Shown here: in pieces, positions 1 through 64,000 of the stretch
Numbering within the stretch: the stretch's first letter is position 1
How the letters are laid out: every line of letters starts with the position of its first letter
DNA from: Streptomyces sp. T12
Lineage (GTDB): Bacteria; Actinomycetota; Actinomycetes; Streptomycetales; Streptomycetaceae
Reading direction: 5' to 3'
Assembly: GCF_028736035.1 (NCBI RefSeq)
Contig: NZ_CP117866.1
Location: 3,224,001 to 3,288,000 of the forward strand
Length of the DNA: 64,000 bases
Made by a program: the position numbers and the translations under genes
The notes under the pieces: model-generated
Told to the model about the DNA's origin: nothing
What the model saw: the letters and a program-made list of their open reading frames with translations, nothing else
Databases searched by the model: none

Positions 1-552
1 GGGGAGTTGGGCCGGTTCGTGGCGGCGCTGCGGACGGTGGACGCGGTGGACGGCCCGCTGTCCTTCCGAGGCGACCCGGCGAGCAAGCACGACACGTACG
101 TCCGGGCCGCGATCCACGACCTGGACGCCGCCGGCACGCTGGATGCGGCAACGGCGACCGCGGCCTGGGAGGACACCCTCCACCTCCCCCCATGGGACGC
201 CGCCCCCGTCTGGCTCCACAGCGACCTCCTCCCGGGCAACCTGCTGACCTCCTCCGGCCGCCTGACCGCCGTCATCGACTTCGGCGGCCTCGGGGTCGGG
301 GACCCGGCCGCCGACACCATCGCGGCGTGGACCGTCTTCGACGCCGAAACCCGCGAGGTGTTCCGCGAGGCGGCCGGCGTCGACGAGGCGACGTGGGCGC
401 GGGGACGGGGGTGGGCGCTGTGCTTCGGGCTGATGGCGGAGCACTACTACGGCGACGTGTGCGGCAACGGGACGAATCCGGTGCTGGCGGCGGTGGGGCG
501 GCGGGCGGTGGCGGAGGTGCTGGCGGAGTACGAGGAGGGCAGGCGCCACTGA
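1..552 (+). CDS. APH-family phosphotransferase, C-terminal part
   Basis: This is the C-terminal part (183 codons) of an aminoglycoside phosphotransferase/choline kinase-type protein; its 5' end lies outside the window. The Brenner motif HSDLLPGNLL carries the catalytic Asp and the downstream Asn. It is followed about 20 residues later by DFGGLGVGDPAAD, the metal-binding segment. These motifs, in this order and spacing, identify the family. Family members phosphorylate hydroxyls on antibiotics or metabolites, but the substrate cannot be told from this fragment. The stop codon sits inside the first unit of a 14-bp tandem repeat. Confidence 0.85.
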   Translation, partial: GELGRFVAALRTVDAVDGPLSFRGDPASKHDTYVRAAIHDLDAAGTLDAATATAAWEDTLHLPPWDAAPVWLHSDLLPGNLLTSSGRLTAVIDFGGLGVGDPAADTIAAWTVFDAETREVFREAAGVDEATWARGRGWALCFGLMAEHYYGDVCGNGTNPVLAAVGRRAVAEVLAEYEEGRRH

Positions 553-613
553 GCACGCGCGACTGAGCACGCGCAACTGGGCAGGCGCAACTGGGCAGGC
601 GCGACTGAACCGC
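544..613. repeat. 14-bp tandem repeat spanning a stop codon
   Basis: Five head-to-tail 14-bp units start at 544, 558, 572, 586 and 600. Unit 1 is cgccactgagcacg and units 3 and 4 are identical (cgcaactgggcagg). The first unit contains the phosphotransferase stop codon (550-552), so the repeat has copied the stop region out into the intergenic space. The 14-bp period is not a multiple of three. The rest of 614-888 shows no gene, only a short hairpin at 711-727. Confidence 0.85.
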
Positions 614-710
614 CGGCGCCGACAGCGGTCACCCGTTCACACCCCCGGCCCTGCGCCCATCGGGTTCTCTTCCACGACCTGCCCAAGACAGGGCGATGAC
701 CTGCTGAAAC

Positions 711-727
711 ACCACCGCATCGGTGGT
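711..727. terminator. Short hairpin, possible weak terminator
   Basis: ACCACCG and CGGTGGT form a 7-bp stem around a 3-nt loop, followed by ttc. It lies in the 336-bp gap between the phosphotransferase and the sortase-linked surface protein. It could end transcription of the upstream gene, but the stem is short. Confidence 0.35.
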
Positions 728-888
728 TTCCTCCCGCCCCTGCGACACCCGTTCACCCCAATTTCGGCGTTCCCTCAGGAAGCGCTCCCGCCCCACTGCC
801 ACTTACCTCGGAAGGGCAGGGCGCGACCGACGCAGCGGCACATGGTGATGTCGCGGGCCGTGGCCCCGCTGAGTGCGGAGGAGCATCG

Positions 889-1407
889 ATGCGACGTACC
901 GCCCGTCTGCTGACCGGGACCGCGCTGGCCGTCGGCGCCGTGGGGCTCGTCGTCCCGCCCGCGTACGGCGGCGACGGGGATGACCTGGAGGTGTCCCCGG
1001 CGTCGGTCGTGCCGGGCGGAGAGGTCACGGTGCGCACGGCCGGCTGCGGGGACGGCGCCACGGCGGAGGGCGACGCCAGCGCGGTGGGCGCGGGTTCCTT
1101 CACGCTGGCGCCGCACGAGCAGGGCGCGACCGGGCGGTTCCGGGTGCCGCCGAGCGCGCAGCCGGGAACGTACGAGATCGTCGCGACCTGCGCCGAGGAC
1201 GGCCGGCGGGTGACGGGGGACCTGGTGGTCACGCTGACGTCCCCGCGTGACGAACAGGTGTATCCGAGAGGAAGTGTGAAGACGGGGGTCGGCGGCGCTC
1301 TTGGCCCCGATCCCGTGCAGACCGCGGCAGGCGTGGCGGCTCTCGCCGTCGCCGCCGCGGGCGGTACCTGGCTCCTGCATCGCCGGGCGAGAGGCGACGG
1401 GATCTGA
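889..1407 (+). CDS. Secreted, membrane-anchored protein next to a sortase
   Basis: A 172-residue protein with an N-terminal signal peptide (MRRTARLL, then a hydrophobic stretch to about residue 26) and a C-terminal hydrophobic segment (about residues 146-163) ending in HRRARGDGI. The middle is a beta-rich extracellular domain with two Cys, likely a disulfide. The start at 889 has a good ribosome site (cggaggagc). The C-terminus resembles a cell-wall sorting tail (hydrophobic segment plus basic residues), but there is no LPxTG-type pentapeptide, so anchoring by the neighbouring sortase is inference. The gene lies 119 bp upstream of the class F sortase, on the same strand. Specific function unknown. 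Confidence 0.75.
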   Translation: MRRTARLLTGTALAVGAVGLVVPPAYGGDGDDLEVSPASVVPGGEVTVRTAGCGDGATAEGDASAVGAGSFTLAPHEQGATGRFRVPPSAQPGTYEIVATCAEDGRRVTGDLVVTLTSPRDEQVYPRGSVKTGVGGALGPDPVQTAAGVAALAVAAAGGTWLLHRRARGDGI

Positions 1408-1526
1408 CGGACACCCTCCGCTTGTCCGTCCACCGGTACCGCACGTCCCCTCCCCCTCCGGGTCCGACGCCCCTCGCGGCCCGGAGGGGGATGAGGGCGG
1501 CCCGAGGAGAGTCCGAGGAGGCTCGC

Positions 1527-2258
1527 GTGCGCAGTCACCGCCGTCACCGCAGTCGCCGCAGCGTCGGCAACGCCGCCATAGCCGCCGTCACCGGCCTCGC
1601 CCTGTGCTCCGGCGCCTGGCTGCTGAGCGGCGGCGCCGACACACACGCCCCGCCCCCACAGCCGTCGGCGGCGCAGGCCGGCGGAGCCGGGGAAGCCGGG
1701 CGGGCCGGGGAAGCCGGGCGGGCCGGGGAGGCGAGCGGTACGCACGCCGACCCGCACACCGACCCGCACTCCGCAAACCCGCACTCCGCAGACCCCGCCC
1801 TCCCCCCCTCCCCTCCCGACCGCATCCGCATCCCCTCCATACGCGTCGACGCACCCCTCATGGGCCTGGGCCTGACGAGGACGGGCAGTCTCGACGTCCC
1901 GCCCTCCGAGCGGAAGAACCTCGCCGGCTGGTACGAGGCCGGCACCACGCCCGGTGAGACGGGCACCGCGATCGTCGCCGGCCACGTGGACAACGCCGAC
2001 GGGCCCGCCGTCTTCTACCGCCTGGGCGCCCTGAAGAAGGGCAGCACGATCGAGGTGGACCGGCGGGACGGCGGCACGGCGCTCTTCTCCGTCGACGCCG
2101 TCGAGGTGTACGACGCGAAGGCCTTCCCCGACGAGAAGGTGTACGGCCCGGCCCCACGCCCCGAGCTGCGGGTGATCACCTGCGGCGGCGGTTACTCACG
2201 GACGACCGGGTATCAGGGCAACGTCGTCGTCTTCGCGCACCTCACCGGAGGCCGCTGA
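1527..2258 (+). CDS. Class F sortase
   Basis: A 243-residue sortase-fold transpeptidase. The GTG start at 1527 is chosen because gaggag lies at 1515-1520. An N-terminal membrane anchor (NAAIAAVTGLALCSGAWLL) is followed by a low-complexity Gly/Glu/Arg and Asp/Pro/His repeat linker (about residues 50-95) that probably spans the wall. In the catalytic domain, the His is in AIVAGHVDN, the Cys in RVITCGGGY and the Arg in YSRTTGYQGN. The family cleaves sorting motifs and joins proteins to acceptors outside the membrane; class F substrates are poorly known. The gene upstream is a plausible partner. The last 63 bp overlap the convergent HxlR regulator gene. Confidence 0.88.
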   Translation: MRSHRRHRSRRSVGNAAIAAVTGLALCSGAWLLSGGADTHAPPPQPSAAQAGGAGEAGRAGEAGRAGEASGTHADPHTDPHSANPHSADPALPPSPPDRIRIPSIRVDAPLMGLGLTRTGSLDVPPSERKNLAGWYEAGTTPGETGTAIVAGHVDNADGPAVFYRLGALKKGSTIEVDRRDGGTALFSVDAVEVYDAKAFPDEKVYGPAPRPELRVITCGGGYSRTTGYQGNVVVFAHLTGGR

Positions 2259-2597
2259 CCGCTGCGCGCGACCGTCCAGGATGTTCTCCCGGCCCCATTC
2301 CCCGAGCGGGTCCAGCGCCGCGTTGAGCGAGGTGCCGCGCGGTGTCAGCGAGTACTCGACGCGCGGCGGCACCTCGTCGTACGCCTCCCGGTGGACGATG
2401 CCGTCGGCCTCCAGCTCCCGCAGCTGGGCGGCGAGGACCTTCTCGGTCACCCCCGGCAGCTCCCTGCGCAGCTCGCCGAAACGGTGCGGACGCTCGTTCA
2501 GCGCCCAGAGGATCAGCACCTTCCACTTGCCGCCGACCACGTCCATCGCGGCGTCGATCCCGCAGACGTACGACCCCGGCCGTCGCCCGATCGCCAT
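2196..2597 (-). CDS. HxlR-family winged-helix regulator
   Basis: A 133-residue MarR-like HxlR-type regulator. Landmarks are the early Cys (GSYVCGIDAAMDVVGGKWK), the helix-turn-helix in RPHRFGELRRELPGVTEKVL, and the wing around EVPPRVEYSLTPRG. The start at 2597 is preceded by ggcaggggaggggaaggc; a longer reading frame upstream has no such support. The family often senses thiol or carbonyl stress through the early Cys and controls a divergent oxidoreductase. That matches this gene's divergent arrangement with the NAD(P)-binding protein at 2696, with a perfect palindrome between them. The 3' end overlaps the sortase gene antisense. Confidence 0.88.
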   Translation of the reverse strand: MAIGRRPGSYVCGIDAAMDVVGGKWKVLILWALNERPHRFGELRRELPGVTEKVLAAQLRELEADGIVHREAYDEVPPRVEYSLTPRGTSLNAALDPLGEWGRENILDGRAQRSAASGEVREDDDVALIPGRP

Positions 2598-2648
2598 GCC
2601 TTCCCCTCCCCTGCCTGGACACTTCCCCCGTAGTAACCACCCACTCCA

Positions 2649-2660
2649 AAGTACGTACTT
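2649..2660. promoter_or_regulatory. 12-bp perfect palindrome, probable HxlR operator
   Basis: AAGTACGTACTT is its own reverse complement. It lies in the 98-bp divergent region between the HxlR gene and the oxidoreductase gene, 36 bp before the latter's ATG. Its GTAC core is of the type bound by HxlR/YodB-like regulators. Assignment to this regulator is inference from position. Confidence 0.65.
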
Positions 2661-2695
2661 GAGCAGGCAGTTCCTCTGCGACGAGCCTAAACGCC

Positions 2696-3598
2696 ATGAC
2701 TGACAACGCACTTGAGTCCCCTACGACCTCGACCCCGCTCACCCTCCTCGGCACCGGCGACATGGGCACCGCCCTGGCCCGCGCCTGGCTCTGCGCCGGA
2801 CACCCGGTGACCGTCTGGAACCGCACCCCGGCCCGGGCGGAGCCCCTGGCCGCCGAAGGCGCGGCCGTCGCCGCGAGCGCCGCCGAGGCGGTGGCCGCAA
2901 GCCGGCTGGTCGTCGTCTGTCTGCTCGACGACGCCTCGGTCGGCGCGGCCCTCGAAGGTGCCGACCTGGCCGGCCGTGACCTGGTGAACCTCACCACCAC
3001 AACGCCCGCCCAGGGCCGCTCCCGCTCCGCCTGGGCCGAAGCGCGCGGCGCCCGTTTCCTGGACGCCGGGATCATGGCCGTACCGCCGATGATCGGGGAC
3101 GCGGAGTCGGGGGCCTACGTCCTCTACAGCGGCTCGCCCGGCCTCTTCGAGGAGCACGGCGACACCCTCGCCGTCCCGGCCGGCACCCGGTACGTCGGCG
3201 CGGACCCGGGCTTCGCGGCGCTGCACGACGTGGCGCTGCTGAGCGCGATGAGCGGCATGTTCGCGGGCGTCCTGCACGCCTTCGCGCTGATCCGCCGGGA
3301 GGACATCGCCCCGAAGGACTTCGCGCCGCTGCTGGTGTCGTGGCTCGGCGCGATGGCACCCGCCGCGCACAAGGCCGCCGACCAGCTGCAGAGCGGCGAC
3401 TACGGCACGGACGTCGTCTCCAACCTCGCGATGCAGGTCGCGGGCAACGCCACCCTGCTGGCCACGGCCGAGGAGCAGGGCGTGAGCCCGGAGCTGCTGA
3501 CGCCGTACATGTCCCTCTTGGAGCGGTGGCTCGCCGCGGGGCACGGCGACGAGGACACCACCGGCGCGGTCGCACTGCTGGATGCGCGGCAGGCGTAG
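2696..3598 (+). CDS. NAD(P)-binding 6PGDH-like / imine reductase-like oxidoreductase
   Basis: A 300-residue protein with a Rossmann fold at the N-terminus (LLGTGDMGTALARAW, then WNRT as a likely NADPH-choosing turn). An all-helical C-terminal domain of about 130 residues resembles those of beta-hydroxyacid dehydrogenases and imine reductases. The family reduces imines or beta-hydroxy acids with NADPH; the substrate here is not readable. It is divergent from the HxlR regulator and likely controlled by it. The stop codon starts a three-copy 14-bp tandem repeat. Confidence 0.8.
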   Translation: MTDNALESPTTSTPLTLLGTGDMGTALARAWLCAGHPVTVWNRTPARAEPLAAEGAAVAASAAEAVAASRLVVVCLLDDASVGAALEGADLAGRDLVNLTTTTPAQGRSRSAWAEARGARFLDAGIMAVPPMIGDAESGAYVLYSGSPGLFEEHGDTLAVPAGTRYVGADPGFAALHDVALLSAMSGMFAGVLHAFALIRREDIAPKDFAPLLVSWLGAMAPAAHKAADQLQSGDYGTDVVSNLAMQVAGNATLLATAEEQGVSPELLTPYMSLLERWLAAGHGDEDTTGAVALLDARQA

Positions 3599-3637
3599 AT
3601 CCTGCGGCGTGAGTCCTGCGGCGTAGATCCTGCGGCT
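3596..3637. repeat. 14-bp tandem repeat beginning at a stop codon
   Basis: Three 14-bp units start at 3596 (tagatcctgcggcg), 3610 (tgagtcctgcggcg) and 3624 (tagatcctgcggct). The first three bases are the TAG stop of the oxidoreductase gene. The final unit reaches the stop codon of the convergent TauE/SafE gene, so the repeat fills the whole intergenic space. Confidence 0.85.
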
Positions 3638-4418
3638 AGGCCGCCCACTGCTCGTACGCCAGCTTCGCCACCAGCGCGAACACCACCGTCAGCAGCACGA
3701 CCCGGACGAATCCGCTGCCCTTCTTCAGCGCCGTACGCGCCCCCAGCATGCCGCCCGCCAGATTGAAGACAGCCATCAGCGCGGCCAGCTGCCACAGCAC
3801 CGTGCCCTGCCAGGCGAAGGTGGCGAGCGCGCCGGCGTTGGTGCAGCAGTTGACGATCTTGGCGGTGGCGGAGGCGGTGACGAGGTCGAGGTGGAGTACG
3901 GCGGTGAGGGCGAGGACCAGGAAGGTGCCGGTGCCGGGGCCGATCAGGCCGTCGTAGAAGCCGATGCCCAGGCCCGCGAGGCCGATCGCGGCGAGGACCT
4001 GGCGGCGGGTGGCCGGACCCGTCGCCGGGGCCGTGCCGAAGGCGGGGCGCAGGATCACGAAGGCGGCGACGGCGAGCAGCACCACCATGATCACGGGCTT
4101 GAGCACCTCGGTGCTCATTCCGGCGGCGAAGAAGGCGCCGGCGGAGGAGCCCGCGAGCGCCGCCAGCCCGATGCGTACGGCGAGCCGCACGTCCACGGGC
4201 GCCTTGCGGGCGTACGTCACCGCGGCGCCCGTCGTGCCGACGATCGCGACCGCCTTGTTGGTGCCGAGCGCGTACGCGGCCGGGGTGCTCGCGGGCAGGC
4301 CGAGCAGCAGCGTCGGAAGCAGGAGCAGGCCTCCGCCGCCGACCACGGCGTCGATCCAGCCGGCCGCGAGGGCTGCGAGGCACAGGGCGGCGACCATGGT
4401 CAGCGATATGTCGGGCAT
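3636..4418 (-). CDS. TauE/SafE-family sulfite/anion exporter
   Basis: A 260-residue integral membrane protein with about eight hydrophobic segments. The family's N-terminal glycine-rich motif is visible (GWIDAVVGGGGLLLLPTLLL), with a repeated version (GFYDGLIGPGTGTFLVLAL) in the second half, as expected for an internally duplicated TauE/SafE protein. The family moves sulfite, sulfonates or other organic anions across the cell membrane. It is convergent with the oxidoreductase gene and divergent from the nitrite reductase operon. The substrate is not determined. Confidence 0.85.
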   Translation of the reverse strand: MPDISLTMVAALCLAALAAGWIDAVVGGGGLLLLPTLLLGLPASTPAAYALGTNKAVAIVGTTGAAVTYARKAPVDVRLAVRIGLAALAGSSAGAFFAAGMSTEVLKPVIMVVLLAVAAFVILRPAFGTAPATGPATRRQVLAAIGLAGLGIGFYDGLIGPGTGTFLVLALTAVLHLDLVTASATAKIVNCCTNAGALATFAWQGTVLWQLAALMAVFNLAGGMLGARTALKKGSGFVRVVLLTVVFALVAKLAYEQWAA

Positions 4419-4571
4419 GATCGCGACCTTAGGCGGATGATGCGTGTGCGGTCCACGTAAATGAGGAGCATCTGAGGTTGGGCCCCCTCCTGTCCCGATC
4501 CGATCTCACAGCCGGCGCCCGCCGCACCCTCCGAACCCTCACACCCACGCTCCGCCGCCGCTGAGGGCAGC

Positions 4572-4609
4572 GTTCCTCGCGGGAAACAGACGTGATGCGG
4601 TCGGGTAAC
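4572..4609 (+). promoter_or_regulatory. GlnR-like box upstream of the nitrite reductase operon
   Basis: Four pentamers spaced by exactly six bases read GTTCC (4572), GAAAC (4583), GATGC (4594) and GTAAC (4605). They follow the GlnR a-b-a-b pattern gTnAC-n6-GaAAC-n6-gTnAC-n6-GaAAC; the first two fit best. GlnR is the nitrogen regulator of Streptomyces, and nirB is an established target in S. coelicolor. The box ends 23 bp before the ATG at 4633. Confidence 0.7.
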
Positions 4610-4632
4610 ACCGGCAACGCACGCTCAAGTGC

Positions 4633-5844
4633 ATGACCTCGAATACGCGTGTGGTGGTGATCGGCGCCGGACTCGCGGGCGTACGACTCGCCCGGCGGCT
4701 CGGTGAGCTCGGCACGCCCGTCACGCTCATCGGCGACGAGGAGCACCGCCCCTACAACCGGGTGCTCCTCGCCGAAGTGCTGGCCGGACGGTACAGCCCC
4801 GACGTGATCGCGCTGCCCGCGCCCGCGGAGCTCACCCGCGCCCGGGTCACCGGCATCGACCGCGACGAGCGCACCGTCGAGTGCGCGGACGGGGCGAAGA
4901 TCGCATACGACCGGCTGGTCCTGGCCACCGGCTCGAACCCGGTGCTGCCGCCCCTGCGCGGCCTGTTCACCCCCGACCACGTCCTGCCGGAGGGCGTCCA
5001 CGCCTTCCGCACCATGGACGACTGCCTGGGCCTGTCCAAGGCGGTCCGGCCGGGAGTGAAGGCGGTCGTCATCGGCGGCGGGCTCCTCGGGGTCTCCGCG
5101 GCCCGTGCGCTCGCCCAACGCGGCGCCCAGGTCATCCTCGCCCAGCAGGCCGAGCGGCTCATGGAGCGCCAGCTCGACCCGAGCGCCTCGAAGCTCGTCC
5201 GGCGCCACCTGGGGGACCTCGGCGTCGAGGTCCACACCGACCTGCGGGTACGTGACGTGCGCTGCGTCGGCGGCGCCGTCCGCTCGGTCGAGATGGCCGA
5301 CGGATACGCCCTCGACGCCGACATCGTGGTCCTGGCCTGCGGCGTGCACCCGCGCGCGGGCCTCGCTCAGGCCGCGGGACTGGACGTCCGCAAGGGGATC
5401 GTCGTCGACGACGAGCTGCGGACCTCCGACCCGTACATCCACGCCATCGGCGACTGCGCCCAGCACGACGGCAACGTCTACGGGCTGGCCACTCCGGCCC
5501 TCGAACAGGCCGAGGTGCTGGCCGAGTTGCTGGCCGGGCGGGCGCACGCCCGGTACACCGGCACCCGTTCACTGACCAGGCTCACGCTGCCCGGTCAGAG
5601 CGCCTTCGACCTCGCCGCGTTCGGCGAGACGGAGCCGCGCCCCGGGGACGACGTCGTCCAGCTCACGGACGCCACCCGAGGCACCTACCGCAAGGTCGTC
5701 GTCCGCGACGACCGCCTGGTCGGCGGGGTCCTCGTCGGCGAACTCGGCACCGTCGGCGCGCTCGCCCGCGCCTGGGAGGGAGCAGAGCCGCTCCCCGACG
5801 ACGGCCCCCTGCTCCACCTGCTTACCAACGATGGAGGCTCCTGA
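4633..5844 (+). CDS. FAD/NAD(P)-dependent oxidoreductase of the nitrite reductase operon
   Basis: A 403-residue pyridine nucleotide-disulfide oxidoreductase of the rubredoxin/NirB-reductase type. An N-terminal FAD fold (VVVIGAGLAGVRLARRLGE), a central NAD fold (AVVIGGGLLGVSAARALAQ) and the FAD-ribityl contact (IHAIGDCAQ) appear in order. It is the first gene of the operon, and its stop overlaps the nirB start by one base (TGATG). It probably passes electrons from NAD(P)H into nitrate or nitrite assimilation. There is no good ribosome site before the ATG, and the GlnR-like box is unusually close, so a very short leader is likely. Confidence 0.85.
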   Translation: MTSNTRVVVIGAGLAGVRLARRLGELGTPVTLIGDEEHRPYNRVLLAEVLAGRYSPDVIALPAPAELTRARVTGIDRDERTVECADGAKIAYDRLVLATGSNPVLPPLRGLFTPDHVLPEGVHAFRTMDDCLGLSKAVRPGVKAVVIGGGLLGVSAARALAQRGAQVILAQQAERLMERQLDPSASKLVRRHLGDLGVEVHTDLRVRDVRCVGGAVRSVEMADGYALDADIVVLACGVHPRAGLAQAAGLDVRKGIVVDDELRTSDPYIHAIGDCAQHDGNVYGLATPALEQAEVLAELLAGRAHARYTGTRSLTRLTLPGQSAFDLAAFGETEPRPGDDVVQLTDATRGTYRKVVVRDDRLVGGVLVGELGTVGALARAWEGAEPLPDDGPLLHLLTNDGGS

Positions 5845-8450
5845 TGACCGCCACCCTGGGGGCCACCCCCACGATCGTGCTCGTCGGCCATGGCATGGTC
5901 GGCCAGCGCTTCCTCGAAGCGCTCGCCGAGCGCGGCCTGACCGCCACGCACCGCGTGGTCGTGCTGTGCGAGGAGCCGCGTCCGGCGTACGACCGCGTCG
6001 CCCTCACCTCGTACTTCTCGGGGAAGACGCCCGAGGACCTGTCCATGACGGACATGGCGTTCATCGAGACGCACGGCATCGAGCTGTACGTCGGTGACCC
6101 GGCCGAGACGATCGACCGCGAGGCGAAGACGGTCACGGCCAGGTCCGGCCAGGTCTTCGAGTACGACACCCTCGTCCTCGCCACCGGCTCGTTCCCCTTC
6201 GTCCCGCCGGTCCCGAACAAGGACGCCGAGGGCTGTTTCGTCTACCGCACGATCGAGGACCTTCTCGCCATCGAGGAGTACGCCAAGACGGCGACGACCG
6301 GTGCCGTGGTCGGCGGCGGTCTCCTCGGTCTTGAGGCGGCCGGTGCGCTGAAGGGCCTCGGGCTCACCTCCCACATCGTGGAGTTCGCGCCGCGCCTGAT
6401 GCCCGTCCAGGTCGACGAGGGCGGCGGCGCGGCCCTCCTGCGCACCATCGAGGAGATGGGCCTGAGTGTCCACACCGGTGTGGGCACGCAGGAGATCGTC
6501 GTCGACGAGGCCGGTGCCGTCACCGGCATGAAGCTGTCCGACGGTTCCGAACTCGCCACCGACCTGGTGGTGTTCTCCGCCGGTGTCCGCCCCCGCGACC
6601 AGCTGGCCCGCGACTGCGGCCTCACGGTCGGCGAGCGCGGCGGCATCACCGTCGACGAGCAGTGCCGTACGGTCTCCGACCCGCACGTCTTCGCGATCGG
6701 CGAGTGCGCGCTGGCCTCCGACGGCCGGGTGTACGGCCTGGTGGCCCCGGGTTACGAGCAGGCCGAGACGGCCGCGGCCACGATCGCCGAGGACGAGGCG
6801 GAGTTCACCGGCGCCGACCTGTCCACCAAGCTGAAGCTGCTCGGCGTGGACGTGGCGTCCTTCGGCGACGCGCACGGCGCGACCGACGACTGCCTGGACG
6901 TCGTCTACTCCGACTCCCGCGCGGGGCTGTACAAGAAGCTGGTCATCGGCCGCGACGGCACGCTGCTCGGCGGCATCCTGGTCGGCGACGCGGAGGCGTA
7001 CGGCACGCTGAAGGCCTTCACCGGCTCGGTCCCGCCGGTCTCGCCCGAGTCGCTGGTGCTGCCCGCCGGGGCCGGCGAGTCCGTCCAGCTCGGCCCGACC
7101 GCGCTGCCGGACGACGCGATCATCTGCTCCTGCAACAACGTCCGCAAGGGCACGATCCGCGCCGCGGTCACCGACCACCAGTGCACCACCGTGCCCGAGG
7201 TGAAGAAGTGCACCAAGGCCGGTACGACGTGCGGCAGTTGCGTCAAGGTGCTCGGCCAGCTCGTCAACGCCGAGCTGGAGGCCAGCGGCGTCGAGGTCGA
7301 CAAGGGCCTGTGCGGCTGCTTCTCGCAGACCCGCGAGGAGCTGTACGAGATCGTCCTCGCCCTGCGCATCAACACCTACCAGGACCTGCTGGACCGCTAC
7401 GGCCGCGAAGGCGCCAAGGGCGGCGACGGCTGCGAGATCTGCAAGCCTGCGGTCGGCTCGATCATCGCCTCCCTCGCCCCGACGATCGGCGTGAGCGGCT
7501 ACGTCCTGGACGGCGAGCAGGCCTCCCTGCAGGACTCCAACGACCACTTCCTGGCCAACCTCCAGAAGAACGGCTCGTACTCGGTCGTCCCGCGCATCCC
7601 CGGCGGTGAGATCACCCCCGAGGGCCTGATCGTGATCGGCGAGATCGCCCGCGACTTCGGCCTCTACACGAAGATCACCGGTGGCCAGCGGATCGACATG
7701 TTCGGCGCCCGCGTCGAGCAGCTCCCCCTGATCTGGGCCCGGTTGGTGGACGCCGGCTTCGAGTCCGGCCACGCGTACGGCAAGGCGCTGCGCACGGTGA
7801 AGTCCTGCGTCGGCCAGACCTGGTGCCGCTACGGCGTCCAGGACTCGGTCCGCATGGCGATCGACCTGGAGCTGCGCTACCGGGGCCTGCGCTCCCCGCA
7901 CAAGCTGAAGTCGGCCGTCTCCGGCTGCCAGCGCGAGTGCGCGGAGGCCCAGTCGAAGGACTTCGGCGTGATCGCCACCGCCAACGGCTGGAACCTCTAC
8001 GTCGGCGGCAACGGCGGCGCCACCCCGCGCCACGCGGACCTGCTGGCCCAGGACCTGTCCGACGCCGAGCTGATCAAGTTGATCGACCGGTTCCTGATGT
8101 TCTACATCCGTACGGCGGACCGGCTGGAGCGCACCTCGACCTGGCTGGAGCGGATCCCCGGCGGCCTGGACCACGTCCGGGACGTGGTGGTGGAGGACTC
8201 CCTCGGCATCTGCGAGGAGCTGGAGTCCCTGATGGCCGACCACGTGGCGCACTACGCCGACGAGTGGGCGACGACCATCAACGACCCCGAGAAGCTCTCC
8301 CGCTTCGTCTCCTTCGTGAACGCCCCCGACACCCCCGACCCGGTCGTCGGCTTCATCCCCGAGCGCGACCAGATCAAGCCCGACCTGCCGCTGCTGTCCA
8401 TCGGCATGCGCCCCGCTGAAGACGTCCTGGAAGGAAGCGCCCAGCGATGA
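5844..8450 (+). CDS. nirB: Nitrite reductase (NADH) large subunit
   Basis: An 868-residue assimilatory nitrite reductase that reduces nitrite to ammonium in the cytoplasm with NAD(P)H. In order it has the FAD/NAD domains (VLVGHGMVGQRFLEAL; VVGGGLLGLEAAGAL) and a BFD-like [2Fe-2S] domain with Cys in CSCNNV (about residue 428) and TCGSC. Then comes the ferredoxin-like half domain, and last the siroheme/[4Fe-4S] domain with Cys in CVGQTWC (about 655-661) and GCQRECAEA (about 694-699). Length and domain order are those of full NirB. It is coupled to the upstream reductase and overlaps nirD by 4 bp. Confidence 0.96.
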   Translation: MTATLGATPTIVLVGHGMVGQRFLEALAERGLTATHRVVVLCEEPRPAYDRVALTSYFSGKTPEDLSMTDMAFIETHGIELYVGDPAETIDREAKTVTARSGQVFEYDTLVLATGSFPFVPPVPNKDAEGCFVYRTIEDLLAIEEYAKTATTGAVVGGGLLGLEAAGALKGLGLTSHIVEFAPRLMPVQVDEGGGAALLRTIEEMGLSVHTGVGTQEIVVDEAGAVTGMKLSDGSELATDLVVFSAGVRPRDQLARDCGLTVGERGGITVDEQCRTVSDPHVFAIGECALASDGRVYGLVAPGYEQAETAAATIAEDEAEFTGADLSTKLKLLGVDVASFGDAHGATDDCLDVVYSDSRAGLYKKLVIGRDGTLLGGILVGDAEAYGTLKAFTGSVPPVSPESLVLPAGAGESVQLGPTALPDDAIICSCNNVRKGTIRAAVTDHQCTTVPEVKKCTKAGTTCGSCVKVLGQLVNAELEASGVEVDKGLCGCFSQTREELYEIVLALRINTYQDLLDRYGREGAKGGDGCEICKPAVGSIIASLAPTIGVSGYVLDGEQASLQDSNDHFLANLQKNGSYSVVPRIPGGEITPEGLIVIGEIARDFGLYTKITGGQRIDMFGARVEQLPLIWARLVDAGFESGHAYGKALRTVKSCVGQTWCRYGVQDSVRMAIDLELRYRGLRSPHKLKSAVSGCQRECAEAQSKDFGVIATANGWNLYVGGNGGATPRHADLLAQDLSDAELIKLIDRFLMFYIRTADRLERTSTWLERIPGGLDHVRDVVVEDSLGICEELESLMADHVAHYADEWATTINDPEKLSRFVSFVNAPDTPDPVVGFIPERDQIKPDLPLLSIGMRPAEDVLEGSAQR

Positions 8451-8797
8451 CCCTGGCACCCGAGACCACCGATCTGAAGGTCCAGCTCAAGCTGGAGGAC
8501 GACTGGTTCACGGTCTGCGACCTGGCCCGGCTGCTCCCCGGCCGCGGTGTGGCTGCCCTTCTCCCCGACGGCCGCCAGGTGGCCCTGTTCCGCGACCGCA
8601 CCGGCGCCCTGTACGCCATCGACAACCGCGACCCCTTCGGCGGCGCGGCGGTCCTCTCCCGCGGCCTGACCGGCACCCACCAGGGCCGCCCGTTCGTGGC
8701 CTCGCCGCTGCTGAAGCAGCGCTTCGACCTGGAGACCGGGCAGTGCCTGGACGACGAGGCGGTGCGGATCGCGGCGTACGAGGTGCGGGCGGCGTAG
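8447..8797 (+). CDS. nirD: Nitrite reductase small subunit
   Basis: A 116-residue NirD subunit with a Rieske-like beta fold (LLPGRGVAALLPDGRQVALF, then YAIDNRDPFGGAAVLSRG). The Rieske Cys/His ligands are absent, as is normal for NirD. It associates with NirB to form the active enzyme. The ATG overlaps the nirB stop (ATGA), indicating translational coupling. Last gene of the operon. Confidence 0.93.
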   Translation: MTLAPETTDLKVQLKLEDDWFTVCDLARLLPGRGVAALLPDGRQVALFRDRTGALYAIDNRDPFGGAAVLSRGLTGTHQGRPFVASPLLKQRFDLETGQCLDDEAVRIAAYEVRAA

Positions 8798-8814
8798 CTC
8801 CATCCGCAGGTTTC

Positions 8815-8832
8815 TTGACTGATCGTTCTTAT
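8815..8832. promoter_or_regulatory. Probable TetR operator upstream of the regulator gene
   Basis: An imperfect dyad around GATC (8821-8824) within ttgactgatcgttctt. It resembles the better palindrome at 9476-9491 before the downstream dehydrogenase, suggesting both are bound by the TetR protein encoded between them. Confidence 0.5.
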
Positions 8833-8851
8833 TGAACCTAGGCTGCGTCAC

Positions 8852-9436
8852 GTGGCCAGGACCAAGGAGTTCGATCCCGAAGCCGCGCTGCAGGCAGCCC
8901 TTGAGCTGTTCTGGCAGCGCGGCTTCGAGGCGACGTCGATGTCCGACCTCGTCGAGCACCTCGGCGTCGGCCGCGCCAGCATCTACGCGACCTTCGGCAA
9001 CAAGCACGAGCTGTATCTGAAGGCGCTGGAGCGCTACGACCGGGCAGGGCTCCCGCCGATCGTGCGGGAGCTGTCCCAGCAGGGGCCCGCACTGCCGGCC
9101 GTCCGGGCGGTCGTACGGCGGTATGCGGCCGAGGCCGCCGACGGGCAACTGCGCCTGAACGGCTGCCTGGTCACCAACACGGCGGCGGAACTCGCCCCGC
9201 ACGACCCGGCCGCGGCCCGGCAGGTGGAGCGCAACTGGGACCAGCTGGAGACCGTGCTGCACTCGGCGCTGGCCCGCGCGCAGGCGCAGGGCGAGTTGCC
9301 GGCCGACCGCGATCCCCTCACCCTGGCGCGCATGCTGCTGGTGCTGCTGCAGGGCCTTCGGGTCGTGGGCAAGGCGTCGCCGGACCCGGCGCGGGTGCGG
9401 GACGCGGCGGAACAGGCCTTGGCGCTGCTCGACTGA
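8852..9436 (+). CDS. TetR/AcrR-family regulator
   Basis: A 194-residue one-component repressor. The N-terminal helix-turn-helix is clear (SMSDLVEHLGVGRASIYATF), followed by GNKHELYLKAL. The all-helical C-terminal ligand domain is without recognisable specificity. The GTG start at 8852 gives the usual spacing before the first helix. Dyads upstream of this gene and of the following SDR gene suggest autoregulation and control of that gene. Confidence 0.88.
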   Translation: MARTKEFDPEAALQAALELFWQRGFEATSMSDLVEHLGVGRASIYATFGNKHELYLKALERYDRAGLPPIVRELSQQGPALPAVRAVVRRYAAEAADGQLRLNGCLVTNTAAELAPHDPAAARQVERNWDQLETVLHSALARAQAQGELPADRDPLTLARMLLVLLQGLRVVGKASPDPARVRDAAEQALALLD

Positions 9437-9475
9437 GACCACCAGGCGGGCGGCGCCTTTTTTCTGCCGCCATAC

Positions 9476-9491
9476 TGAACCGATCGGTCAA
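9476..9491. promoter_or_regulatory. TetR operator-like palindrome before the SDR gene
   Basis: A 10-bp perfect palindrome (accgatcggt, 9479-9488) sits inside a looser 16-bp dyad (tgaaccgatcggtcaa). It is 15 bp upstream of the SDR start codon and resembles the dyad before the TetR gene. Binding by that TetR is inference. Confidence 0.62.
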
Positions 9492-9505
9492 GAAAAGGGG
9501 AGATC

Positions 9506-10270
9506 ATGACCAGCCGCTTCACCGACAGGACCGCCCTCGTCACCGGCGCGGGCTCCGGCATCGGACGGACTATCGCCCTCGCGCTCGCCGCCGAGGGCGC
9601 ACACGTCGTCGTGGCCGGCCGGCGGCGCGAACCACTGGACGAGACGGTCGCCCTGATCGAAGGGGCGGGCGGCAAGGCACTGGCCGTCACGGCGGACGTC
9701 TCCCGCGCCGCCGATCTGCAGGCAGCCGTGGCCGCCACTGTGGACGCCTTCGGCTCCCTCGACGTGGCGGTGAACAACGCCGGCGTCTTCCGCGGCGGCG
9801 CCCCCGTGGCCGACCTCCCCGAGGAGGACTGGCACAGCCAGCTCGCGATCAACGTCACCGGCGTGTTCCTGGCTCTTCAGGCCGAGGTCCGCCAGATGCG
9901 CACCCAGCCGGCCGGCGGCGCGATCGTGAACATCGCCTCCACCTTCGGCGTCCACACCCGCCACCCCGGCGCCGCCGCCTACGCCGCCACCAAGGCCGCG
10001 GTCTCCGTCCTCACCAGGGGCGCCGCCCTCGACCACATCGGCGACGGCATCCGCATCAACGCGGTCAGCCCCGGCGCCGTGGAGACCCCCATGTCGCTGC
10101 ACCCGGGCGAGTCCGAGGCCGACCGAGCCGACCGCGCCCGGGCGACCCTCCCCCTCGGCCGCATCTCGACCACGCAGGAGGTAGCCGCGGCCGTCCTCTA
10201 CCTGGCCTCGGACGACGCCACGTCGGTGGTGGGCGCGGACCTGGTGGTGGACAGCGGAGCGACGGCGTGA
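9506..10270 (+). CDS. SDR-family oxidoreductase
   Basis: A 254-residue classical short-chain dehydrogenase. It has the cofactor motif TGAGSGIGR, the NNAG motif, the catalytic Ser region (NIASTFG) and YAATK carrying Tyr and Lys. RRREP after the second strand suggests NADPH preference. The start at 9506 follows aaaaggggag. It sits 69 bp after the TetR gene with an operator-like palindrome between, so it is the likely target of that regulator. The substrate is unknown. Confidence 0.88.
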   Translation: MTSRFTDRTALVTGAGSGIGRTIALALAAEGAHVVVAGRRREPLDETVALIEGAGGKALAVTADVSRAADLQAAVAATVDAFGSLDVAVNNAGVFRGGAPVADLPEEDWHSQLAINVTGVFLALQAEVRQMRTQPAGGAIVNIASTFGVHTRHPGAAAYAATKAAVSVLTRGAALDHIGDGIRINAVSPGAVETPMSLHPGESEADRADRARATLPLGRISTTQEVAAAVLYLASDDATSVVGADLVVDSGATA

Positions 10271-10284
10271 GGACTCACCCGTGC

Positions 10285-11211
10285 TCACACCTTCAGAGCG
10301 TCGTACGTCACGCCGGTCAGCCGCTCCGATTCCTCCCAAAGCCGTTCACCCGCACGGTCGTTGACCGTCCATGGCGCCCGCCAGGACGGGGCGGGTGAGC
10401 CGCGCCAGTTGGCGAAGGACGGGCCGGTGAAGGAGTCGGGGCGGACCGCGGGGTCGGTGGCCGCGTACAGGACGGGGAGCGCGCCGGCCTCGGCGGGCTG
10501 GGCGAGGACGCGGTTGCCGATCCGCACGAACCACTCGCCGACCCGGCGCCCCTCCATGCGCGGCCCCTCGGTCTGCAGATTGGTGTCCGCGTACCCCGGA
10601 TGGGCGGCGGCCGCCACCACGTCCGCCCCCTGCACCGCCAGCCTGCGCGCCAGCTCGTGCGTGAAGAGCAGGTTGGCGGTCTTGGAACGGCCGTAGGCGA
10701 CCCAACGCCGGTAGCGGCGCTCGCTGTTGAGGTCGTCGATGTCGATGTTGGACAGCGCGTGCAAGGAACTGGCCACGGTCACCACCCGCGCGCCCGGCGT
10801 GCCGAGCAACGCGGGCAGCAGCAGACCGGTCAGCGCGAAGTGCCCGAGGTGGTTGACCCCGAACTGCGTCTCGAAGCCGTCCACCGTCGTGCCGTACGGC
10901 AACGCCATCACCCCGGCGTTGTTCACGAGCAGGTCGAGCCGGTCGTACGGCCATGTCGCAGCGAACTCCCGCACGGAGCCGAGATCCCCGAGATCCAGCC
11001 GCTTCAACTCGACCTGCGCGCCCGGCACTTCACCGACCAGCCGGACCCCGGCCGCCGTCCCGCGCGCCTCGCTCCGGCAGGCGAGCACCACCCGGGCACC
11101 CTTGCGCGCCAGCTCGCGCGCGGTGGCGTACCCGAGTCCGCTGTTGGCCCCGGTGACGACGGCGACGCGGCCGCTCTGGTCGGGGATGTCGTGCGCGGTC
11201 CAGCCGGACAT
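10285..11211 (-). CDS. SDR-family oxidoreductase (retinol dehydrogenase-like)
   Basis: A 308-residue short-chain dehydrogenase of the longer WWOX/retinol dehydrogenase-like group. It shows TGANSGLGYATA, NNAGVM and the catalytic YGRSKTANLLF. The start at 11211 is set by a strong ribosome site (ggaaggag); longer upstream frames have no support. It is convergent with the preceding SDR with only 14 bp between the stops. The substrate is unknown. Confidence 0.88.
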   Translation of the reverse strand: MSGWTAHDIPDQSGRVAVVTGANSGLGYATARELARKGARVVLACRSEARGTAAGVRLVGEVPGAQVELKRLDLGDLGSVREFAATWPYDRLDLLVNNAGVMALPYGTTVDGFETQFGVNHLGHFALTGLLLPALLGTPGARVVTVASSLHALSNIDIDDLNSERRYRRWVAYGRSKTANLLFTHELARRLAVQGADVVAAAAHPGYADTNLQTEGPRMEGRRVGEWFVRIGNRVLAQPAEAGALPVLYAATDPAVRPDSFTGPSFANWRGSPAPSWRAPWTVNDRAGERLWEESERLTGVTYDALKV

Positions 11212-11406
11212 GACGGAACTCCTTCCGCGGGCAGGTCCGGGCCCAGGTACCTCATCAGACTGCGCCGAAACGGCTGCCGGGGCCAGTTCGGCAGCCTTTG
11301 GGATACGCGCGGTGTGAGGGCCTCGCGGACATGACAGGGAACAGGGCACAGGCGTTCTTCGAACGGCACTAGCATCGCTCTCCCTAAGTCTGTGACGGCA
11401 TACGCG

Positions 11407-11472
11407 ATGCGGGGGATGCACGGCGTGTCTGTGGTGGAGCTGCCGGTCGGTGTCGGCGAGGTGGACGTATGA
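11407..11472 (+). CDS. 21-codon ORF overlapping the trypsin-STAND start
   Basis: A 21-residue frame ending SVVELPVGVGEVDV whose stop overlaps the start of the trypsin-STAND gene (ATGA). The sequence resembles the beginning of the small trypsin-co-occurring (trypco-type) proteins often found just upstream of trypsin-STAND genes, as if most of that gene were lost. It may instead be a leader that couples translation. There is no clear ribosome site. The similarity is from memory and weak. Confidence 0.3.
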   Translation: MRGMHGVSVVELPVGVGEVDV

Positions 11473-14400
11473 CCGCGCCGGGAGAGGCAGTCGGGCCCAG
11501 GGCGCTCGACGGTGCCGTGCTGCGGGTCCGGGACGAGGTGGGGTTACCCGTCGGGGCGGGCTTCCTGGTCACCGGTGACCTGGCCTTCACCTGTGCCCAT
11601 GTGGTCACCGCCGCCCTCGGCGCCCCGGAGGGCCGGCCCCCGAAGACAGCGCGGATCCAGGTCGACCTGCCGTTGAGCGGCACGTCGGCGTCGGTGACGG
11701 CGCGGGTCGAGGAGTGGTCCGACGAGCAGGACATCGCGGTCCTGCGGTTGGACGAGCCGCTGCCCGGCGCCCGGCCCGTGCGTCTCGTCCGGGCGGACGA
11801 GGTGTGGCACCACCCGATCGCCGCCTTCGGCTTTCCGGCCGGGCGGGACAACGGAGTGTGGCACTCGGGACGCCTCCTCGGCCGGCAGGGCGACGGTTGG
11901 ATCCAGACCGAGATGACGTCCCGCAACGGCTACCGGATCGCACCCGGGTTCAGCGGCGGCCCCGTCTGGGACGAGCAACTGGTCGGCGTGGTCGGCATGG
12001 TGGTGGTGGCCGAGGCCAAGGATCCGGCCGCCGCCTATCTCGTCTCGGCCGACCAACTGCTCGCATCCCGGCCCGAGTTGGCACGCCTCGCCGTACCGGA
12101 GTCGCCGTTCCACCCCCTGGCCGCCTTCGGCGAGACCGACGCGAGGTTCTTCTTCGGCCGGGAGCGTGAGGCCTCCGAGGTGGCCGACCTGGTGCGCAGG
12201 CACAAGGCGGTCACCCTGGTCGGCCCCTCCGGCTCCGGCAAGTCCTCGCTGGCCGGGGCGGGCGTCATCCCCCGCCTGCGTCAGGAGGGTTACGAAGCCG
12301 TCGTCCTGCGGCCGACCTCCTCCTACGGCACCCCGCTGACCGCCCTCGCCGCAGCTCTGCTGCCGCTGCTCGAACCTGGACCTGCCCGAGGTGACCCGCC
12401 TGGAGAGGATCCAGCAGCTGGCCGGCCTCCTCGGGTCCGACGGGGCACCCGGCCTGCACGGGGTCGTGACCCGCGTCCTGGAGCGGACGGACAGCCGACG
12501 CCTGCTGCTCGTGATCGACCAGTGCGAGGAGGCGCTCACCGCCGCGTCGGCCGACGTCGCGGCGCTGACGGACGTCCTCTCCGTCGAGAACCTGCCCGAG
12601 TCGTTACGCATCCTGATCACGTTGCGCGCCGACTTCCTGGAACCCGCGCTGGCCGCTCCCTGGCTCGGCCCGCTCGTCGGCCACCGCATCCACGCGCTGC
12701 GCCCCATGAACCGCGAGCAGCTGCGTGAGGTGATCACCGCGCCGATCGCCGCCACTCCGAACGTGACGTACGACGAGGGGCTGGACGACCGGATCCTGAA
12801 GGACACCGGTGACGCGCCTGGAGCCCTGCCGCTGCTCGTCATGGCCCTGGACCTGCTGTGGCGCGAGCAGACCGTGCACGGGCGGCTGACGTACGAGGCG
12901 TACGAGCGGATCGAAGGGGTGACCGGCGCCCTCAGCCGCGAGGCGGAGAGAGCCTGGGCGAACACCGTGACGGAGGCGGACGAGCCGAACGCCCGGCGCC
13001 TGTTCACCCGCCTGGTTCAGATCCCGGTGGCGGGGTCCGGCGCGGTCGCCCGCAGACCCGCCGCCCGCTCCGAATTCGCCCCCGCCGAATGGGAGATCGC
13101 CCAGCGTCTCGCCGCCACCCGGCTGCTGGTCACCGGCCAGGGGGATACCGTCGAGCTCGCTCATGAGGCGCTGATCACCGGCTGGCCGAAGCTGGCCGCA
13201 TGGGTGGCCGAGGACCACGAGTTCCTCGCCTGGCGCGAGACCGTGCGACTAGACCTGGACCGCTGGCGCGGCGCCGGCGAACCGGCCGAACTGCTGCCCA
13301 GCGCCGTGGCCCTGGCCACGGCACAACGCTGGCTCACCGAACGCGCCGACGACATCGGCGACGCCGAGCGGGACTTCCTGGAACGGGGCCACCGCCGACG
13401 CAGGTCAGCCGTCCGGCGCCGGCGGGGGCTGTTCTCGGCGATCGGGCTCATCACGGCCGCGGCCCTCGTCCTGGGGGCACTGTTCTTCTACCAGCGCGCG
13501 GTCAGCGAGGAACAGGAAGCTGCGGCCAACTCCCGGGCGTTGGCGAGCATCTCGACCGACCAGCGGCTCCAGGACCCGGCCTTGGCGATCCAGCTGGCGC
13601 TCGCGGCCTACCGCACGTCGCCGACGGACGAGGCGAAGAACGCGCTGCTGCGGTACTACGCCCAGTACCGGTCGGCCTCGCGCATCCTGTCCGGCACGCT
13701 GGGCGCCGTGGAGGACTTCCGGGCGAGCGAGGACGGCGACGTGATGCTGGCCCGCACCGACACGGGCAGGGCGACGCTCTTCGTCCACGCGATGGGCGGA
13801 ACGGTACGCACAGAGCAGCTGAACGGGCCGCCGTACGTCGTGTATCCGCTGGTCTCGGGTGACGGCGGCCGGGTCGGCTACATGGCGGGCCGCTCGCTCG
13901 TCTGGTACGACGTGCGCCCGGGGGGACACTCCCTGGCGGGCGACCACCACCAGTTGCCCGTCGAGGGGCCGGAGTTCGAAGCCGGCACGACCGACTCGGA
14001 GTTCGCCCAACTGTCTGCGGACGGGCGGCTGTTGGCGGCGGCCGGCGGGACGAGCGTGGCGTGGTGGGATGTGGACCGGCGCGCCTTCGGCGGCAGGATT
14101 ACCGTGCCCCAGGCACGGGGCGGTCAGTTGAAGCGCCTGTGGTTCGGGCCGGACGACGACACGCTCATCGCGCTCGCCGTGATGGCCGACGCCAAGCAAC
14201 GGCTGCTGGTCATCGATCGCCGTACCGGCAGCGTCCGGGTCCTCGCCGACTCGTTCGAGGAGGCCGTGGTCTCGGGGGACGGCAGCTCCGCGGTGACCTG
14301 CCGTTCCGAGCAAGGCGGCGACCGTACCGCCGTCTACACGGGGGTGCGGACATCCGACGGCAGCAGGCTGGGGCAGTTCGTGAACGTGGACAGCTCCCTG

Positions 14401-15687
14401 TGCACGCCGATCGCCCTCGGTCCGGGTGGCCGCTATCTCGCGCTTGGTTCCGGCACCAGGAAACTCGTCGATCTACGGCTGTCCATGGTCACGGCGACGT
14501 TCCGCGAACCGGACGAGAGCGGGGCGAAACTGCTTTCGTACGCGAGGCTCGTGGGCGAAGGCTCGAAGCTACTGCTCGTCACCGGGAACAGCACGGGGAT
14601 CTTCTGCGCCGAGGTGGCCACCTCGCCGGCGCAGGACATGCACCGGGTCGACCTGACGCCCGACGGCCGGAGGGTGGTCGCCCTGCCCAGCGGCGGGGAG
14701 TCGATACAGCTCCGGACCGTGGGCACCAGCAGCGAAGTGATCGCTCAGGCGCCACGGATCAAGCCCTACTGGGAGGGCGAGGACCTGACCGTCTTCACCA
14801 AGGACGGCACCCTGCTCGCCGAGCGCGCAGGCGTGAACAAGGTGGCGGTGCGCGACGCGAAGTCGCTCCGGCAGGTGTCCGTGGTCACGACCGTCATGCC
14901 GCCCGAGCCCGTGAGCGACGGACACCAGCCGTTGCTCGACTACTTCTTCGACCACACCGGCCGCCTCGTCACGGCCACCGGGACGATGATCCAGCGATGG
15001 GACAGCAGAACGGGCCGCGCCGTCGACGACTATGACCTGAACGCCCTGGGGCGCGTGGTGACGGAACAGGACGTCACCCGCCGAAACATCAAGGTCTCCT
15101 CCTACCCAGCCGCGGACCGGGTGTCCGTCGTCGTCACCGGCGACCCGTATCTGCGGGTCATCGATCTGCCCAGCGGGCGCCAGACGGTCCGGTACGACAC
15201 GAACCACAACGACAACATCGCCGCGACCTTCGACCCGAGCGGCGAGCACTTCGCCCTGCTGCGCCGCAGCCGGAACATCGAATTGTGGGACACCGACCCG
15301 CTGGGCAGGAAGATCGGCCCCCTGCCGAGCTTCGACTTCCCCGCCGCCGCCGGCTTCGTGACCGGCGAGGGACGCTACATGCTGGCCGCCAACAACAAGA
15401 TCCGGATCTACCGGCTCGGCAAGCGGAGCTACGAGGCATCACTCGATCTCGGGCCGTACAGCGAAAGAAACGTCGAGACGCCGAAGTACTACTTCCTGGA
15501 CGCCACCCCCGACGGCGAGACCCTGCTCTACTACCGTGCCGGCGTCTCCAGCGTCATCTACCCGTTGTCGCTACGGCCCGACAGCTGGGCCGACGCGCTC
15601 TGCCGGGTGCTCGGCGGCCGTGACCTCACCCGGGCGGAACGCGACAGCCAGCCCGTCCCCGTCCCCTCCGAGCCCGTCTGCCCCTGA
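11469..15687 (+). pseudogene. Trypsin-like protease / nSTAND NTPase / beta-propeller protein, frameshifted
   Basis: One gene of about 1,405 codons split by a frameshift near 12378. Up to there one frame encodes a trypsin-like protease with a full triad (His in FTCAHVV, Asp in DEQDIAVL, Ser in GFSGGPVWD) and a P-loop (GPSGSGKSSLAGAG). From 12379 the next frame continues the NTPase with Walker B (LLLVIDQCEEAL), helical regions, a membrane segment (LFSAIGLITAAALVLGALFF) and a WD40-like propeller to 15687. Removing one G at 12378-12379 restores LEPDLPEVTRLERI across the join. STAND proteins act as signal-triggered switches and protease-STAND fusions are known in bacterial conflict systems. The break may be a natural lesion or an assembly error. 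Confidence 0.85.
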
Positions 15688-15716
15688 CCGGCCGGCTCGG
15701 AGGGTGGCGGCGGCAC

Positions 15717-17468
15717 TCACCCCACCAGCGGCGGCCGCTGCGCATAGTCGTCGTACCCTCGCCCGTACTCGTCGGACAGCGGCCGTGTGTCCAGGTAGAA
15801 CCACTCGGCGCCGGGGCCCGGCAGCGGGGCCGACTCGACGTTGGCCGGGGGCGCGGGCGCGGGCGCGGCGGCGGCAGGTACCTCCGTCTTCGCCGGCCCC
15901 GGCATCAGCAGCTCCACGCGCAGCCCCAGCCCCCGCTGTTGCGCGGTGAACTCCTCGACCTGGTTGCGGCAGGCGTGGTCCAGATGGGTCACGCCGGTCA
16001 GGTCCAGGCGGATGCGGGGCCTGCCCGAGGCCGCCGCGGACTCCAGGGCCTCGATGACCTGCGGGAGCCGTAGGAAGGTCGCATTGCCGGCCATGACGAC
16101 CTTCGCGGTGTCGTCCTCGATGTGCTGTCGGATCACCGTCTGCGACATGCGCAGGGCGGCCAGCACGATCCCGGCGGCCAACCCGACGAGGACACCCTCC
16201 AGCAGCGCCGTCGCCACGATGACCAGCGTCGTCACCGTCATCACCACGAACTCGCCCCGGTCCTGCCGCCACATCTTCGGGAACTCCTCCGGCGCGAACA
16301 GCTTCCAGCCGCTGTGCACGAGGACACCCGCGAGCACCGAGATCGGAATCAGGGCGAGGACCTGCGGCAGCAGGAGGGCGAAGGCGAGAAGCCACAGGCC
16401 GTGCAGGGTGCGGGAGATGCGGGTCTTCGCACCGGCCTGGACGTTGGCCGAGCTACGGGCGACGACCGCGGTGATCGGGAGGGCGCCGAGGATGCCCGCG
16501 ACGGTGTTGCCGGCGCCCTGGGCGATGAGTTCGGTGTTGTAGCGGGTGCGCGGGCCGCTGTGCATACGGTCCACGGCGGCCGCGGTGAACAGGCTCTCCG
16601 CCGAGGCGATCACCGTGAAGGTGAGGATGGAGGTGAGGATCGCGGGCTCCGCGAGGCCCGCGAACTGCTCGGCCCCCGGCACCTGCACAGACGCCAGCAG
16701 ATTGCCGACCTGGAGCGTCTTCACGTCCACGCCGGGCAGCGCGGCGACCGCGATGCCGATACCGACCGCGACCAGCGCGGCCGGGACCTTCTTCGCCGGG
16801 CCCGGCACCTTCTTCCACAGGAAGCTCAAGCCGATCGTGGCGGCGCCGAGCAGCGTGGCGATCATCGCCTGCGAGTCGGTCAGGATGTCGGCGAACAGGC
16901 CCGGTATCCCGGCCATGTTCTCGATCGGCGTGCCGGGGGCCTTGGCGTCGGCCATCGGGTAGGCCTGGCTGAACATCAGCGGCAGCCCGATGCCGGCCAG
17001 CATCCCCTGGACCACCGCGAGGGAGATCGCCTGGAACATCCGCCCGAGGCGTACGACACCGAGGACGATCTGCAGGATGCCCGAGAACAGGACGATCACG
17101 CCGAGCATCGCCACGCCGTGCTCCAGCACCGTCTCCGCGACCAGCGCCGCGAGCCCGGCGGCCGGCCCGCTGACCTGCAGCGTGCTGCCCCGGACCACTC
17201 CGACGACCAGGCCGCCGATCACCCCGGAGATGATCCCGAGCTCGGCGGGGACACCGGAGGCGACGGCCACGCCAATGCACAGGGGCAGGGCGACGAGGAA
17301 GACGACGAGGGAGGCGGTGATCTCGTTGGCGAGGTCGGGCTTGGCGCCCCCGGTTTTCGGTGACGTCGCGCCGCCCCACTTCGGCGCGCCGCCCTTCTCC
17401 TGCACGCCGCCCTTCTTCAGCGCGCTGCCCTTGCTGCGCGTACGCCCGCGCGCATGCGCCCCGCTCAT
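15717..17468 (-). CDS. SulP-family anion transporter with STAS domain
   Basis: A 583-residue SulP (SLC26-like) permease. After a Lys/Gly-repeat cytoplasmic N-terminus (KKGG, EKGG, PKWGG units) come about 11-12 membrane segments starting at NEITASLVVFLVALPLCIG. A C-terminal STAS domain (IRLDLTGVTHLDHACRNQVEE) and a Pro/Ala-rich tail follow. The start at 17468 overlaps the carbonic anhydrase stop by 4 bp, so the two are coupled. Such pairs support bicarbonate uptake, making bicarbonate the favoured substrate over sulfate; this is inference from context. Confidence 0.88.
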   Translation of the reverse strand: MSGAHARGRTRSKGSALKKGGVQEKGGAPKWGGATSPKTGGAKPDLANEITASLVVFLVALPLCIGVAVASGVPAELGIISGVIGGLVVGVVRGSTLQVSGPAAGLAALVAETVLEHGVAMLGVIVLFSGILQIVLGVVRLGRMFQAISLAVVQGMLAGIGLPLMFSQAYPMADAKAPGTPIENMAGIPGLFADILTDSQAMIATLLGAATIGLSFLWKKVPGPAKKVPAALVAVGIGIAVAALPGVDVKTLQVGNLLASVQVPGAEQFAGLAEPAILTSILTFTVIASAESLFTAAAVDRMHSGPRTRYNTELIAQGAGNTVAGILGALPITAVVARSSANVQAGAKTRISRTLHGLWLLAFALLLPQVLALIPISVLAGVLVHSGWKLFAPEEFPKMWRQDRGEFVVMTVTTLVIVATALLEGVLVGLAAGIVLAALRMSQTVIRQHIEDDTAKVVMAGNATFLRLPQVIEALESAAASGRPRIRLDLTGVTHLDHACRNQVEEFTAQQRGLGLRVELLMPGPAKTEVPAAAAPAPAPPANVESAPLPGPGAEWFYLDTRPLSDEYGRGYDDYAQRPPLVG

Positions 17469-18070
17469 CCGGTATGCACCCGGAACCGACCGTCCCCCTC
17501 CAGCTCGTGCACCTGCCCGGTGTCGACCTCGTAGTACCAGCCGTGCAGCCGCAGCCGCCCCCCGTCCAGCCGTTGCCGCACCACCGGGTAAGTCCGCAGT
17601 ACGGCAAGCTGGTTGACGACATTGCCCTGCGCCACGTCCGGCAGCGACGGGTCGTCGGAGGCGGTCGTGAGGACCGGTGCCAGTTCGGGGCGGGCCAGCT
17701 GCAGCCAGGCGTCCACGCCCGGCAGCGCGGACAGGTCGTCGCCGGACTTCAGCGCCCCCATCGCGCCGCAGTGTGAGTGACCGCACACGATGATGTCCTG
17801 AACCCCGAGCACCTCCAGTGCGTACTCGATGGTGGCGGCCTCCCCGGACGCACCGGGGCTCCCGTACGGCGCCACGATATTGCCCGCGTTGCGCAGCTCG
17901 AATATCTCTCCGGGCCGTGCGCCGGTAATCAGGGCGGGTATGACCCGCGAGTCCGAGCAGGTAATGAAGAGCGCCTCGGGATATTGCCCCTCGGCCAGTT
18001 TTCGGTATTCACCGCTCTCGAAATCCACCCGACGCCTGAACGATCGGGCACGCTCCAGCAACGCCTTCAA
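17465..18070 (-). CDS. Beta-class carbonic anhydrase
   Basis: A 201-residue beta-carbonic anhydrase interconverting CO2 and bicarbonate. Zinc ligands are visible as Cys in CSDSR (with the Asp-Arg dyad) and His/Cys in CGHSHCGAM. The TTG start at 18070 is chosen because gaggagg lies 5 nt upstream. The longer frame to 18187 adds an atypical hydrophobic N-terminus without a ribosome site. It is the first gene of a two-gene unit with the SulP transporter (ATGA overlap), fitting a shared role in inorganic carbon handling. Confidence 0.92.
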   Translation of the reverse strand: MKALLERARSFRRRVDFESGEYRKLAEGQYPEALFITCSDSRVIPALITGARPGEIFELRNAGNIVAPYGSPGASGEAATIEYALEVLGVQDIIVCGHSHCGAMGALKSGDDLSALPGVDAWLQLARPELAPVLTTASDDPSLPDVAQGNVVNQLAVLRTYPVVRQRLDGGRLRLHGWYYEVDTGQVHELEGDGRFRVHTG

Positions 18071-18263
18071 CGATGCCTCCTCAGCTGGGAGTTCGGCCAG
18101 TTGAACAGCACCGTAGAGGAGCTCACACCAGAGGAAGGTTAAGTGAAAGCCAGAGCGAGTCCAGTAATTGGACATTCTTTGCCGCAACGCCCCGCAAGCG
18201 CTTGTCTCTTGTAGCGTGTCGACGTCAGGGCAGAGAATGCAAATTCACGGAGAGACAGGACGC

Positions 18264-19091
18264 ATGGGCATACGAGTGCTGCTCATCGAGGACGACGAGA
18301 CGATCGCCGAGCCGCTCACCGAGGGTCTGGGTCACTTCGGGCTGACGGTGGATCACGTGACCACCGGGGCCGAGGGGCTGAGAAGGCCGTACGGCGATGT
18401 CGTCCTGCTCGACCTCGGGTTGCCGGACATGGACGGCATCGACGTGTGCCGGGGCATCCGGCAGGTCTCGGACGTGCCGGTCATCATCCTGAGTGCGCGG
18501 GGTGAGGAGGCCGACCGGGTACTGGGGCTCGAGCTGGGGGCGGACGACTATCTGGCGAAGCCGTTCAGCGTACGGGAGTTGGTGGCGCGGGTGCGGGCGG
18601 TGACCCGGCGGACCCAGCGCACGGAGGCGGTGGCGGAGCCGGTTCGCACCCCGCCACCCCCGGTGCTCCCGTCGCCCTCCTCGCCACCCTCGCCCTCGTC
18701 ACCACCCTCGCCCTCGTCACCGCCCTTGCCGCCGTCGCCCCCGTCGTTCGAGGAACCCGGCCCCTCACCCTCGTACGCCCCCGGCCCGCTCGTCGTGGAC
18801 CGCCGCACCCGGCAGGTCTGGGTCGGTGAGGCCCCCGTCACGCTCACCCCGAAGGAGTTCGAGCTGCTGGCGCTGCTGACCGAGGATCCGGGTGCGGTCT
18901 ACTCCCGGCAGCAGATCCTGGACCGGGTCTGGGATCCGCACTACGAGGGCCCGACCAAGACGCTGGACGTCCATGTCGCCTCGCTGCGGCGGAAGTTGGG
19001 TGACCCGGGATGGATCCAGACGCTGCGCGGGGTCGGCTTCCGGCTGGCGGTGCAGGCCGAGCCGGGCGGGCAGCAGGTGTCCTCGCCGTGA
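18264..19091 (+). CDS. OmpR-family response regulator with long Pro/Ser linker
   Basis: A 275-residue response regulator. The receiver domain has the acidic pocket (IEDDE), the phospho-acceptor Asp in VVLLDLGLPDMDG and Lys in LAKPFSV. A winged-helix DNA-binding domain (LTPKEFELLALL, then VDVHVASLRRKLGD-type wing) ends the protein. Between them (about residues 128-167) is an unusual Pro/Ser linker made of near-identical SPPSPS units, far longer than the usual few residues. The start at 18264 follows ggagagacagg. The stop overlaps the kinase GTG start. Confidence 0.92.
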   Translation: MGIRVLLIEDDETIAEPLTEGLGHFGLTVDHVTTGAEGLRRPYGDVVLLDLGLPDMDGIDVCRGIRQVSDVPVIILSARGEEADRVLGLELGADDYLAKPFSVRELVARVRAVTRRTQRTEAVAEPVRTPPPPVLPSPSSPPSPSSPPSPSSPPLPPSPPSFEEPGPSPSYAPGPLVVDRRTRQVWVGEAPVTLTPKEFELLALLTEDPGAVYSRQQILDRVWDPHYEGPTKTLDVHVASLRRKLGDPGWIQTLRGVGFRLAVQAEPGGQQVSSP

Positions 19092-20572
19092 CCCGTCGGC
19101 TGCTGCTCAGCTACCTCTCCCTCGCCGCGCTCGTCCTGCTCTGCCTGGAGATCCCGCTGGGCTTCGTCTACTCGCGCAGCGAGCGGGAGCGGGTGGTGAG
19201 CGCGGCGAAGGACGAGGCCGAGTCGGTCTCCGCGTACGCCTCGCTGTCCCTGAGCGCGGGCCGTGCCGAGCGGGACCTGCCGCGCCGGGTGGTGCACTGC
19301 GCCGAGCGCATCGGCGGGAAGGTGGTGGTCGTGGATGCCGCGGGCACCCTGCTCGCCACCTCGCACCCGCTGGCCGCCGTCATGTCGTCCAACCTCGCCT
19401 CCCGCCCCGGTATCGCGGCCGCCCTGCACGGCACCTCCACGGTGGACGTCCGCACGTCGACCATCGGCGGGGTCGAGTACCTCTCGGTCGCCGCGCCGAT
19501 CCGGCACAGCTCGGGACTGCAGGGTGCCGTATGGCTCACGCTGCCGACCCGGACGGTGCACGAACGCGTCCATCACGTCTGGCTGTTGCTCGGCCTCGGC
19601 GGGCTCGGAGTGCTGACGGCGGTCGCGGTGGTCGGGTTCGCGATCGCCCGCTGGACCGGTCGGCCCATCCGTGAACTGGAGCGAGCCACGGACGAGTTGG
19701 CGGACGGCGGCCTGGCCGCGCCGGTGACGATCACGAAGGGGCCGCCCGAAGTGCGCCGCCTGGCCGCCGCGTTCAACCGTACGGCGGCCCGGCTCGCCCA
19801 TCTCCTCGCCGCCCAGCACGCGTTCGCGGGCGAGGCCTCCCATCAGCTCAAGACGCCGCTCGCGGCGCTGCGGCTGAGGCTGGAGAACCTGGAGCCGAGC
19901 ATCCTGGACCGCGGCCGGGGCAGTCTCACGGCCGCGGTGACCGAGACGGACCGGCTCTCCCGGATGGTCGAGGGCCTGCTGGCGATGGCCCGCCTGGAGG
20001 AGGACGCCGCCACGCCCGGCCCGGTCGACGTGGGCGCGGTCTGTGCGGAACGGCACCGCACCTGGCAGCCGCTGTTCGCGAAACAGGGGGTCTGCCTGGT
20101 CCTGTTCGCCGGCAGCGTGGGACCGGTGCTCGCGGTGCCGGGCGGGGTCGAGCAGATCGTGGACAACCTGCTGTCCAACGCCCTGCGTGCTTCCCCGCCG
20201 GGCAGCACCGTGACCATGGAGCTACGGCTCCATGTACCGGCCCGCCGCGCCCTGCGCGACGCCCGCCCCGCCTGGGTCGACCTGCACATCACCGACGAGG
20301 GCCCCGGCATGACCCCGGAACAGCGCGCCCGCGCCTTCGACCGCTTCTGGCGCGCGCCGGGCGCCCCCAAGGGCGGCACGGGACTCGGCCTCTCACTGGT
20401 CCAACGGCTCGCGCACGCGAGCGGCGGCGAGGCGAGCCTGCACGCCTCGGCCGCGGGCGGGCTGGACGCGGTGATCCGCCTGCCGTCGGCGGAGCCGCCG
20501 CGCGAGGTGCACGGGCCGGGCCTCGACGGAGCCGGGCAGCGGAAGCGGGCGGTGCCGGCGTTGCGGGCGTGA
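19088..20572 (+). CDS. Sensor histidine kinase
   Basis: A 494-residue membrane kinase partnered with the regulator it overlaps (GTGA). It has TM1 (LLLSYLSLAALVLLCLEIPLG), a ~125-residue extracellular sensor, TM2 (WLLLGLGGLGVLTAVAVVGF) and a HAMP region. The phospho-acceptor His is in EASHQLKTPLAAL. The ATPase boxes are NLLSNALRAS, DEGPGMT and GGTGLGLSL. The signal is not evident. Just after the stop is a run of degenerate repeats. Confidence 0.92.
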   Translation: MTRRLLLSYLSLAALVLLCLEIPLGFVYSRSERERVVSAAKDEAESVSAYASLSLSAGRAERDLPRRVVHCAERIGGKVVVVDAAGTLLATSHPLAAVMSSNLASRPGIAAALHGTSTVDVRTSTIGGVEYLSVAAPIRHSSGLQGAVWLTLPTRTVHERVHHVWLLLGLGGLGVLTAVAVVGFAIARWTGRPIRELERATDELADGGLAAPVTITKGPPEVRRLAAAFNRTAARLAHLLAAQHAFAGEASHQLKTPLAALRLRLENLEPSILDRGRGSLTAAVTETDRLSRMVEGLLAMARLEEDAATPGPVDVGAVCAERHRTWQPLFAKQGVCLVLFAGSVGPVLAVPGGVEQIVDNLLSNALRASPPGSTVTMELRLHVPARRALRDARPAWVDLHITDEGPGMTPEQRARAFDRFWRAPGAPKGGTGLGLSLVQRLAHASGGEASLHASAAGGLDAVIRLPSAEPPREVHGPGLDGAGQRKRAVPALRA

Positions 20573-20575
20573 GCG

Positions 20576-20676
20576 CACACGGGCGACACTCAGGGGGGCG
20601 CACGCGGGCAGCTGCACTCCGGAGAGTGCACGCGGGTGGCACTCACCTGAGCACTCACGGGCGGCACACGGGCAGC
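20576..20676. repeat. Degenerate repeats following a stop codon
   Basis: Five copies of a motif close to cacgcgggcagc start at about 20576, 20601, 20629, 20656 and 20666, right after the histidine kinase stop (20570-20572). The spacing is irregular. The remainder of the 239-bp gap to the PhoX-like gene shows no other gene. Confidence 0.6.
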
Positions 20677-20811
20677 TCTCAGGTATGCCGTCCGGCGGTC
20701 ATGCGTTGGCCACGGTCCGTCCACCATGCGCCCCTAGGTTCCATGCCGCCCCCCACGCACGACCCCGTCGTCGACCGACGGCGGGGCGGTACGGCACCTC
20801 TTGGAGTGAGA

Positions 20812-21969
20812 GTGGAACGTCGTAGCCTCCTGCGTGCGGCCGTCCTCGGCGGCTCTGCCGCCGTGTTCGGCGGAACCCTGTCGCGCGGCGCCGCGTACGC
20901 CGCGCCCGCCCAGCCCGGCACCGGTCCCTACGGGCCGCTGGGCTCCCCCGACGCCAACGGCATCAGACTCCCGAGCGGCTTCACCAGCCGTGTCATCGCC
21001 CGGTCCGGCCAGACGGTGACCGGCACGTCGTACACCTGGCACAACGCCCCCGACGGCGGCGCCTGTTACGCCGACGGCAGCGGCTGGATCTACGTCTCCA
21101 ACTCCGAGATCAACCCCTCCGGCGGCGCGAGCGCGGTGAAATTCTCCTCGACGGGCGCGATCACAGCCGCGTACCGCATCCTCTCCTCCACCCGTCAGAA
21201 CTGCGCGGGCGGCAAGACCCCGTGGAACACCTGGCTGTCCTGCGAGGAGGTGTCCCTCGGCTACGTCTACGAGACCGACCCGTGGGGCGTGAACACGGCG
21301 ACCCGCCGGGACGCGATGGGCCGCTTCAAGCACGAGGCGGCTGCCGCCGACCCGGTGCGCCAGGTGATCTACCTGACCGAGGACGAGACGAACGGCCGCT
21401 TCTACCGCTTCGTCCCTACCACCTGGGGCAACCTCTCCTCCGGCACCCTCCAGGTCATGGTCGCGGGCAGCGGCACCTCGGGCTCCTTCAGCTGGGCGAA
21501 CGTCCCCGACCCGGACGGCTCCCCGACGGCCACCCGCTCCCAGGTCTCCGGCTCCAAGTCCTTCAACGGCGGCGAGGGGTGCCACTACGCCAACGACACG
21601 GTGTGGTTCACGACCAAGGGCGACAACCGCGTCTGGCAGCTCAACCTGACGTCGAACACCTACGAGTTGGCGTACGACGACTCCCTCGTCAACGGCACGG
21701 CCCCGCTCACCGGCGTCGACAACATCACCGGTTCCTCCTCCGGCGACCTCTTCGTCGCCGAGGACGGCGGCAACATGGAGATCTGCCTGATCACCCCGGA
21801 CGACATCGTCGCCACGTTCCTGCGGATCGACGGCCAGTCGAGCTCGGAGATCACGGGCCCGGCGTTCTCCCCGGACGGAACACGGCTGTACTTCTCCAGC
21901 CAGCGCGGCACGAGCGGCAGCTCGTCGGGCGGGATCACGTATGAGGTGACGGGCCCCTTCCGCGCATAG
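20812..21969 (+). CDS. Secreted DUF839/PhoX-like protein, Tat substrate
   Basis: A 385-residue exported protein of the DUF839 (alkaline phosphatase PhoX-like) group. The GTG start at 20812 follows cttggagtgaga and gives a twin-arginine signal (ERRSLLRAAVLGG). Family landmarks include WLSCEEV, RFKHEAAAADP, YLTEDE and, late, TGVDNITGSSSGDLFVAEDGG. PhoX-type proteins are Ca/Fe-dependent phosphomonoesterases folded as a propeller; activity in this shorter group is not established. It follows the two-component system on the same strand, but is separated from it by a repeat-filled gap. Confidence 0.82.
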   Translation: MERRSLLRAAVLGGSAAVFGGTLSRGAAYAAPAQPGTGPYGPLGSPDANGIRLPSGFTSRVIARSGQTVTGTSYTWHNAPDGGACYADGSGWIYVSNSEINPSGGASAVKFSSTGAITAAYRILSSTRQNCAGGKTPWNTWLSCEEVSLGYVYETDPWGVNTATRRDAMGRFKHEAAAADPVRQVIYLTEDETNGRFYRFVPTTWGNLSSGTLQVMVAGSGTSGSFSWANVPDPDGSPTATRSQVSGSKSFNGGEGCHYANDTVWFTTKGDNRVWQLNLTSNTYELAYDDSLVNGTAPLTGVDNITGSSSGDLFVAEDGGNMEICLITPDDIVATFLRIDGQSSSEITGPAFSPDGTRLYFSSQRGTSGSSSGGITYEVTGPFRA

Positions 21970-22019
21970 CGATTACGAAACAGACACACATCCCACACAT
22001 CTGGTCGCTGGGCATTACG

Positions 22020-22054
22020 GTCATCCCCTCACGCACCACCAGTGGGGGGATGAC
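22020..22054 (+). promoter_or_regulatory. Hairpin enclosing the ribosome site of the excalibur gene
   Basis: gtcatcccc (22020-22028) pairs perfectly with ggggatgac (22046-22054), and the ATG at 22055 follows at once. The G-rich ribosome site lies within the right arm and loop edge, so folding would hide it. This suggests translational control; it could also be chance in GC-rich sequence. Confidence 0.5.
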
Positions 22055-22528
22055 ATGACCAATCCGTACACCTCGGCACCCATGCCGCAGCCGCCCTTCC
22101 GCCCGGCCCCCGGATGGGCCCGCAAGCGCTACGCCCTTCCCGCGCTGGGGCTGGCCCTCTTCCTGGGCATGGGCATCGGCGGCGCGTCAGGACAGGACTC
22201 GAAGTCCACCGACGCGAAGCCCGCGGCGGCCTCGCCGCGCCCCACGGTCACCGTCACGACGACCATGACGGCACCCGCGGAAGAGCCCGAGCCGGCGCCG
22301 ACGGTGACCGCCACGAAGACGGTCAAGGTCACCACGACGGTCACCGCGGCACCCGCGGCGGACAGCGGCTCCGCCTCTGACGGCGACGGCGACTCGTCCG
22401 GCGCCGACGTCTACTACGGCAACTGCAGCGAGGCCCGGGCGGCCGGTGCCGCCCCCGTCCACCGGGGTGAGCCCGGCTACGGCTCCCACCTCGACCGCGA
22501 CAACGACGGCGTGGGCTGCGACAGCTGA
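22055..22528 (+). CDS. Excalibur-domain membrane-anchored protein
   Basis: A 157-residue protein. The basic N-terminus is followed by one membrane segment (RYALPALGLALFLGMGIGG). A Thr/Pro/Ala-rich stalk precedes a C-terminal excalibur Ca-binding domain (YYGNCSEARAAGAAPVHRG, then DRDNDGVGCD). The domain is extracellular and has an EF-hand-like DxDxDG loop. Function beyond calcium binding is not known. It marks the left core edge of the inserted element: the 29-bp repeat begins 26 bp after the stop. Confidence 0.88.
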   Translation: MTNPYTSAPMPQPPFRPAPGWARKRYALPALGLALFLGMGIGGASGQDSKSTDAKPAAASPRPTVTVTTTMTAPAEEPEPAPTVTATKTVKVTTTVTAAPAADSGSASDGDGDSSGADVYYGNCSEARAAGAAPVHRGEPGYGSHLDRDNDGVGCDS

Positions 22529-22553
22529 CGGACGGGCACAAGCCTCCGGAGCA

Positions 22554-22582
22554 GCGAAAGGGCGGCACCCCCGCACAGGGTG
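22554..22582 (+). repeat. Left 29-bp direct repeat (putative attL core)
   Basis: Identical to 33346-33374 over 29 bp; flanking bases differ on both sides. It begins gcgaaagggcggcaccc and ends gcacagggtg. It is directly next to the integrase remnant, as attachment sites usually are. Confidence 0.75.
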
Positions 22583-22599
22583 TATGGCTGGCTTCAGCC

Positions 22600-22880
22600 G
22601 AGCATGGCGCCACACGGGCTTCCGCGGGTTCGCCCGGTCCTCGATGTGCACGACCTTGGGCGGGAACTCCTTGCGGTGCCACTCGATCTCGTCGACGACA
22701 GACTGCCCCTGAGGCACTGCTCTGTAGCTCTGCTTGGTCTTCGGCTCCCCCAGGTACGGCACGCCCTTGTCGAGGCCGATCAGCTGCTGCTTGACCATGA
22801 CGGTCTCGGCCGGCTCCTCGTCTTCCAGGCCGAACAGCTCGCCCTGGCGGAGTCCAGTGGAAGCCGCCTGCCGCGCTGTG
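22600..22880 (-). pseudogene. Tyrosine integrase remnant
   Basis: A minus-strand frame carries GLRQGELFGLEDEE, typical of the start of the catalytic domain (with the first Arg) of phage-type tyrosine integrases. PKTKQSYRAVPQGQSVVDEI follows, typical of the next strand. The N-terminal arm and core-binding domains and the C-terminal HxxR/Tyr part are missing. The frame runs out into the attachment repeat without its own stop. It is fused upstream to a different recombinase remnant near 22880. Confidence 0.65.
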
Positions 22881-23184
22881 GCGGGACGCCGATCTTTCGC
22901 AGGTGGACTTGGAGGCTGACCGGATTCATGGGCTGTCCGGGCCGGCGACCGGGGAAGAGCCACTGTGAGCTTCCACTGCTGGCGTAGGGCAGGTGCTGGC
23001 GGGACTGGACGTATGCCCGCATGAGGTCAGCGACGGGTTCCGGAAGCGGGGGCGGCGGGTCTCCCAGCCGGACGGTGAGGGTAGCCCCGTCGTCGATGAC
23101 GTCGTCGATGACGTCGTCGACGGTGAGGCGGACGATGCGGGTGACGGGTTGCGCGTAGAGGCGACAGCCCTTCCACGCCGACAT
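22881..23184 (-). pseudogene. Second recombinase remnant (transposon type)
   Basis: A minus-strand fragment reads LYAQPVTRIVRLTVDDVIDD and later WLFPGRRPGQPMNPVSLQVH. It resembles the middle of tyrosine recombinases found in Streptomyces transposable elements. Both ends are missing: the 5' side abuts the headless LacI gene at about 23183 and the 3' side joins another integrase fragment in a different frame. A 12-bp tandem duplication (gtcgtcgatgac, near 23094-23117) gives a repeated VIDD in the protein. Confidence 0.5.
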
Positions 23185-23959
23185 GGTTGAGGCGCTCTAC
23201 GCCGCGGCGGGGGCGGCCGGCTATCAGATCGCGCTCAGCGCCGTCGCCGCGAGCCGCAGCGAACAGGAGGCGGTGGAGACGCTGCTCGCCGACCGCTGCG
23301 AGGCGCTGATCCTGCTCAGCCCCCATGCCCCGGCGGCCCGGCTGGCAGAACTCGCGGCGCAGCTTCCCGTCGTCTCCGTGGCCCGCCGGCTGCGTCCGCT
23401 CACCGACGGCGTCGACGTCGTCCGCGCGGCCGACGACGAGGGCGCCCGCCAGGCGGTCGACCACCTCGTGGCACTGGGCCATCGCGACATCGTCCACATC
23501 GACGGGGGCAGGGCGCCGGGCGCTGCCGACCGGCGCCGCGGCTACAAGTCGGCCATGAAGCACCACGGCCTCACCGACCGCGTCCGCCTCGTGCCGGGCG
23601 GGCTGACCGAGGACCACGGTGCGGCAGCCGCACGAACACTCCTCGCCGAGGCTGCCCGCCCCACCGCCGTCCTCGCCTTCAACGACCACTGCGCCATCGG
23701 CGTCCTCGACACCTTCCTGCGCGCCCGTATCCCTGTGCCCGACGAGATCTCGGTCGTCGGCTTCGACGACAGCCACCTCGCCCGCCTCGCCCACGTCCAA
23801 CTCACCACGGTCGGGCAAGAAGCCCGCCAGCTGGCGCGCCGGGCCGTGAGCCGGGCCGTCGCCCGGCTGGAGGGTGAGGCGGCGGACGACGAACGAGAAG
23901 TCGTCGTCACACCACACCTCGTCATACGAAGCACCACCAGGGCACCTTGCCGCTCCTGA
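23183..23959 (+). pseudogene. LacI-family regulator lacking its DNA-binding domain
   Basis: 258 codons match the ligand-binding half of a LacI/GalR regulator (periplasmic-binding-protein fold: EALILLSPHAPAARLAEL, DHLVALGHRDIVHIDGG, RRRGYKSAM, SVVGFDDSHLARLAHVQLTT). About 70-80 N-terminal residues with the helix-turn-helix are absent. The frame begins at the junction with the recombinase remnant, without a ribosome site. The product, if made, could not bind DNA like an intact LacI protein. Confidence 0.85.
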
Positions 23960-24192
23960 CCCGCGCTGCTCCAGTCCCGGCCCGATCTGGTCGAAGTTCC
24001 ACCGCGGCCCCAAAGGACCACCCGCGGCTGTCCGCCGAGGAACCCGCCTCCATCCGAGCGGACGCGCGAGCCAAGGAGGCAGGCAAGCGGGCGAACGCGA
24101 GCCGCTGCCTTGGATCGCGCTGTTCAGACACCGCACCACCTGGGGCATGGAACGGATTGGCATGAAGCGGATCGGTCGGCCGCCTGAGGTCA

Positions 24193-24354
24193 GTGATCGG
24201 TGAGCTGCAGGAGAACCTGCGGCTGTCCACGGCGGAACGGCAGGCGACCACGGAGAACACCGGGCTCCGGCAGCGAGTCACCGAGCTTGAGGACGGCCTC
24301 ACCGCAGCCCGCACCAGCCTCCGCCGCATGATCCGCAACGAGAACCGTCCCTAG
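24193..24354 (+). CDS. Short coiled-coil ORF, probably a transposon-gene fragment
   Basis: A 53-codon frame from GTG 24193. It is Glu/Arg/Leu-rich and predicted coiled-coil (ELQENLRLSTAERQATTENT, then RQRVTELEDGLTAARTSLRR). Its style is that of the C-terminal coiled coils of transposon accessory proteins such as DUF6262/TnpC. gagg lies 5 nt before the GTG. The preceding 23960-24192 contains no convincing gene. Function unknown; a fragment is more likely than a complete gene. Confidence 0.4.
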   Translation: MIGELQENLRLSTAERQATTENTGLRQRVTELEDGLTAARTSLRRMIRNENRP

Positions 24355-24469
24355 ATGATCAATTCCAAGGGATGTCTGCGGAGGGTGTGAGGTGGGCGGC
24401 GGCCGAAGCCACCGCGAGACGGTCAGGCGGCGGGCTGCCGGCCCTGGTTGTCGAGGTGGCAGCGGGCGG

Positions 24470-24859
24470 TCAGGCGTCAGGGTCGACTTCGGGGTGCGTG
24501 AACCGCACGGGCTTGCCCAGCGACCGGGCGTAGGCGATTTCGGCTCGGGTGCTGTCTCCGATGTAGTCGCCGACTACGAGCACCTCATCAGCAAGCCGGA
24601 TCTTCGCCCGGTGCAGATCGTCGAGTCGAACCTTCAGCACCTCGGCCTCGACAGGATCGGACCAAAGTTCGTGCGGCGACTTCATGTCACAGCCCGGTTT
24701 GACGACAATCTTTCCGGCTTTGGTCTCCCGCAGATCGGCCTCGTTCATCTCGGCCATGAAGCGGGTGGAGCCGCAGATCACGACGATACGCGGGAGGCTC
24801 AACAGCTTCTTCGCGTCGGCGAGCTTCTCCTCGGGGGTGAGCAGTTGCGGGTATGACAC
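24470..24859 (-). CDS. Nucleoside 2-deoxyribosyltransferase-like protein
   Basis: A 129-residue cytoplasmic protein with a flavodoxin-like fold of the nucleoside 2-deoxyribosyltransferase superfamily. It has IVVICGSTRFMAEM at the first strand and GDYIGDSTRAEIAYARSLGK, the usual Gly/Ser/Glu-rich active-site region. The GTG start at 24859 has a strong ribosome site (ggaggaacca). Relatives cleave or transfer nucleoside bases, and some phage or defence islands carry them; its role here is unknown. It lies downstream of the P-loop kinase gene on the same strand. Confidence 0.7.
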   Translation of the reverse strand: MSYPQLLTPEEKLADAKKLLSLPRIVVICGSTRFMAEMNEADLRETKAGKIVVKPGCDMKSPHELWSDPVEAEVLKVRLDDLHRAKIRLADEVLVVGDYIGDSTRAEIAYARSLGKPVRFTHPEVDPDA

Positions 24860-25026
24860 TGGTTCCTCCTGGTGGTGTGGTCCAAGGGGTGCCTGCGCAG
24901 ACGAGAACGAGGGATCTTTCTGAGCCCGGCGCCCCTGGCACGGCCAGGTTGTCGAACCATCCACGTGCGCCCACGGCTTACCCCAGGCTCCCGCCCCCAG
25001 TACCGGCACCAAGGTTGGCCGGACGG

Positions 25027-25551
25027 TCACGCGAGTGACGGCCACCGATCGGTAGCCCACTCCAGCCAACCTGACCAGCCAGGAGGCGGACCTCCAACCC
25101 CATGGCCCTCGAGTTCCGCGACATCGGGCTCCTCGAACAGCGTCCTCCAGTGCACGAGGTCCGTCTCGCTCATCGCGAAGGTCTGATGAGGGGTGGTCGA
25201 CTGGCGATGGGCGACCCGAGCACGTTGGGTCTCATGGTCCACCGGCACATACACAAGCTGACAAGACGCGCCCACAGACATCACCAACCAGCGGATCGCG
25301 GATCTCTCGTCACGAGACCAGCATCCGAAATCCAGGACCACGTCGGTTCCCAACCTGAGCGCCTCCAGACCAAGCCAGAGCAGCCGTCCTTCCAGCACAT
25401 CGCGCTTCCCCTCCGGCTGCGGATCGCCGAACAGCGGGAGCATCCACTCATCCGGCGTCAGCCGCAGAGCGCTGTGCTCCTTGGCCAGCTGCCGAGCCCT
25501 CGTGGTCTTTCCGGCCCCGGGCAGGCCAACCGTCAGGAACAACGTCGTCAC
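25027..25551 (-). CDS. P-loop kinase (AAA_33/zeta-toxin-like)
   Basis: A 174-residue P-loop protein with Walker A GLPGAGKTTRARQLA at the N-terminus, a DEW motif (LTPDEWMLPLFGD) and the Walker B-like strand DVVLDFGCWSRDERSA. A lid region contains basic residues (RARVAHRQ). This matches small AAA_33 kinases that phosphorylate nucleosides, sugars or nucleic acid ends. It resembles zeta toxins, but no antitoxin is seen beside it. The substrate is unknown. Confidence 0.8.
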   Translation of the reverse strand: MTTLFLTVGLPGAGKTTRARQLAKEHSALRLTPDEWMLPLFGDPQPEGKRDVLEGRLLWLGLEALRLGTDVVLDFGCWSRDERSAIRWLVMSVGASCQLVYVPVDHETQRARVAHRQSTTPHQTFAMSETDLVHWRTLFEEPDVAELEGHGVGGPPPGWSGWLEWATDRWPSLA

Positions 25552-25756
25552 ACCCAGATCCTGTCACGAAGGCCAAGTGGGAGGATGAATCCTTTTGCTG
25601 CCGAGATCGCCGCACCTGCTCCACTTCGTCGGTGTACTGGCGCAGCCGAGGGCCGGCGGTGTCGCTGGGGATCGGCTCGCCGATCTCGGGGTCGACGGAG
25701 ATGACGACCAGGACACGGTCCAAGGCGTGGATCTCCGCCTCGGTGGTGACGTTCTC

Positions 25757-26215
25757 CAGCCCAACCCGGTCGACCGCGGTAAATCCGGCAGCAAGCTGCA
25801 CGTGTTGTCCGAGGCTCAGGGCGTCCCGCTGGTGGTCGGCACCTCCGGCGCGGACACCAACGACAGCCTGGCCCTCAAGCCTCTGGTGATAGGGATACCG
25901 GCCGTGCGGTCCCGGCGTGGACCGCGCCGCAAGCACCCCGCCAAACTCCGCGCCGACAAGGCTTACCACTGCGCCGACATCCTTTCCTGGCTGCGGGAAC
26001 GCGACATCGTCGCCCGGATCGCCCGGCCGGGCATCGAGTCCTCCGAACGGCTCGGGCGGCACCGCTGGGAGATCGAGCGGTCTCCTGGCTGTTCGGCTAC
26101 CGCCGCCTCACCATCCGGTACGAACGAAAAGGCAGCCACCTCCTCGCCTTCCTCGGCCTCGCCGCCGCCCTGACCTGCTACAAGAAACGTGCCGAACTCA
26201 CCACCTGGGATATCG
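25757..26215 (+). pseudogene. IS5-type transposase, truncated and frameshifted
   Basis: A DDE transposase remnant of the Streptomyces IS5/IS4 kind. It starts at VDRGKSGSKLHVLSEAQG (second catalytic Asp region) and runs through ADKAYHCADILSWLRERDI to WEIERS. A base is lost near 26080, after which the next frame gives WLFGYRRLTIRYERKG. The N-terminal third with the first Asp is missing, and no terminal inverted repeats were seen. An unrelated minus-strand frame at 25564-25760 (TEAEIHALDRVLVVISVDP) may be another gene scrap. Confidence 0.75.
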
Positions 26216-26238
26216 CCTCATTCCTGGTGGACCCGTTT

Positions 26239-27957
26239 TCAGGCAGAGGTGCCCGTGACCGCGGTGCCGGACCTGGTCAGCGTGTACGTCAAGATCGCCC
26301 CGCTCCAGAAGTGGAAGGTGAGGGTCACGGTGGTGTTGTCGGTGACACCGTCGAAGAACGCGGTCGGCAAGGTGATCGTGCCTGCGGTGTAGTCCGGTGC
26401 GAAGGCCACATTGAACTGCTTGTACGTCGTCCAGGACTGCGGACCGGCGGCGGTGCCGTCGGCATAGACGGCTTCCATCGTCGCCAACTTGTCGCCGTTG
26501 AACGCGGTGGGTATCACCAGCGAGGCTGTCGTACCCGTCGCGCTCGTCAGTACCGACTTGTCATAGGTGATGACGTTGACGGCCCAAGGAATTCCGTCCG
26601 TGAACCGGAGGGACAGGACGGCATTCGTGCCGTACTCCTGCGACTCGGTCAGCCGGCTGAGCGTCGCCGCTGCGATCGTCAGCGTGTTGCCGCTGACGGT
26701 GTAGTCCACGCCCCGGATCAGGGGGCGGGTGCCGACATCGATCCGCAGCAGCCTGGTGCCGTTGAGGTTCAGCGTGATCGTCGCGTCCGTCGGGGTCTTG
26801 CCCTTGGGCACGAAGAGCTGATCGGTGGACGCGGTGCCGGAGCGCCCGGTCCAGCTCGACCGTATCTGCGCATAGAGGCTCGGGTCGTTCCATTGCAGGG
26901 TGCGGCGGTTGAAGCGACTGCCGTTGTCCCACAGCATCGTGGTCAAGCCCCGGTAGCGCGCGTAGTAGCCGAGATACTCGAGGTACTTGAGCGTCTCGCC
27001 CTGTTCGACCGTGCCGGGGCCGGAGTCCCAGCCGAGCAGCCCGTACTCACCGACGACGACCGGGATCCCCTTGGCCACGAAGGCCCTGTGCAGCAGGTCG
27101 AACGTGTCGGTCAGGTCCTGCTGGGTGGCCGCGTTGAAGGTCGTGTAGCCGGCGAGGTTCACGCTGAAGGGCCAGAAGCTGTAGTAGTGGACCGAGGCCA
27201 CGAGGTTGGGGTCGTCGAGCGCGGAGAAGGTGGCGAGCAGGGTGTCGATCTTGGGCTGATCCGGGGTGTCCCCGAGGGTCGGCATGACGAGCAGGCGGTC
27301 GGCATTGCCTCCGCCGGTCGCGCGCACGACGGAGTGGAATGTCGTGTTGAGCTCGTTCATCAGAACGGCGTTCTGCTGATCGCCGGAACTGCCGGTGAAG
27401 AAGGGCTCGTTGATGCTCTCGAAAAGCAGTCGGCGCGGCTCGTCCCGGAAGGTGGCCGCGATCTGCTGCCAGGTGGCTGTGTACTGGGCCAGGACCGCGT
27501 CATGCTGGGTCGGCATGTTCGGCACCCACTGCCACGCGTCGCCGTGCATGTTGATCAGAACGTAAAAACCATCGGCCAAGGCCCAGTCGACCACCTGCTT
27601 GATCCTGGCCAGGAACACCGGGTCGAGGGTATAGGTCGGAGCCGGGCCCTCGTGCTGGCCCCAGGTCACCGGGATCCGGATGCTTCTGAAGCCCTGCGCC
27701 TTCAGCCTGCGGAAAAACGCCTGGGTCACCCGCGGGTTGCCCCACGCCGTCTCGTCGGCGCCGATGGCCTCGAAGCTGTTGCCCAGATTCCAGCCGGGCT
27801 GCATGTTTGCGACTACGTCCAGCGCGGACGCCGACGCGGCGGAAGCAGTGGACCGGGCAGCGGCCTGGGCGGCCGTCGGGATGGACAACGCCGTGACGGC
27901 GAGGGCCGCGGAGGTCGTCATGACCTGGCGACGAGTGAAACCGGTTGAACTCGGCAT
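26239..27957 (-). CDS. Secreted GH5 endoglucanase with CBM_X2-type domain
   Basis: A 572-residue secreted cellulase. The start at 27957 is preferred over 27969 because ggagag lies 4 nt upstream. A twin-arginine-like signal (TRRQVMTTSAALAV) precedes a GH5 barrel beginning at GWNLGNSFEAIG. The catalytic acid/base is Glu in SINEPFF (about 184) and the nucleophile is Glu in VVGEYGLLG (about 304). From about 385 a CBM_X2-like domain (DATITLNLNGTRLL, DYTVSGNTLTIAAA) and a second beta domain follow. Two LacI-type palindromes lie upstream, pointing to sugar-controlled expression. It is an intact gene within the degraded element. Confidence 0.9.
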   Translation of the reverse strand: MPSSTGFTRRQVMTTSAALAVTALSIPTAAQAAARSTASAASASALDVVANMQPGWNLGNSFEAIGADETAWGNPRVTQAFFRRLKAQGFRSIRIPVTWGQHEGPAPTYTLDPVFLARIKQVVDWALADGFYVLINMHGDAWQWVPNMPTQHDAVLAQYTATWQQIAATFRDEPRRLLFESINEPFFTGSSGDQQNAVLMNELNTTFHSVVRATGGGNADRLLVMPTLGDTPDQPKIDTLLATFSALDDPNLVASVHYYSFWPFSVNLAGYTTFNAATQQDLTDTFDLLHRAFVAKGIPVVVGEYGLLGWDSGPGTVEQGETLKYLEYLGYYARYRGLTTMLWDNGSRFNRRTLQWNDPSLYAQIRSSWTGRSGTASTDQLFVPKGKTPTDATITLNLNGTRLLRIDVGTRPLIRGVDYTVSGNTLTIAAATLSRLTESQEYGTNAVLSLRFTDGIPWAVNVITYDKSVLTSATGTTASLVIPTAFNGDKLATMEAVYADGTAAGPQSWTTYKQFNVAFAPDYTAGTITLPTAFFDGVTDNTTVTLTFHFWSGAILTYTLTRSGTAVTGTSA

Positions 27958-28007
27958 AGAACTCTCCATTGAGTCGAAAGCCCTTCCCTCATGTCGAAGG
28001 CGTCATC

Positions 28008-28023
28008 GTCGAAGCGCTTCGAC
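28008..28023. promoter_or_regulatory. LacI-type operator, perfect 16-bp palindrome
   Basis: GTCGAAGCGCTTCGAC is a perfect palindrome with the central CG typical of LacI-family operators. It is 51 bp upstream of the cellulase start codon. Half-sites gtcgaa also occur at 27973 and 27993. Confidence 0.72.
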
Positions 28024-28110
28024 AGGTTGGGGGAGCCTAGCGCAACCTGACGACGGAGAGAACGGGCTAATCCGCATGGAATCTCAATCGAGTTCGAAAG
28101 GTTGCGTGTC

Positions 28111-28120
28111 GAAGCGCTTC
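28111..28120. promoter_or_regulatory. Second LacI-type operator
   Basis: GAAGCGCTTC is a perfect 10-bp palindrome with a gtc flank, the same core as the operator at 28008-28023. The two centres are exactly 100 bp apart. Between them and up to 28321 no gene is seen; the 27958-28321 gap is cellulase control region plus IS debris. Confidence 0.65.
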
Positions 28121-28321
28121 TCCCCATGGGGCGTCAGGCCCGGCGTCACGCAAGCTCGTCGGGGTTCCCTGCTCATCTGCCGTCGATGCCGACCGGGCCG
28201 GCCCGCGAGCAGCGGACCGGAAAGTCCCGACAAGCCACTGGCCATCGAGGCGCTTCCAGCGGCCGTTCCTTCACGCAACGTTGCTCAGCCTGACTCTGTC
28301 GGGGATCTTGGATGGTCGGGC

Positions 28322-28523
28322 TCAGCTGCCGAGGGTTCGCCAGGGTTTTGACCGGGGGATCTCGTTCTGGTCCAGGAAGGTCTGGAAAGCGGTCGGCGGT
28401 CTCGGCGAAGAGGCTTCCTCGGTCGCTGGCTGACCGCTGAGGCGTTCGATGTTTCACGGCGATGGCCGTGAGGACGTGTTGCAGGTGGGCTTTCGGCTGT
28501 CCTCGGTAGCGGCAGTGGCGCAT
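28322..28523 (-). pseudogene. IS1182-type transposase 3' remnant
   Basis: The C-terminal end of an IS1182-family transposase. RHCRYRGQPKAHLQHVLTAI continues, after an extra base near 28452 (the ttt run), as RLSGQPATEEASSPRPPTAF and ends IPRSKPWRTLGS at a stop (28324-28322). All catalytic residues are missing. Confidence 0.7.
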
Positions 28524-28589
28524 GCCGTGTCCGTGGGCGAACTCAGGCGAGGGATGCGCTCGCTCCCGGCGTGTCCTCCGGTAGTCCGG

Positions 28590-28860
28590 TCAACGGTTCG
28601 ATGCTGCCCGCCGGCGCATCCGTCGGCGACCGTGACCGCTCCGGCGCTGGGACCGGAAGCGAACGCGGCCACCGCTGTGCCGGTCGCGTCGACCAGGTCC
28701 GTGATGCCGGGGGTGTGCAGCACGGCCGTACGGACCGGCTCGTCGTCGGCGGTCATGTACCGCAGCTCCGGCGACACATGCGGGTCGCGGAAGTGGTGAC
28801 GCAGATCGATGGTCAGGTGCGCGGCGGGAGGCTCGCCGTGCGCGACGGTGACGAAGTCGC
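28590..28860 (-). pseudogene. RapZ C-terminal-domain protein remnant
   Basis: A minus-strand frame matches the RapZ C-terminal domain: HLTIDLRHHFRDPHVSPELR, VRTAVLHTPGITDLVDAT, and VTVADGCAGGQHRT with the conserved GCxGGxHR. The stretch after HR is replaced and the N-terminus is cut at the GntR fragment. Stand-alone RapZ-C proteins occur in Streptomyces; in the full-length protein this domain binds small RNAs and metabolites. Here it is a scrap. Confidence 0.65.
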
Positions 28861-28879
28861 GTTCATTGCTGACCGTGTC

Positions 28880-29377
28880 GCATCGGGACGCGCGTACAAG
28901 CGCAACGAGCAGACGCAGACCGTGAGCCGTGTCGAGGCGGACAGCCTCGTAGCGGAGGGGCTGGGCGTCCCAGTCGGCTCCGAGGTGTACGCACGCGCCC
29001 GCCTCGTGAAGGAAGGGATGCAGCCGACTCATACCCTGACCAGCTACTACAGGCCGGAGCACGTCGAGGGGACACGTATCGTCGACCCCACCCCGGGCCC
29101 TGCCGGCCGTGGCGGCGGATACCGGGTCCTCTACGACGCCGGATACGAGATCGACCACATGAGAGAGGTCCTGTTCGCCCGCATCCCGACTGCGGACGAA
29201 GTACAGCTCCTACAGCTCCCCGCCGGCGAGCCCGTAGTCGAGCTGCATCGGACCACGTACACGGCAGATGGCACGGTGGTTGAGTTCGCCGTGGGCGTCC
29301 ACGCGGCTTCTCGCTTCGCGTGGGAGTACGACTTCAAGGTTCCCGACTCGGCACAGGACAGGAAGGGGCAGGAATGA
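28880..29377 (+). pseudogene. GntR/HutC regulator lacking its HTH (UTRA domain only)
   Basis: The plus frame from about 28880 encodes a UTRA ligand-binding domain (RNEQTQTVSRVEADSLVAEG, YRPEHVEGTRI, LLQLPAGEPVVELHRTTY, FAVGVHAASRFAWEYDF). The GntR winged helix that should precede it is replaced by sequence antisense to the RapZ-C remnant. The stop overlaps the YdcF start (ATGA), showing the original operon. DNA binding is presumably lost. Confidence 0.75.
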
Positions 29378-30048
29378 TCTCGGCACGGGTATGGGCGGAT
29401 GCTCGACTCCTGTGGGACTACCACTTCATGCACCACGACGCACGGCCGTGTTCAGTGGCCGTGGGGCTTGGCAGCCACGACCTAGGCGTGGCCGACGTGA
29501 CAGCGGAGCTGTACCACCAGGGCATGGCTCCGGTCATCGTCTTCACGGGGGCCACCAGCCCCACGACCAGGGCGCGCATGCCGCGCGGTGAAGCTGTCCA
29601 CTACCGTGAGCGGGCGTTGCAGCTAGGGGTGCCCGATTCCGCAGTACTCCTGGAACCGCGTGCCACGAACACCGGCGAGAACATCGAGTTCACGAAAGCG
29701 GTGTTGGCGGAGACCGACGTCAAGGTCTCGTCCGTCCTGCTCGTGACCAAGCCGTACGAAGAACGGCGCTCGTACGCCATGATGCGGAAGATGTGGCCCG
29801 AGGTCGAAGTGGTGTGCGCGTCCACGCCGATGGGCTTGGAAGAGTACGCCGACTCCATCGGGGACGCCCGCATGGTGATCGACATGATCGTTGGCGCCCT
29901 GCAACGAGTGCTCGTCTTCCCGAGGTTGGGTCTGGCCATCGAGCAAGATGTACCAGACACCGTCGTAGCCGCCTTTGAGCGACTGTGCGTCGAAGGCTTC
30001 ACTAGCCGACTCATGCCAGCTGACGTTGCTGCCCGCCCCGGCACGTGA
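29374..30048 (+). CDS. YdcF/DUF218-family protein
   Basis: A 224-residue DUF218 (YdcF/SanA-like) protein. It shows GLGSHDLGVADVTAELYHQG at the first strand, VIVFTGATSP, then ATNTGENIEFTKAVL and LVTKPYEERRSYAMMRK, the family's conserved core. There is no signal peptide, so it is a cytoplasmic type. The ATG overlaps the truncated GntR gene by 4 bp, with a good ribosome site (ggaaggggcagga). YdcF proteins bind nucleotide-like ligands, but their function is unsettled. The gene seems intact. Confidence 0.85.
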   Translation: MISARVWADARLLWDYHFMHHDARPCSVAVGLGSHDLGVADVTAELYHQGMAPVIVFTGATSPTTRARMPRGEAVHYRERALQLGVPDSAVLLEPRATNTGENIEFTKAVLAETDVKVSSVLLVTKPYEERRSYAMMRKMWPEVEVVCASTPMGLEEYADSIGDARMVIDMIVGALQRVLVFPRLGLAIEQDVPDTVVAAFERLCVEGFTSRLMPADVAARPGT

Positions 30049-30321
30049 TGCCAGGGCGGGCAGCAGCCCACCCTGAGCTTCGTTCTGCACTTTCCCTGCC
30101 TCATCAAGGCCCGCGCACGGCGCGGGCGCGCCGCCTCTGCGGCGCGGCCTGCCTCCTGTCTGCGCCCCGGCTGGCCGCGCCCGGCGGCGCGCTGCGTGCA
30201 TGCGGGCAAGGGCGGGACATCATCCGCGGGCACAAGAAGATGCCTCCGGCGGGGGATCGGCCGACACCGGGATGGAGGGGGCGCCGTCGCCGACTGCGGG
30301 CCCGTAGTGGCGTGCGTGGGG

Positions 30322-30471
30322 GCTCCCATCCCGACCACCGTCGACCCAGGCAGAGCCGAGCAGACGCGGCCCATGGCGTCCAGGTCGTTCGTACAGTGGC
30401 GCGCTCCACCTGGGCGCCATGAACCACGCCTGCTCCACGGTGTGTGGGTCGACGGCGGACGGGATGGGAGC
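30322..30471. repeat. 150-bp imperfect inverted repeat
   Basis: Arms 30322-30385 and 30408-30471 pair over about 64 bases with a 22-nt loop. The outer block (gctcccatcccg ... cgggatgggagc) and the inner block (ccatggcg ... cgccatg, ccaggt ... acctgg) match best; about 15-20 positions mismatch, most of them in one internal stretch. It lies in the 475-bp gap between ydcF and the HNH gene; 30049-30321 shows no gene. It could be a miniature inverted-repeat element or a structured RNA. Confidence 0.65.
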
Positions 30472-30523
30472 TGGGGAGGCTTGCTGTTGAAAGGTAGGCT
30501 TTCTGTCAGTCCATTTGGCTACC

Positions 30524-31195
30524 ATGCATGGCGTGGCAACGTCGAGACCCAAAATTCCGAGCGAGCTGCGCCGACGAGTGCTCATTGAAGCTGGCCATCG
30601 CTGCGCGATTCCAACTTGCAAGTCCACGCCTGTCGAGATTGCGCACATCATCCCGTGGGCGAAAGTGCGAAAGCATGAGTTCAAAAATCTAATTGCGCTA
30701 TGCCCGACGTGTCATACGCGTTTCGACGACCCACATGGTCCTATAGATCGAAAGGCCATGCGTCAATACAAGGCGAACCTGAACCCCCTCCTGTCGATCA
30801 GCCTTGCCAATCGAAACGGGCAAGCCAACATGCTCGCTGCCTACCAGGAGCTTAGAGGGAGGTTTACGGAGTGGCTTCCGGTTGAAGTGGAATATGCGGC
30901 AATCAAGTCTCGTCGATCCTCATCACGCGAGAAAATCGAAAAAAACAAGTCGGACGCAGTGGATAAACTCGCATGGGCGATCGGCGCTGTAGCTGACTTC
31001 CAATCGGCCTGGGGTGAGTCAGAAGTTTCGGATCTGGCTGGAGCAATCTTTTACCATGTGGCCGACTGGTGTGATGAAGTCGAGAGCGCACCGTTCCCTC
31101 TCCCGGAAGCCTTGAAGCGGCGGGATATTTTAGAGGAGATTTCAGAAGCTTCAGCAGACCTTCATCTGATGGTATGTGAAGAGCTTTCGATGTAG
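30524..31195 (+). CDS. HNH endonuclease-domain protein
   Basis: A 223-residue protein with an N-terminal HNH nuclease domain. The zinc knuckle Cys are in HRCAIPTC and CPTCH, with catalytic HIIPW and the Asn in NLIALC. The rest (about residues 95-223) is an uncharacterised helical region with a basic linker (KSRRSSSREKIEKNK). G+C is far below the neighbourhood (28 of 60 bases in 30661-30720), marking it as recently acquired. The ATG at 30524 is used; a TTG at 30515 is possible, and no clear ribosome site is seen. HNH proteins in such islands often act in restriction or phage defence. Confidence 0.82.
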   Translation: MHGVATSRPKIPSELRRRVLIEAGHRCAIPTCKSTPVEIAHIIPWAKVRKHEFKNLIALCPTCHTRFDDPHGPIDRKAMRQYKANLNPLLSISLANRNGQANMLAAYQELRGRFTEWLPVEVEYAAIKSRRSSSREKIEKNKSDAVDKLAWAIGAVADFQSAWGESEVSDLAGAIFYHVADWCDEVESAPFPLPEALKRRDILEEISEASADLHLMVCEELSM

Positions 31196-31351
31196 AGTGC
31201 GCCACCTTCGAATGAACGGTTGGGTGTAAGGCCAGTGGAAAGACGAATGCAACGCAGCCGTACAGGGCGTGGGCAACGACCCAGCCCTTGGGTGGCCGTC
31301 TTTGGGCCGTCCGAGGGCGATCGGTGGTGGCCGCGGTCGACCAGCCTGGCG

Positions 31352-32329
31352 TTAGTACAAATGCAACCAATTGAGGTCCTTGGATTGCACAATCCCTTGA
31401 GAGAGTGCGCGCTGCACGTCTTCGCTGAATACATCTTTCAGATCCCAGAACCGCGGCTGACCTCCCCCGCCCCCAGAGTCACCGTATGCCTTAAAGCCGT
31501 CCGCGAGTGGGCGTAGTGTCGGGTCCGTCAGTGAAAGCCGTTCGTATAGAGCTGCTATAAGTACAGCAACCGTAGGGGAGTCTGATTGCCTCTCCATCAT
31601 AGACGTCATTGCCGATCCGGCGTCCCGTTTGGCCCCTGCTTCCGCGCTCAAATGCCTGACCATCGCCTGAGGAAGAAAAGGCATACGCGATGCGAACCAC
31701 ACTCCCAGGTCTGCAATGCAGAGCAGGTCCAGGCTCTCTCTTGGATGTCGCGCGTAAATGTTATCCATTTCAATGCAAATTGCTTGCACGTGAGCTTTCT
31801 GGTGATCTCCATTCCATGAATGCGAATGGGCGAGGAGTCCGACCGGGAAAGGTGGAGACATTTCTTCCCGGGGGCTACCTATCCGTGGTTTGATCCCTCT
31901 TTGGATCCTGGCTGCGCGATCAAAACCATCTCGGATTCCGTTCTTGTTTAGCGTTAGCTTAACACTAAAAGCGGCTGCGACGCCGCTCGCCAATACCTCT
32001 TCGCGAACTCGCAAGGCCCGCGGGTAACTGGGCTGAAAGATGATTAGGTCAGTTTCAAATAGATCATCTCCCTCCTCGGGGACAATGTACTTCCTTGTGG
32101 CTACCTCATAAGTTGGCGGAAGCCATTCGCTAAGAATTCGTGCCCAAGTTCCCTCACCGCCGTGTCCAGCGCGCTGTGGATCTGAGCGGGCTGCGCCATG
32201 TAGCCGGGTGTACTCCTGCTGTATGTCGTGCTCCACGGCTCGGAGCCACCTGTGATGAACGGCGCTCGTCTCGGGAGCGTGGGGTTGCGAAGATGGCTCT
32301 GGCATGGCGTCATGCTGGCGCTTGTCCAT
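31352..32329 (-). CDS. DUF6602-like protein, putative PD-(D/E)XK nuclease fold
   Basis: A 325-residue protein, AT-rich (27 of 60 bases G+C in 31921-31980). The N-terminal half fits DUF6602: GEGTWARILSEWLPPTYEV, then TDLIIFQPSYP and VAAAFSVKLTLNKNGI. In DUF6602 the last block usually reads like IEVKSTL; here Ser replaces the Glu before VK, so catalysis may be altered or lost. The C-terminal half is unassigned. It is convergent with the HNH gene, 156 bp apart. The start is uncertain (32329 used; 32305 and 32443 possible). Confidence 0.6.
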   Translation of the reverse strand: MDKRQHDAMPEPSSQPHAPETSAVHHRWLRAVEHDIQQEYTRLHGAARSDPQRAGHGGEGTWARILSEWLPPTYEVATRKYIVPEEGDDLFETDLIIFQPSYPRALRVREEVLASGVAAAFSVKLTLNKNGIRDGFDRAARIQRGIKPRIGSPREEMSPPFPVGLLAHSHSWNGDHQKAHVQAICIEMDNIYARHPRESLDLLCIADLGVWFASRMPFLPQAMVRHLSAEAGAKRDAGSAMTSMMERQSDSPTVAVLIAALYERLSLTDPTLRPLADGFKAYGDSGGGGGQPRFWDLKDVFSEDVQRALSQGIVQSKDLNWLHLY

Positions 32330-32550
32330 GAGCCAGTACAGCACCCGGCCGCTACCTGGCGTGAACCCGATGAGCAAGCCCGTCGTCTCGCGTGTGATCG
32401 TCTCTGGGCCGTCCCTGGGCCGTCCGACGCCCCCCGAGGCCACTCAACGGCGACCGACAGTGACAGTCGACCCACAGCCGCCAGCAGCGAACCCCCAGGT
32501 CACAGCCCCCCGGCCATACGGGTTTCCCCCAGGGGTAGCCGTCAGGCAAG

Positions 32551-32898
32551 ATGGGGCGCTTCTTTCCGCCGGGCGGCCGCGCTGCCTGGATGTCCTGGGG
32601 GACTTCCGTGATCATCGCTGTATCGGACGGGCACGACCCGGCCTACCAGCTCCAGACGAGCCTGCTCACGCTGATCTTTGGTATAGCGCTCATCAGTGTC
32701 GGACGGATGCTGCGGCGGACCGGACGGCTGCCTGCGTATCTCGACTTCAGACAGAAGGCGTTGGGCTCGCTGGCGCCGCAAGAGGGCAGGAGTGCCGGCG
32801 TCGGAAGGCTCGGCGCAGCCATGATCGCCGTGGGCGGGTTCTTCCTCTTCGGTACCGCCTGCCTCATACTCGGCGCGCTGGGCGTGCTCGGTCCGTGA
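32551..32898 (+). CDS. Small two-helix membrane protein
   Basis: A 115-residue protein with two membrane segments (LLTLIFGIALISVGRML and AAMIAVGGFFLFGTACLILG) joined by a basic cytoplasmic or extracellular loop. The start could instead be GTG 32608, which follows ctgggggac and would remove a poor N-terminus. No family is recognised. It is the last gene of the inserted element on the right. Confidence 0.5.
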   Translation: MGRFFPPGGRAAWMSWGTSVIIAVSDGHDPAYQLQTSLLTLIFGIALISVGRMLRRTGRLPAYLDFRQKALGSLAPQEGRSAGVGRLGAAMIAVGGFFLFGTACLILGALGVLGP

Positions 32899-33345
32899 GG
32901 ACAGACTCTGGGGGAGCCACGCCAGCTTCGGGGTGAGTGTCTAACTGCGTGACAACGCCGACGGACAGCGGCGGACGAGCTCGGAACACCTGCGGACCAC
33001 CGCAGCAGGTGAGAGGCACCCCAGCCCATGGGAGAGCGCTCCAGCGAGTTGCTTCGGGACGATGAAGTCTCCTGCCAAATCTCGGTGTTGTATTCGATGT
33101 TCGTACTCAGAACACCCGTCTACGGAACAGATGCGCCGTCTGCCAGGCCACACGCCCTCTACGACCCCGCGTACTCCACTGGCGGGCCGGGGCCTCTGTG
33201 GTGACGGCCCGTGAAGGGGACTCAGCCGCGTGTGGAGGGCACAACGAGGGCACAACGTCCTCACGCAGGTTCAACGGCTGCCAACGCCACCAAACGCTGT
33301 TTGCCCTGGTCAGCGACATAGCTTGACAGCCTCCGCAGATCATGC
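32899..33345. other. Gene-free stretch inside the element's right end
   Basis: No convincing gene on either strand. The one visible feature is a perfect 11-bp tandem duplication of gagggcacaac (33235-33245 and 33246-33256), about 90 bp before the right 29-bp repeat. It could be a recombinase arm site or chance. Confidence 0.5.
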
Positions 33346-33374
33346 GCGAAAGGGCGGCACCCCCGCACAGGGTG
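33346..33374 (+). repeat. Right 29-bp direct repeat (putative attR core)
   Basis: Identical to 22554-22582. It overlaps the left arm, loop and first bases of the right arm of the ppdK terminator, so the element seems to have entered a terminator rather than a tRNA gene. Confidence 0.75.
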
Positions 33375-33382
33375 CCGCCCTT
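33350..33382 (-). terminator. Strong hairpin terminator downstream of ppdK
   Basis: aagggcggcaccc (33350-33362) pairs perfectly with gggtgccgccctt (33370-33382) around a 7-nt loop. It lies 75 bp past the ppdK stop. Being symmetrical, it can also stop transcription from the element. Confidence 0.8.
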
Positions 33383-33457
33383 CCTTCGTGCACCGGAACC
33401 GCCGCCCATCGGTACTGAGGGTCGGGGACGGACGACGGCTCCGGAGTCAGGGGGAGG

Positions 33458-36178
33458 TCAGCGGTGGTCGCTGCCCTCCGACTGCGAGGCCGCGCGCCCC
33501 GCCTCCAGCCGCGCCACCGGGATCCGGAACGGCGAGCAGGAGACGTAGTCCAGGCCGACCTCGTGGAAGAAGTGGACCGACTCCGGGTCGCCGCCGTGCT
33601 CACCGCAGACGCCGAGCTTGAGGTCGGGGCGGGTCTTGCGGCCCGCCTCCGCGGCCAGCTTCACGAGGGAGCCGACGCCGTCCTTGTCGATCGTCTCGAA
33701 CGGGGAGACACCGAAGATGCCCTTCTCCAGGTACGCCGTGAAGAACGAGGCCTCCACGTCGTCCCGGCTGAAGCCCCACACCGTCTGAGTGAGGTCGTTC
33801 GTGCCGAAGGAGAAGAACTCCGCCGCCTCGGCGATCTGACCGGCCGTGAGGGCAGCGCGCGGCAGCTCGATCATCGTGCCGATCGACAGCTTCAGCTGCA
33901 CGCCCGTCGCCGCCTCGACCTCCGCGACGACCTGGTCGGCCTCCTCGCGGACGATCTCCAGCTCCTGGACCGTGCCGACGAGCGGGATCATGATCTCGGC
34001 GCGCGGGTCGCCCTTGGCGTTCTTGCGCTCGGCCGCGGCCTCGGCGATCGCCCGTACCTGCATCGTGAACAGGCCCGGGATGACCAGGCCGAGGCGCACA
34101 CCGCGCAGACCCAGCATCGGGTTCTGCTCGTGCAGCCGGTGGACCGCCTGGAGCAGCCGCAGCTCGTTCTCGTGCGGCTCCTGACGGGACTCGGCGAGGG
34201 CCACGCGGACCGACAGCTCGGTGATGTCGGGCAGGAACTCGTGCAGCGGCGGGTCGAGGAGACGGATCGTCACCGGCAGGCCGTCCATCGCCGAGAACAG
34301 CTCCACGAAGTCCTGCTTCTGCAGCGGGAGCAGCTCCTTCAGGGACTCCTCGCGCTCGGCCTCCGTGTCGGCCAGGATCAGGCGCTCGACCAGCTCGCGG
34401 CGGTCGCCGAGGAACATGTGCTCCGTACGGCACAGGCCAATACCCTGCGCCCCGAACCTCCGCGCGCGCAGCGCGTCCTCGGCGTTGTCCGCGTTGGCGC
34501 GCACCCGCAGGCTCCGCTTGCGGTCGGCGAACGCCATGATCCGGTGCACGGCCTCGACCAGCTCGTCGGCGTCGCTGGCGCCCGCGTGCATCCGGCCCTC
34601 GAAGTACTCCACGACCGGGGACGGGACCACCGGCACCTCACCGAGGTACACCTTGCCGCTGGAGCCGTCGATGGAGATGACGTCGCCCTCCTCCACGACG
34701 TGCCCGCCCGGCACCGTCATCCGGCGCCGCTTGGTGTCGACCTCCAGCTCCTCGGCGCCGCACACACAGGTCTTGCCCATGCCGCGCGCGACCACGGCCG
34801 CGTGGGACGTCTTGCCGCCACGGCTGGTCAGGATGCCCTCGGCGGCGATCATGCCGTCCAGGTCGTCGGGGTTGGTCTCCCGGCGGACCAGGATGACCTT
34901 CTCGCCGGAGCGCGACCACTTCACGGCGGTGTACGAGTCGAAGACCGCCTTGCCGACCGCCGCACCCGGCGACGCCGCGATGCCCCGGCCGACCTGCTCG
35001 ACCTTGGCCTCCTCGTCGAACTTCGGGAACATCAGCTGGGCGAGCTGGGCGCCGTTGACGCGCTGGAGCGCCTCCGCCTCGTCGATCAGTCCCTGGTCGA
35101 CCAGCTGCGTGGCGATACGGAAGGCGGCGCCCGCCGTGCGCTTGCCGACGCGGGTCTGGAGCATCCACAGCTGACCGCGCTCGATGGTGAACTCGATGTC
35201 GCAGAGGTCCTTGTAGTGGTTCTCCAGCGTCTCCATGATCTGCATCAGCTGGTCGTACGACTTCTTGTCGATCGTCTCCAGCTCCGCCAGCGGGACGGTG
35301 TTGCGGATGCCCGCCACCACGTCCTCGCCCTGGGCGTTCTGGAGGTAGTCGCCGTACACGCCCTGGTGGCCGGAGGCGGGGTCACGGGTGAAGGCGACGC
35401 CCGTACCCGAGTCCGGGCCCAGGTTGCCGAAGACCATGGAGCAGACGTTGACGGCCGTGCCCAGGTCGCCGGGGATGCGCTCCTGGCGGCGGTACAGCTT
35501 GGCCCGGTCGGTGTTCCAGGAGTTGAAGACCGCCTCGATGGCGAGGTCCATCTGCTCGCGCGGGTCCTGCGGGAAGTCCCGGCCGGCCTCCTTCTTCACG
35601 ATCTTCTTGAAGGCGGTGACCAGCTTCTTCAGGTCGGCGGCCTCCAGGTCGGTGTCGACCGTGACCTTCTTGGCCTCCTTGGCCCTGTCGAGGGCGTCCT
35701 CGAAGAGCTCGCCGTCGACGCCGAGGACGGTCTTGCCGAACATCTGGATGAGGCGGCGGTAGGAGTCCCAGGCGAACCGCTCGTCGCCGGCCTGGTCGGC
35801 GAGGCCCTTCACGGACTTGTCGGAGAGTCCGATGTTGAGGACCGTGTCCATCATTCCGGGCATCGAGAACTTGGCGCCGGAACGGACCGAGACCAGCAGG
35901 GGGTTGTCGGCCTGGCCGAGCTTCTTGCCCATCTTCGTCTCGAGGGCGTCGAGGTGCGCACTCACCTCGTCACGCAGTGCCGCCGGCTCCTCGCCACTGT
36001 CGAGGTAGACCTTGCAGGCTTCCGTCGTGATCGTGAAGCCGGGGGGAACGGGGAGTCCCAGGTTGGTCATCTCGGCGAGGTTCGCGCCCTTGCCACCCAG
36101 GAGGTCCTTGAGGTCCTTGTTTCCCTCGGTGAAGTCGTAAACGAACTTCGCTACGTGGGGTTCTTTGTTTTCCGACAC
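33458..36178 (-). CDS. ppdK: Pyruvate, phosphate dikinase
   Basis: A 906-residue PPDK that interconverts pyruvate + ATP + Pi and PEP + AMP + PPi in the cytoplasm. Features in order are the N-terminal ATP-grasp domain (LLGGKGANLAEM), the phospho-carrier His in GGKTSHAAVVARGMGK, and the C-terminal PEP/pyruvate barrel with the catalytic Cys in LGVCGEHGGDP. Full length for the bacterial enzyme. The GTG start at 36178 follows gagggagtcgagacc. It is monocistronic between a terminator downstream and a hairpin-rich region upstream. Confidence 0.96.
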   Translation of the reverse strand: MSENKEPHVAKFVYDFTEGNKDLKDLLGGKGANLAEMTNLGLPVPPGFTITTEACKVYLDSGEEPAALRDEVSAHLDALETKMGKKLGQADNPLLVSVRSGAKFSMPGMMDTVLNIGLSDKSVKGLADQAGDERFAWDSYRRLIQMFGKTVLGVDGELFEDALDRAKEAKKVTVDTDLEAADLKKLVTAFKKIVKKEAGRDFPQDPREQMDLAIEAVFNSWNTDRAKLYRRQERIPGDLGTAVNVCSMVFGNLGPDSGTGVAFTRDPASGHQGVYGDYLQNAQGEDVVAGIRNTVPLAELETIDKKSYDQLMQIMETLENHYKDLCDIEFTIERGQLWMLQTRVGKRTAGAAFRIATQLVDQGLIDEAEALQRVNGAQLAQLMFPKFDEEAKVEQVGRGIAASPGAAVGKAVFDSYTAVKWSRSGEKVILVRRETNPDDLDGMIAAEGILTSRGGKTSHAAVVARGMGKTCVCGAEELEVDTKRRRMTVPGGHVVEEGDVISIDGSSGKVYLGEVPVVPSPVVEYFEGRMHAGASDADELVEAVHRIMAFADRKRSLRVRANADNAEDALRARRFGAQGIGLCRTEHMFLGDRRELVERLILADTEAEREESLKELLPLQKQDFVELFSAMDGLPVTIRLLDPPLHEFLPDITELSVRVALAESRQEPHENELRLLQAVHRLHEQNPMLGLRGVRLGLVIPGLFTMQVRAIAEAAAERKNAKGDPRAEIMIPLVGTVQELEIVREEADQVVAEVEAATGVQLKLSIGTMIELPRAALTAGQIAEAAEFFSFGTNDLTQTVWGFSRDDVEASFFTAYLEKGIFGVSPFETIDKDGVGSLVKLAAEAGRKTRPDLKLGVCGEHGGDPESVHFFHEVGLDYVSCSPFRIPVARLEAGRAASQSEGSDHR

Positions 36179-36379
36179 GGTCTCGACTCCCTCGAGGACG
36201 CGGTGGCTGCCCTGACGGCGAGGAACATACCCAGATCGAAGGCGCCTGGGTATGTCTACTCACGCGTCATGCGCCTGTAACCACCCGTCCGCCAGTGGAT
36301 CGAAAGTCAAAGCTTGGCAAGCCGAGACGAGTGGATGTTTTCACTTCTTGAACGCAAGAGCGCCCACGGGTGCGGCTTT

Positions 36380-36497
36380 CCGCTCAGATGAGCGGCCTTA
36401 CCGCACGTTTGATTTCGATCGATGAACGATCAAGGGGTGGCACCGAGTGCCACCCCTTGGAGAAGTGCAGCCGCTCAAGATCCGCTCATCTGAGCGG
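36380..36497. repeat. Inverted pair of 16-bp near-palindromes
   Basis: ccgctcagatgagcgg (36380-36395) and ccgctcatctgagcgg (36482-36497) are exact reverse complements, and each also has 7-bp palindromic arms. Together they enclose the hairpin at 36431-36459. The pair could be an operator with two sites or a small mobile repeat. Nothing else is seen in 36179-36609 apart from the ppdK promoter region. Confidence 0.65.
36431..36459. terminator. Perfect 13-bp hairpin, terminator of the ROK gene
   Basis: caaggggtggcac pairs perfectly with gtgccaccccttg around a 3-nt loop (cga). It lies about 150 bp past the ROK regulator stop and upstream of ppdK, so it probably isolates ppdK from upstream transcription. 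Confidence 0.75.
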
Positions 36498-36609
36498 AAC
36501 CCTTATCAAGGGTGGCGAGAATCACGCTGCCACAGCCGCCGGGATTTCACCATGCGGACGTGCGTCCGGGACGGAAACGTGCCCGTCACACAGCCGGTCC
36601 GAACGGCCG

Positions 36610-37839
36610 TCACACACCCAGCGCGACCAGCCGTTCTTCCACCCGCTCGGGCGCGTACAGATGCTCCACGACGAGCGCCCCGGCCCCCACCAGCCCGGCC
36701 CGTTCCCCCAGCCGCGAGGTCACGACGTCCAGATGAGCGGTGGAGCGCGGCAGCGCCCGCTGGTACAGCAGCTCCCGTACGCCGGTGAGGAAGGGTGTTC
36801 CGGCCAGATCCCCGGCGATCATCAGCACCCCGGGGTTGAGCAGCGTCACGACGGTCGCCAGCACGTCCCCGACCTGCCGACCGGCCTCCCGTGCCAGCGC
36901 GGCCGCCCCCGGGTCTCCGGCGGCCAGCAGGTCCCGCACATCCGATCCGGAGGCCGCGGGCACCCCCGTTTCGGCCAGCCGCCGGGCCACGGCGCCGCCA
37001 CTGGCGACGGCGGCCAGACAGCCGTACGAACCACACCGGCACAGCGCCTCGGCGCCCACCCGGATGTGCCCGATGTCGCCCGCGCCCCCGTCGATGCCCC
37101 GGTACACGGAGCCGTCCACGACGACCCCCGCCCCGATTCCGGTCGACACCTTGACCAGCACGAACGCCGAGCAGTTCGGGTATCCGGTGCGCTGTTCGCC
37201 GTACGCCATGAGGTTGGCGTCGTTGTCGACGAGGACCGGCAGCGGCCCGGCCCCCGTGTGCTCGCTGAAGGCTCTGGCCAGGCGGCCGCGTATGTCGTAG
37301 CCGTCCCAGCCCGGCATGATCGGCGGCTGGACGACCCGGCCGGTCTCGCTGTCCACCGGCCCCGGCACCGCGAGCCCGATGCCGCCCACCTCGTCGGCCC
37401 GGCGCCCGGCCTTCTCCAGCAGTTCGGCGAACCAGCGCCCGAGCTCGCCCAGCACCGCGTCCGGCCCGTCCTCGATGACCAGCGTGCCGCTGTGCTCGGC
37501 GAGGATCTCGCCGGTCAGGGTCAGTACGGCTGCGCGCGCGTGCCGGGTGTCCAGGTCGGCGGCGAGGACGACCGCGTGCGCGTCGTCGAACTCCAGGGTG
37601 ATGGAGGGGCGGCCGCCCAGCGGGGAGCCCACGGGGCCGCCCGCCCCCTCGCGCAGCCACCCCGCCCGGAAGAGGCGGTCGAGGCGCTGGCCGACGGTGG
37701 CGCGGGAGAGTCCGGTGGCCTGTTGGAGGGCGCCGCGCGTGGTGGCGCGCCCGCTGCGCACGAGTTCGAGCAGATCCCCCGCGCCGGCCTGACCGCCGCT
37801 CTTCGTCGCCCTGCCCGTCCGTCCCGGCTGCCCAGTCAT
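36610..37839 (-). CDS. ROK-family transcriptional regulator
   Basis: A 409-residue ROK repressor. An N-terminal winged helix (TTRGALQQATGLSRATVGQR) is followed by a sugar-kinase-like domain with DNDANLMAYGEQ, KVSTGIGAGVVVDG and the ROK zinc motif CRCGSYGC. The start at 37839 follows aaggggg; the GTG at 37845 is too close to it. It is divergent from two coupled carbohydrate hydrolase genes, with an AT-rich 78-bp region between. It probably senses a sugar or phosphosugar and controls them. Confidence 0.9.
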   Translation of the reverse strand: MTGQPGRTGRATKSGGQAGAGDLLELVRSGRATTRGALQQATGLSRATVGQRLDRLFRAGWLREGAGGPVGSPLGGRPSITLEFDDAHAVVLAADLDTRHARAAVLTLTGEILAEHSGTLVIEDGPDAVLGELGRWFAELLEKAGRRADEVGGIGLAVPGPVDSETGRVVQPPIMPGWDGYDIRGRLARAFSEHTGAGPLPVLVDNDANLMAYGEQRTGYPNCSAFVLVKVSTGIGAGVVVDGSVYRGIDGGAGDIGHIRVGAEALCRCGSYGCLAAVASGGAVARRLAETGVPAASGSDVRDLLAAGDPGAAALAREAGRQVGDVLATVVTLLNPGVLMIAGDLAGTPFLTGVRELLYQRALPRSTAHLDVVTSRLGERAGLVGAGALVVEHLYAPERVEERLVALGV

Positions 37840-37917
37840 GCGCACCCCCTTGTGTTTCTCAACCCTGCATTACATATTGAGTTTTGCGTGTTAAATAGAC
37901 GTAACCCTACGGTAGCC

Positions 37918-39447
37918 ATGACCGAACCGGTCAGCCGGACGTCTTTCGGGGAGCCCCGAGTGGATCGCACTGCCCAGCTCACAGCCCGTCGCGCCGAGCG
38001 TGACATTGCATACGATCCGCCGCCTGTGCCGGATGCGCTGCACGTCAGGGCCGCCCAGGTACTGGAGGCCAACTGGACCGGCGCCTCGACGGTCCCCTCG
38101 CGCGGCCTGTATCCGCACCAGTGGTCCTGGGACTCGGCGTTCATCGCGATCGGCCTGCGGCACCTGTCGCCGCTGCGGGCGCAGACGGAGCTGGAGACGC
38201 TGCTCGGCGCCCAGTGGGGCGACGGGCGTATCCCGCACATCGTCTTCAACCCCTCCGTACCGCTCGACGCCTACTTCCCGAGCCCCGACTTCTGGCGCTC
38301 CTCGACCGCGGGGCGCGCTGCGGGCGCCCCGCGCACCGTACAGACCTCCGGCATCGTGCAGCCACCGGTGCACGCGCTGGCGGCCTGGCTGGTGCACCGC
38401 GCCGACCCGGGACTGTCCCGGGCGCGCGGCTTCCTCACCCGGGTGTATCCCCGCCTGGCCGCCTGGCACCGCTATCTGCTGCACCGGCGCGACCTCGGCG
38501 GAGGCGGCCTCGCGTCCGTCGTGCACCCCTGGGAACAGGGTATGGACAACAGCCCCTGCTGGGACGCCCCGCTCGCCCGCATCACCCCGGCCCCCGCCCG
38601 TTCCTTCCGCCGCGCCGACCTCGACCACGGGGCCGCCGAGGACCGGCCGACGGATCTGGACTACGGGCGGTATGTACGGCTGGCGACGGAGTACCGGGAC
38701 GGCGGGTACGCCGACGGCTCCGGTGACTTCGCGGTCGAGGACCCGGCGTTCAACGCCCTGCTCATCGCCTCCGAGCACGCGCTGGCCCGGATCGCGCGGG
38801 AGCTGGGCGCGACGGGCACGGCCCGGCACGCCCGCGCCGAGCGGCTGACGGCGGCGCTGATCGAGCGGATGTGGGACCCGGCGGAGGGGATGTTCTTCTG
38901 CCGTGACGTGCGGAGCGACGGCGTGCAGGGCGATGGCGTGCGGAGCGACGGGCCGGCCGGGGCGCTGATCCCCGAGCGCAGCGTCTCCGGCCTGATCCCC
39001 CTCCTCCTCCCCACCCTCCCGCCCGACATCGCCGCCACCCTGGTCAGCACGGCACACGGCCCGCACTTCGGCCTCGGCGACACGACCCGCCTCGCCCCGT
39101 CGTACGACCTCCTCGGCGAGGCCTTCGACCCGCACCGCTACTGGCGCGGCCCGGCCTGGTTCAACACCGGCTGGCTGCTGGAGCGCGGCCTGCGCACGCA
39201 CGGCGAACGGGAGCGGGCCGGCGCCCTGCGCACTGCGGTGCTGGACCTCGCCTCGGCCACCGACTTCGCCGAGTACGTGGACCCGTACACCGGCGAGGCC
39301 TGCGGAGCCACCGGCTTCGGCTGGACCGCAGCGCTGGCGCTCGACCTGCTGCACGACGAGCCCGCATGGGACACGGACACGCACCCGCATCGGCACGACG
39401 CCACAGATTTCGCAGTCAATGAGCTCAAGGGAGGGGACCGGGGATGA
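37918..39447 (+). CDS. MGH1-like (GH63-type) glycoside hydrolase
   Basis: A 509-residue (alpha/alpha)6-barrel hydrolase resembling mannosylglycerate hydrolase and GH63 glucosidases. Landmarks are LYPHQWSWDSAFIAIGLRHL (substrate pocket and catalytic Asp region), HPWEQGMDNSPCWD, and YWRGPAWFNTGWLL. There is no signal peptide, so it acts in the cytoplasm. The start may instead be GTG 37960, which has ggggag upstream. It is the first of two coupled genes opposite the ROK regulator, and overlaps the next gene by ATGA. The likely role is breakdown of a short glucosyl or mannosyl oligosaccharide or compatible solute. Confidence 0.82.
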   Translation: MTEPVSRTSFGEPRVDRTAQLTARRAERDIAYDPPPVPDALHVRAAQVLEANWTGASTVPSRGLYPHQWSWDSAFIAIGLRHLSPLRAQTELETLLGAQWGDGRIPHIVFNPSVPLDAYFPSPDFWRSSTAGRAAGAPRTVQTSGIVQPPVHALAAWLVHRADPGLSRARGFLTRVYPRLAAWHRYLLHRRDLGGGGLASVVHPWEQGMDNSPCWDAPLARITPAPARSFRRADLDHGAAEDRPTDLDYGRYVRLATEYRDGGYADGSGDFAVEDPAFNALLIASEHALARIARELGATGTARHARAERLTAALIERMWDPAEGMFFCRDVRSDGVQGDGVRSDGPAGALIPERSVSGLIPLLLPTLPPDIAATLVSTAHGPHFGLGDTTRLAPSYDLLGEAFDPHRYWRGPAWFNTGWLLERGLRTHGERERAGALRTAVLDLASATDFAEYVDPYTGEACGATGFGWTAALALDLLHDEPAWDTDTHPHRHDATDFAVNELKGGDRG

Positions 39448-41381
39448 CGGACCGGCATCATCTGCTCGTGTACGGGGGGACGTTCGCCGCCGTGGGCGAC
39501 GGCGGCGACATCAGCGGCGTTCGGGGCGTCGGCTCCCCGGACGGGTTATTCGTACGCGACGCCCGGCACCTGAGCCGCTGGCAGCTCACCGTCGACGGGG
39601 CCGTGCCCGAGGTACTCAGCCCGGTCGCCGACGGCGACACCACCCGGTGTGTCCTGGTCCCGCGAGGCGGCCGCAACGAACCCCCCGCCTACACCCTCTT
39701 CCGAGAGCAGGCGGTGGGCGACGGCTCGTTCATCGAGTCCCTGCGCGTGACCAGCAACCGCCCGGTGCCGACGACGATCCGCCTGGCGATCACCGCGGAC
39801 GCGGACTTCACCGACCAGTTCGAGCTGCGCTCCGACCACCGCACGTACGCCAAGACCGGCGCCACCCGCTCCCGCCAAGTCCTCGACCACGGCGTGGAGT
39901 TCACGTACCAGCGAGGCGAATGGCGCTCGCTCACGTCCGTGACCGCCGACCCCGCCCCCGACGCCGTCGAGGAGACGGGCACCGGCGCCCGCCGCCTGGT
40001 CTGGACCCTGGAGCTGGACCCGCACGGCACGGCTGAGCTGACCCTGCGGGTGATGGCCCGCCCGCACGGCGACAAACGCCCCCTGCGGGTACCCCGCTCC
40101 CCCGCCGCCCTCTCCAACCAACTCCTCTCCCTGGAGGGCGAGTTCGTTGAAGGCGTGGCCTTCCCGACCGGCTGGCCCGAGCTGGCTGCCGCCTGCGCCC
40201 GCGGCCTCGCCGACCTGGCCTCGCTCCAGGTCCCGGCCACGGGCCCCGACGGCGAGGAACTCCGCGTCCCGGCGGCCGGAGCCCCCTGGTTCCTGACCCT
40301 CCTGGGCCGGGACGCCCTCCTCACCTCCCTCTTCGCCCTGCCCTACCGCCCCCAACTGGCCGCAGCCACCCTCCCCGCGCTGGCCGCGACCCAGGCGACG
40401 GAGACCGGCATCGACGCGGTCTCCCAGCCCGGCAAGATCGTGCACGAGGTACGGCACGGCGAGCTGGCGCACTTCGGGCAGGTGCCGTACGGCCGTTACT
40501 ACGGCTCGGTGGACGCGACGCCCCTGTTCCTGATCCTGCTGGGCGCGTACGTCGAGCACACGGCCGACCCGACCCTGGCCCGCCGCCTCGAACCCCACGC
40601 CCGCGCGGCCATCGGCTGGATGCTGGACCACGGCGGCCTGACCTCGCGCGGCTACCTGGTCTACCGCGCCGACCAGGGCGGCCTCGCCAACCAGAACTGG
40701 AAGGACTCCCCCGGCGCCATCTGCTCGGCCGACGGCACCCGCCCCGCCGGTCCGGTGATGGCGGCGGGCGCCCAGGGCTACGCCTACGACGCCCTGCGCC
40801 GCACGGCGTGGCTGGCCCGCACGGTGTGGCAGGACGAGACCTACGCGGCGCTCCTGGAACAGGCGGCGGCCGACCTCCGCGACCGCTTCCAGCAGGACTT
40901 CTGGATGCCGGAGCACTCGTTCCCCGCTCTGGCGCTGGACGGCGGGGGCCGCCAGGTGGACGCACTCGCCTCGGACGCGGGGCATCTGCTCTGGTCCGGC
41001 CTGCTGGACAAGGAGTACGGAGAGCTGGTGGGCCGCCGCCTCCTCGAACCCGACTTCTTCTCGGGCTGGGGCGTACGCACTTTGGCCTCCGGCCAACCGG
41101 CCTACCATCCCCTCTCCTACCACCGAGGCTCGGTCTGGCCGCACGACAACGCCCTGATCACCCTGGGCCTGGCCCGCTACGGCCTGCACGACGAGGCCCG
41201 CACGGTGGCCCACGCCCTGGTCGACGCAGCGACGACAACCGGCCACCGCCTGCCGGAGGTCCTCGCCGGGTACGGCCGCGACACGCACGCGGAACCGGTG
41301 CCGTACCCGCACGCGTGCATGCGCGAGTCCCGCTCGGCGGCGGCTCCGTTGGCGCTGCTGACGGCGGTGGGAGGCGCGTAG
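39444..41381 (+). CDS. Glycogen debranching-type (amylo-alpha-1,6-glucosidase) hydrolase
   Basis: A 645-residue protein with an N-terminal glycogen-debranching beta domain (LLVYGGTFAAVGDGGDISG, FVRDARHLSRWQLTVDG). An (alpha/alpha)6 catalytic domain follows, showing PWFLTLLGRDALLTS, EVRHGELAHFGQVPYGRYYG, NQNWKDSPGAI and HRGSVWPHDNAL. No signal peptide. It is coupled by ATGA overlap to the preceding hydrolase and probably works on the same carbohydrate. The exact substrate is unknown. The stop starts an 11-bp tandem repeat. Confidence 0.85.
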   Translation: MTDRHHLLVYGGTFAAVGDGGDISGVRGVGSPDGLFVRDARHLSRWQLTVDGAVPEVLSPVADGDTTRCVLVPRGGRNEPPAYTLFREQAVGDGSFIESLRVTSNRPVPTTIRLAITADADFTDQFELRSDHRTYAKTGATRSRQVLDHGVEFTYQRGEWRSLTSVTADPAPDAVEETGTGARRLVWTLELDPHGTAELTLRVMARPHGDKRPLRVPRSPAALSNQLLSLEGEFVEGVAFPTGWPELAAACARGLADLASLQVPATGPDGEELRVPAAGAPWFLTLLGRDALLTSLFALPYRPQLAAATLPALAATQATETGIDAVSQPGKIVHEVRHGELAHFGQVPYGRYYGSVDATPLFLILLGAYVEHTADPTLARRLEPHARAAIGWMLDHGGLTSRGYLVYRADQGGLANQNWKDSPGAICSADGTRPAGPVMAAGAQGYAYDALRRTAWLARTVWQDETYAALLEQAAADLRDRFQQDFWMPEHSFPALALDGGGRQVDALASDAGHLLWSGLLDKEYGELVGRRLLEPDFFSGWGVRTLASGQPAYHPLSYHRGSVWPHDNALITLGLARYGLHDEARTVAHALVDAATTTGHRLPEVLAGYGRDTHAEPVPYPHACMRESRSAAAPLALLTAVGGA

Positions 41382-41443
41382 CGGGGCGGCTGTGGGGCGC
41401 CTGCGGGGCAGTTGGCCTGGCGTTTGCCGGGTGTTTGCCGAGC
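41381..41443. repeat. 11-bp tandem repeats after a stop codon
   Basis: gcggggcggct (41381), gtggggcgcct (41392) and gcggggcagtt (41403) form three 11-bp units starting at the last base of the TAG stop. A second pair, gtttgccgggt (41422) and gtttgccgagc (41433), has the same period. Confidence 0.65.
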
Positions 41444-41503
41444 GCTGGGGCACCGAGGCTGAACAACGGCTGGGGGCCGACCGTATGGGATGACGGCGGG
41501 CCC

Positions 41504-41604
41504 GGCGGGTCCGAGGAGGTGCGGGTGCGTTCCCGCGCCGTTCGGTGCGTGCTCTCGGCGTGCCGGGCGGCGTGGGGGCGTGCCCGCACCTCCTCGGACC
41601 CGCC
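41504..41604. repeat. Perfect 22-bp inverted repeat with 57-nt spacer
   Basis: 41504-41525 (ggcgggtccgaggaggtgcggg-type arm) is the exact reverse complement of 41583-41604. It lies 61 bp upstream of the sulfatase-like gene, in the 284-bp gap that otherwise contains only the 11-bp repeats. The arms are long enough for a stable hairpin in the leader, or could mark a small mobile element. Confidence 0.75.
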
Positions 41605-41665
41605 ACCTCCCCAGCGAGGCCCGCCACACCACTCCACCAGGGGCCTCGCACGGAAGGACCTTCGG

Positions 41666-43441
41666 GTGCCTGTCTTCACGCGTCTACGTCAACTGCCCGG
41701 CAAGAACGACGACTTGACCGACGAGGCACCCGTCAGCGAAGACGCCGCGGAGGCACCGCCGACCGATCAGGCCGCACCCGCCAACGACGAACCGGCGGCC
41801 GCCGGCGGCACGGCCGGAACCTACCTCCGCTGGACCCTCACCGCCCTGGCCGCCCTCCTCATCTACGTCTGCCTGCAGATGCCGAACACCCTCGGCAACC
41901 TCAAGGCCAGGGAGTTCACCCGCCTCCCCGCGGAGGCCATCATCGGCGCCGCCGTACTCCTCAGCCTCCCCCGCCGCCCCCGCGTGATCGTCGCGGCGAT
42001 ATCCGGCGCCGCCCTGGGCGCACTCACCGCCCTGAACGTCCTCGACATCGGCTACAACGAATTCCTGGGCCGGCACTTCAACATCATCCTGGACTGGGAA
42101 CTCCTCGACGACGCCCAGTCGTACCTGAAGGACTCCCTCGGCGGCACGACCGCACTCCTCCTCACGATCGGCGTCATCCTCCTCGTCATCGCCCTGATCG
42201 CCCTGGTGGCCCTGGCCACCGTCCGGATGGCCAACCTCCTGGCCCGCCACAAAACACCCGCCTCCAAGGGCGCCCTGATCGCCGGCACCGTCTGGATCAC
42301 CTGCACGGCGTTCGGGCTGCAGGTCGCCGGCGTACCGATCGCCGCGGACCACACCGCCGGTGTCATCAAGGTCCACGCGCACCGGGCGATGGACACCCTC
42401 CGCGACGAGGCGGCGTTCGCGAGGGACGCGAAGTCCGACGCGTTCGGCAACACACCGCCCGACCAGCTGGTACCGGACCTGCGCGGCAAGGACGTCCTGT
42501 TCACCTTCATCGAGAGCTACGGCCGCAGCGCACTGCAGGACCCGCAGATCGCCCCCGGCGTCACGAGCACCCTCGACACCAGCACCAAGGCACTCGCGGA
42601 GGCCGGCTTCCACGCGAAGAGCGGCTGGCTGACGTCGGCGACGTACGGCGGCAGCAGCTGGCTGGGCCACTCCACCACCCTGTCCGGCCTGTGGATCGAC
42701 AACCAGCAGCGCTACCGCACCGTCATGGCCAGCGACCACCTCAGCCTCACCAAGGCCTTCCAGAAGACCGGCGACTGGGACACGGTCGGCGTCATGCCCG
42801 GTATACAGAAGGGCTGGCCGGAACAGAAGTACTACGGCCTCGACAAGGTCTACAACGCCTTCCAACTCGGCTACAAGGGACCGAAGTTCAGCTGGTCGAC
42901 CATGCCGGACCAGTACGCCCTCGAAGCCTTCCAGCGCCAGGTCCACAGCAAGAAGCGCGACAAGCCCCTGATGGCGGAGATCATCCTGACGTCCAGCCAC
43001 CAGCCCTGGGCGCCGATCCCGAAGATGGTCGACTGGGACGCCCTGGGCGACGGCTCGCTCTTCAAGCCCATCCAGAAGTCCGGCACCAAGCCGTCGGACA
43101 TCATCTCCGACTCCACCCGCTCCAAGCAGGAGTACGGCAAGTCGATCTCGTACTCGGTCACCAGCCTCACCCAATGGCTGGAGCGCTACGGCACCGACGA
43201 CACGGTCCTGGTCTTCCTGGGCGACCACCAGCCGATGTCCCGCGTCAGCGGCACCAAGGCCAGCCGCGACGTACCGATCTCGATCGTCGCCAAGGACCCC
43301 AAGCTGCTGGACAAGATCGCCGCCTGGAACTGGACGGACGGCCTCCAGCCCGCCCCCAAGGCCCCCGTCTGGAAAATGAGCGCGTTCCGCGACCGCTTCC
43401 TGACGGCGTACGGCTCTACCCCGCACGCCTCGAAGGACTGA
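41666..43441 (+). CDS. Membrane sulfatase / phosphoglycerol transferase-like protein
   Basis: A 591-residue alkaline phosphatase-superfamily membrane protein. The GTG start at 41666 follows ggaagga. After an acidic N-terminus come about four membrane segments (ALTALAALLIYVCLQMPN, LLLTIGVILLVIALIALVAL among them). The extracellular catalytic domain starts at FTFIESYGRSA (nucleophile Ser region), with TYGGSSWLGHST and VLVFLGDHQPM for metal binding. Domain order matches LtaS-like enzymes that transfer phosphoglycerol or other groups to cell-envelope polymers; the substrate here is unknown. Confidence 0.85.
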   Translation: MPVFTRLRQLPGKNDDLTDEAPVSEDAAEAPPTDQAAPANDEPAAAGGTAGTYLRWTLTALAALLIYVCLQMPNTLGNLKAREFTRLPAEAIIGAAVLLSLPRRPRVIVAAISGAALGALTALNVLDIGYNEFLGRHFNIILDWELLDDAQSYLKDSLGGTTALLLTIGVILLVIALIALVALATVRMANLLARHKTPASKGALIAGTVWITCTAFGLQVAGVPIAADHTAGVIKVHAHRAMDTLRDEAAFARDAKSDAFGNTPPDQLVPDLRGKDVLFTFIESYGRSALQDPQIAPGVTSTLDTSTKALAEAGFHAKSGWLTSATYGGSSWLGHSTTLSGLWIDNQQRYRTVMASDHLSLTKAFQKTGDWDTVGVMPGIQKGWPEQKYYGLDKVYNAFQLGYKGPKFSWSTMPDQYALEAFQRQVHSKKRDKPLMAEIILTSSHQPWAPIPKMVDWDALGDGSLFKPIQKSGTKPSDIISDSTRSKQEYGKSISYSVTSLTQWLERYGTDDTVLVFLGDHQPMSRVSGTKASRDVPISIVAKDPKLLDKIAAWNWTDGLQPAPKAPVWKMSAFRDRFLTAYGSTPHASKD

Positions 43442-44596
43442 TCAGCCCCCGGACGTGTCCAGCTCCGCTTCCTCGCTCACGCCCGCGCAGTCATACGGGT
43501 CCTTCAGCCAACCGTCCGGCAACACCACCCGGTTGTTGCCGGACGTACGCCCGCGTGGCCCGTCGGCACCGAGTGGCCAAGGCTGATCCAGGTCCAACTC
43601 ATCCAGTCCGCAGCGGAGTTCCTCCAACGACGACGTGATCGCCAGCCGCTTGCGCATCTCCGAACCGACCGCGAAGCCCTTCAGGTACCAGGCCACATGC
43701 TTACGGAAGTCGATGACGCCACGCGTCTCGTCCCCGATCCACTCGCCCAGCAGCGTGGCATGCCGGACCATGACGTCGGCGACCTCGCGAAGAGCGGGCC
43801 GCGCGATGGCCTGAGGACGCCCCTCGAACGCCGCGACCAGATCCGAGAACAGCCACGGCCGCCCCAGGCACCCCCGCCCGACGACCACTCCGTCGCACCC
43901 GGTCTCCCGCACCATCCGTACCGCGTCCTCGGCCGACCAGATGTCGCCGTTGCCGAGCACCGGGATCTCCGGCACATGCTCCTTCAGCCGCGCGATGGCG
44001 TCCCAGTCGGCCGTGCCGCCGTAGTGCTGGGCGGCGGTACGGCCGTGCAGCGCGATGGCCGTCACCCCCTCCTCGACGGCGATCCGACCCGCGTCGAGGT
44101 AGGTGATGTGATCGTCGTCGATGCCCTTGCGCATCTTCATCGTGACCGGCAGGTCACCCGCCCCGCTGACCGCCTCCCGCAGAATCGCGCGCAGCAGATT
44201 CCGCTTGAACGGCAGCGCGGACCCGCCACCCTTGCGGGTCACCTTCGGCACCGGGCACCCGAAGTTCAGGTCGATGTGATCGGCCAGCCCCTCCTCCGCG
44301 ATCATGCGGACGGCCTTGCCGACGGTGGCCGGGTCGACGCCGTACAGCTGGATCGAGCGCGGCTTCTCGGTCGCGTCGAAGTGGATCAGCTGCATGGTCT
44401 TCTCGTTGCGCTCGACCAGCGCCCGGGTCGTGATCATCTCGCTGACGAACAGCCCCTTGCCGCGACTGAACTCCCTGCACAGCGTCCGGAAGGGCGCGTT
44501 CGTGATCCCGGCCATGGGGGCCAGGACGACGGGCGGCTGGACGGTGTGCGGCCCGATCTGCAGGGGCGAGACGGTGGGCGAAACGGTCGTGGGCAT
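43442..44596 (-). CDS. dusB: tRNA-dihydrouridine synthase
   Basis: A 384-residue FMN-dependent Dus enzyme reducing uridine to dihydrouridine in tRNA. It has the FMN-binding start (PVVLAPMAGITNAPFR), the catalytic Cys in DLNFGCPVPKVTRKGGG, and VTMKMRKG, ALHGRTAAQHY and VLGNGDIWS in order. The start at 44596 gives the usual N-terminus; a GTG at 44614 is possible. Convergent with the sulfatase-like gene (no intergenic space) and divergent from an MFS transporter. Confidence 0.94.
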   Translation of the reverse strand: MPTTVSPTVSPLQIGPHTVQPPVVLAPMAGITNAPFRTLCREFSRGKGLFVSEMITTRALVERNEKTMQLIHFDATEKPRSIQLYGVDPATVGKAVRMIAEEGLADHIDLNFGCPVPKVTRKGGGSALPFKRNLLRAILREAVSGAGDLPVTMKMRKGIDDDHITYLDAGRIAVEEGVTAIALHGRTAAQHYGGTADWDAIARLKEHVPEIPVLGNGDIWSAEDAVRMVRETGCDGVVVGRGCLGRPWLFSDLVAAFEGRPQAIARPALREVADVMVRHATLLGEWIGDETRGVIDFRKHVAWYLKGFAVGSEMRKRLAITSSLEELRCGLDELDLDQPWPLGADGPRGRTSGNNRVVLPDGWLKDPYDCAGVSEEAELDTSGG

Positions 44597-44660
44597 CCAC
44601 CCATTCTCACGCACCGGACGGGGTGCGGCGAAATTCGTTAGTTAGGCGTACTATTCAAGG

Positions 44661-46106
44661 ATGCCGGAGCTCAGCCACCGCCGCCGACTGCTGGTCCTCG
44701 CGATCTGCTGCATGAGCCTGCTGATCGTGAGCCTCGACACCACCGCCCTCAACGTCTCCCTGCCCGCCATGCAGCGCGACCTCGGCGCGAGCACCTCGGG
44801 CCTGCAGTGGACGATCGACGCGTACACCCTCGTCCTCGCCTCGCTGCTCATGCTGGCCGGCTCCACGGCGGACAGAGTCGGCCGCAAGCGCGTCTTCATG
44901 ACGGGCCTCGTCCTCTTCACCATCGGCTCGGCACTGTGCTCCGTCGCGTCGAACCTCGACTCGCTGATCGCCTTCCGGATGGTGCAGGCGGTGGGCGGTT
45001 CGATGCTCAACCCGGTCGCGATGTCGATCATCACCAACACCTTCACGGATCCGCGCGAGCGGGCCCGGGCGATCGGCGTGTGGGGTGCGGTGGTCGGCAT
45101 CTCGATGGCCGCGGGTCCGCTGGTCGGCGGCCTGCTGGTGGACTCGGTGGGCTGGCGCGCGATCTTCTGGGTCAACCTGCCGGTGGGACTCGCCGCCCTC
45201 CTGCTCACCCTGCGCTACGTCCCCGAGTCCCGCGCCCCCAAGGCCCGCCGCCTCGACCCGGTGGGCCAGCTCCTGGTGATCGCGCTGTTCGGCTCACTGA
45301 CGTACGCGATCATCGAGGCGCCGAACACCGGCTTCATGACGGTCCTGCCCTTCGCGGCGGTCGCGTTCGCGGCGCTCCTGGCTCTCCTCCGGTACGAGCC
45401 GCGCCGCGCCGAACCCCTCATCGACCTGCGGTTCTTCCGGTCGGCTCCGTTCAGCGGGGCCACGCTGATCGCGATCGGCGCGTTCGCGGCGCTGGGCGGG
45501 TTCCTGTTCCTGTCGACGCTGTACCTGCAGAACGTACGAGGGCTGGACGCCCTGCACGCGGGGCTGTGGATGCTGCCGATGGCGGTGCCGACGTTCTTGT
45601 GCGCGCCGTTGTCGGGGCGGCTGGTGGGCAGCCGGGGACCGCGGCTGTCGTTGCTGATCGCGGGCAGCGCGATGACGGCGAGCGCGGCGATGTTCGCCCT
45701 CTTCGACGCCGAGAAGTCCGACGCCACGCTGGTTCTCGGGTACGCCGTGTTCGGTATCGGGTTCGGCTTCGTCAACGCGCCGATCACGAATACGGCCGTC
45801 TCCGGGATGCCGCGTGCGCAGGCGGGGGTCGCGGCCGCCGTCGCCTCCACGAGCCGTCAGTTGGGGCAGACGCTGGGTGTGGCGGTGGTCGGGGCGGTGT
45901 TGGCTTCCGGCGTGGGGACGTCGTCGTACAAGGACGCGTTTGTCGCTGCCGCTGAGCCGGGGTGGTGGATCCTCACGGGGTGTGGGCTGATGGTTCTCGT
46001 CGTGGGGGCGGTGACCAGTGGGCCGTGGGCGCGGCGTACTGCTGAACGTACGGCTGAGCGGCTGGAGTCGGCTGAGGTGCGCGAGGCGTCGAGGGTGGTT
46101 GCGTAG
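44661..46106 (+). CDS. MFS drug exporter, DHA2 (14-TMS) type
   Basis: A 481-residue proton-linked exporter with 14 predicted membrane segments. It has LDTTALNVSLPAMQRDL in TM1 and the motif A region STADRVGRKRVF. Motif C-like GISMAAGPLVGG lies in TM5, which marks antiporters. A TACTAT sequence at 44650-44655 could be the -10 box. The last part is compositionally normal. Substrates are probably hydrophobic toxins or a native metabolite. Confidence 0.88.
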   Translation: MPELSHRRRLLVLAICCMSLLIVSLDTTALNVSLPAMQRDLGASTSGLQWTIDAYTLVLASLLMLAGSTADRVGRKRVFMTGLVLFTIGSALCSVASNLDSLIAFRMVQAVGGSMLNPVAMSIITNTFTDPRERARAIGVWGAVVGISMAAGPLVGGLLVDSVGWRAIFWVNLPVGLAALLLTLRYVPESRAPKARRLDPVGQLLVIALFGSLTYAIIEAPNTGFMTVLPFAAVAFAALLALLRYEPRRAEPLIDLRFFRSAPFSGATLIAIGAFAALGGFLFLSTLYLQNVRGLDALHAGLWMLPMAVPTFLCAPLSGRLVGSRGPRLSLLIAGSAMTASAAMFALFDAEKSDATLVLGYAVFGIGFGFVNAPITNTAVSGMPRAQAGVAAAVASTSRQLGQTLGVAVVGAVLASGVGTSSYKDAFVAAAEPGWWILTGCGLMVLVVGAVTSGPWARRTAERTAERLESAEVREASRVVA

Positions 46107-46124
46107 TTCGGCGACTGCGGGTCG

Positions 46125-46158
46125 GTGGGGGCTGGTCGCGCAGGCCCCCGCGCCCCCT
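46125..46158. repeat. Dispersed Streptomyces element, reverse copy
   Basis: ctggtcgcgcag followed by ccccgcgcccc matches, in reverse orientation, the sequence at 57313-57353 (ggggcgcggggaactgcgcgac). This is a terminator-like sequence I recall as very common in Streptomyces genomes. It lies between convergent genes, touching the regulator's stop codon. Confidence 0.6.
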
Positions 46159-47093
46159 CAGGGCACGGCCCTTGCCAGCGTTATTTCGTGCAGCTTCTTC
46201 AGCTTCTCCCTCGACTCCTCGTCCGCAGGTACGTATGTCACCATCCGCGGCCCCACCTCCGGACTCAGCCACAGGTCGGTGTGGTCGACGGCGATACGCC
46301 CCACATGCCGGTTGAGGAACTCCTTCCGCTTGCTCCGGTGAGCCACCACCTCGTGCCGGTCCCACGCCTCGCAGAACTCCGGGGACTCCGTGCGCAGCCT
46401 CTTCAGGAGCATCTTCCAGGCGGGCTCGCCCAGATGACCGGCCATCGCGGCCCGGAAGCGGGCGGCCATGAGGCGCTGGGTCTCCTCCAGGTGCACGATC
46501 GACGAGCGCCACTCGTCGTGCGTGTACGACAGGACCATGCAGTTGCGGTCCTCGGGCGGCACCGCTTCCAGGTCGCACAGCAGCAGCCCGTACGTGCGGT
46601 TGTGGGCGAGGATGTCGTAGCGGCTGTTCTGCAGACAGGCCGGGTACGGCTCCAGTTGCTCCAGGACGGCCCGCATCGCGGGGGTCACCGAAGGGCAGGT
46701 CGTCGCCGGTGTCGGATCGACCGCGCCGGCCAGCTGGAAGAGGTGGGAGCGCTCGCTGGGGTCCAGCATCAGCGTGCGGGCGAGGGCGTCGAGGACCTGG
46801 ACGGAGACCTGGATGTCCCGGGCCTGTTCGAGCCACGTGTACCAGGTGACGCCGACAGCCGCGAGCTGGGCGACCTCCTCGCGGCGCAGGCCCGGTGTAC
46901 GGCGTCGGCGGCCGCGGGGCAGGCCGACCTGCTCGGGGGTGATGTGCTCGCGGCGGTGGCGCAGGAAGGCGGCGAGTTCATGGCGCCGGATCTCCGACGC
47001 GGCCGTACCGCGAGGGGCTTCGGTCACCGTCTCCTGGGCCTTGACCGCCGTCTCCTGAGCCACGGTCGTCATCTCCCGGGCCATGGTCGTCAT
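46158..47093 (-). CDS. XRE-type regulator with MmyB-like ligand domain
   Basis: A 311-residue regulator. An N-terminal helix-turn-helix (RRHELAAFLRHRREH, RTPGLRREEVAQLAAVGVTW, LEQARDIQVSVQVLDALART) is followed by a C-terminal MmyB-type domain (YDILAHNRTYGLLLCDLE, NCMVLSYTHDEWRSS). The ATG at 47093 is too close to ggagg, so 47084 is a good alternative start. It is divergent from the MFS exporter at 47195, with an inverted repeat between; it probably represses that exporter. Such domains can bind fatty-acid-like ligands. Confidence 0.88.
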   Translation of the reverse strand: MTTMAREMTTVAQETAVKAQETVTEAPRGTAASEIRRHELAAFLRHRREHITPEQVGLPRGRRRRTPGLRREEVAQLAAVGVTWYTWLEQARDIQVSVQVLDALARTLMLDPSERSHLFQLAGAVDPTPATTCPSVTPAMRAVLEQLEPYPACLQNSRYDILAHNRTYGLLLCDLEAVPPEDRNCMVLSYTHDEWRSSIVHLEETQRLMAARFRAAMAGHLGEPAWKMLLKRLRTESPEFCEAWDRHEVVAHRSKRKEFLNRHVGRIAVDHTDLWLSPEVGPRMVTYVPADEESREKLKKLHEITLARAVP

Positions 47094-47139
47094 GCCTCCA
47101 GCCTGCCGCCGTCCCGACCCTGTTTCCAGGTGCTTCCGC

Positions 47140-47163
47140 TACCAGGATAAGGACACTCTGGTA
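47140..47163. promoter_or_regulatory. Inverted repeat between regulator and exporter
   Basis: taccag (47140-47145) and ctggta (47158-47163) form a perfect 6-bp dyad with a 12-nt spacer containing gataag, a plausible -10 element. It lies in the 101-bp divergent region and is the best operator candidate there. Confidence 0.5.
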
Positions 47164-47194
47164 CCAGTCTCACAGCGGGCGCAGGCTCGTCACC

Positions 47195-48625
47195 GTGACT
47201 GAAACCATCACTTCAGGCAAAGCCGCCCACGCCACCGCGGCGCCACCCGCACTCGGTGGCCTCGGGCTCTTCACGGTGCTGCTGGGCGCGGCACTTCCCC
47301 TCATCGACTTCTTCATCGTCAACGTCGCCCTGCCCACCATCGGCCACGACCTCGCGGCGAGCGAGGCCGTGCTCGAACTCGTCGTCGCCGGCTACGGGTT
47401 GGCGTACGCCGTGCTGCTCGTCCTCGGCGGGCGGCTCGGTGACCTGTTCGGGCGGCGCCGGCTCTTCCTGGGCGGCATGGCGGCGTTCGGGCTGACGTCG
47501 CTGGCGTGCGGGCTTGCGCCCAGCGCGTGGACCCTCGTCGCGGCACGGGTCGCCCAGGGCGCGGCGTCGGCGGCGATGCTGCCGCAGGTGCTGGCGACCA
47601 TTCAGGCGGCCACCGCCGGTCAGCGCCGCGCGCGGGCCATGGGCCTGTACGGCGCCACCGCAGGGCTCTCCATGGTCGCCGGGCAGATCCTCGGCGGAGT
47701 CCTGGTCGCCGCCGACATCGCGGGCACCGGCTGGCGCTCGGTGTTCCTGGTGAACGTGCCCGTCGTCCTCGTCGGCCTCTTCCTGGCCGCACGGGCCGTC
47801 CCGGAGACCCGCTCCCAGCACCCCGAGCCGGTCGACGGACCCGGCACGGTCCTGCTCGCCGTCTCCCTCCTCACGCTCCTGGCCCCGCTCACCGAGGGCC
47901 GGGCGGCGGGCTGGCCGCTGTGGACGTGGCTGTCGCTGGCGGCGTTCCCGTTCGCGGCGGGGGCGTTCTACGCGGTGGAGCGCAGGGCGGACCGTCAGGG
48001 CCGTACGCCGCTCGTGCCGCCGAGCCTGTTCGAGCTCACGTCTTTGCGGCGCGGCCTGGTGATGATCGTGCCGTTCTCGATCGGCTTCAGCGGATTCATG
48101 TTCGTGATCGCGGTGGCGTTGCAGCAGGGCGCGGGCCGGGGCCCGGTCGCGGCGGGACTGGCACTGGCTCCCATGGCGGTGGTGTTCTTCTTCGTCTCGC
48201 TGGCCGGTCCGCGGCTGGTGGCCCGCTACGGCACCCGGGTCGTGACCGCCGGTGCGGCGATCCAGGCGGTCGGCGTGGCCCTGATGGCCCTGGCCGCCTG
48301 GCGCTCCTGGCCGGACCTCGGCCTCGTCGAACTGCTCCCCGGGGCGGCGATCGCCGGCGCGGGCCAGGCCCTCCAACTCCCCGTCGTCTTCCGGATCGTC
48401 CTCTCCGAGGTGCCGGCGGCGCGGGCGGGCGTCGGCAGCGGGGTGATGATCACGACCCAGCAGTCGTCGTTGGCCCTGGGTGTGGCGACGCTGGGCACGC
48501 TCTTCCTCTCCCTGATCCCCACGCTGGGCATGCAGGACGCCCTGGTCACCACGCTCCTGGTCCAGCTGGCCGGAGTGGCGCTGACGGGGCTGCTCAGCCT
48601 GCGTCTGCCGCGCACGATCGGCTGA
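47195..48625 (+). CDS. MFS drug exporter, DHA2 (14-TMS) type
   Basis: A 476-residue exporter with 14 membrane segments: FFIVNVALPTIGHDL (TM1), GGRLGDLFGRRRLF (motif A) and GLSMVAGQILGGVL (motif C). The GTG start at 47195 leads into a short polar N-terminus. It is divergent from the XRE/MmyB-type regulator. It is similar in type to the exporter at 44661, but the sequences differ clearly, so they are not a recent duplication. Confidence 0.88.
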   Translation: MTETITSGKAAHATAAPPALGGLGLFTVLLGAALPLIDFFIVNVALPTIGHDLAASEAVLELVVAGYGLAYAVLLVLGGRLGDLFGRRRLFLGGMAAFGLTSLACGLAPSAWTLVAARVAQGAASAAMLPQVLATIQAATAGQRRARAMGLYGATAGLSMVAGQILGGVLVAADIAGTGWRSVFLVNVPVVLVGLFLAARAVPETRSQHPEPVDGPGTVLLAVSLLTLLAPLTEGRAAGWPLWTWLSLAAFPFAAGAFYAVERRADRQGRTPLVPPSLFELTSLRRGLVMIVPFSIGFSGFMFVIAVALQQGAGRGPVAAGLALAPMAVVFFFVSLAGPRLVARYGTRVVTAGAAIQAVGVALMALAAWRSWPDLGLVELLPGAAIAGAGQALQLPVVFRIVLSEVPAARAGVGSGVMITTQQSSLALGVATLGTLFLSLIPTLGMQDALVTTLLVQLAGVALTGLLSLRLPRTIG

Positions 48626-48770
48626 GGGACTTGTGAGGGTGTGGCCACAGGTTGGTCAACTCGCCGGGGAAGAGTCCCTCTTGATGTTGGTCTTGCTGCA
48701 CACTCCTTGCTGCGCAGGGCCGCTCAGGGCTGCGCACGCGGACTCGATGTCCTCGGACGCTGGAGGCGTC

Positions 48771-48989
48771 ATGCTGGAGATCAACACGAGCAAGGTGAGC
48801 CGCTGGGACCAACACGGACGGGAGCACGTCGTACGGGTACAGCGCAAGGGCGCGCAGCGCACGATCAGATGTGACACCTGCGGTTGGCGCCAGGGGGCGC
48901 AGTTCCTGCCCTGGCTGAAGGCGGAGGAACATCTGGCGGAGGCGCACCAGGCGACGGTGGATCCGACGGAGGCGCAGTCGGACCGATGA
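48771..48989 (+). CDS. Small CxxC protein of unknown function
   Basis: A 72-residue soluble protein. The ATG at 48771 is well spaced from tggagg. Lys/Arg-rich beta strands (VSRWDQHGREHVVRVQRKG) lead to IRCDTCGWRQG with a CxxC pair, and a later HLAEAH could supply more zinc ligands. It overlaps the acetyltransferase gene start by 4 bp (ATGA), so they were one unit. No family recognised. Confidence 0.7.
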   Translation: MLEINTSKVSRWDQHGREHVVRVQRKGAQRTIRCDTCGWRQGAQFLPWLKAEEHLAEAHQATVDPTEAQSDR

Positions 48990-49544
48990 CGCGCATCCGT
49001 CGGTACGGGCCTGCGGACCGGGAGGCCGTCGAGGACATCTGCGTCCGCACGGCACACGAGGGCGGCGACAGTCGGCCGCACTACAAGGCCCCAGGCATCT
49101 TCCCGACGATCTTCGCGATCCCGTACGTCGTCCTCGAACCGGACCTCGCCTTCGTCCTGGACGACGGGGCGGGCCGGGCGGTCGGCTACGTTCTCGGCGC
49201 CGCGGACACACCCCGCTTCGTCGAGCGCTTCCGCACCGAGTGGCTCCCGTCGGCGGCCGAGCTCCCCCACTCTCGACTTCGCTCGAGCGGGGGGACCCCC
49301 ATCCCCGAGCCGTCCGGGCCGCCGGGCACCCCGGACGAGGCGATGATCCGGCTCCTGCACCACCCGGAACGCATGCTCGTCCCGGAGGTCGCGGCCTACC
49401 CGGCCCACCTGCACATCGACCTGCTCCCCACCTGGCAGGGCCAGGGCCTTCTGCGACCGCCTGGGCTTCCATGAGATCTCCGTCCCGGACCCGGGCCCGG
49501 TCACCTACCTCGGGCGTACGACGAAGGACCTCGACATCCCGTGA
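48986..49544 (+). pseudogene. GNAT acetyltransferase with internal deletion and frameshift
   Basis: The first frame runs from ATG 48986 through IRRYGPADREAVEDICVRT and HLHIDLLPTWQGQG, then goes out of frame at about 49446 and stops at 49474. The continuation FCDRLGFHEISVPDPGPVTY lies in another frame to the stop at 49542-49544. The normal acetyl-CoA loop and following helix (about 30 residues) between WQGQG and the LGFHE strand are missing. A 41-bp dispersed hairpin is also inserted in frame at 49262-49302. The enzyme is surely inactive. Confidence 0.82.
49262..49302. repeat. Dispersed Streptomyces hairpin element inside a gene
   Basis: ctcccccactctcga ... ctcgagcggggggaccccc folds with ccccc/ggggg and ctcga/tcgag arms. 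I recognise it as a repeat found many times in Streptomyces genomes. It adds PHSRLRSSGGTPIP-type residues to the acetyltransferase frame. Confidence 0.65.
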
Positions 49545-49548
49545 CGGC

Positions 49549-50145
49549 TCAGTCCCGGGCCCGCAGTCCGCGCACCAGCAGATCCACGACCGCCGCCAAC
49601 TCCCCCTCCACACCGGGCTGTTCCCAGTCACGCGCATAGCGCGGGTCATGGAAGCGGCCCGTGGCGTGGAAGAGGGCGCGGGCGGTGGTCGCGGGGTCGG
49701 CGGCCGTGAAGGTGCCCGCGTCGACGCCCGCCTGGACGATCCGGGTCAGCTGGCCGGTCAGGTCGGCGATGTGCTCACCGACCGCCTCGCCGTTCTCGGT
49801 GGCGAGCACCGAGAACGTGGCGAACAGCTCGGGTTCGTCGCCCGCCTTGCGGCGCTTGGCGGCGAACAGGCCCGCGAACCAGGCGCGCAGGCGGGCCTCC
49901 GGGTCGAGGTCCTCGGCGGTGACGATCCCGGAGAGGGACTCGAACGTACGGTCCAGCCACCTCTTCGTCACCGCGTCCCGCAGCGTCGCCTTCGTGCGGA
50001 AGTGCCGGTAGACGCTGCCATGACTGACGCCGAGCGCGCGGGCCACGTCGACCACGGTGGCCTTGGCCGGTCCGTGGCGGCGCAGCACCTCCTCGGTGGC
50101 TTCGAGGATGCGCTCGGCGGTCAGGGTCTCGCTGGTCGGAGGCAT
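49549..50145 (-). CDS. TetR-family regulator
   Basis: A 198-residue repressor with a clear helix-turn-helix (TVVDVARALGVSHGSVYRHF), followed by RTKATLRDAVTKRWLD. The C-terminal domain is of the TetR_C type seen in regulators of reductases. It lies 25 bp downstream of an aldo/keto reductase gene on the same strand, so they form a unit. The strong inverted repeat before that reductase is its probable operator. Confidence 0.88.
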   Translation of the reverse strand: MPPTSETLTAERILEATEEVLRRHGPAKATVVDVARALGVSHGSVYRHFRTKATLRDAVTKRWLDRTFESLSGIVTAEDLDPEARLRAWFAGLFAAKRRKAGDEPELFATFSVLATENGEAVGEHIADLTGQLTRIVQAGVDAGTFTAADPATTARALFHATGRFHDPRYARDWEQPGVEGELAAVVDLLVRGLRARD

Positions 50146-50170
50146 GCCTAGACGGTACCCGGCACCGCGA

Positions 50171-51184
50171 TCAGCGTTCGCTGTCGAGCATGGCCATCTG
50201 GGCCGGGGCGTACCGCTCGCCGGCCGCCGCGTCCGCCGGTACGGCGGCCTCGATGGCGGCGAGGTCGGCCGCGTCCAGGGTCACGTCCAAGGCGCCCAGG
50301 GCCTCGCCGAGCCGCTCGCGGGTGCGGGCGCCGACCAGCGGCACGATGTCCCCACCTCGGGAGAGCACCCAGGCGATGGCGATCTGCGCGACGGAGACGC
50401 CCTTCTGCTCGGCGATCTTGCGCAGGGACTCGACCAGCGTGAGGTTGTGCTGGAGGTTGTCGCCCTGGAAGCGGGGCGAGTGGGCGCGGAAGTCGGTCGC
50501 CGCATACTCCTGGCCGGCCGTGACATGGCCCGAGATCAGCCCGCGGGAGAGCACGCCGTACGCGGTGACGCCGATGCCCAGCTCGCGCAGGGTGGGCAGG
50601 ATCTCCCGCTCGGGGCCACGGGAGATGAGCGCGTACTCGATCTGGAGGTCGGCGATCGGAGCGGTGGCGGCGGCCCGGCGGATGGTGTCCGCGCCGACCT
50701 CGCTGAGCCCGATGTGGCGGACGTACCCCTTCTCGACCAGTTCCGCGATGGCGCCGACGGTCTCCTCGATCGGCACGTCCGGGTCGAGCCGGGCGGGGCG
50801 GTAGACATCGATGTGGTCGACGCCGAGGCGCTGGAGTGAGTACGCGGCGAAGGTCTTCACGGAGGTCGGCCTCCCGTCGAAGCCGTACCAGTCGCCGTCC
50901 GGGCCGCGCTGGGCGCCGAACTTGACGCTGAGCAGCGCGTTCTCGCGCAGGGCGGCCGGGGCGGTGCGCAGGGCCTCGTTGATCAGCAGTTCGTTGTGGC
51001 CCATGCCGTAGAAGTCGCCGGTGTCGAGCAGGGTCACGCCGGCTTCCAGGGCGGCGTGGATGGTGGCGACGGACTCGACACGGTCCGCCTCGCCGTACAT
51101 GCCGGACATGCCCATGCAGCCGAGGCCGAGGGCGGAGACCTGGGGGCCGGTGGTTCCGAGGGTGCGGGTCTGCGTCTTCGTCAT
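50171..51184 (-). CDS. Aldo/keto reductase
   Basis: A 337-residue NADPH-dependent (beta/alpha)8 reductase. The catalytic Asp and Tyr are in LLDTGDFYGMGHNE and Lys in LLSVKFGAQRG. The usual catalytic His position (YYQHRxDP in many relatives) reads RPARLDP here, a substitution common to one actinobacterial AKR group. The cofactor loop is near VPLVGARTRERLGEAL. It is the first gene of a unit with the TetR regulator. The substrate is unknown, perhaps reactive aldehydes or quinones. Confidence 0.88.
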   Translation of the reverse strand: MTKTQTRTLGTTGPQVSALGLGCMGMSGMYGEADRVESVATIHAALEAGVTLLDTGDFYGMGHNELLINEALRTAPAALRENALLSVKFGAQRGPDGDWYGFDGRPTSVKTFAAYSLQRLGVDHIDVYRPARLDPDVPIEETVGAIAELVEKGYVRHIGLSEVGADTIRRAAATAPIADLQIEYALISRGPEREILPTLRELGIGVTAYGVLSRGLISGHVTAGQEYAATDFRAHSPRFQGDNLQHNLTLVESLRKIAEQKGVSVAQIAIAWVLSRGGDIVPLVGARTRERLGEALGALDVTLDAADLAAIEAAVPADAAAGERYAPAQMAMLDSER

Positions 51185-51201
51185 GCATGCACTCTGACAT
51201 G

Positions 51202-51233
51202 ACAGCTGACAGATTTCAATATCTGTCAGCTGT
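51202..51233. promoter_or_regulatory. Strong inverted-repeat operator of the AKR-TetR unit
   Basis: acagctgacagat (51202-51214) and atctgtcagctgt (51221-51233) are perfect 13-bp inverted arms with a 6-nt AT-rich spacer. Extra half-sites follow as tandem agctgtt units (about 51228-51248). It begins 17 bp before the reductase start codon. Binding by the TetR protein is inferred from linkage. Confidence 0.75.
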
Positions 51234-51282
51234 TAGCTGTTAGCTGTCATTCCATACTTGCCGGGAAGCCAGTCATCCAGAA

Positions 51283-51315
51283 TGGTCCAGACCTATTGAC
51301 GGGAGGTCTGGACCA
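51283..51315 (+). promoter_or_regulatory. Chitinase promoter with two dre-like (DasR) sites
   Basis: TGGTCCAGACCT (51283-51294) and AGGTCTGGACCA (51304-51315) flank attgacggg, which contains a -35-like TTGACG. The motif matches the 12-bp repeats of Streptomyces chitinase promoters and the DasR site TGGTCTAGACCA. DasR represses chitin genes in response to amino-sugar status. Confidence 0.78.
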
Positions 51316-51367
51316 CGAGCACTGTCATGCCTACGACACCTCACCGCACCCCCACCGGGAGGCCCGC

Positions 51368-52423
51368 ATGCTCCGCCGCGCCCTGCGCCTGCTCGCCACC
51401 ACCCTGGCGACCGCCTGCCTCGCCCAACTCCCCGTCGCCGCCACCGCCTCCGCCGCCCCCACGGCCGACACCTGTGCCGTGCAGCCGAAGCCGTCCGGCA
51501 AGGTCCTCCAGGGCTACTGGGAGAACTGGGACGGCGCCGCCAACGGGGTCCACCCGCCCTTCGGCTGGACCCCGATCACCGACTCCCGGATAGCCGCGCA
51601 CGGCTACAACGTGATCAACGCGGCCTTCCCGGTGATCCGCTCCGACGGCACCGCGCTCTGGGAGGACGGCATGGACGCGGGCGTGAAGGTGGCCACGCCC
51701 GCGCAGATGTGCGCGGCGAAGGCGTCGGGCCGGACGATCCTGCTGTCGATCGGCGGCGCGGCGGCCGGCATCGACCTCAGCTCGACCGCCGTCGCGGACC
51801 GGTTCGTCGCGACGATCGTCCCGATCCTCAAGAAATACAACTTCGACGGCATCGACATAGACATCGAGACGGGCCTGGTCGGCAGCGGCAGCATCACCCA
51901 ACTGTCCATGTCCCAGGCCAACTTGATCCGCATCATCGGCGGCGTCCTCGCGCGGATGCCGGCCGGCTTCGGCCTGACGATGGCCCCGGAGACGGCGTAC
52001 GTCACCGGGGGCAGCGTGGTCTACGGCTCGATCTGGGGCGCGTATCTCCCCGTCATCAAGAAGTACGCCGACAACGGCCGCCTGTGGTGGCTGAACATGC
52101 AGTACTACAACGGCAGCATGTACGGCTGCTCCGGCGACTCCTACTCCGCCGGCACCGTCGAGGGCTTCGTCGCCCAGACCGACTGCCTCGACAAGGGCCT
52201 GGTCGTGCAGGGGACGACCGTCAAGGTGCCGTACGACAAGCAGGTACCGGGCCTGCCCGCGCAGTCGGGCGCGGGCGGCGGCTACCTGTCCCCGTCCCTC
52301 GTCGCCCAGGCCTGGCGGCACTACGGCACCTCGCTCAAGGGCCTGATGACCTGGTCGATCAACTGGGACGGCTCGAAGAACTGGACGTTCGGCGACAACG
52401 TGAGGTCACTGCAAGGGCGTTGA
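51368..52423 (+). CDS. Secreted GH18 chitinase
   Basis: A 351-residue secreted chitinase hydrolysing beta-1,4-GlcNAc links. The ATG at 51368 follows gggagg and gives a signal peptide (MLRRALRLLATTLATACLA ... ASA). The barrel shows ILLSIGGAAAG, the catalytic DGIDIDIE (proton donor Glu), LTMAPETAYV and MTWSINWDGS. There is no chitin-binding module, so it is the catalytic domain alone. The dre-like sites point to DasR control. I recall a chitinase at the matching place (SCO2503) in S. coelicolor. Confidence 0.92.
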   Translation: MLRRALRLLATTLATACLAQLPVAATASAAPTADTCAVQPKPSGKVLQGYWENWDGAANGVHPPFGWTPITDSRIAAHGYNVINAAFPVIRSDGTALWEDGMDAGVKVATPAQMCAAKASGRTILLSIGGAAAGIDLSSTAVADRFVATIVPILKKYNFDGIDIDIETGLVGSGSITQLSMSQANLIRIIGGVLARMPAGFGLTMAPETAYVTGGSVVYGSIWGAYLPVIKKYADNGRLWWLNMQYYNGSMYGCSGDSYSAGTVEGFVAQTDCLDKGLVVQGTTVKVPYDKQVPGLPAQSGAGGGYLSPSLVAQAWRHYGTSLKGLMTWSINWDGSKNWTFGDNVRSLQGR

Positions 52424-52446
52424 CCGGAGCAGAAGGCGGACAGGCC

Positions 52447-53388
52447 CTAGCGGCCGAGGCCCTCGACCGCCACGGTGGCGGCCTTCGCGAGCAGGGCGTC
52501 ACGGCGCTCGGCGCCCTGCTCGCCGCGGGTGGACATGACCGCCATGACGATGGGGTTGCCACCGTCGTCCGGCCACAGCACGGCGATGTTGTTGCGTCCC
52601 CCGTATCCGGCGGTGCCGCTCTTGTCGGCGACCTCCCAGCCGTCGGGGACGCCCGCCCTGATGAGTGTGTGACCGGTCATGTTCGTCGTCATCCACCGTC
52701 GGAGCAGCTCGCGTTCGTCCCGCTTCAGGGCATCGCCGAGCAGGAAGGCCCGCAGGCTCCCCGCCATCGCGCGCGGTGTGCTCGTGTCGCGGATGTCGCC
52801 CGGCTTGCCTTCGCTCATGTCCGGCTCGTACCGGTCCATCTCGGTGACGTCGTCGCCGAGATCCTCAAGCACCTTCTCCAGGCCGTCGGGACCGCCGAGT
52901 TCGTCGAGGAGCAGGTTGACCGCCGTGTTGTCGCTGTACCAGAGCGTCGCGGCGCACAGCCCCCGCAGGCTCATGCCCTTCTCGACGAAGTTCTCAGACA
53001 CGGGCGAGTCCGCGACCACGTCGTCGCGCGAGGCGGTGACCACCTTGTCGATGCCGTCCGTGCCGAACTTGCGGAGGACGGCACCTGCCGCCAGCGCCTT
53101 GAAGGTGGAGGCGTAAGCGAACCGGTCGTCCGCCCGGTAGCCGACCGACCGGCCCGTGCCGGTGTCCAGGGCGTAGACCCCGAGCCGCGCGTCGAACTCC
53201 CGCTCCAGCGCCCGGAACGCACCGGCGACGGGCTTCGCAGCCGCCGACGGCGACGCGGATCGCGCCGCACCGGCAGGTGAGCCGGCCCCGGACGCCGTTT
53301 GCTGACCGCACGCCGGAAGCGCGGCGAGCGCGAGTAAGCCTGCCGCCGCCCAGGCGGCGCTGCGGCGGATGCGAAGCGGATACGTCAT
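52447..53388 (-). CDS. Class A beta-lactamase lipoprotein
   Basis: A 313-residue serine beta-lactamase. The signal ends in a lipobox (LALAALPACG), so it is likely a lipoprotein or is released after cleavage. Catalytic motifs are STFK (Ser70), WYSDN (Ser130), RYEPDM (Glu166 region, lacking the usual Asn170) and DKSGTAG (Lys234). The start at 53388 has ggagg 9 nt upstream. It is divergent from a LysR regulator and a penicillin-recognising-type protein, as in the S. cacaoi blaL-blaA-blaB set. Confidence 0.92.
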   Translation of the reverse strand: MTYPLRIRRSAAWAAAGLLALAALPACGQQTASGAGSPAGAARSASPSAAAKPVAGAFRALEREFDARLGVYALDTGTGRSVGYRADDRFAYASTFKALAAGAVLRKFGTDGIDKVVTASRDDVVADSPVSENFVEKGMSLRGLCAATLWYSDNTAVNLLLDELGGPDGLEKVLEDLGDDVTEMDRYEPDMSEGKPGDIRDTSTPRAMAGSLRAFLLGDALKRDERELLRRWMTTNMTGHTLIRAGVPDGWEVADKSGTAGYGGRNNIAVLWPDDGGNPIVMAVMSTRGEQGAERRDALLAKAATVAVEGLGR

Positions 53389-53412
53389 GGGATGGACCTC
53401 CAAGCCGTCGAG

Positions 53413-53435
53413 GGGCATGCGGTACCTGCGTGCCC
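53413..53435. promoter_or_regulatory. Dyad in the beta-lactamase/LysR intergenic region
   Basis: gggcatgcggt and cctgcgtgccc (around A53424) form a 23-bp dyad with 8 of 11 positions matching. It lies 25 bp before the beta-lactamase start, in the 145-bp divergent region, where a LysR regulator would bind. The T-N11-A form is not clear, so this is tentative. Confidence 0.45.
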
Positions 53436-53533
53436 GGGGAAATCCCTGGGCGGCGACCACTCTGGGGCCATCGGGTCGCCGAGGTCCAAGACTCGAACGC
53501 TCGGCTCCATGCTGTTTTGGCATAGTGGGGCTC

Positions 53534-54439
53534 GTGGATCTTGTCGCGGCATGCCGGGCGTTCGTCAGTGTGAGCGAGCACGGCAGTTTCACGGTGGGTG
53601 CGGCGGCGGCCCGGACGGCCCAGTCGGTGGTGAGCCGCCGTATCGCCGCGCTGGAACAACGCCTCGGCGAGCGGCTGCTGGACCGGTCCTCGCGGACGGT
53701 GACGCTGACGCCCTTCGGCCGGGACCTGCTGCCGACGGCGAGGCAACTCGTGCGGCTCGCCGACCGGTTCGAGCACGAGGCGGAGGCCGCCCGGCACCGG
53801 CCGCTGCGGCTCGCCGTCCCCGCCGTCTGCCCGACCGCAGCCCTCGCCCGCCTCATCGCCGAGGCGCACGAGCAGGGGGTCCTCCTCGACCCCTTTCCCG
53901 CCGGACCGGCCGAGCGGGCCGACCTCGTCACGTCCCGGCAGGTGCGTGCGGCGCTGCTTGCGGTGACGCCCACCGAGGCGACCTGGACGGTGCCGCTGGG
54001 GCTTGCGGTCGCGCAGGACCCGGGCGGCGGGCCGGTCTACCTGGACACCCTGCGCCCCGGCCGGGCCGACCGCGACCGGCGGCCCCGGCGCGTGTGGCTC
54101 CAGCCGGAGGACGACGTGCCGCACGTCCGGGACCGGCTCGCCCGGCTGCGCGACGCCGTCGGGCTGCGCCCGGCCCAGCTGGCCGTCGCACCGGCCGTGG
54201 CCACCGCCGCGGCGGACGTGCTCAGCCACGGCGACGCACTGCTGTGCTCGGCCGCGCAGGCCCGCGAACTCGGCCTGCACTGGCGGCCGGTCGGCGAGCT
54301 GGGCTCCGGCTTCGCACGCGGGTTCTCGCTGGCCGTGGCGGACGAGGCGGACGTGGACGCGGTCCGCGTACGACAGGCATGCGCGCGGGGCATCGCCCGG
54401 TGCCTCGACGCGACGGAGCCCTCGGAGGCGGCAGCATGA
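53534..54439 (+). CDS. blaA: LysR-family regulator (BlaA-like)
   Basis: A 301-residue LysR regulator. Its helix-turn-helix is unusually placed but clear (AFVSVSEHGSFTVGAAAARTAQSVVSRR split: SFTVGAAAARTAQSVVSRRI), and a substrate domain follows. GTG 53534 is used; GTG 53525 is possible. It is divergent from the beta-lactamase and overlaps the next gene (ATGA). In S. cacaoi a LysR protein BlaA and its partner BlaB activate the divergent beta-lactamase gene; the symbol is given by this analogy. Confidence 0.82.
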   Translation: MDLVAACRAFVSVSEHGSFTVGAAAARTAQSVVSRRIAALEQRLGERLLDRSSRTVTLTPFGRDLLPTARQLVRLADRFEHEAEAARHRPLRLAVPAVCPTAALARLIAEAHEQGVLLDPFPAGPAERADLVTSRQVRAALLAVTPTEATWTVPLGLAVAQDPGGGPVYLDTLRPGRADRDRRPRRVWLQPEDDVPHVRDRLARLRDAVGLRPAQLAVAPAVATAAADVLSHGDALLCSAAQARELGLHWRPVGELGSGFARGFSLAVADEADVDAVRVRQACARGIARCLDATEPSEAAA

Positions 54440-55392
54440 CCACCAGCACCGAGCGACTGCTCGGGGATCTGCGCCGGGACCTGCGCGAGGGCGGTCTGTA
54501 CGGCTCGTTCCTCGTCCGGGACCTGGAGAGCGGCGACGAGATCGGCATCGACCCCGACATCGAGTTACCCGTCGCGTCCCTCGTGAAGATCCCGCTCGCC
54601 CTGGTGACGCTGGAGCGCATCCGGCGCGGGGACCTCGACGGCTCCCAGGTGATCGAGGTGCCGCCGGGCCGGATCACCACTCCCGGCCCGACGGGCCTGA
54701 GCCGCTTCCGCCACGCGGCCCGCATCGCCGTCGAGGACCTGCTCTATCTCAGCACCTGCATCAGCGACAACAGCGCCGCCGACGCCCTCTTCGCACTCAC
54801 GCCGCCCGACCGAGTGGGGGCGGTGCTGCACGAGTTCGGGCTGCGCGGCATCGCCGTACGGCACACCATGCGCGAGCTGATGGAAACCCCGGTGGAGCGT
54901 TTCGACCCGGCGGACGTACACCTCGCGCACGCCCTCGCGATCGACGCCGGCACCCCGGGGCGCGGCCACCGGGTCCCGCAACTCGACATCTCACGCGCCA
55001 ACACCGGTACGGCACGGGCCTTCGTCGACCTCCTCCAGGCCCTGTGGCGGTCGCGGCCCGCAACCGAGGGCGGCGGCCGCCCCGAGCCCTCGGCGATCCA
55101 CCCCGATATCGCGGCCCGGGTACGCGACTTGATGGCCAACAACCTCGTACGCAACCGCCTCGCGCCGGACTTCGACTCCGACGCCTCCACCTGGTCGTCC
55201 AAGACCGGCATGCTGCTCAACCTGCGCCACGAGGTCGGCGTCGTCGAACACGCCGACGGCCAGAGCTACGCAATAGCCGTGCTGACCGAGTCCCGGGTGG
55301 CCGCCGGCCGACAGCCGGGCGCCGACGCCCTCATGGGCCAGGTCGCCCGGCGACTGCGCGACGAACTCCGCTCAAGGTGGGTCCAGAGCTAG
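54436..55392 (+). CDS. blaB: Penicillin-recognising-type serine protein (BlaB-like)
   Basis: A 318-residue protein with the class A beta-lactamase fold but no signal peptide. It carries SLVK (SxxK), CISDN (SDN) and SKTG (KTG) motifs. In S. cacaoi, BlaB is a cytoplasmic regulator needed with BlaA for beta-lactamase induction. The missing signal, the coupling to the LysR gene and the divergent beta-lactamase all fit that role. It could instead be a cytoplasmic beta-lactamase-like hydrolase. Its TAG stop shares the palindrome CTAG with the convergent LysE stop. Confidence 0.82.
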   Translation: MTTSTERLLGDLRRDLREGGLYGSFLVRDLESGDEIGIDPDIELPVASLVKIPLALVTLERIRRGDLDGSQVIEVPPGRITTPGPTGLSRFRHAARIAVEDLLYLSTCISDNSAADALFALTPPDRVGAVLHEFGLRGIAVRHTMRELMETPVERFDPADVHLAHALAIDAGTPGRGHRVPQLDISRANTGTARAFVDLLQALWRSRPATEGGGRPEPSAIHPDIAARVRDLMANNLVRNRLAPDFDSDASTWSSKTGMLLNLRHEVGVVEHADGQSYAIAVLTESRVAAGRQPGADALMGQVARRLRDELRSRWVQS

Positions 55393-56000
55393 CGGGCCGT
55401 GACCGCCAGCTTCGCCCCCAGCGCCACGAACGACCCGGCAAAGGACCGCCGCAGCCATGCCATCACCCGGGGCCGGGCGATGACGTGACTGCGGACGGAG
55501 GCCGCGAGCACCCCGTACGCCGCGAAGACCACGAACGTCGCCAGCATGAACACCGCGCCGAGCGCCAGCATGCGCGGCAGGGCGTTCGCCTCGCCCGGGT
55601 CGACGAACTGGGGCAGGAACGCGAAGAAGAAGATCGTCAGCTTCGGATTGAGGATGTTGATCAGTACGCCCCGCACGATCACGCGCCCCGAGGAGAGCGG
55701 CGCCGCGCCCTCGTCCACCACGATGACCTCCTTGTCCTTGAGCGTCGCCCACGCCATGTACAAGAGGTAGGCGACACCGGCGTACTTGAGGATCTGGAAA
55801 GCCGTCGCGCTCGCGTGCAGCAGAGCGGCGACTCCGGTGACGGTGGCCAGCATGTGCGGCACGATCCCGAGCGTGCACGCGAAGGCGGCGACGACACTCG
55901 CGCGACGGCCGCGGGACAGTCCGGCGGCCAGGGTGTAGACGACGCCGGTACCGGGGGTGGCGACCACGACGAGGGTGGTGAGGAGGAACGCGATACTCAT
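55389..56000 (-). CDS. LysE/RhtB-family amino acid exporter
   Basis: A 203-residue exporter with six hydrophobic segments. The family start is visible (FLLTTLVVVATPGTGVVYTL, with the usual PGP reading PGT), then GRRASVVAAFACTLG and LINILNPKLTIFFFAFLPQF. The start at 56000 gives the usual N-terminus. Substrates are typically basic or neutral amino acids or homoserine lactone-like molecules. Convergent with the blaB-like gene, with a 4-bp stop overlap. Confidence 0.9.
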   Translation of the reverse strand: MSIAFLLTTLVVVATPGTGVVYTLAAGLSRGRRASVVAAFACTLGIVPHMLATVTGVAALLHASATAFQILKYAGVAYLLYMAWATLKDKEVIVVDEGAAPLSSGRVIVRGVLINILNPKLTIFFFAFLPQFVDPGEANALPRMLALGAVFMLATFVVFAAYGVLAASVRSHVIARPRVMAWLRRSFAGSFVALGAKLAVTAR

Positions 56001-56195
56001 GCGGGCCACCCTGTCCTCGCCGTGGTCCGGGGTACAGGGCCAATCGCCTCCCGCACAGCAGGACCAATCAGCGGCCGCCGCTCCGTTCGACACGGTTCAC
56101 GTCCGCTCGGACAATGGAGATGTCGGCGTGCGGTCACCCCGGCGGCGCCTGCCGTCGGCCCCGCAGTACTTCTGCGCCGCCCGAGGAGGCGCGCC

Positions 56196-57302
56196 ATGGC
56201 CGTCCGTATTGCCACCTTCAACGCCGAGAACCTCTTCCGCCGCCCCCAGGTCTTCGGAATGACAGACCACAAGGAGCGGCAGGAAGTCCTGGAGGACTAC
56301 GCCGAGTTGGTCTCCCTTCTGGAGAAGGAGAACTACGCGGCCGACGAGGACCGGATCGCCGAGCTCATCAGGAAGCACGGCATCTACAAGGGCGACAAGG
56401 ACAGCACACGGCAGTTCGTCGTCAACGAGACCCGCGGCCGGCACACGCTGTTCAACCCCCGGCCCGAGGGGAACTCCACCGCCATCGACATCAAGGCGAC
56501 GGGCCGCGCGGCGTGGACGGGCTGGGTGGAACTCGTCCGCGACAACCTCGACTGGGCCGCCGTGCACAACACCGGCCGGGTCGTCGCCGAGGTCGACGCC
56601 GACGTCCTGCTCACCGTGGAGGTCGAGGACCGGCTCACCCTGGAGCGCTTCAACACCCAGGTCCTGGGCAAGGCGCTGGGCCGGCGGCCGTACCCCTACA
56701 GCATGCTGATCGACGGGAACGACCCCCGCGGTATCGACATCGGGATCTTCAGCCGCCACCCGATCACGACCGTCCGGTCCCACGTCTTCGACACCAACCC
56801 GGCACGCGCCGACAGGCGCCTGTTCAGCCGTGACTGCCCGGAGTTCGAGATCGAGTTGGACGACACGCCGCTCGTGGTCCTCGGCAACCACCTGAAGAGC
56901 AAGGCCGACGACAACCCGGACCTGCGCCTCGCCCAGGCCAAGCGCGTCGCGGAGATCTACCGGGCCGCGCAGGAACGCACCCCGCACGTCGTCGTCGCCG
57001 GGGACCTCAACGACAACCCCGACAGTGAAGCCGTCGCGGTACTGCGGGACACCGACCTCCGGGACGTGATGGACCACCCCGCCTATCGCGGAAAGTTCTC
57101 CGGCACGCACGGGACATGCAAGAACGAGGGGGACAAGATCGACTACCTCATGGTGCCGCCCCCGATGTGGCCGAAAGTACAGCAGGTCGGCCTCGAAACC
57201 CGCGGAATCTCCGCGAAGGGCATCGACCACTTCGACACGGTGAAGACCAGGGCCGACGCAGCCTCGGACCACGCGGCGCTCTACGCCGACCTGGACCTCT
57301 GA
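56196..57302 (+). CDS. Endonuclease/exonuclease/phosphatase-family protein
   Basis: A 368-residue EEP-fold protein. Motifs in order are FNAENLFRRPQ (metal Asn/Glu), NHLKSKADDN, VVVAGDLNDNPDSE (Asp/Asn pair) and SDHAALYADLDL (terminal catalytic His). The start at 56196 follows gaggagg. There is no signal peptide, so it is a cytoplasmic Mg-dependent phosphoesterase. It may act on DNA, RNA or phospholipid-like substrates; none is indicated by context. Confidence 0.85.
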   Translation: MAVRIATFNAENLFRRPQVFGMTDHKERQEVLEDYAELVSLLEKENYAADEDRIAELIRKHGIYKGDKDSTRQFVVNETRGRHTLFNPRPEGNSTAIDIKATGRAAWTGWVELVRDNLDWAAVHNTGRVVAEVDADVLLTVEVEDRLTLERFNTQVLGKALGRRPYPYSMLIDGNDPRGIDIGIFSRHPITTVRSHVFDTNPARADRRLFSRDCPEFEIELDDTPLVVLGNHLKSKADDNPDLRLAQAKRVAEIYRAAQERTPHVVVAGDLNDNPDSEAVAVLRDTDLRDVMDHPAYRGKFSGTHGTCKNEGDKIDYLMVPPPMWPKVQQVGLETRGISAKGIDHFDTVKTRADAASDHAALYADLDL

Positions 57303-57309
57303 AACGCCG

Positions 57310-57342
57310 GTTCCCCGCGCCCACCTAAGGGGCGCGGGGAAC
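57310..57342. terminator. Terminator hairpin, dispersed Streptomyces type
   Basis: gttccccgcgccc (57310-57322) pairs perfectly with gggcgcggggaac (57330-57342) around acctaag, followed by tgcgcgacaagccacag. It sits between convergent genes (EEP protein and glyS) and belongs to the same repeat family as 46125-46158. Confidence 0.78.
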
Positions 57343-57406
57343 TGCGCGACAAGCCACAGACAACGCGCACCCGGCAACGAACAAAGCCGGGCAGACGCTG
57401 AACCGA

Positions 57407-58789
57407 CTAGCAGCCGACGAGGCGGCTCGCCAGGTACCCCTCGATCTGGTCCAGGGAAATGCGCTCCTGCTTCATCGAGTCACGCTCACGCACGGTCACG
57501 GCGTTGTCGTCCAGCGTGTCGAAGTCGACCGTCACGCAGTACGGCGTACCGATCTCGTCCTGGCGGCGGTAACGGCGACCGATCGCACCCGCGTCGTCGA
57601 AGTCGATGTTCCAGTTCTGCCGCAGCGCCTGCGCAAGGCCCTTGGCCTTCGGCGACAGCTCCGGGTTCCTCGACAGCGGAAGCACGGCAACCTTCACCGG
57701 AGCCAGGCGGTGGTCCAGGCGCAGCACCGTGCGCTTCTCCATCTTGCCCTTGGCGTTCGGCGCCTCGTCCTCGACATAGGCGTCGAGCAGGAACGCCAGC
57801 ATCGCGCGCCCGACACCGGCCGCCGGCTCGATGACGTACGGCGTCCAGCGCTCGCCGGCCTCCTGGTCGAAGTAGGAGAGGTCCTGGCCGGAGGCCTTGG
57901 AGTGCGCGCCGAGGTCGTAGTCGGTGCGGTTGGCCACACCCTCCAGCTCGCCCCACTCGTTGCCGCCGAACTGGAAGCGGTACTCGATGTCAGCGGTGCG
58001 CTTGGAGTAGTGGGAGAGCTTCTCCTTCGGGTGCTCGTACCACCGCATGTTCTCCTCGCGCAGGCCCAGGCCGGTGTACCAGTTCCAGCGCTGCTCCATC
58101 CAGTACTCCTGCCACTTCTCGTCCTCGCCCGGCTTGACGAAGAACTCCATCTCCATCTGCTCGAACTCGCGGGTGCGGAAGATGAAGTTGCCGGGCGTGA
58201 TCTCGTTGCGGAAGGACTTGCCCATCTGCGCGATGCCGAACGGCGGCTTGCGACGCGAAGTGGTCTGCACCTGGGCGAAGTTGGTGAAGATGCCCTGGGC
58301 GGTCTCCGGGCGCAGGTAGGCGATGGAGCCGCTGTCCTGCGTCGGGCCGAGGTGGGTGGAGAGAAGACCCGAGAACTGCTTGGGCTCGGTGAACTGGCCC
58401 TTGTTGCCGCAGTTCGGGCAGTTGATGTCCGCGAGGCCGTTCTCCGGGAGGTGGCCCTTCTTGGCCTCGTAGGCCTCCTCCAGGTGGTCGGCGCGGAACC
58501 GCTTGTGGCAGGAGGTGCACTCGGTCAGCGGGTCCGTGAAGGTGGCGACGTGACCGGAGGCGACCCAGACCTCGGGGGCCAGGATCACGGACGAGTCGAT
58601 ACCGACCACGTCCTCGCGCGACGTCACCATGTAACGCCACCACTGACGCTTCAGGTTCTCCTTGAGCTCGACACCCAGCGGTCCGTAGTCCCAGGCGGCG
58701 CGCTGGCCTCCGTAGATCTCACTGCAGGGGAATACGAAGCCACGGCGCTTGCTCAGGCTGACGATGGTGTCGATCTTGTCGGCGGCCAC
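57407..58789 (-). CDS. glyS: Glycine-tRNA ligase
   Basis: A 460-residue single-chain (alpha2-type) class II glycyl-tRNA synthetase. It shows [11 protein letters not shown] at the start, the zinc-binding CTSCHKRFR and CPNCGNKG pair, motif 2-like [14 protein letters not shown], motif 3 [14 protein letters not shown], and a C-terminal anticodon domain with [11 protein letters not shown]. Essential housekeeping gene. It is divergent from the zinc uptake operon and ends near a shared terminator. Confidence 0.96.
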
Positions 58790-58915
58790 GGTGCTCTCTT
58801 CATTACGACGACGGGCGACGAAGCGAGGCGCTTCACAGCGAATGCTTCAGGGTACCGGCGGGGGCTCCCCCTCAACCAAATCGGTAGCGCTCTGTGGACG
58901 GCCGCTCACGCTTGT

Positions 58916-58952
58916 TGACAATGGTTTCCAACTTTGCTGAAAATGACTGTCA
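58916..58952 (+). promoter_or_regulatory. Two tandem Zur boxes
   Basis: TGACAATGGTTTCCA (58916-58930) and TGAAAATGACTGTCA (58938-58952) both fit the actinobacterial Zur box (TGaaAAtgatTttCA). The second overlaps the start codon. Zur bound with zinc would block transcription of the znu operon. Confidence 0.82.
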
Positions 58953-59914
58953 TGAACGTACGACGACACCACATATCCGGGGTTGCCCTCGCGGCCGTGA
59001 CCGCCCTCGGTCTCGGCACCCTCTCCGCCTGCTCCACGGACAGCGCGGCAGCGGGCAACACGGACAAGTTCGACGTCGTCGCGTCGTTCTATCCGATGGC
59101 CTTCCTCGCCGAGCAGATCGGCGGCGGCCATGTGAAGGTCTCCAGCCTGACCGCGCCCGGCCAGGAGCCGCACGACCTGGAGGTCAGCGCCCAGCAGCGC
59201 GCGCAGATCGAGGAGTCCGACGCCGCCCTCTACCTCAAGAGCCTGCAGCCGGCCGTGGACGAGGCCGTCGAGCAGTCCGGCGTCAAGACCAAGATCGACG
59301 CCGCCTCGCTCACCACGCTGGAGGACCACGGCAACCTCGAGGACAGCCACGAGCACGGCGGCGAGGAGGCGCCCTCCGAGGAGGAGGAGCACGCCCGCGA
59401 CCCGCACATCTGGCTCGACCCGGTGAAGTACGCCGAGGTCGCCAAGGGGGTCGGCGCGGCCTTCGAGAAGGCGGACCCGGACCACGCGGCCGACTACAAG
59501 AAGAACACCGACGCGCTGGTCAAGAAGCTCGACGAGCTCAACACCCACTTCGCGGACGGCCTGAAGAACACCAAGTCCAAGGTCTTCTTCACCAACCACG
59601 CCGCCTTCGGCTACCTCGCCGAGCGCTACGGCCTGACCCAGGAGGCCATCTCCGGACTCGACCCGGAGAGCGAGCCCAGCCCGGCCCGGATCAAGGAGCT
59701 CCAGCAGGAGGCCAAGGCCGACGGCGTCACCACCGTCTTCTACGAGACACTGGTGTCCGACAAGACCGCGAAGACCCTCGCCGACGACGCGGGCCTGAAG
59801 ACGGACGTCCTCGACCCGCTCGAGGGCATCACCGACAAGTCCAAGGGCGACGACTACTTCGCGGTCATGGAGGCCAACCTCACGGCCCTGAAGACGGCTC
59901 TGGGAGCCAAGTGA
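58952..59914 (+). CDS. znuA: Zinc ABC transporter substrate-binding lipoprotein
   Basis: A 320-residue ZnuA-type lipoprotein. The signal ends in a lipobox (LGTLSACS). Metal His are in GQEPHDLEVS, RDPHIWLDP and FTNHAAFGYL. A His/Glu-rich loop (HEHGGEEAPSEEEEH) is the usual zinc-sequestering insert. It captures zinc outside the membrane for ZnuB/C. The start is uncertain: ATG 58952, ATG 58943 or TTG 58934, none with a good ribosome site. It is the first gene of znuACB behind two Zur boxes. Confidence 0.92.
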   Translation: MNVRRHHISGVALAAVTALGLGTLSACSTDSAAAGNTDKFDVVASFYPMAFLAEQIGGGHVKVSSLTAPGQEPHDLEVSAQQRAQIEESDAALYLKSLQPAVDEAVEQSGVKTKIDAASLTTLEDHGNLEDSHEHGGEEAPSEEEEHARDPHIWLDPVKYAEVAKGVGAAFEKADPDHAADYKKNTDALVKKLDELNTHFADGLKNTKSKVFFTNHAAFGYLAERYGLTQEAISGLDPESEPSPARIKELQQEAKADGVTTVFYETLVSDKTAKTLADDAGLKTDVLDPLEGITDKSKGDDYFAVMEANLTALKTALGAK

Positions 59915-59933
59915 TCAACCTACGGAGGACGGC

Positions 59934-60701
59934 ATGACCGAGCCCGTCATTTCGCTGCGCGGCGTACACGCCGAGCTGGGCTCGCGCCCCGTCCTGCGCG
60001 GCATCGACCTCACCGTGCGCCGCGGTGAGGTCGTCGCGCTGCTCGGCGCCAACGGCTCCGGCAAGTCGACCGCCGTGCGCAGCATCATCGGCCAGGTGCC
60101 GGTGGCCACCGGCGAGATCGAGCTGTTCGGCACCGCGCGGGCACGGTTCCGCGACTGGGCGCGGGTGGGGTACGTCCCGCAGCGCACGACCGCCGCGGGC
60201 GGCGTCCCGGCCACGATCACCGAGATCGTCTCCTCGGGCCGCCTGTCCCGCACCCGCTTCGGCGTCCTGCGCAAGGCCGACCACGCCGCCGTACAGCGCG
60301 CCCTGGAGCTGGTCGGGATGGCCGACCGCGCCAAGGACTCCGTGAACGCCCTCTCCGGCGGCCAGCACCAGCGCGTGCTGATCGCCCGCGCCCTGGCCTC
60401 CGAACCCGAACTGCTGATCATGGACGAGCCGATGGCGGGCGTCGACCTGGCCAGCCAGGAGGTCCTGGCCCGCACGCTCAGGGAACAGGTCGCGGCCGGT
60501 ACGACGGTCCTCCTCGTCCTGCACGAACTCGGCCCCCTGGAGCCACTGATCGACCGGGCGGTCGTCCTGCGCGACGGCTGTGTCCTGCACGACGGCCCGC
60601 CCCCGAAGGCGGTCGGCCAGCACGCGCTGCCCGGCCACGACCACGTCCACCCGCACGCGGCTCACGACGCCGAACCCCTCCGGACGGGACTGCTGAGCTG
60701 A
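59934..60701 (+). CDS. znuC: Zinc ABC transporter ATP-binding protein
   Basis: A 255-residue ABC ATPase with Walker A LLGANGSGKSTAVR, signature ALSGGQHQRVLIAR, Walker B LLIMDEPMAG and the switch His in LLVLHELG. It powers zinc import. A His-rich C-terminus (GQHALPGHDHVHPHAAHD) may bind zinc. The start follows acggaggacgg; the stop overlaps znuB (TGATG). Confidence 0.94.
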   Translation: MTEPVISLRGVHAELGSRPVLRGIDLTVRRGEVVALLGANGSGKSTAVRSIIGQVPVATGEIELFGTARARFRDWARVGYVPQRTTAAGGVPATITEIVSSGRLSRTRFGVLRKADHAAVQRALELVGMADRAKDSVNALSGGQHQRVLIARALASEPELLIMDEPMAGVDLASQEVLARTLREQVAAGTTVLLVLHELGPLEPLIDRAVVLRDGCVLHDGPPPKAVGQHALPGHDHVHPHAAHDAEPLRTGLLS

Positions 60702-61603
60702 TGGAGATCCTGAACTACGCCTTCATGCAGCGGGCCCTGCTCGCCGCCGTCCTGGTCGGCATCACGGCCCCCGCGATCGGCATCTACCTGGTCCAGCGCC
60801 GTCAGGCCCTGATGGGCGACGGAATCGGCCATGTCGCGATGACCGGCGTCGGCCTGGGCTTCCTGCTGTCCTGGTCCCCGGTGTGGATGGCAACGCTCGT
60901 CTCGATCCTCGGCGCGGTGCTGATGGAGCTGATCCGCTGGTACGGCCGGACGCGCGGCGACATCGCCCTCGCGATGCTGTTCTACGGCGGTATGGCCGGC
61001 GGCGTGATGTTCATCAACCTCGCGCCGACCGGCTCGAACGCGAACCTCACGTCGTATCTCTTCGGCTCGCTGTCGACGGTGAGCGAGTCGGACGTGACGG
61101 CGATCTGTCTGCTCGCGGCCTTCGTGGTGCTGGTCACGCTCGGCCTGCGCCGCCAGCTGTTCGCGGTGAGCCAGGACGAGGAGTTCGCCCGGGTGACCGG
61201 GCTGCCGGTGCGCGCCCTGAACCTGCTGACCGCGGTCACGGCGGCGGTGACGGTGACGGTCGCGATGCGAGTGGTGGGCCTGCTGCTGGTCAGCGCGCTC
61301 ATGGTCGTCCCCGTGGCTGCGGCCCAGCAGCTGAGCCGCAGCTTCGCGGCGACGTTCGCGATCGCCGTCGCCATCGGCGTCACGGTGACGATCGGCGGCA
61401 CCGTGACCTCGTACTACCAGGACGTGCCGCCCGGCGCGACGATCGTGCTGCTGACCATCGGCGCGTTCATCGCGCTGACGGCGCTGGCGACCCCGCTGGC
61501 CCGCCGCAGGTCCCGCGCCCTCGCCGCGGCGCAACCCTCCGGCGACCCTGCGGAGTGTGCAATTCCGGCCAGCAGGGGGACCGACGGCAAAGTCGGCGTC
61601 TGA
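60701..61603 (+). CDS. znuB: Zinc ABC transporter permease
   Basis: A 300-residue membrane permease of the ABC-3 family with about eight to nine helices. It has IGIYLVQRRQALMGDGIGHV near the N-terminus, GVMFINLAPTGSNANL, and GLLLVSALMVVPVAAAQQ. It forms the zinc channel with ZnuA and ZnuC. It overlaps znuC by one base, and zur follows 61 bp later. Confidence 0.94.
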   Translation: MEILNYAFMQRALLAAVLVGITAPAIGIYLVQRRQALMGDGIGHVAMTGVGLGFLLSWSPVWMATLVSILGAVLMELIRWYGRTRGDIALAMLFYGGMAGGVMFINLAPTGSNANLTSYLFGSLSTVSESDVTAICLLAAFVVLVTLGLRRQLFAVSQDEEFARVTGLPVRALNLLTAVTAAVTVTVAMRVVGLLLVSALMVVPVAAAQQLSRSFAATFAIAVAIGVTVTIGGTVTSYYQDVPPGATIVLLTIGAFIALTALATPLARRRSRALAAAQPSGDPAECAIPASRGTDGKVGV

Positions 61604-61664
61604 ACGCCGACAGTGCGGGCTGGCACAATGGCCCGGCAAGGCGCAGACGTGAGGAGGCAAACCG

Positions 61665-62075
61665 GTGACGACGGCAGGACCGCCCGTGAAGGGCCGAGCC
61701 ACCCGGCAGCGTGCAGCCGTGGCGGCGGCCCTTGACGAGGTCGACGAGTTCCGCAGTGCGCAGGATCTCCACGACATGCTCAAGCACAAGGGCGACTCGG
61801 TCGGGCTCACCACGGTCTACCGCACCCTGCAGTCCCTGGCCGACGCCGGCGAGGTCGACGTCCTGCGTACGTCCGACGGCGAGTCGGTGTACCGCCGCTG
61901 CTCGACCGGCGAACACCACCACCACCTGGTCTGCCGCGTCTGCGGCAAGGCCGTCGAGGTCGAGGGCCCCGCGGTGGAGAAGTGGGCGGACGCCATCGCG
62001 GCCGAGCACGGCTATGTGAACGTGGCGCACACGGTGGAGATCTTCGGTACGTGTGCGGAGTGCGCCACGGGTTGA
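61665..62075 (+). CDS. zur: Zinc uptake regulator (Fur family)
   Basis: A 136-residue Fur-family repressor. A winged helix (SAQDLHDMLKHKG, GLTTVYRTLQSLADAGEVD) is followed by the regulatory zinc site HHHHLVCRVCGK and the structural CxxC pairs (CRVC, CAEC). Zinc-loaded Zur represses zinc uptake. The GTG start at 61665 follows gaggagg. Its place behind znuACB matches Streptomyces, where Zur is SCO2508 by recall. Confidence 0.94.
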   Translation: MTTAGPPVKGRATRQRAAVAAALDEVDEFRSAQDLHDMLKHKGDSVGLTTVYRTLQSLADAGEVDVLRTSDGESVYRRCSTGEHHHHLVCRVCGKAVEVEGPAVEKWADAIAAEHGYVNVAHTVEIFGTCAECATG

Positions 62076-62165
62076 GCGGGAATCGCCCCCGCCGCCCCTA
62101 CCCGTCCCGTCCCCTGGGGGCTGCCGCCCCCAGACCCCCGCTTCGGCCCTGAACGGGCCTCGTCC

Positions 62166-62684
62166 TTACACGCGGGGCAGATGGCGGCCGAGCAGCATGC
62201 GCAGGCGGTCGATGTCGGCGGGGTCCGCGGCACCCCGCTTGGGCAGCACCTCCACCAGCAGGATGTTCGGGTCCCTGCTGAGCAGGACCAGGTGGTCACG
62301 GGTCTCCCGGTAGCCCCGGAACACGGACCAGCGCTGAGCCAGCGTGACGTGATCGGTGACGGTCGTGACCCCCGTCTCGGTGACCGTCGTGCGGTAGTCG
62401 CCCTGCCAGCTGACGGTACGCAGTCCGTGGTGGGCCTGCAGGTGCGGGATGCCCCAGATCATGACGGCGCACAGCGCGCCGAACAGCACCGAGGACGACC
62501 AGCCCGACATCGCCTGCGTGACGGCGAGCGACGCGAACAGCGCGACGAGGGCCCAGCGCAGCAGGTTCAGCCGGCGGATGCGCTCCCGTACCAGGACGGC
62601 CCTGAGGAAGTCCCCGCGCGAGGGCCGGTAGGCCAGCTCGACGGCGTCCGCGTCCTGGATGATGTCCCGCCCCTGGTGATCCAT
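62166..62684 (-). CDS. YcxB-like membrane protein
   Basis: A 172-residue protein with two adjacent hydrophobic segments (LRWALVALFASLAVTQAM and VLFGALCAVMIWGIPHLQ). A C-terminal beta domain follows (TTVTETGVTTVTDHVTLAQR, HLVLLSRDPNILLVEVLPKR), the pattern of YcxB-like proteins. The start at 62684 is used. Function unknown. It is in line with uppS and recO on the same strand. Confidence 0.78.
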   Translation of the reverse strand: MDHQGRDIIQDADAVELAYRPSRGDFLRAVLVRERIRRLNLLRWALVALFASLAVTQAMSGWSSSVLFGALCAVMIWGIPHLQAHHGLRTVSWQGDYRTTVTETGVTTVTDHVTLAQRWSVFRGYRETRDHLVLLSRDPNILLVEVLPKRGAADPADIDRLRMLLGRHLPRV

Positions 62685-62721
62685 GGGCGGAACCCTAGCG
62701 GCCCGCCCACGGCACCGGACA

Positions 62722-63555
62722 TCACTCCTGCCTGCCCTCCATGGCCAGCAGCTCCTCGTTCGGGATCGCCCCGCCGAACCGCCGGTCGCGGGAGGCGAAC
62801 TCCAGGCACGCCCGCCACAGGTCACGGCGGTCGAAGTCCGGCCACAGCACGTCCTGGAAGACCATCTCGGCGTAAGCGCTCTGCCAGAGAAGGTAGTTGG
62901 AGGTTCGCTGCTCGCCGCTCGGGCGCAGGAACAGGTCCACGTCCGGCATGTCCGGGTAGTACATGTACTTGGCGAAGGTCTTCTCATTGACCTTGGACGG
63001 GTCCAGCCGCCCCGCCTTCACGTCCTCCGCGAGGGCCTGCGCGGCATCGGCGATCTCGGCCCGCCCGCCGTAGTTCATGCAGAAGTACAGCGTCAGCTTG
63101 TCGTTGCCCTTGGTCTGCTCCTGGGCGATCTGGAGCTCCTTGGCGACCGACTTCCACAGCTTGGGCATCCGGCCGACCCACCGCACCCTGATCCCCAGCT
63201 CGTCGAGCTGGTCCCGGGTCTTGCGGATGAAGTCCCGGTTGAAGTTCATCAGGAAGCGCACCTCGTCCGGCGACCGCTTCCAGTTCTCGGTGGAGAAGGC
63301 GTACAGGGAGATCGCCCCCACGCCCATCTCGACCGCGCCCTGGAGGACGTCCAGCACCCGCTCGGCGCCGACCTTGTGCCCCTCGGTGCGCGGCAGCCCG
63401 CGCTCCTTCGCCCAGCGGCCGTTCCCGTCCATGACGATCGCCACATGGTTGGGGACGAGCTCGCCGGGGAGCTTCGGCGGGCGGGCACCGGACGGGTGCG
63501 GCTGCGGCGTCTTGTACTCGCGGCGCTGGCGCCCCAGGATCCCGCGTACGACCAT
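62722..63555 (-). CDS. uppS: Isoprenyl transferase (undecaprenyl diphosphate synthase)
   Basis: A 277-residue cis-prenyltransferase making polyprenyl diphosphate carriers for wall synthesis. It shows HVAIVMDGNGRWAKERG (catalytic Asp), AISLYAFSTENWKR, NYGGRAEIADA and DVDLFLRPSGEQRTSNYLL. The start at 63555 follows gagagg. It is 22 bp downstream of recO on the same strand, the standard Streptomyces order. Confidence 0.95.
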   Translation of the reverse strand: MVVRGILGRQRREYKTPQPHPSGARPPKLPGELVPNHVAIVMDGNGRWAKERGLPRTEGHKVGAERVLDVLQGAVEMGVGAISLYAFSTENWKRSPDEVRFLMNFNRDFIRKTRDQLDELGIRVRWVGRMPKLWKSVAKELQIAQEQTKGNDKLTLYFCMNYGGRAEIADAAQALAEDVKAGRLDPSKVNEKTFAKYMYYPDMPDVDLFLRPSGEQRTSNYLLWQSAYAEMVFQDVLWPDFDRRDLWRACLEFASRDRRFGGAIPNEELLAMEGRQE

Positions 63556-63577
63556 GTGCCTCTCGTCTCCCTTGCTT

Positions 63578-64000
63578 CTACTTTTCGACGTACCGAAGTG
63601 AGCGCAACCCGCGCTCCAGGTGCCAGTGCAGATAGGCGGACACCAACCCGCTGCCCTCCCGGACGTACCGCGGCTCGCAGGCGTCCGCGGTCTCCCAGTC
63701 TCCCGTAAGCAGCGCGGCGAGCAGTTCCAGGGTCTGCGGCGACGGTACGACGCTACCGGGCACCCGGCAGTCGACGCAGACCGAGCCTCCTGAGGCGACC
63801 GAGAAGAAGCGGTTCGGTCCCGGCATCCCGCACTTCGCACAGTCGCTGAAGGTGGGGGCGTAGCCGTTGACGGCGAGCGACCGCAGCAGGAAGGCGTCGA
63901 GAACAAGGTGCGGGGCGTGCTCGCCGCGGGACAGCGTCCGCAGCGCCCCGACCAGGAGCAGATACTGCTGAACGGCCGGCTCGCCCTCGTGGTCGGTGAA
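63578..64000 (-). CDS. recO: DNA repair protein RecO, C-terminal part
   Basis: The last 140 codons of RecO; the N-terminal OB domain lies beyond the window. It shows the helical core (YLLLVGALRTLSRGEHAP, DAFLLRSLAVNGYAP) and the zinc-finger Cys in FSDCAKCG and VCVDC. RecO loads RecA with RecR in recombinational repair. It is coupled closely to uppS downstream. Confidence 0.92.
   Translation of the reverse strand, partial: FTDHEGEPAVQQYLLLVGALRTLSRGEHAPHLVLDAFLLRSLAVNGYAPTFSDCAKCGMPGPNRFFSVASGGSVCVDCRVPGSVVPSPQTLELLAALLTGDWETADACEPRYVREGSGLVSAYLHWHLERGLRSLRYVEK

Follow-up and report, generated by a model that had tools for sequence, protein, structure and literature searches.

A probable decayed AICE-type element in a terminator-like hairpin between convergent genes of Streptomyces sp. 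T12

A stretch of 64,000 nt of NZ_CP117866.1 from Streptomyces sp. T12, referred to here as the window, was analysed with regard to a 10.8-kb block at 22554-33374 located between two convergent host genes. These are an excalibur-domain gene on the left (22055..22528, + strand; PF05901) and ppdK, encoding pyruvate phosphate dikinase, on the right (33458..36178, - strand; PF01326, PF02896, PF00391). As had been claimed in a sequence-only reading of this DNA, a perfect 29-bp direct repeat bounds the block, with exact copies at 22554..22582 and 33346..33374 (both + strand) and no match in 100 shuffles. The inner 26 bases of the repeat were found at only two places in the 11.46-Mb genome at up to 3 mismatches, ruling out that the 29-mer is a common terminator repeat. 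The right copy is part of a complete, strong hairpin (33349..33382, no strand) 75 bp from the ppdK stop, with fold z-scores of -5.5 on the + strand and -6.3 on the - strand. No hairpin fold was seen for the left copy (z +0.7), which takes in the left arm, the loop and only five right-arm bases, because identity stops after GGGTG and is followed by TATGGC. Folding and alignment were thereby in agreement with the earlier description of a full hairpin on the right and of a right arm lost after five bases on the left.

The ppdK hairpin covaries. In 63 of 77 ppdK loci, selected because they combine a CCGCAC loop with a stem of at least 8, 12 of 14 pairs were changed on both sides, a number reached by 0 of 500 shuffles; among the 14 loci dropped from this set, G371 and G007 carry the loop with a stem mismatch. 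As the hairpin is without a clear U-run, its terminator activity is putative; transcription of the facing excalibur and ppdK genes presumably ends there. No Rfam RNA was found at gathering score between 18000 and 38000 and no tRNA gene in the 64-kb window. A tRNA gene as target of the block was ruled out, the core being outside any tRNA, and the same hairpin is occupied in relatives, in line with the proposal that the target is a hairpin rather than a tRNA gene.

The content of the block, evaluated with Pfam, bore out the recombinase scraps, IS debris and foreign-looking genes that had been suspected between the repeats. Its first 13 bases (22583..22595, + strand), identified from a 43-bp exact match to Streptomyces cyaneus (G290 L003:2413-2455), are the left half of an element-borne hairpin that is complete in that species. 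Next to them is a tyrosine-integrase remnant of 99 codons (22595..22891, - strand), in which, by protein and DNA comparison, only residues 208-306 of the 411 of the S. cyaneus integrase remain, at 90%. A 361-bp deletion at the 3' side of the remnant removed codons 307-411, and with them the HxxR, H and Y catalytic end, together with the left arm repeats. An overlapping open reading frame (22780..23184, - strand) had no Pfam or PHROGs match; its upstream part may resemble another recombinase. Cargo follows in the form of a stretch with a LacI-type ORF lacking the DNA-binding part (23161..24212, + strand; ORF 23183-23959, PF13377), a segment called from Pfam and genus matches (24470..25551, - strand) with an ORF of no Pfam match (24470-25069) and an AAA_33 kinase-like gene (25027-25551), and a GH5 cellulase with CBM_X2 and CBM46 (26239..27969, - strand), with an IS transposase piece (DDE_Tnp_1; 25595..26173, + strand) between the latter two. 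The GntR regulator at 28840..29377 (+ strand) retains the UTRA part without the HTH and is 94% alike at the protein level to an intact gene of the S. cyaneus element; the DUF218 (YdcF-like) gene at 29320..30048 (+ strand) is 95% alike. An HNH endonuclease gene (30515..31195, + strand; PF01844) and a DUF6602 gene with weak PD-(D/E)xK / NucC-like similarity in domain searches (31352..32443, - strand) come next, and GC drops to 0.55-0.58 in the 1-kb intervals starting at 30.5, 31.0 and 31.5 kb. The right end of the element (33221..33345, + strand), defined by comparison with related elements, is common to the family and contains a tandem GAGGGCACAAC repeat (33235..33257, + strand) that is presumed to provide integrase arm sites.

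Relatives with an empty site were found in G355 and G254, where the order is excalibur, a single hairpin and ppdK, and the window flanks joined across the block aligned to the G355 site as one piece. This is what had been anticipated, namely that related genomes would hold one intact hairpin at excalibur-ppdK and that excising 22583-33374 rebuilds the hairpin beside the excalibur gene; neither of the contrary outcomes named beforehand, presence of the 10.8 kb in all relatives or the 29-mer as a common repeat, was seen. Upon comparison of the block with 392 genomes of the genus, scoring one or two candidates per genome, the longest match elsewhere was roughly 2 kb among the matches listed, which rules out that the whole 10.8 kb is ordinary shared gene content.

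At the same hairpin S. cyaneus carries a 19.4-kb element with an intact tyrosine integrase, TraA, TraB and GntR. Judged by its genes it is probably an AICE, combining an integrase (PF00589) with TraB; NF041214 scored 990.7 bits (cut-off 800) and NF041213 245.6 (cut-off 80). Its 739-aa rep-like ORF (L003:4508-6727), a candidate for the RepSA, RepAM or Prim-Pol replication protein of an AICE, had no match in Pfam, NCBIfam or PHROGs. The right ends of the window and S. cyaneus elements are 86% alike as against 96.7% for the ppdK side, and the two may therefore have arisen as separate insertions. In the window stretch 20001-36500 the TraB, TraA and rep-like ORF of S. cyaneus had no match, and no transfer or replication gene was recognisable in the block, the middle of which is filled by cargo. 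The remnant thus has neither a complete tyrosine or serine integrase nor an FtsK/TraB translocase, both of them components of an AICE. It retains the family right end, 99 integrase codons and a truncated GntR-DUF218 pair. With the integrase C-terminus and the left arm repeats gone, it looks like a decayed, CIME-like remnant of an AICE-type element; the rest, including the LacI, kinase-like and GH5 genes, looks like mosaic cargo.

The wider family was evaluated by a scan of genome contigs. An integrase of 63-100% identity (best segment) was present in 11 of 13 loci; of the others, S. adustus L053 is broken and L049 runs off its contig. The core lies directly past the 3' end of the integrase gene in all 10 loci with a readable flank, so that the 29-mer core was indeed found beside intact integrases at this locus in relatives, as expected of an attachment core. 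BLAST joined the right end to ppdK in 10 of 11 integrase hosts, and in the eleventh, MZ04, where the right end has diverged, the junction was read by eye. A right-end-plus-hairpin pattern, drawn from this element family with the window included, had 31 occurrences spread over 30 of the 392 genomes, while the reversed-pattern control gave 0 among the matches listed. At 2 mismatches or fewer there were 22 places, 20 of them at ppdK (G166 roughly 200 bp off) and 2 away from it (G379 and G024). By tblastn the S. cyaneus TraB matched in 2 of 11 related elements (S. cyaneus and SID13726), a count that may miss further genes because TraB is diverse; its rep-like ORF matched in 7 of 11. When 8 long ORFs were searched against NCBIfam, that of SID13726 alone passed the TraB cut-off, so that most of the family can be called no more than putatively conjugative. 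Phages and plasmids gave no close relative of the integrase, every best place being below 60% identity and the listed ones at about 30% or less; within the T12 genome the closest match, at E 1e-60, was 37% identical.

These data also fit, with somewhat better than even probability, a pile-up rather than one element, in which an AICE-type element entered the hairpin long ago and was followed by separate later insertions, deletions and translocated chromosomal genes between the cores. Pieces of the block match scattered places in the 392 genomes (among the matches listed), truncations occur at 23161, a base that is also the starting point of several matches found elsewhere in related genomes, and at 28840, an IS piece is present, and tandem cores at the ppdK site of G106 and S. 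adustus reflect accretion there. Such a history is compatible with insertion of an AICE-type element, both cores, the integrase piece and the right end being of one family.

In a tree, the 14 related hairpin-site integrases formed one clade with a support of 100/100. Thirteen are at the ppdK hairpin and one (G320) is at a different hairpin between convergent genes, the FHA-ABC site, which has the same GAAGGGCGGCACC arm, another loop and other flanks. All 18 relatives read at this second site had no insertion there, with 14 further matched genomes outside the count. The preponderance of ppdK might suggest that the integrase recognises ppdK-side DNA and that the hairpin is incidental. This is improbable, as G320 kept the arm with flanks and loop different, and the sequence common to both element ends is the hairpin itself. 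We lean towards a reading in which one integrase clade of AICE-type elements has come to specialise in bidirectional terminator hairpins that separate convergent genes. The arms would then form a pair of inverted core sites enclosing the overlap in the loop, retargeting (ppdK to FHA-ABC) would proceed by kept arms and a changed loop, and the element would repair the host terminator on one side and bring its own on the other.

Taken at the T12 locus, it is very probable that the block is a decayed AICE-type remnant inserted by a tyrosine integrase into the excalibur/ppdK terminator-like hairpin, with the crossover inside the hairpin. The integrase would have acted by site-specific recombination on this intrinsic-terminator-like hairpin common to both convergent genes, with an attP holding a copy of its left arm, loop and first right-arm bases. 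In the favoured arrangement the integrase core sites would be the arms, and crossover would most likely occur in the loop. At attR the full attB hairpin would be rebuilt for ppdK, its left arm from the element and its right arm from the host, while at attL the left gene would lose the host hairpin and an intact element would supply its own, half of which was lost in T12 through the 361-bp deletion. In the alignment of this element-borne hairpin (8 sequences; S. phaeofaciens and S. adustus have different hairpins and were left out), 5 of 500 shuffles had at least as many doubly changed pairs, and 314 of 500 at least as many pair types. Of 16 core pairs read, four were informative (G106, G432, G435, G438), and in all four, as read by eye, the left arm of the left copy was a better fit to the host right arm than that of the right copy; in G106, where there is a tandem, another element may have supplied the left arm. 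The other 12 pairs had the same arm in both copies, including host-specific variants (G433, G436, G010, G414, G293), and the simple model fits these only if attP already matched that host.

Integron attC and CTX phage sites are used for recombination as folded single-stranded DNA, and the near-perfect ppdK hairpin, in which arms some 13 bp long enclose a loop of 7-8 bases that reads CCGCAC in the 63 loci, might be so used. The same geometry is however that of an ordinary double-stranded core of tyrosine recombinases, loxP being 13-8-13. Moreover, according to PMC9513070 the DNA moved by AICE TraB is double-stranded, and we regard a single-stranded substrate as very unlikely. An origin of the repeat by homologous recombination or terminator duplication without an integrase is barely credible given that intact relatives exist. 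Terminator-like hairpins with similar arms do occur elsewhere, but the core is present only twice in T12 and an integrase clade with the core at its 3' end occupies the ppdK locus in many species.

The comparison supported additions to the initial insertion reading, namely an AICE-type origin, a second hairpin target of the family, the lost left arm repeats and the mosaic cargo. As in the AICEs pSAM2 and SLP1, the S. cyaneus relative has an integrase next to the core, TraB, a GntR regulator and direct repeats. PMC3218068 places the vast majority of tyrosine-integrase AICEs at tRNA 3' ends, whereas the target here is a hairpin between convergent genes. A decayed AICE with a partial integrase, cargo and two repeats, described in PMC9513070, resembles the window remnant in its decay and in having an empty site and an intact element in relatives, but is located in a glycosyltransferase gene rather than a hairpin. 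In the cis-mobilizable elements (CIMEs) defined in PMC5704250, integration and transfer genes are likewise lost, while attL and attR are kept; in the window both cores are exact, with the left arm repeats removed by deletion, and mobilisation in cis is therefore doubtful. By itself the remnant should no longer be mobile. Group IIC introns reportedly insert after intrinsic terminators (Robart 2007, cited in PMC3898094); they too target a terminator hairpin, but through a retrohoming intron RNA and no integrase. The insertion position at attTn7 is within the glmS terminator. Tn7, which according to PMC2918618 inserts at attTn7 downstream of glmS, likewise uses a safe site past a conserved gene, but is a transposase system that recognises a stretch of coding sequence. 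A literature search for integrative elements of this kind targeting terminator hairpins found none.

The preference of integrases for tRNA genes is ascribed in part to these being conserved, symmetric and restorable sites. Terminator hairpins of convergent genes share these traits, are non-coding and common, and the intact relatives in the same hairpin of other Streptomyces indicate that elements of this kind can land in such hairpins as they do in tRNA genes. Hairpin-targeting integrases would serve for insertion of DNA between genes with no gene broken, and a clade with empty, intact, decayed and retargeted members makes the rule of target choice directly testable. Among integrases of 47-56%, flanks were read in eleven (G306, G307, G319, G367, G376, G338, G377, G317, G177, G237, G124), leaving out G267, G223 and G352. 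A neighbouring integrase clade was located at the 3' end of yajQ.

The perfect 29-bp flanking repeat described in the sequence-only reading was confirmed, positions 22554-22582 and 33346-33374 being identical and shuffled sequences giving zero matches. The inner 26 bases of the repeat occur only at these two places in the 11.46-Mb genome when up to 3 mismatches are allowed. The right copy was also found to lie in an intact hairpin, as claimed; on the + strand 12 consecutive pairs enclose a 7-base loop, and the ppdK stop is 75 bp away. By contrast with this arrangement at ppdK, the left copy starts 25 bp beyond the stop of the excalibur-domain gene and, as had been noted, its right arm is gone past GGGTG. 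Additional ppdK-like matches are present in the same genome (G000:C1:5375939, 10814420 and 10716958).

An empty site in relatives had been proposed as a check on insertion and was observed in two Streptomyces genomes. In G355 the match to PhoX-excalibur stops at 22582 and that to ppdK starts at 33344, the two overlapping on a single hairpin, and G254 is arranged in the same way. The joined flanks of the window aligned to G355 as a single piece (414 columns, 84%) and to G254 as a main piece (457 columns, 71%) with a second short match within. Other DNA separates excalibur or PhoX from the hairpin in many further relatives. Inversion of PhoX-excalibur relative to ppdK was seen in G049 (L015), G007 (L016) and G357 (L009). 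As many relatives hold other DNA there, some with PhoX inverted, the spot is variable.

The closest ppdK side among the relatives searched belongs to Streptomyces cyaneus CGMCC 4.1671 (G290; 99% identity), in which two core copies bound 19.4 kb. This element encodes a 411-aa integrase (PF00589), TraB and TraA that both exceed curated cut-offs, a C5 methylase, an HNH protein, an intact GntR and DUF218. The element also has an MBL-fold gene resembling the PADLOC candidate PDC-M48B (L004:6414-7403; 8.8e-18). The window has four stretches in common with it: 43 identical bases that span the left junction region, 280 bp of the integrase at 93%, 1190 bp of GntR-DUF218 at 95% and 123 bp of the right end at 86%, vs 96.7% for the ppdK side. 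The two insertions may be one event or two separate ones; noncoding ends may evolve faster, and the lower identity of the right end thus settles neither.

From 22595 to the integrase piece, 361 bp of the S. cyaneus element are absent in the window. These encoded codons 307-411, including HDLRH, LGH and the tyrosine, and also carried the tandemly repeated CAGGGCAC as well as the element hairpin's right half. Searches of stretch 20001-36500 of the window with the S. cyaneus rep-like ORF, TraA and TraB gave zero matches. Among the matches listed, with 1-2 candidates scored per genome, LacI, the kinase-like gene, GH5 and GntR were scattered in other genomes, and several matches shared start bases at 23161 and 28840. 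Near relatives of GH5 and LacI lie in reversed order on one contig at a different locus (G136:C83:2840-12012). The AT-richest part of the block carries HNH and DUF6602 genes (30515-32443) with weak likeness to defence nucleases (NucC, PD-DExK), and a 64-nt inverted repeat (30322-30385/30408-30471, 80% complementary) is spaced by 22 nt.

Site specificity was evaluated across the family. The genome_contigs integrase scan returned 13 loci, 11 at 63-100% (best segment; S. adustus broken) and 2 at 33-36%. A ppdK-type core directly follows the integrase gene in 10/10 of the 11 with a readable flank, and none follows the gene of the two distant integrases. BLAST linked the right end to ppdK in 10 of 11 hosts, the diverged right end being that of MZ04; in S. 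phaeofaciens and S. zinciresistens right end-ppdK and integrase are on different contigs. Integrase matches at E 1e-60 or better were obtained in 28 of 392 genus genomes, counting the window genome's own 37% match, and the right-end-plus-hairpin pattern at 31 places in 30 of the 392. With at most 2 mismatches, 20 of 22 places (the window's own counted) are at ppdK, the exceptions being G379 and G024. These off-ppdK right ends carry the core (L122 and L124, respectively), and that on G024:C60 is accompanied by a stretch resembling the ppdK hairpin's host side. At 3 mismatches there are 9 places of mixed kind, among which those in G003, G414 and G106 (both ends) belong to the site, and those in G430 and G367 have one common, unrelated-looking string. 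Core-to-core distances calculated from the loci span ~5.8 kb (G414, partial integrase) to 36.6 kb (G055). Right-end-like sequence lies immediately left of the left core in G106 and S. adustus, which makes both tandem insertions. Of the S. cyaneus genes, TraB was matched in 2 and the rep-like ORF in 7 (two only in part) of 11 elements compared.

Hairpins at ppdK were picked by CCGCAC loop and stem, which kept 63 of 77 loci (57 distinct). In these 63 the 14-pair helix is paired in 95.4% of cells, with both-sided change at 12 pairs, a number that 0/500 shuffles reach; shifting the register brought pairing down to 46-62%. The CCGCAC loop (33363-33369) is conserved in 63/77 Streptomyces ppdK loci though the stem covaries, and the best hairpin at 7 ppdK loci of other genera has a different loop, four-base in five. 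The element-borne hairpin is paired in 93.3% of cells in 8 relatives, with both-sided change at 5 pairs (equalled in 5/500 shuffles; pair types equalled in 314/500), and in S. cyaneus a five-T run follows it.

Core pairs were read at ppdK in 16 cases. Left arms are the same in 12 and differ in 4 (G106, G432, G435, G438), and in 4/4 of the latter the left copy is the better fit to the host right arm, which puts the crossover to the right of the outer left arm. The weakest of these pairs is G106, as a tandem may be the source of its left arm. In the S. cyaneus type the copies cease to be identical past GGGTG; in G102, G439 and G055 identity extends further. A crossover in the loop or adjoining it would fit, with the hairpin arms as presumed integrase binding sites and GAGGGCACAAC and CAGGGCAC as presumed arm sites.

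Neither ppdK nor a terminator hairpin is named as an AICE target in the portions available of the literature searched for such targets. One intergenic integration site is counted among 51 (PMC9513070) and the pSLS subfamily is an exception to tRNA sites (PMC3218068); the sites behind both are outside the visible text of these surveys, so an earlier sighting, not named as such a target, is possible within them. When 29 integrases were placed in a tree, all 14 from hairpin sites formed a single clade (support 100/100). A neighbouring clade, grouped at 82/91, comprises ten integrases at the 3' end of yajQ (DUF520) (L125-L134: G306, G307, G319, G367, G376, G338, G377, G317, G177, G237); PF04461 was seen for the yajQ product of one locus, and that product's C-terminus is the same in 10/10. 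The tree fixes no branching order among this group, G124 and the hairpin clade. A tRNA-Tyr lies ~0.7 kb away in 9 of the 10 yajQ loci. Within the hairpin clade, the G320 element lies at a different pair of convergent genes, one transglycosylase-like and the other FHA-ABC, in a hairpin with arm GAAGGGCGGCACC and loop TGGT; the ppdK of G320 is on a different contig from the element. This second locus was matched in 33 of 41 genomes, G320 counted, and was empty in 18/18 read of the 32 others, where the hairpin arms are alike but sometimes unequal and the loops vary.
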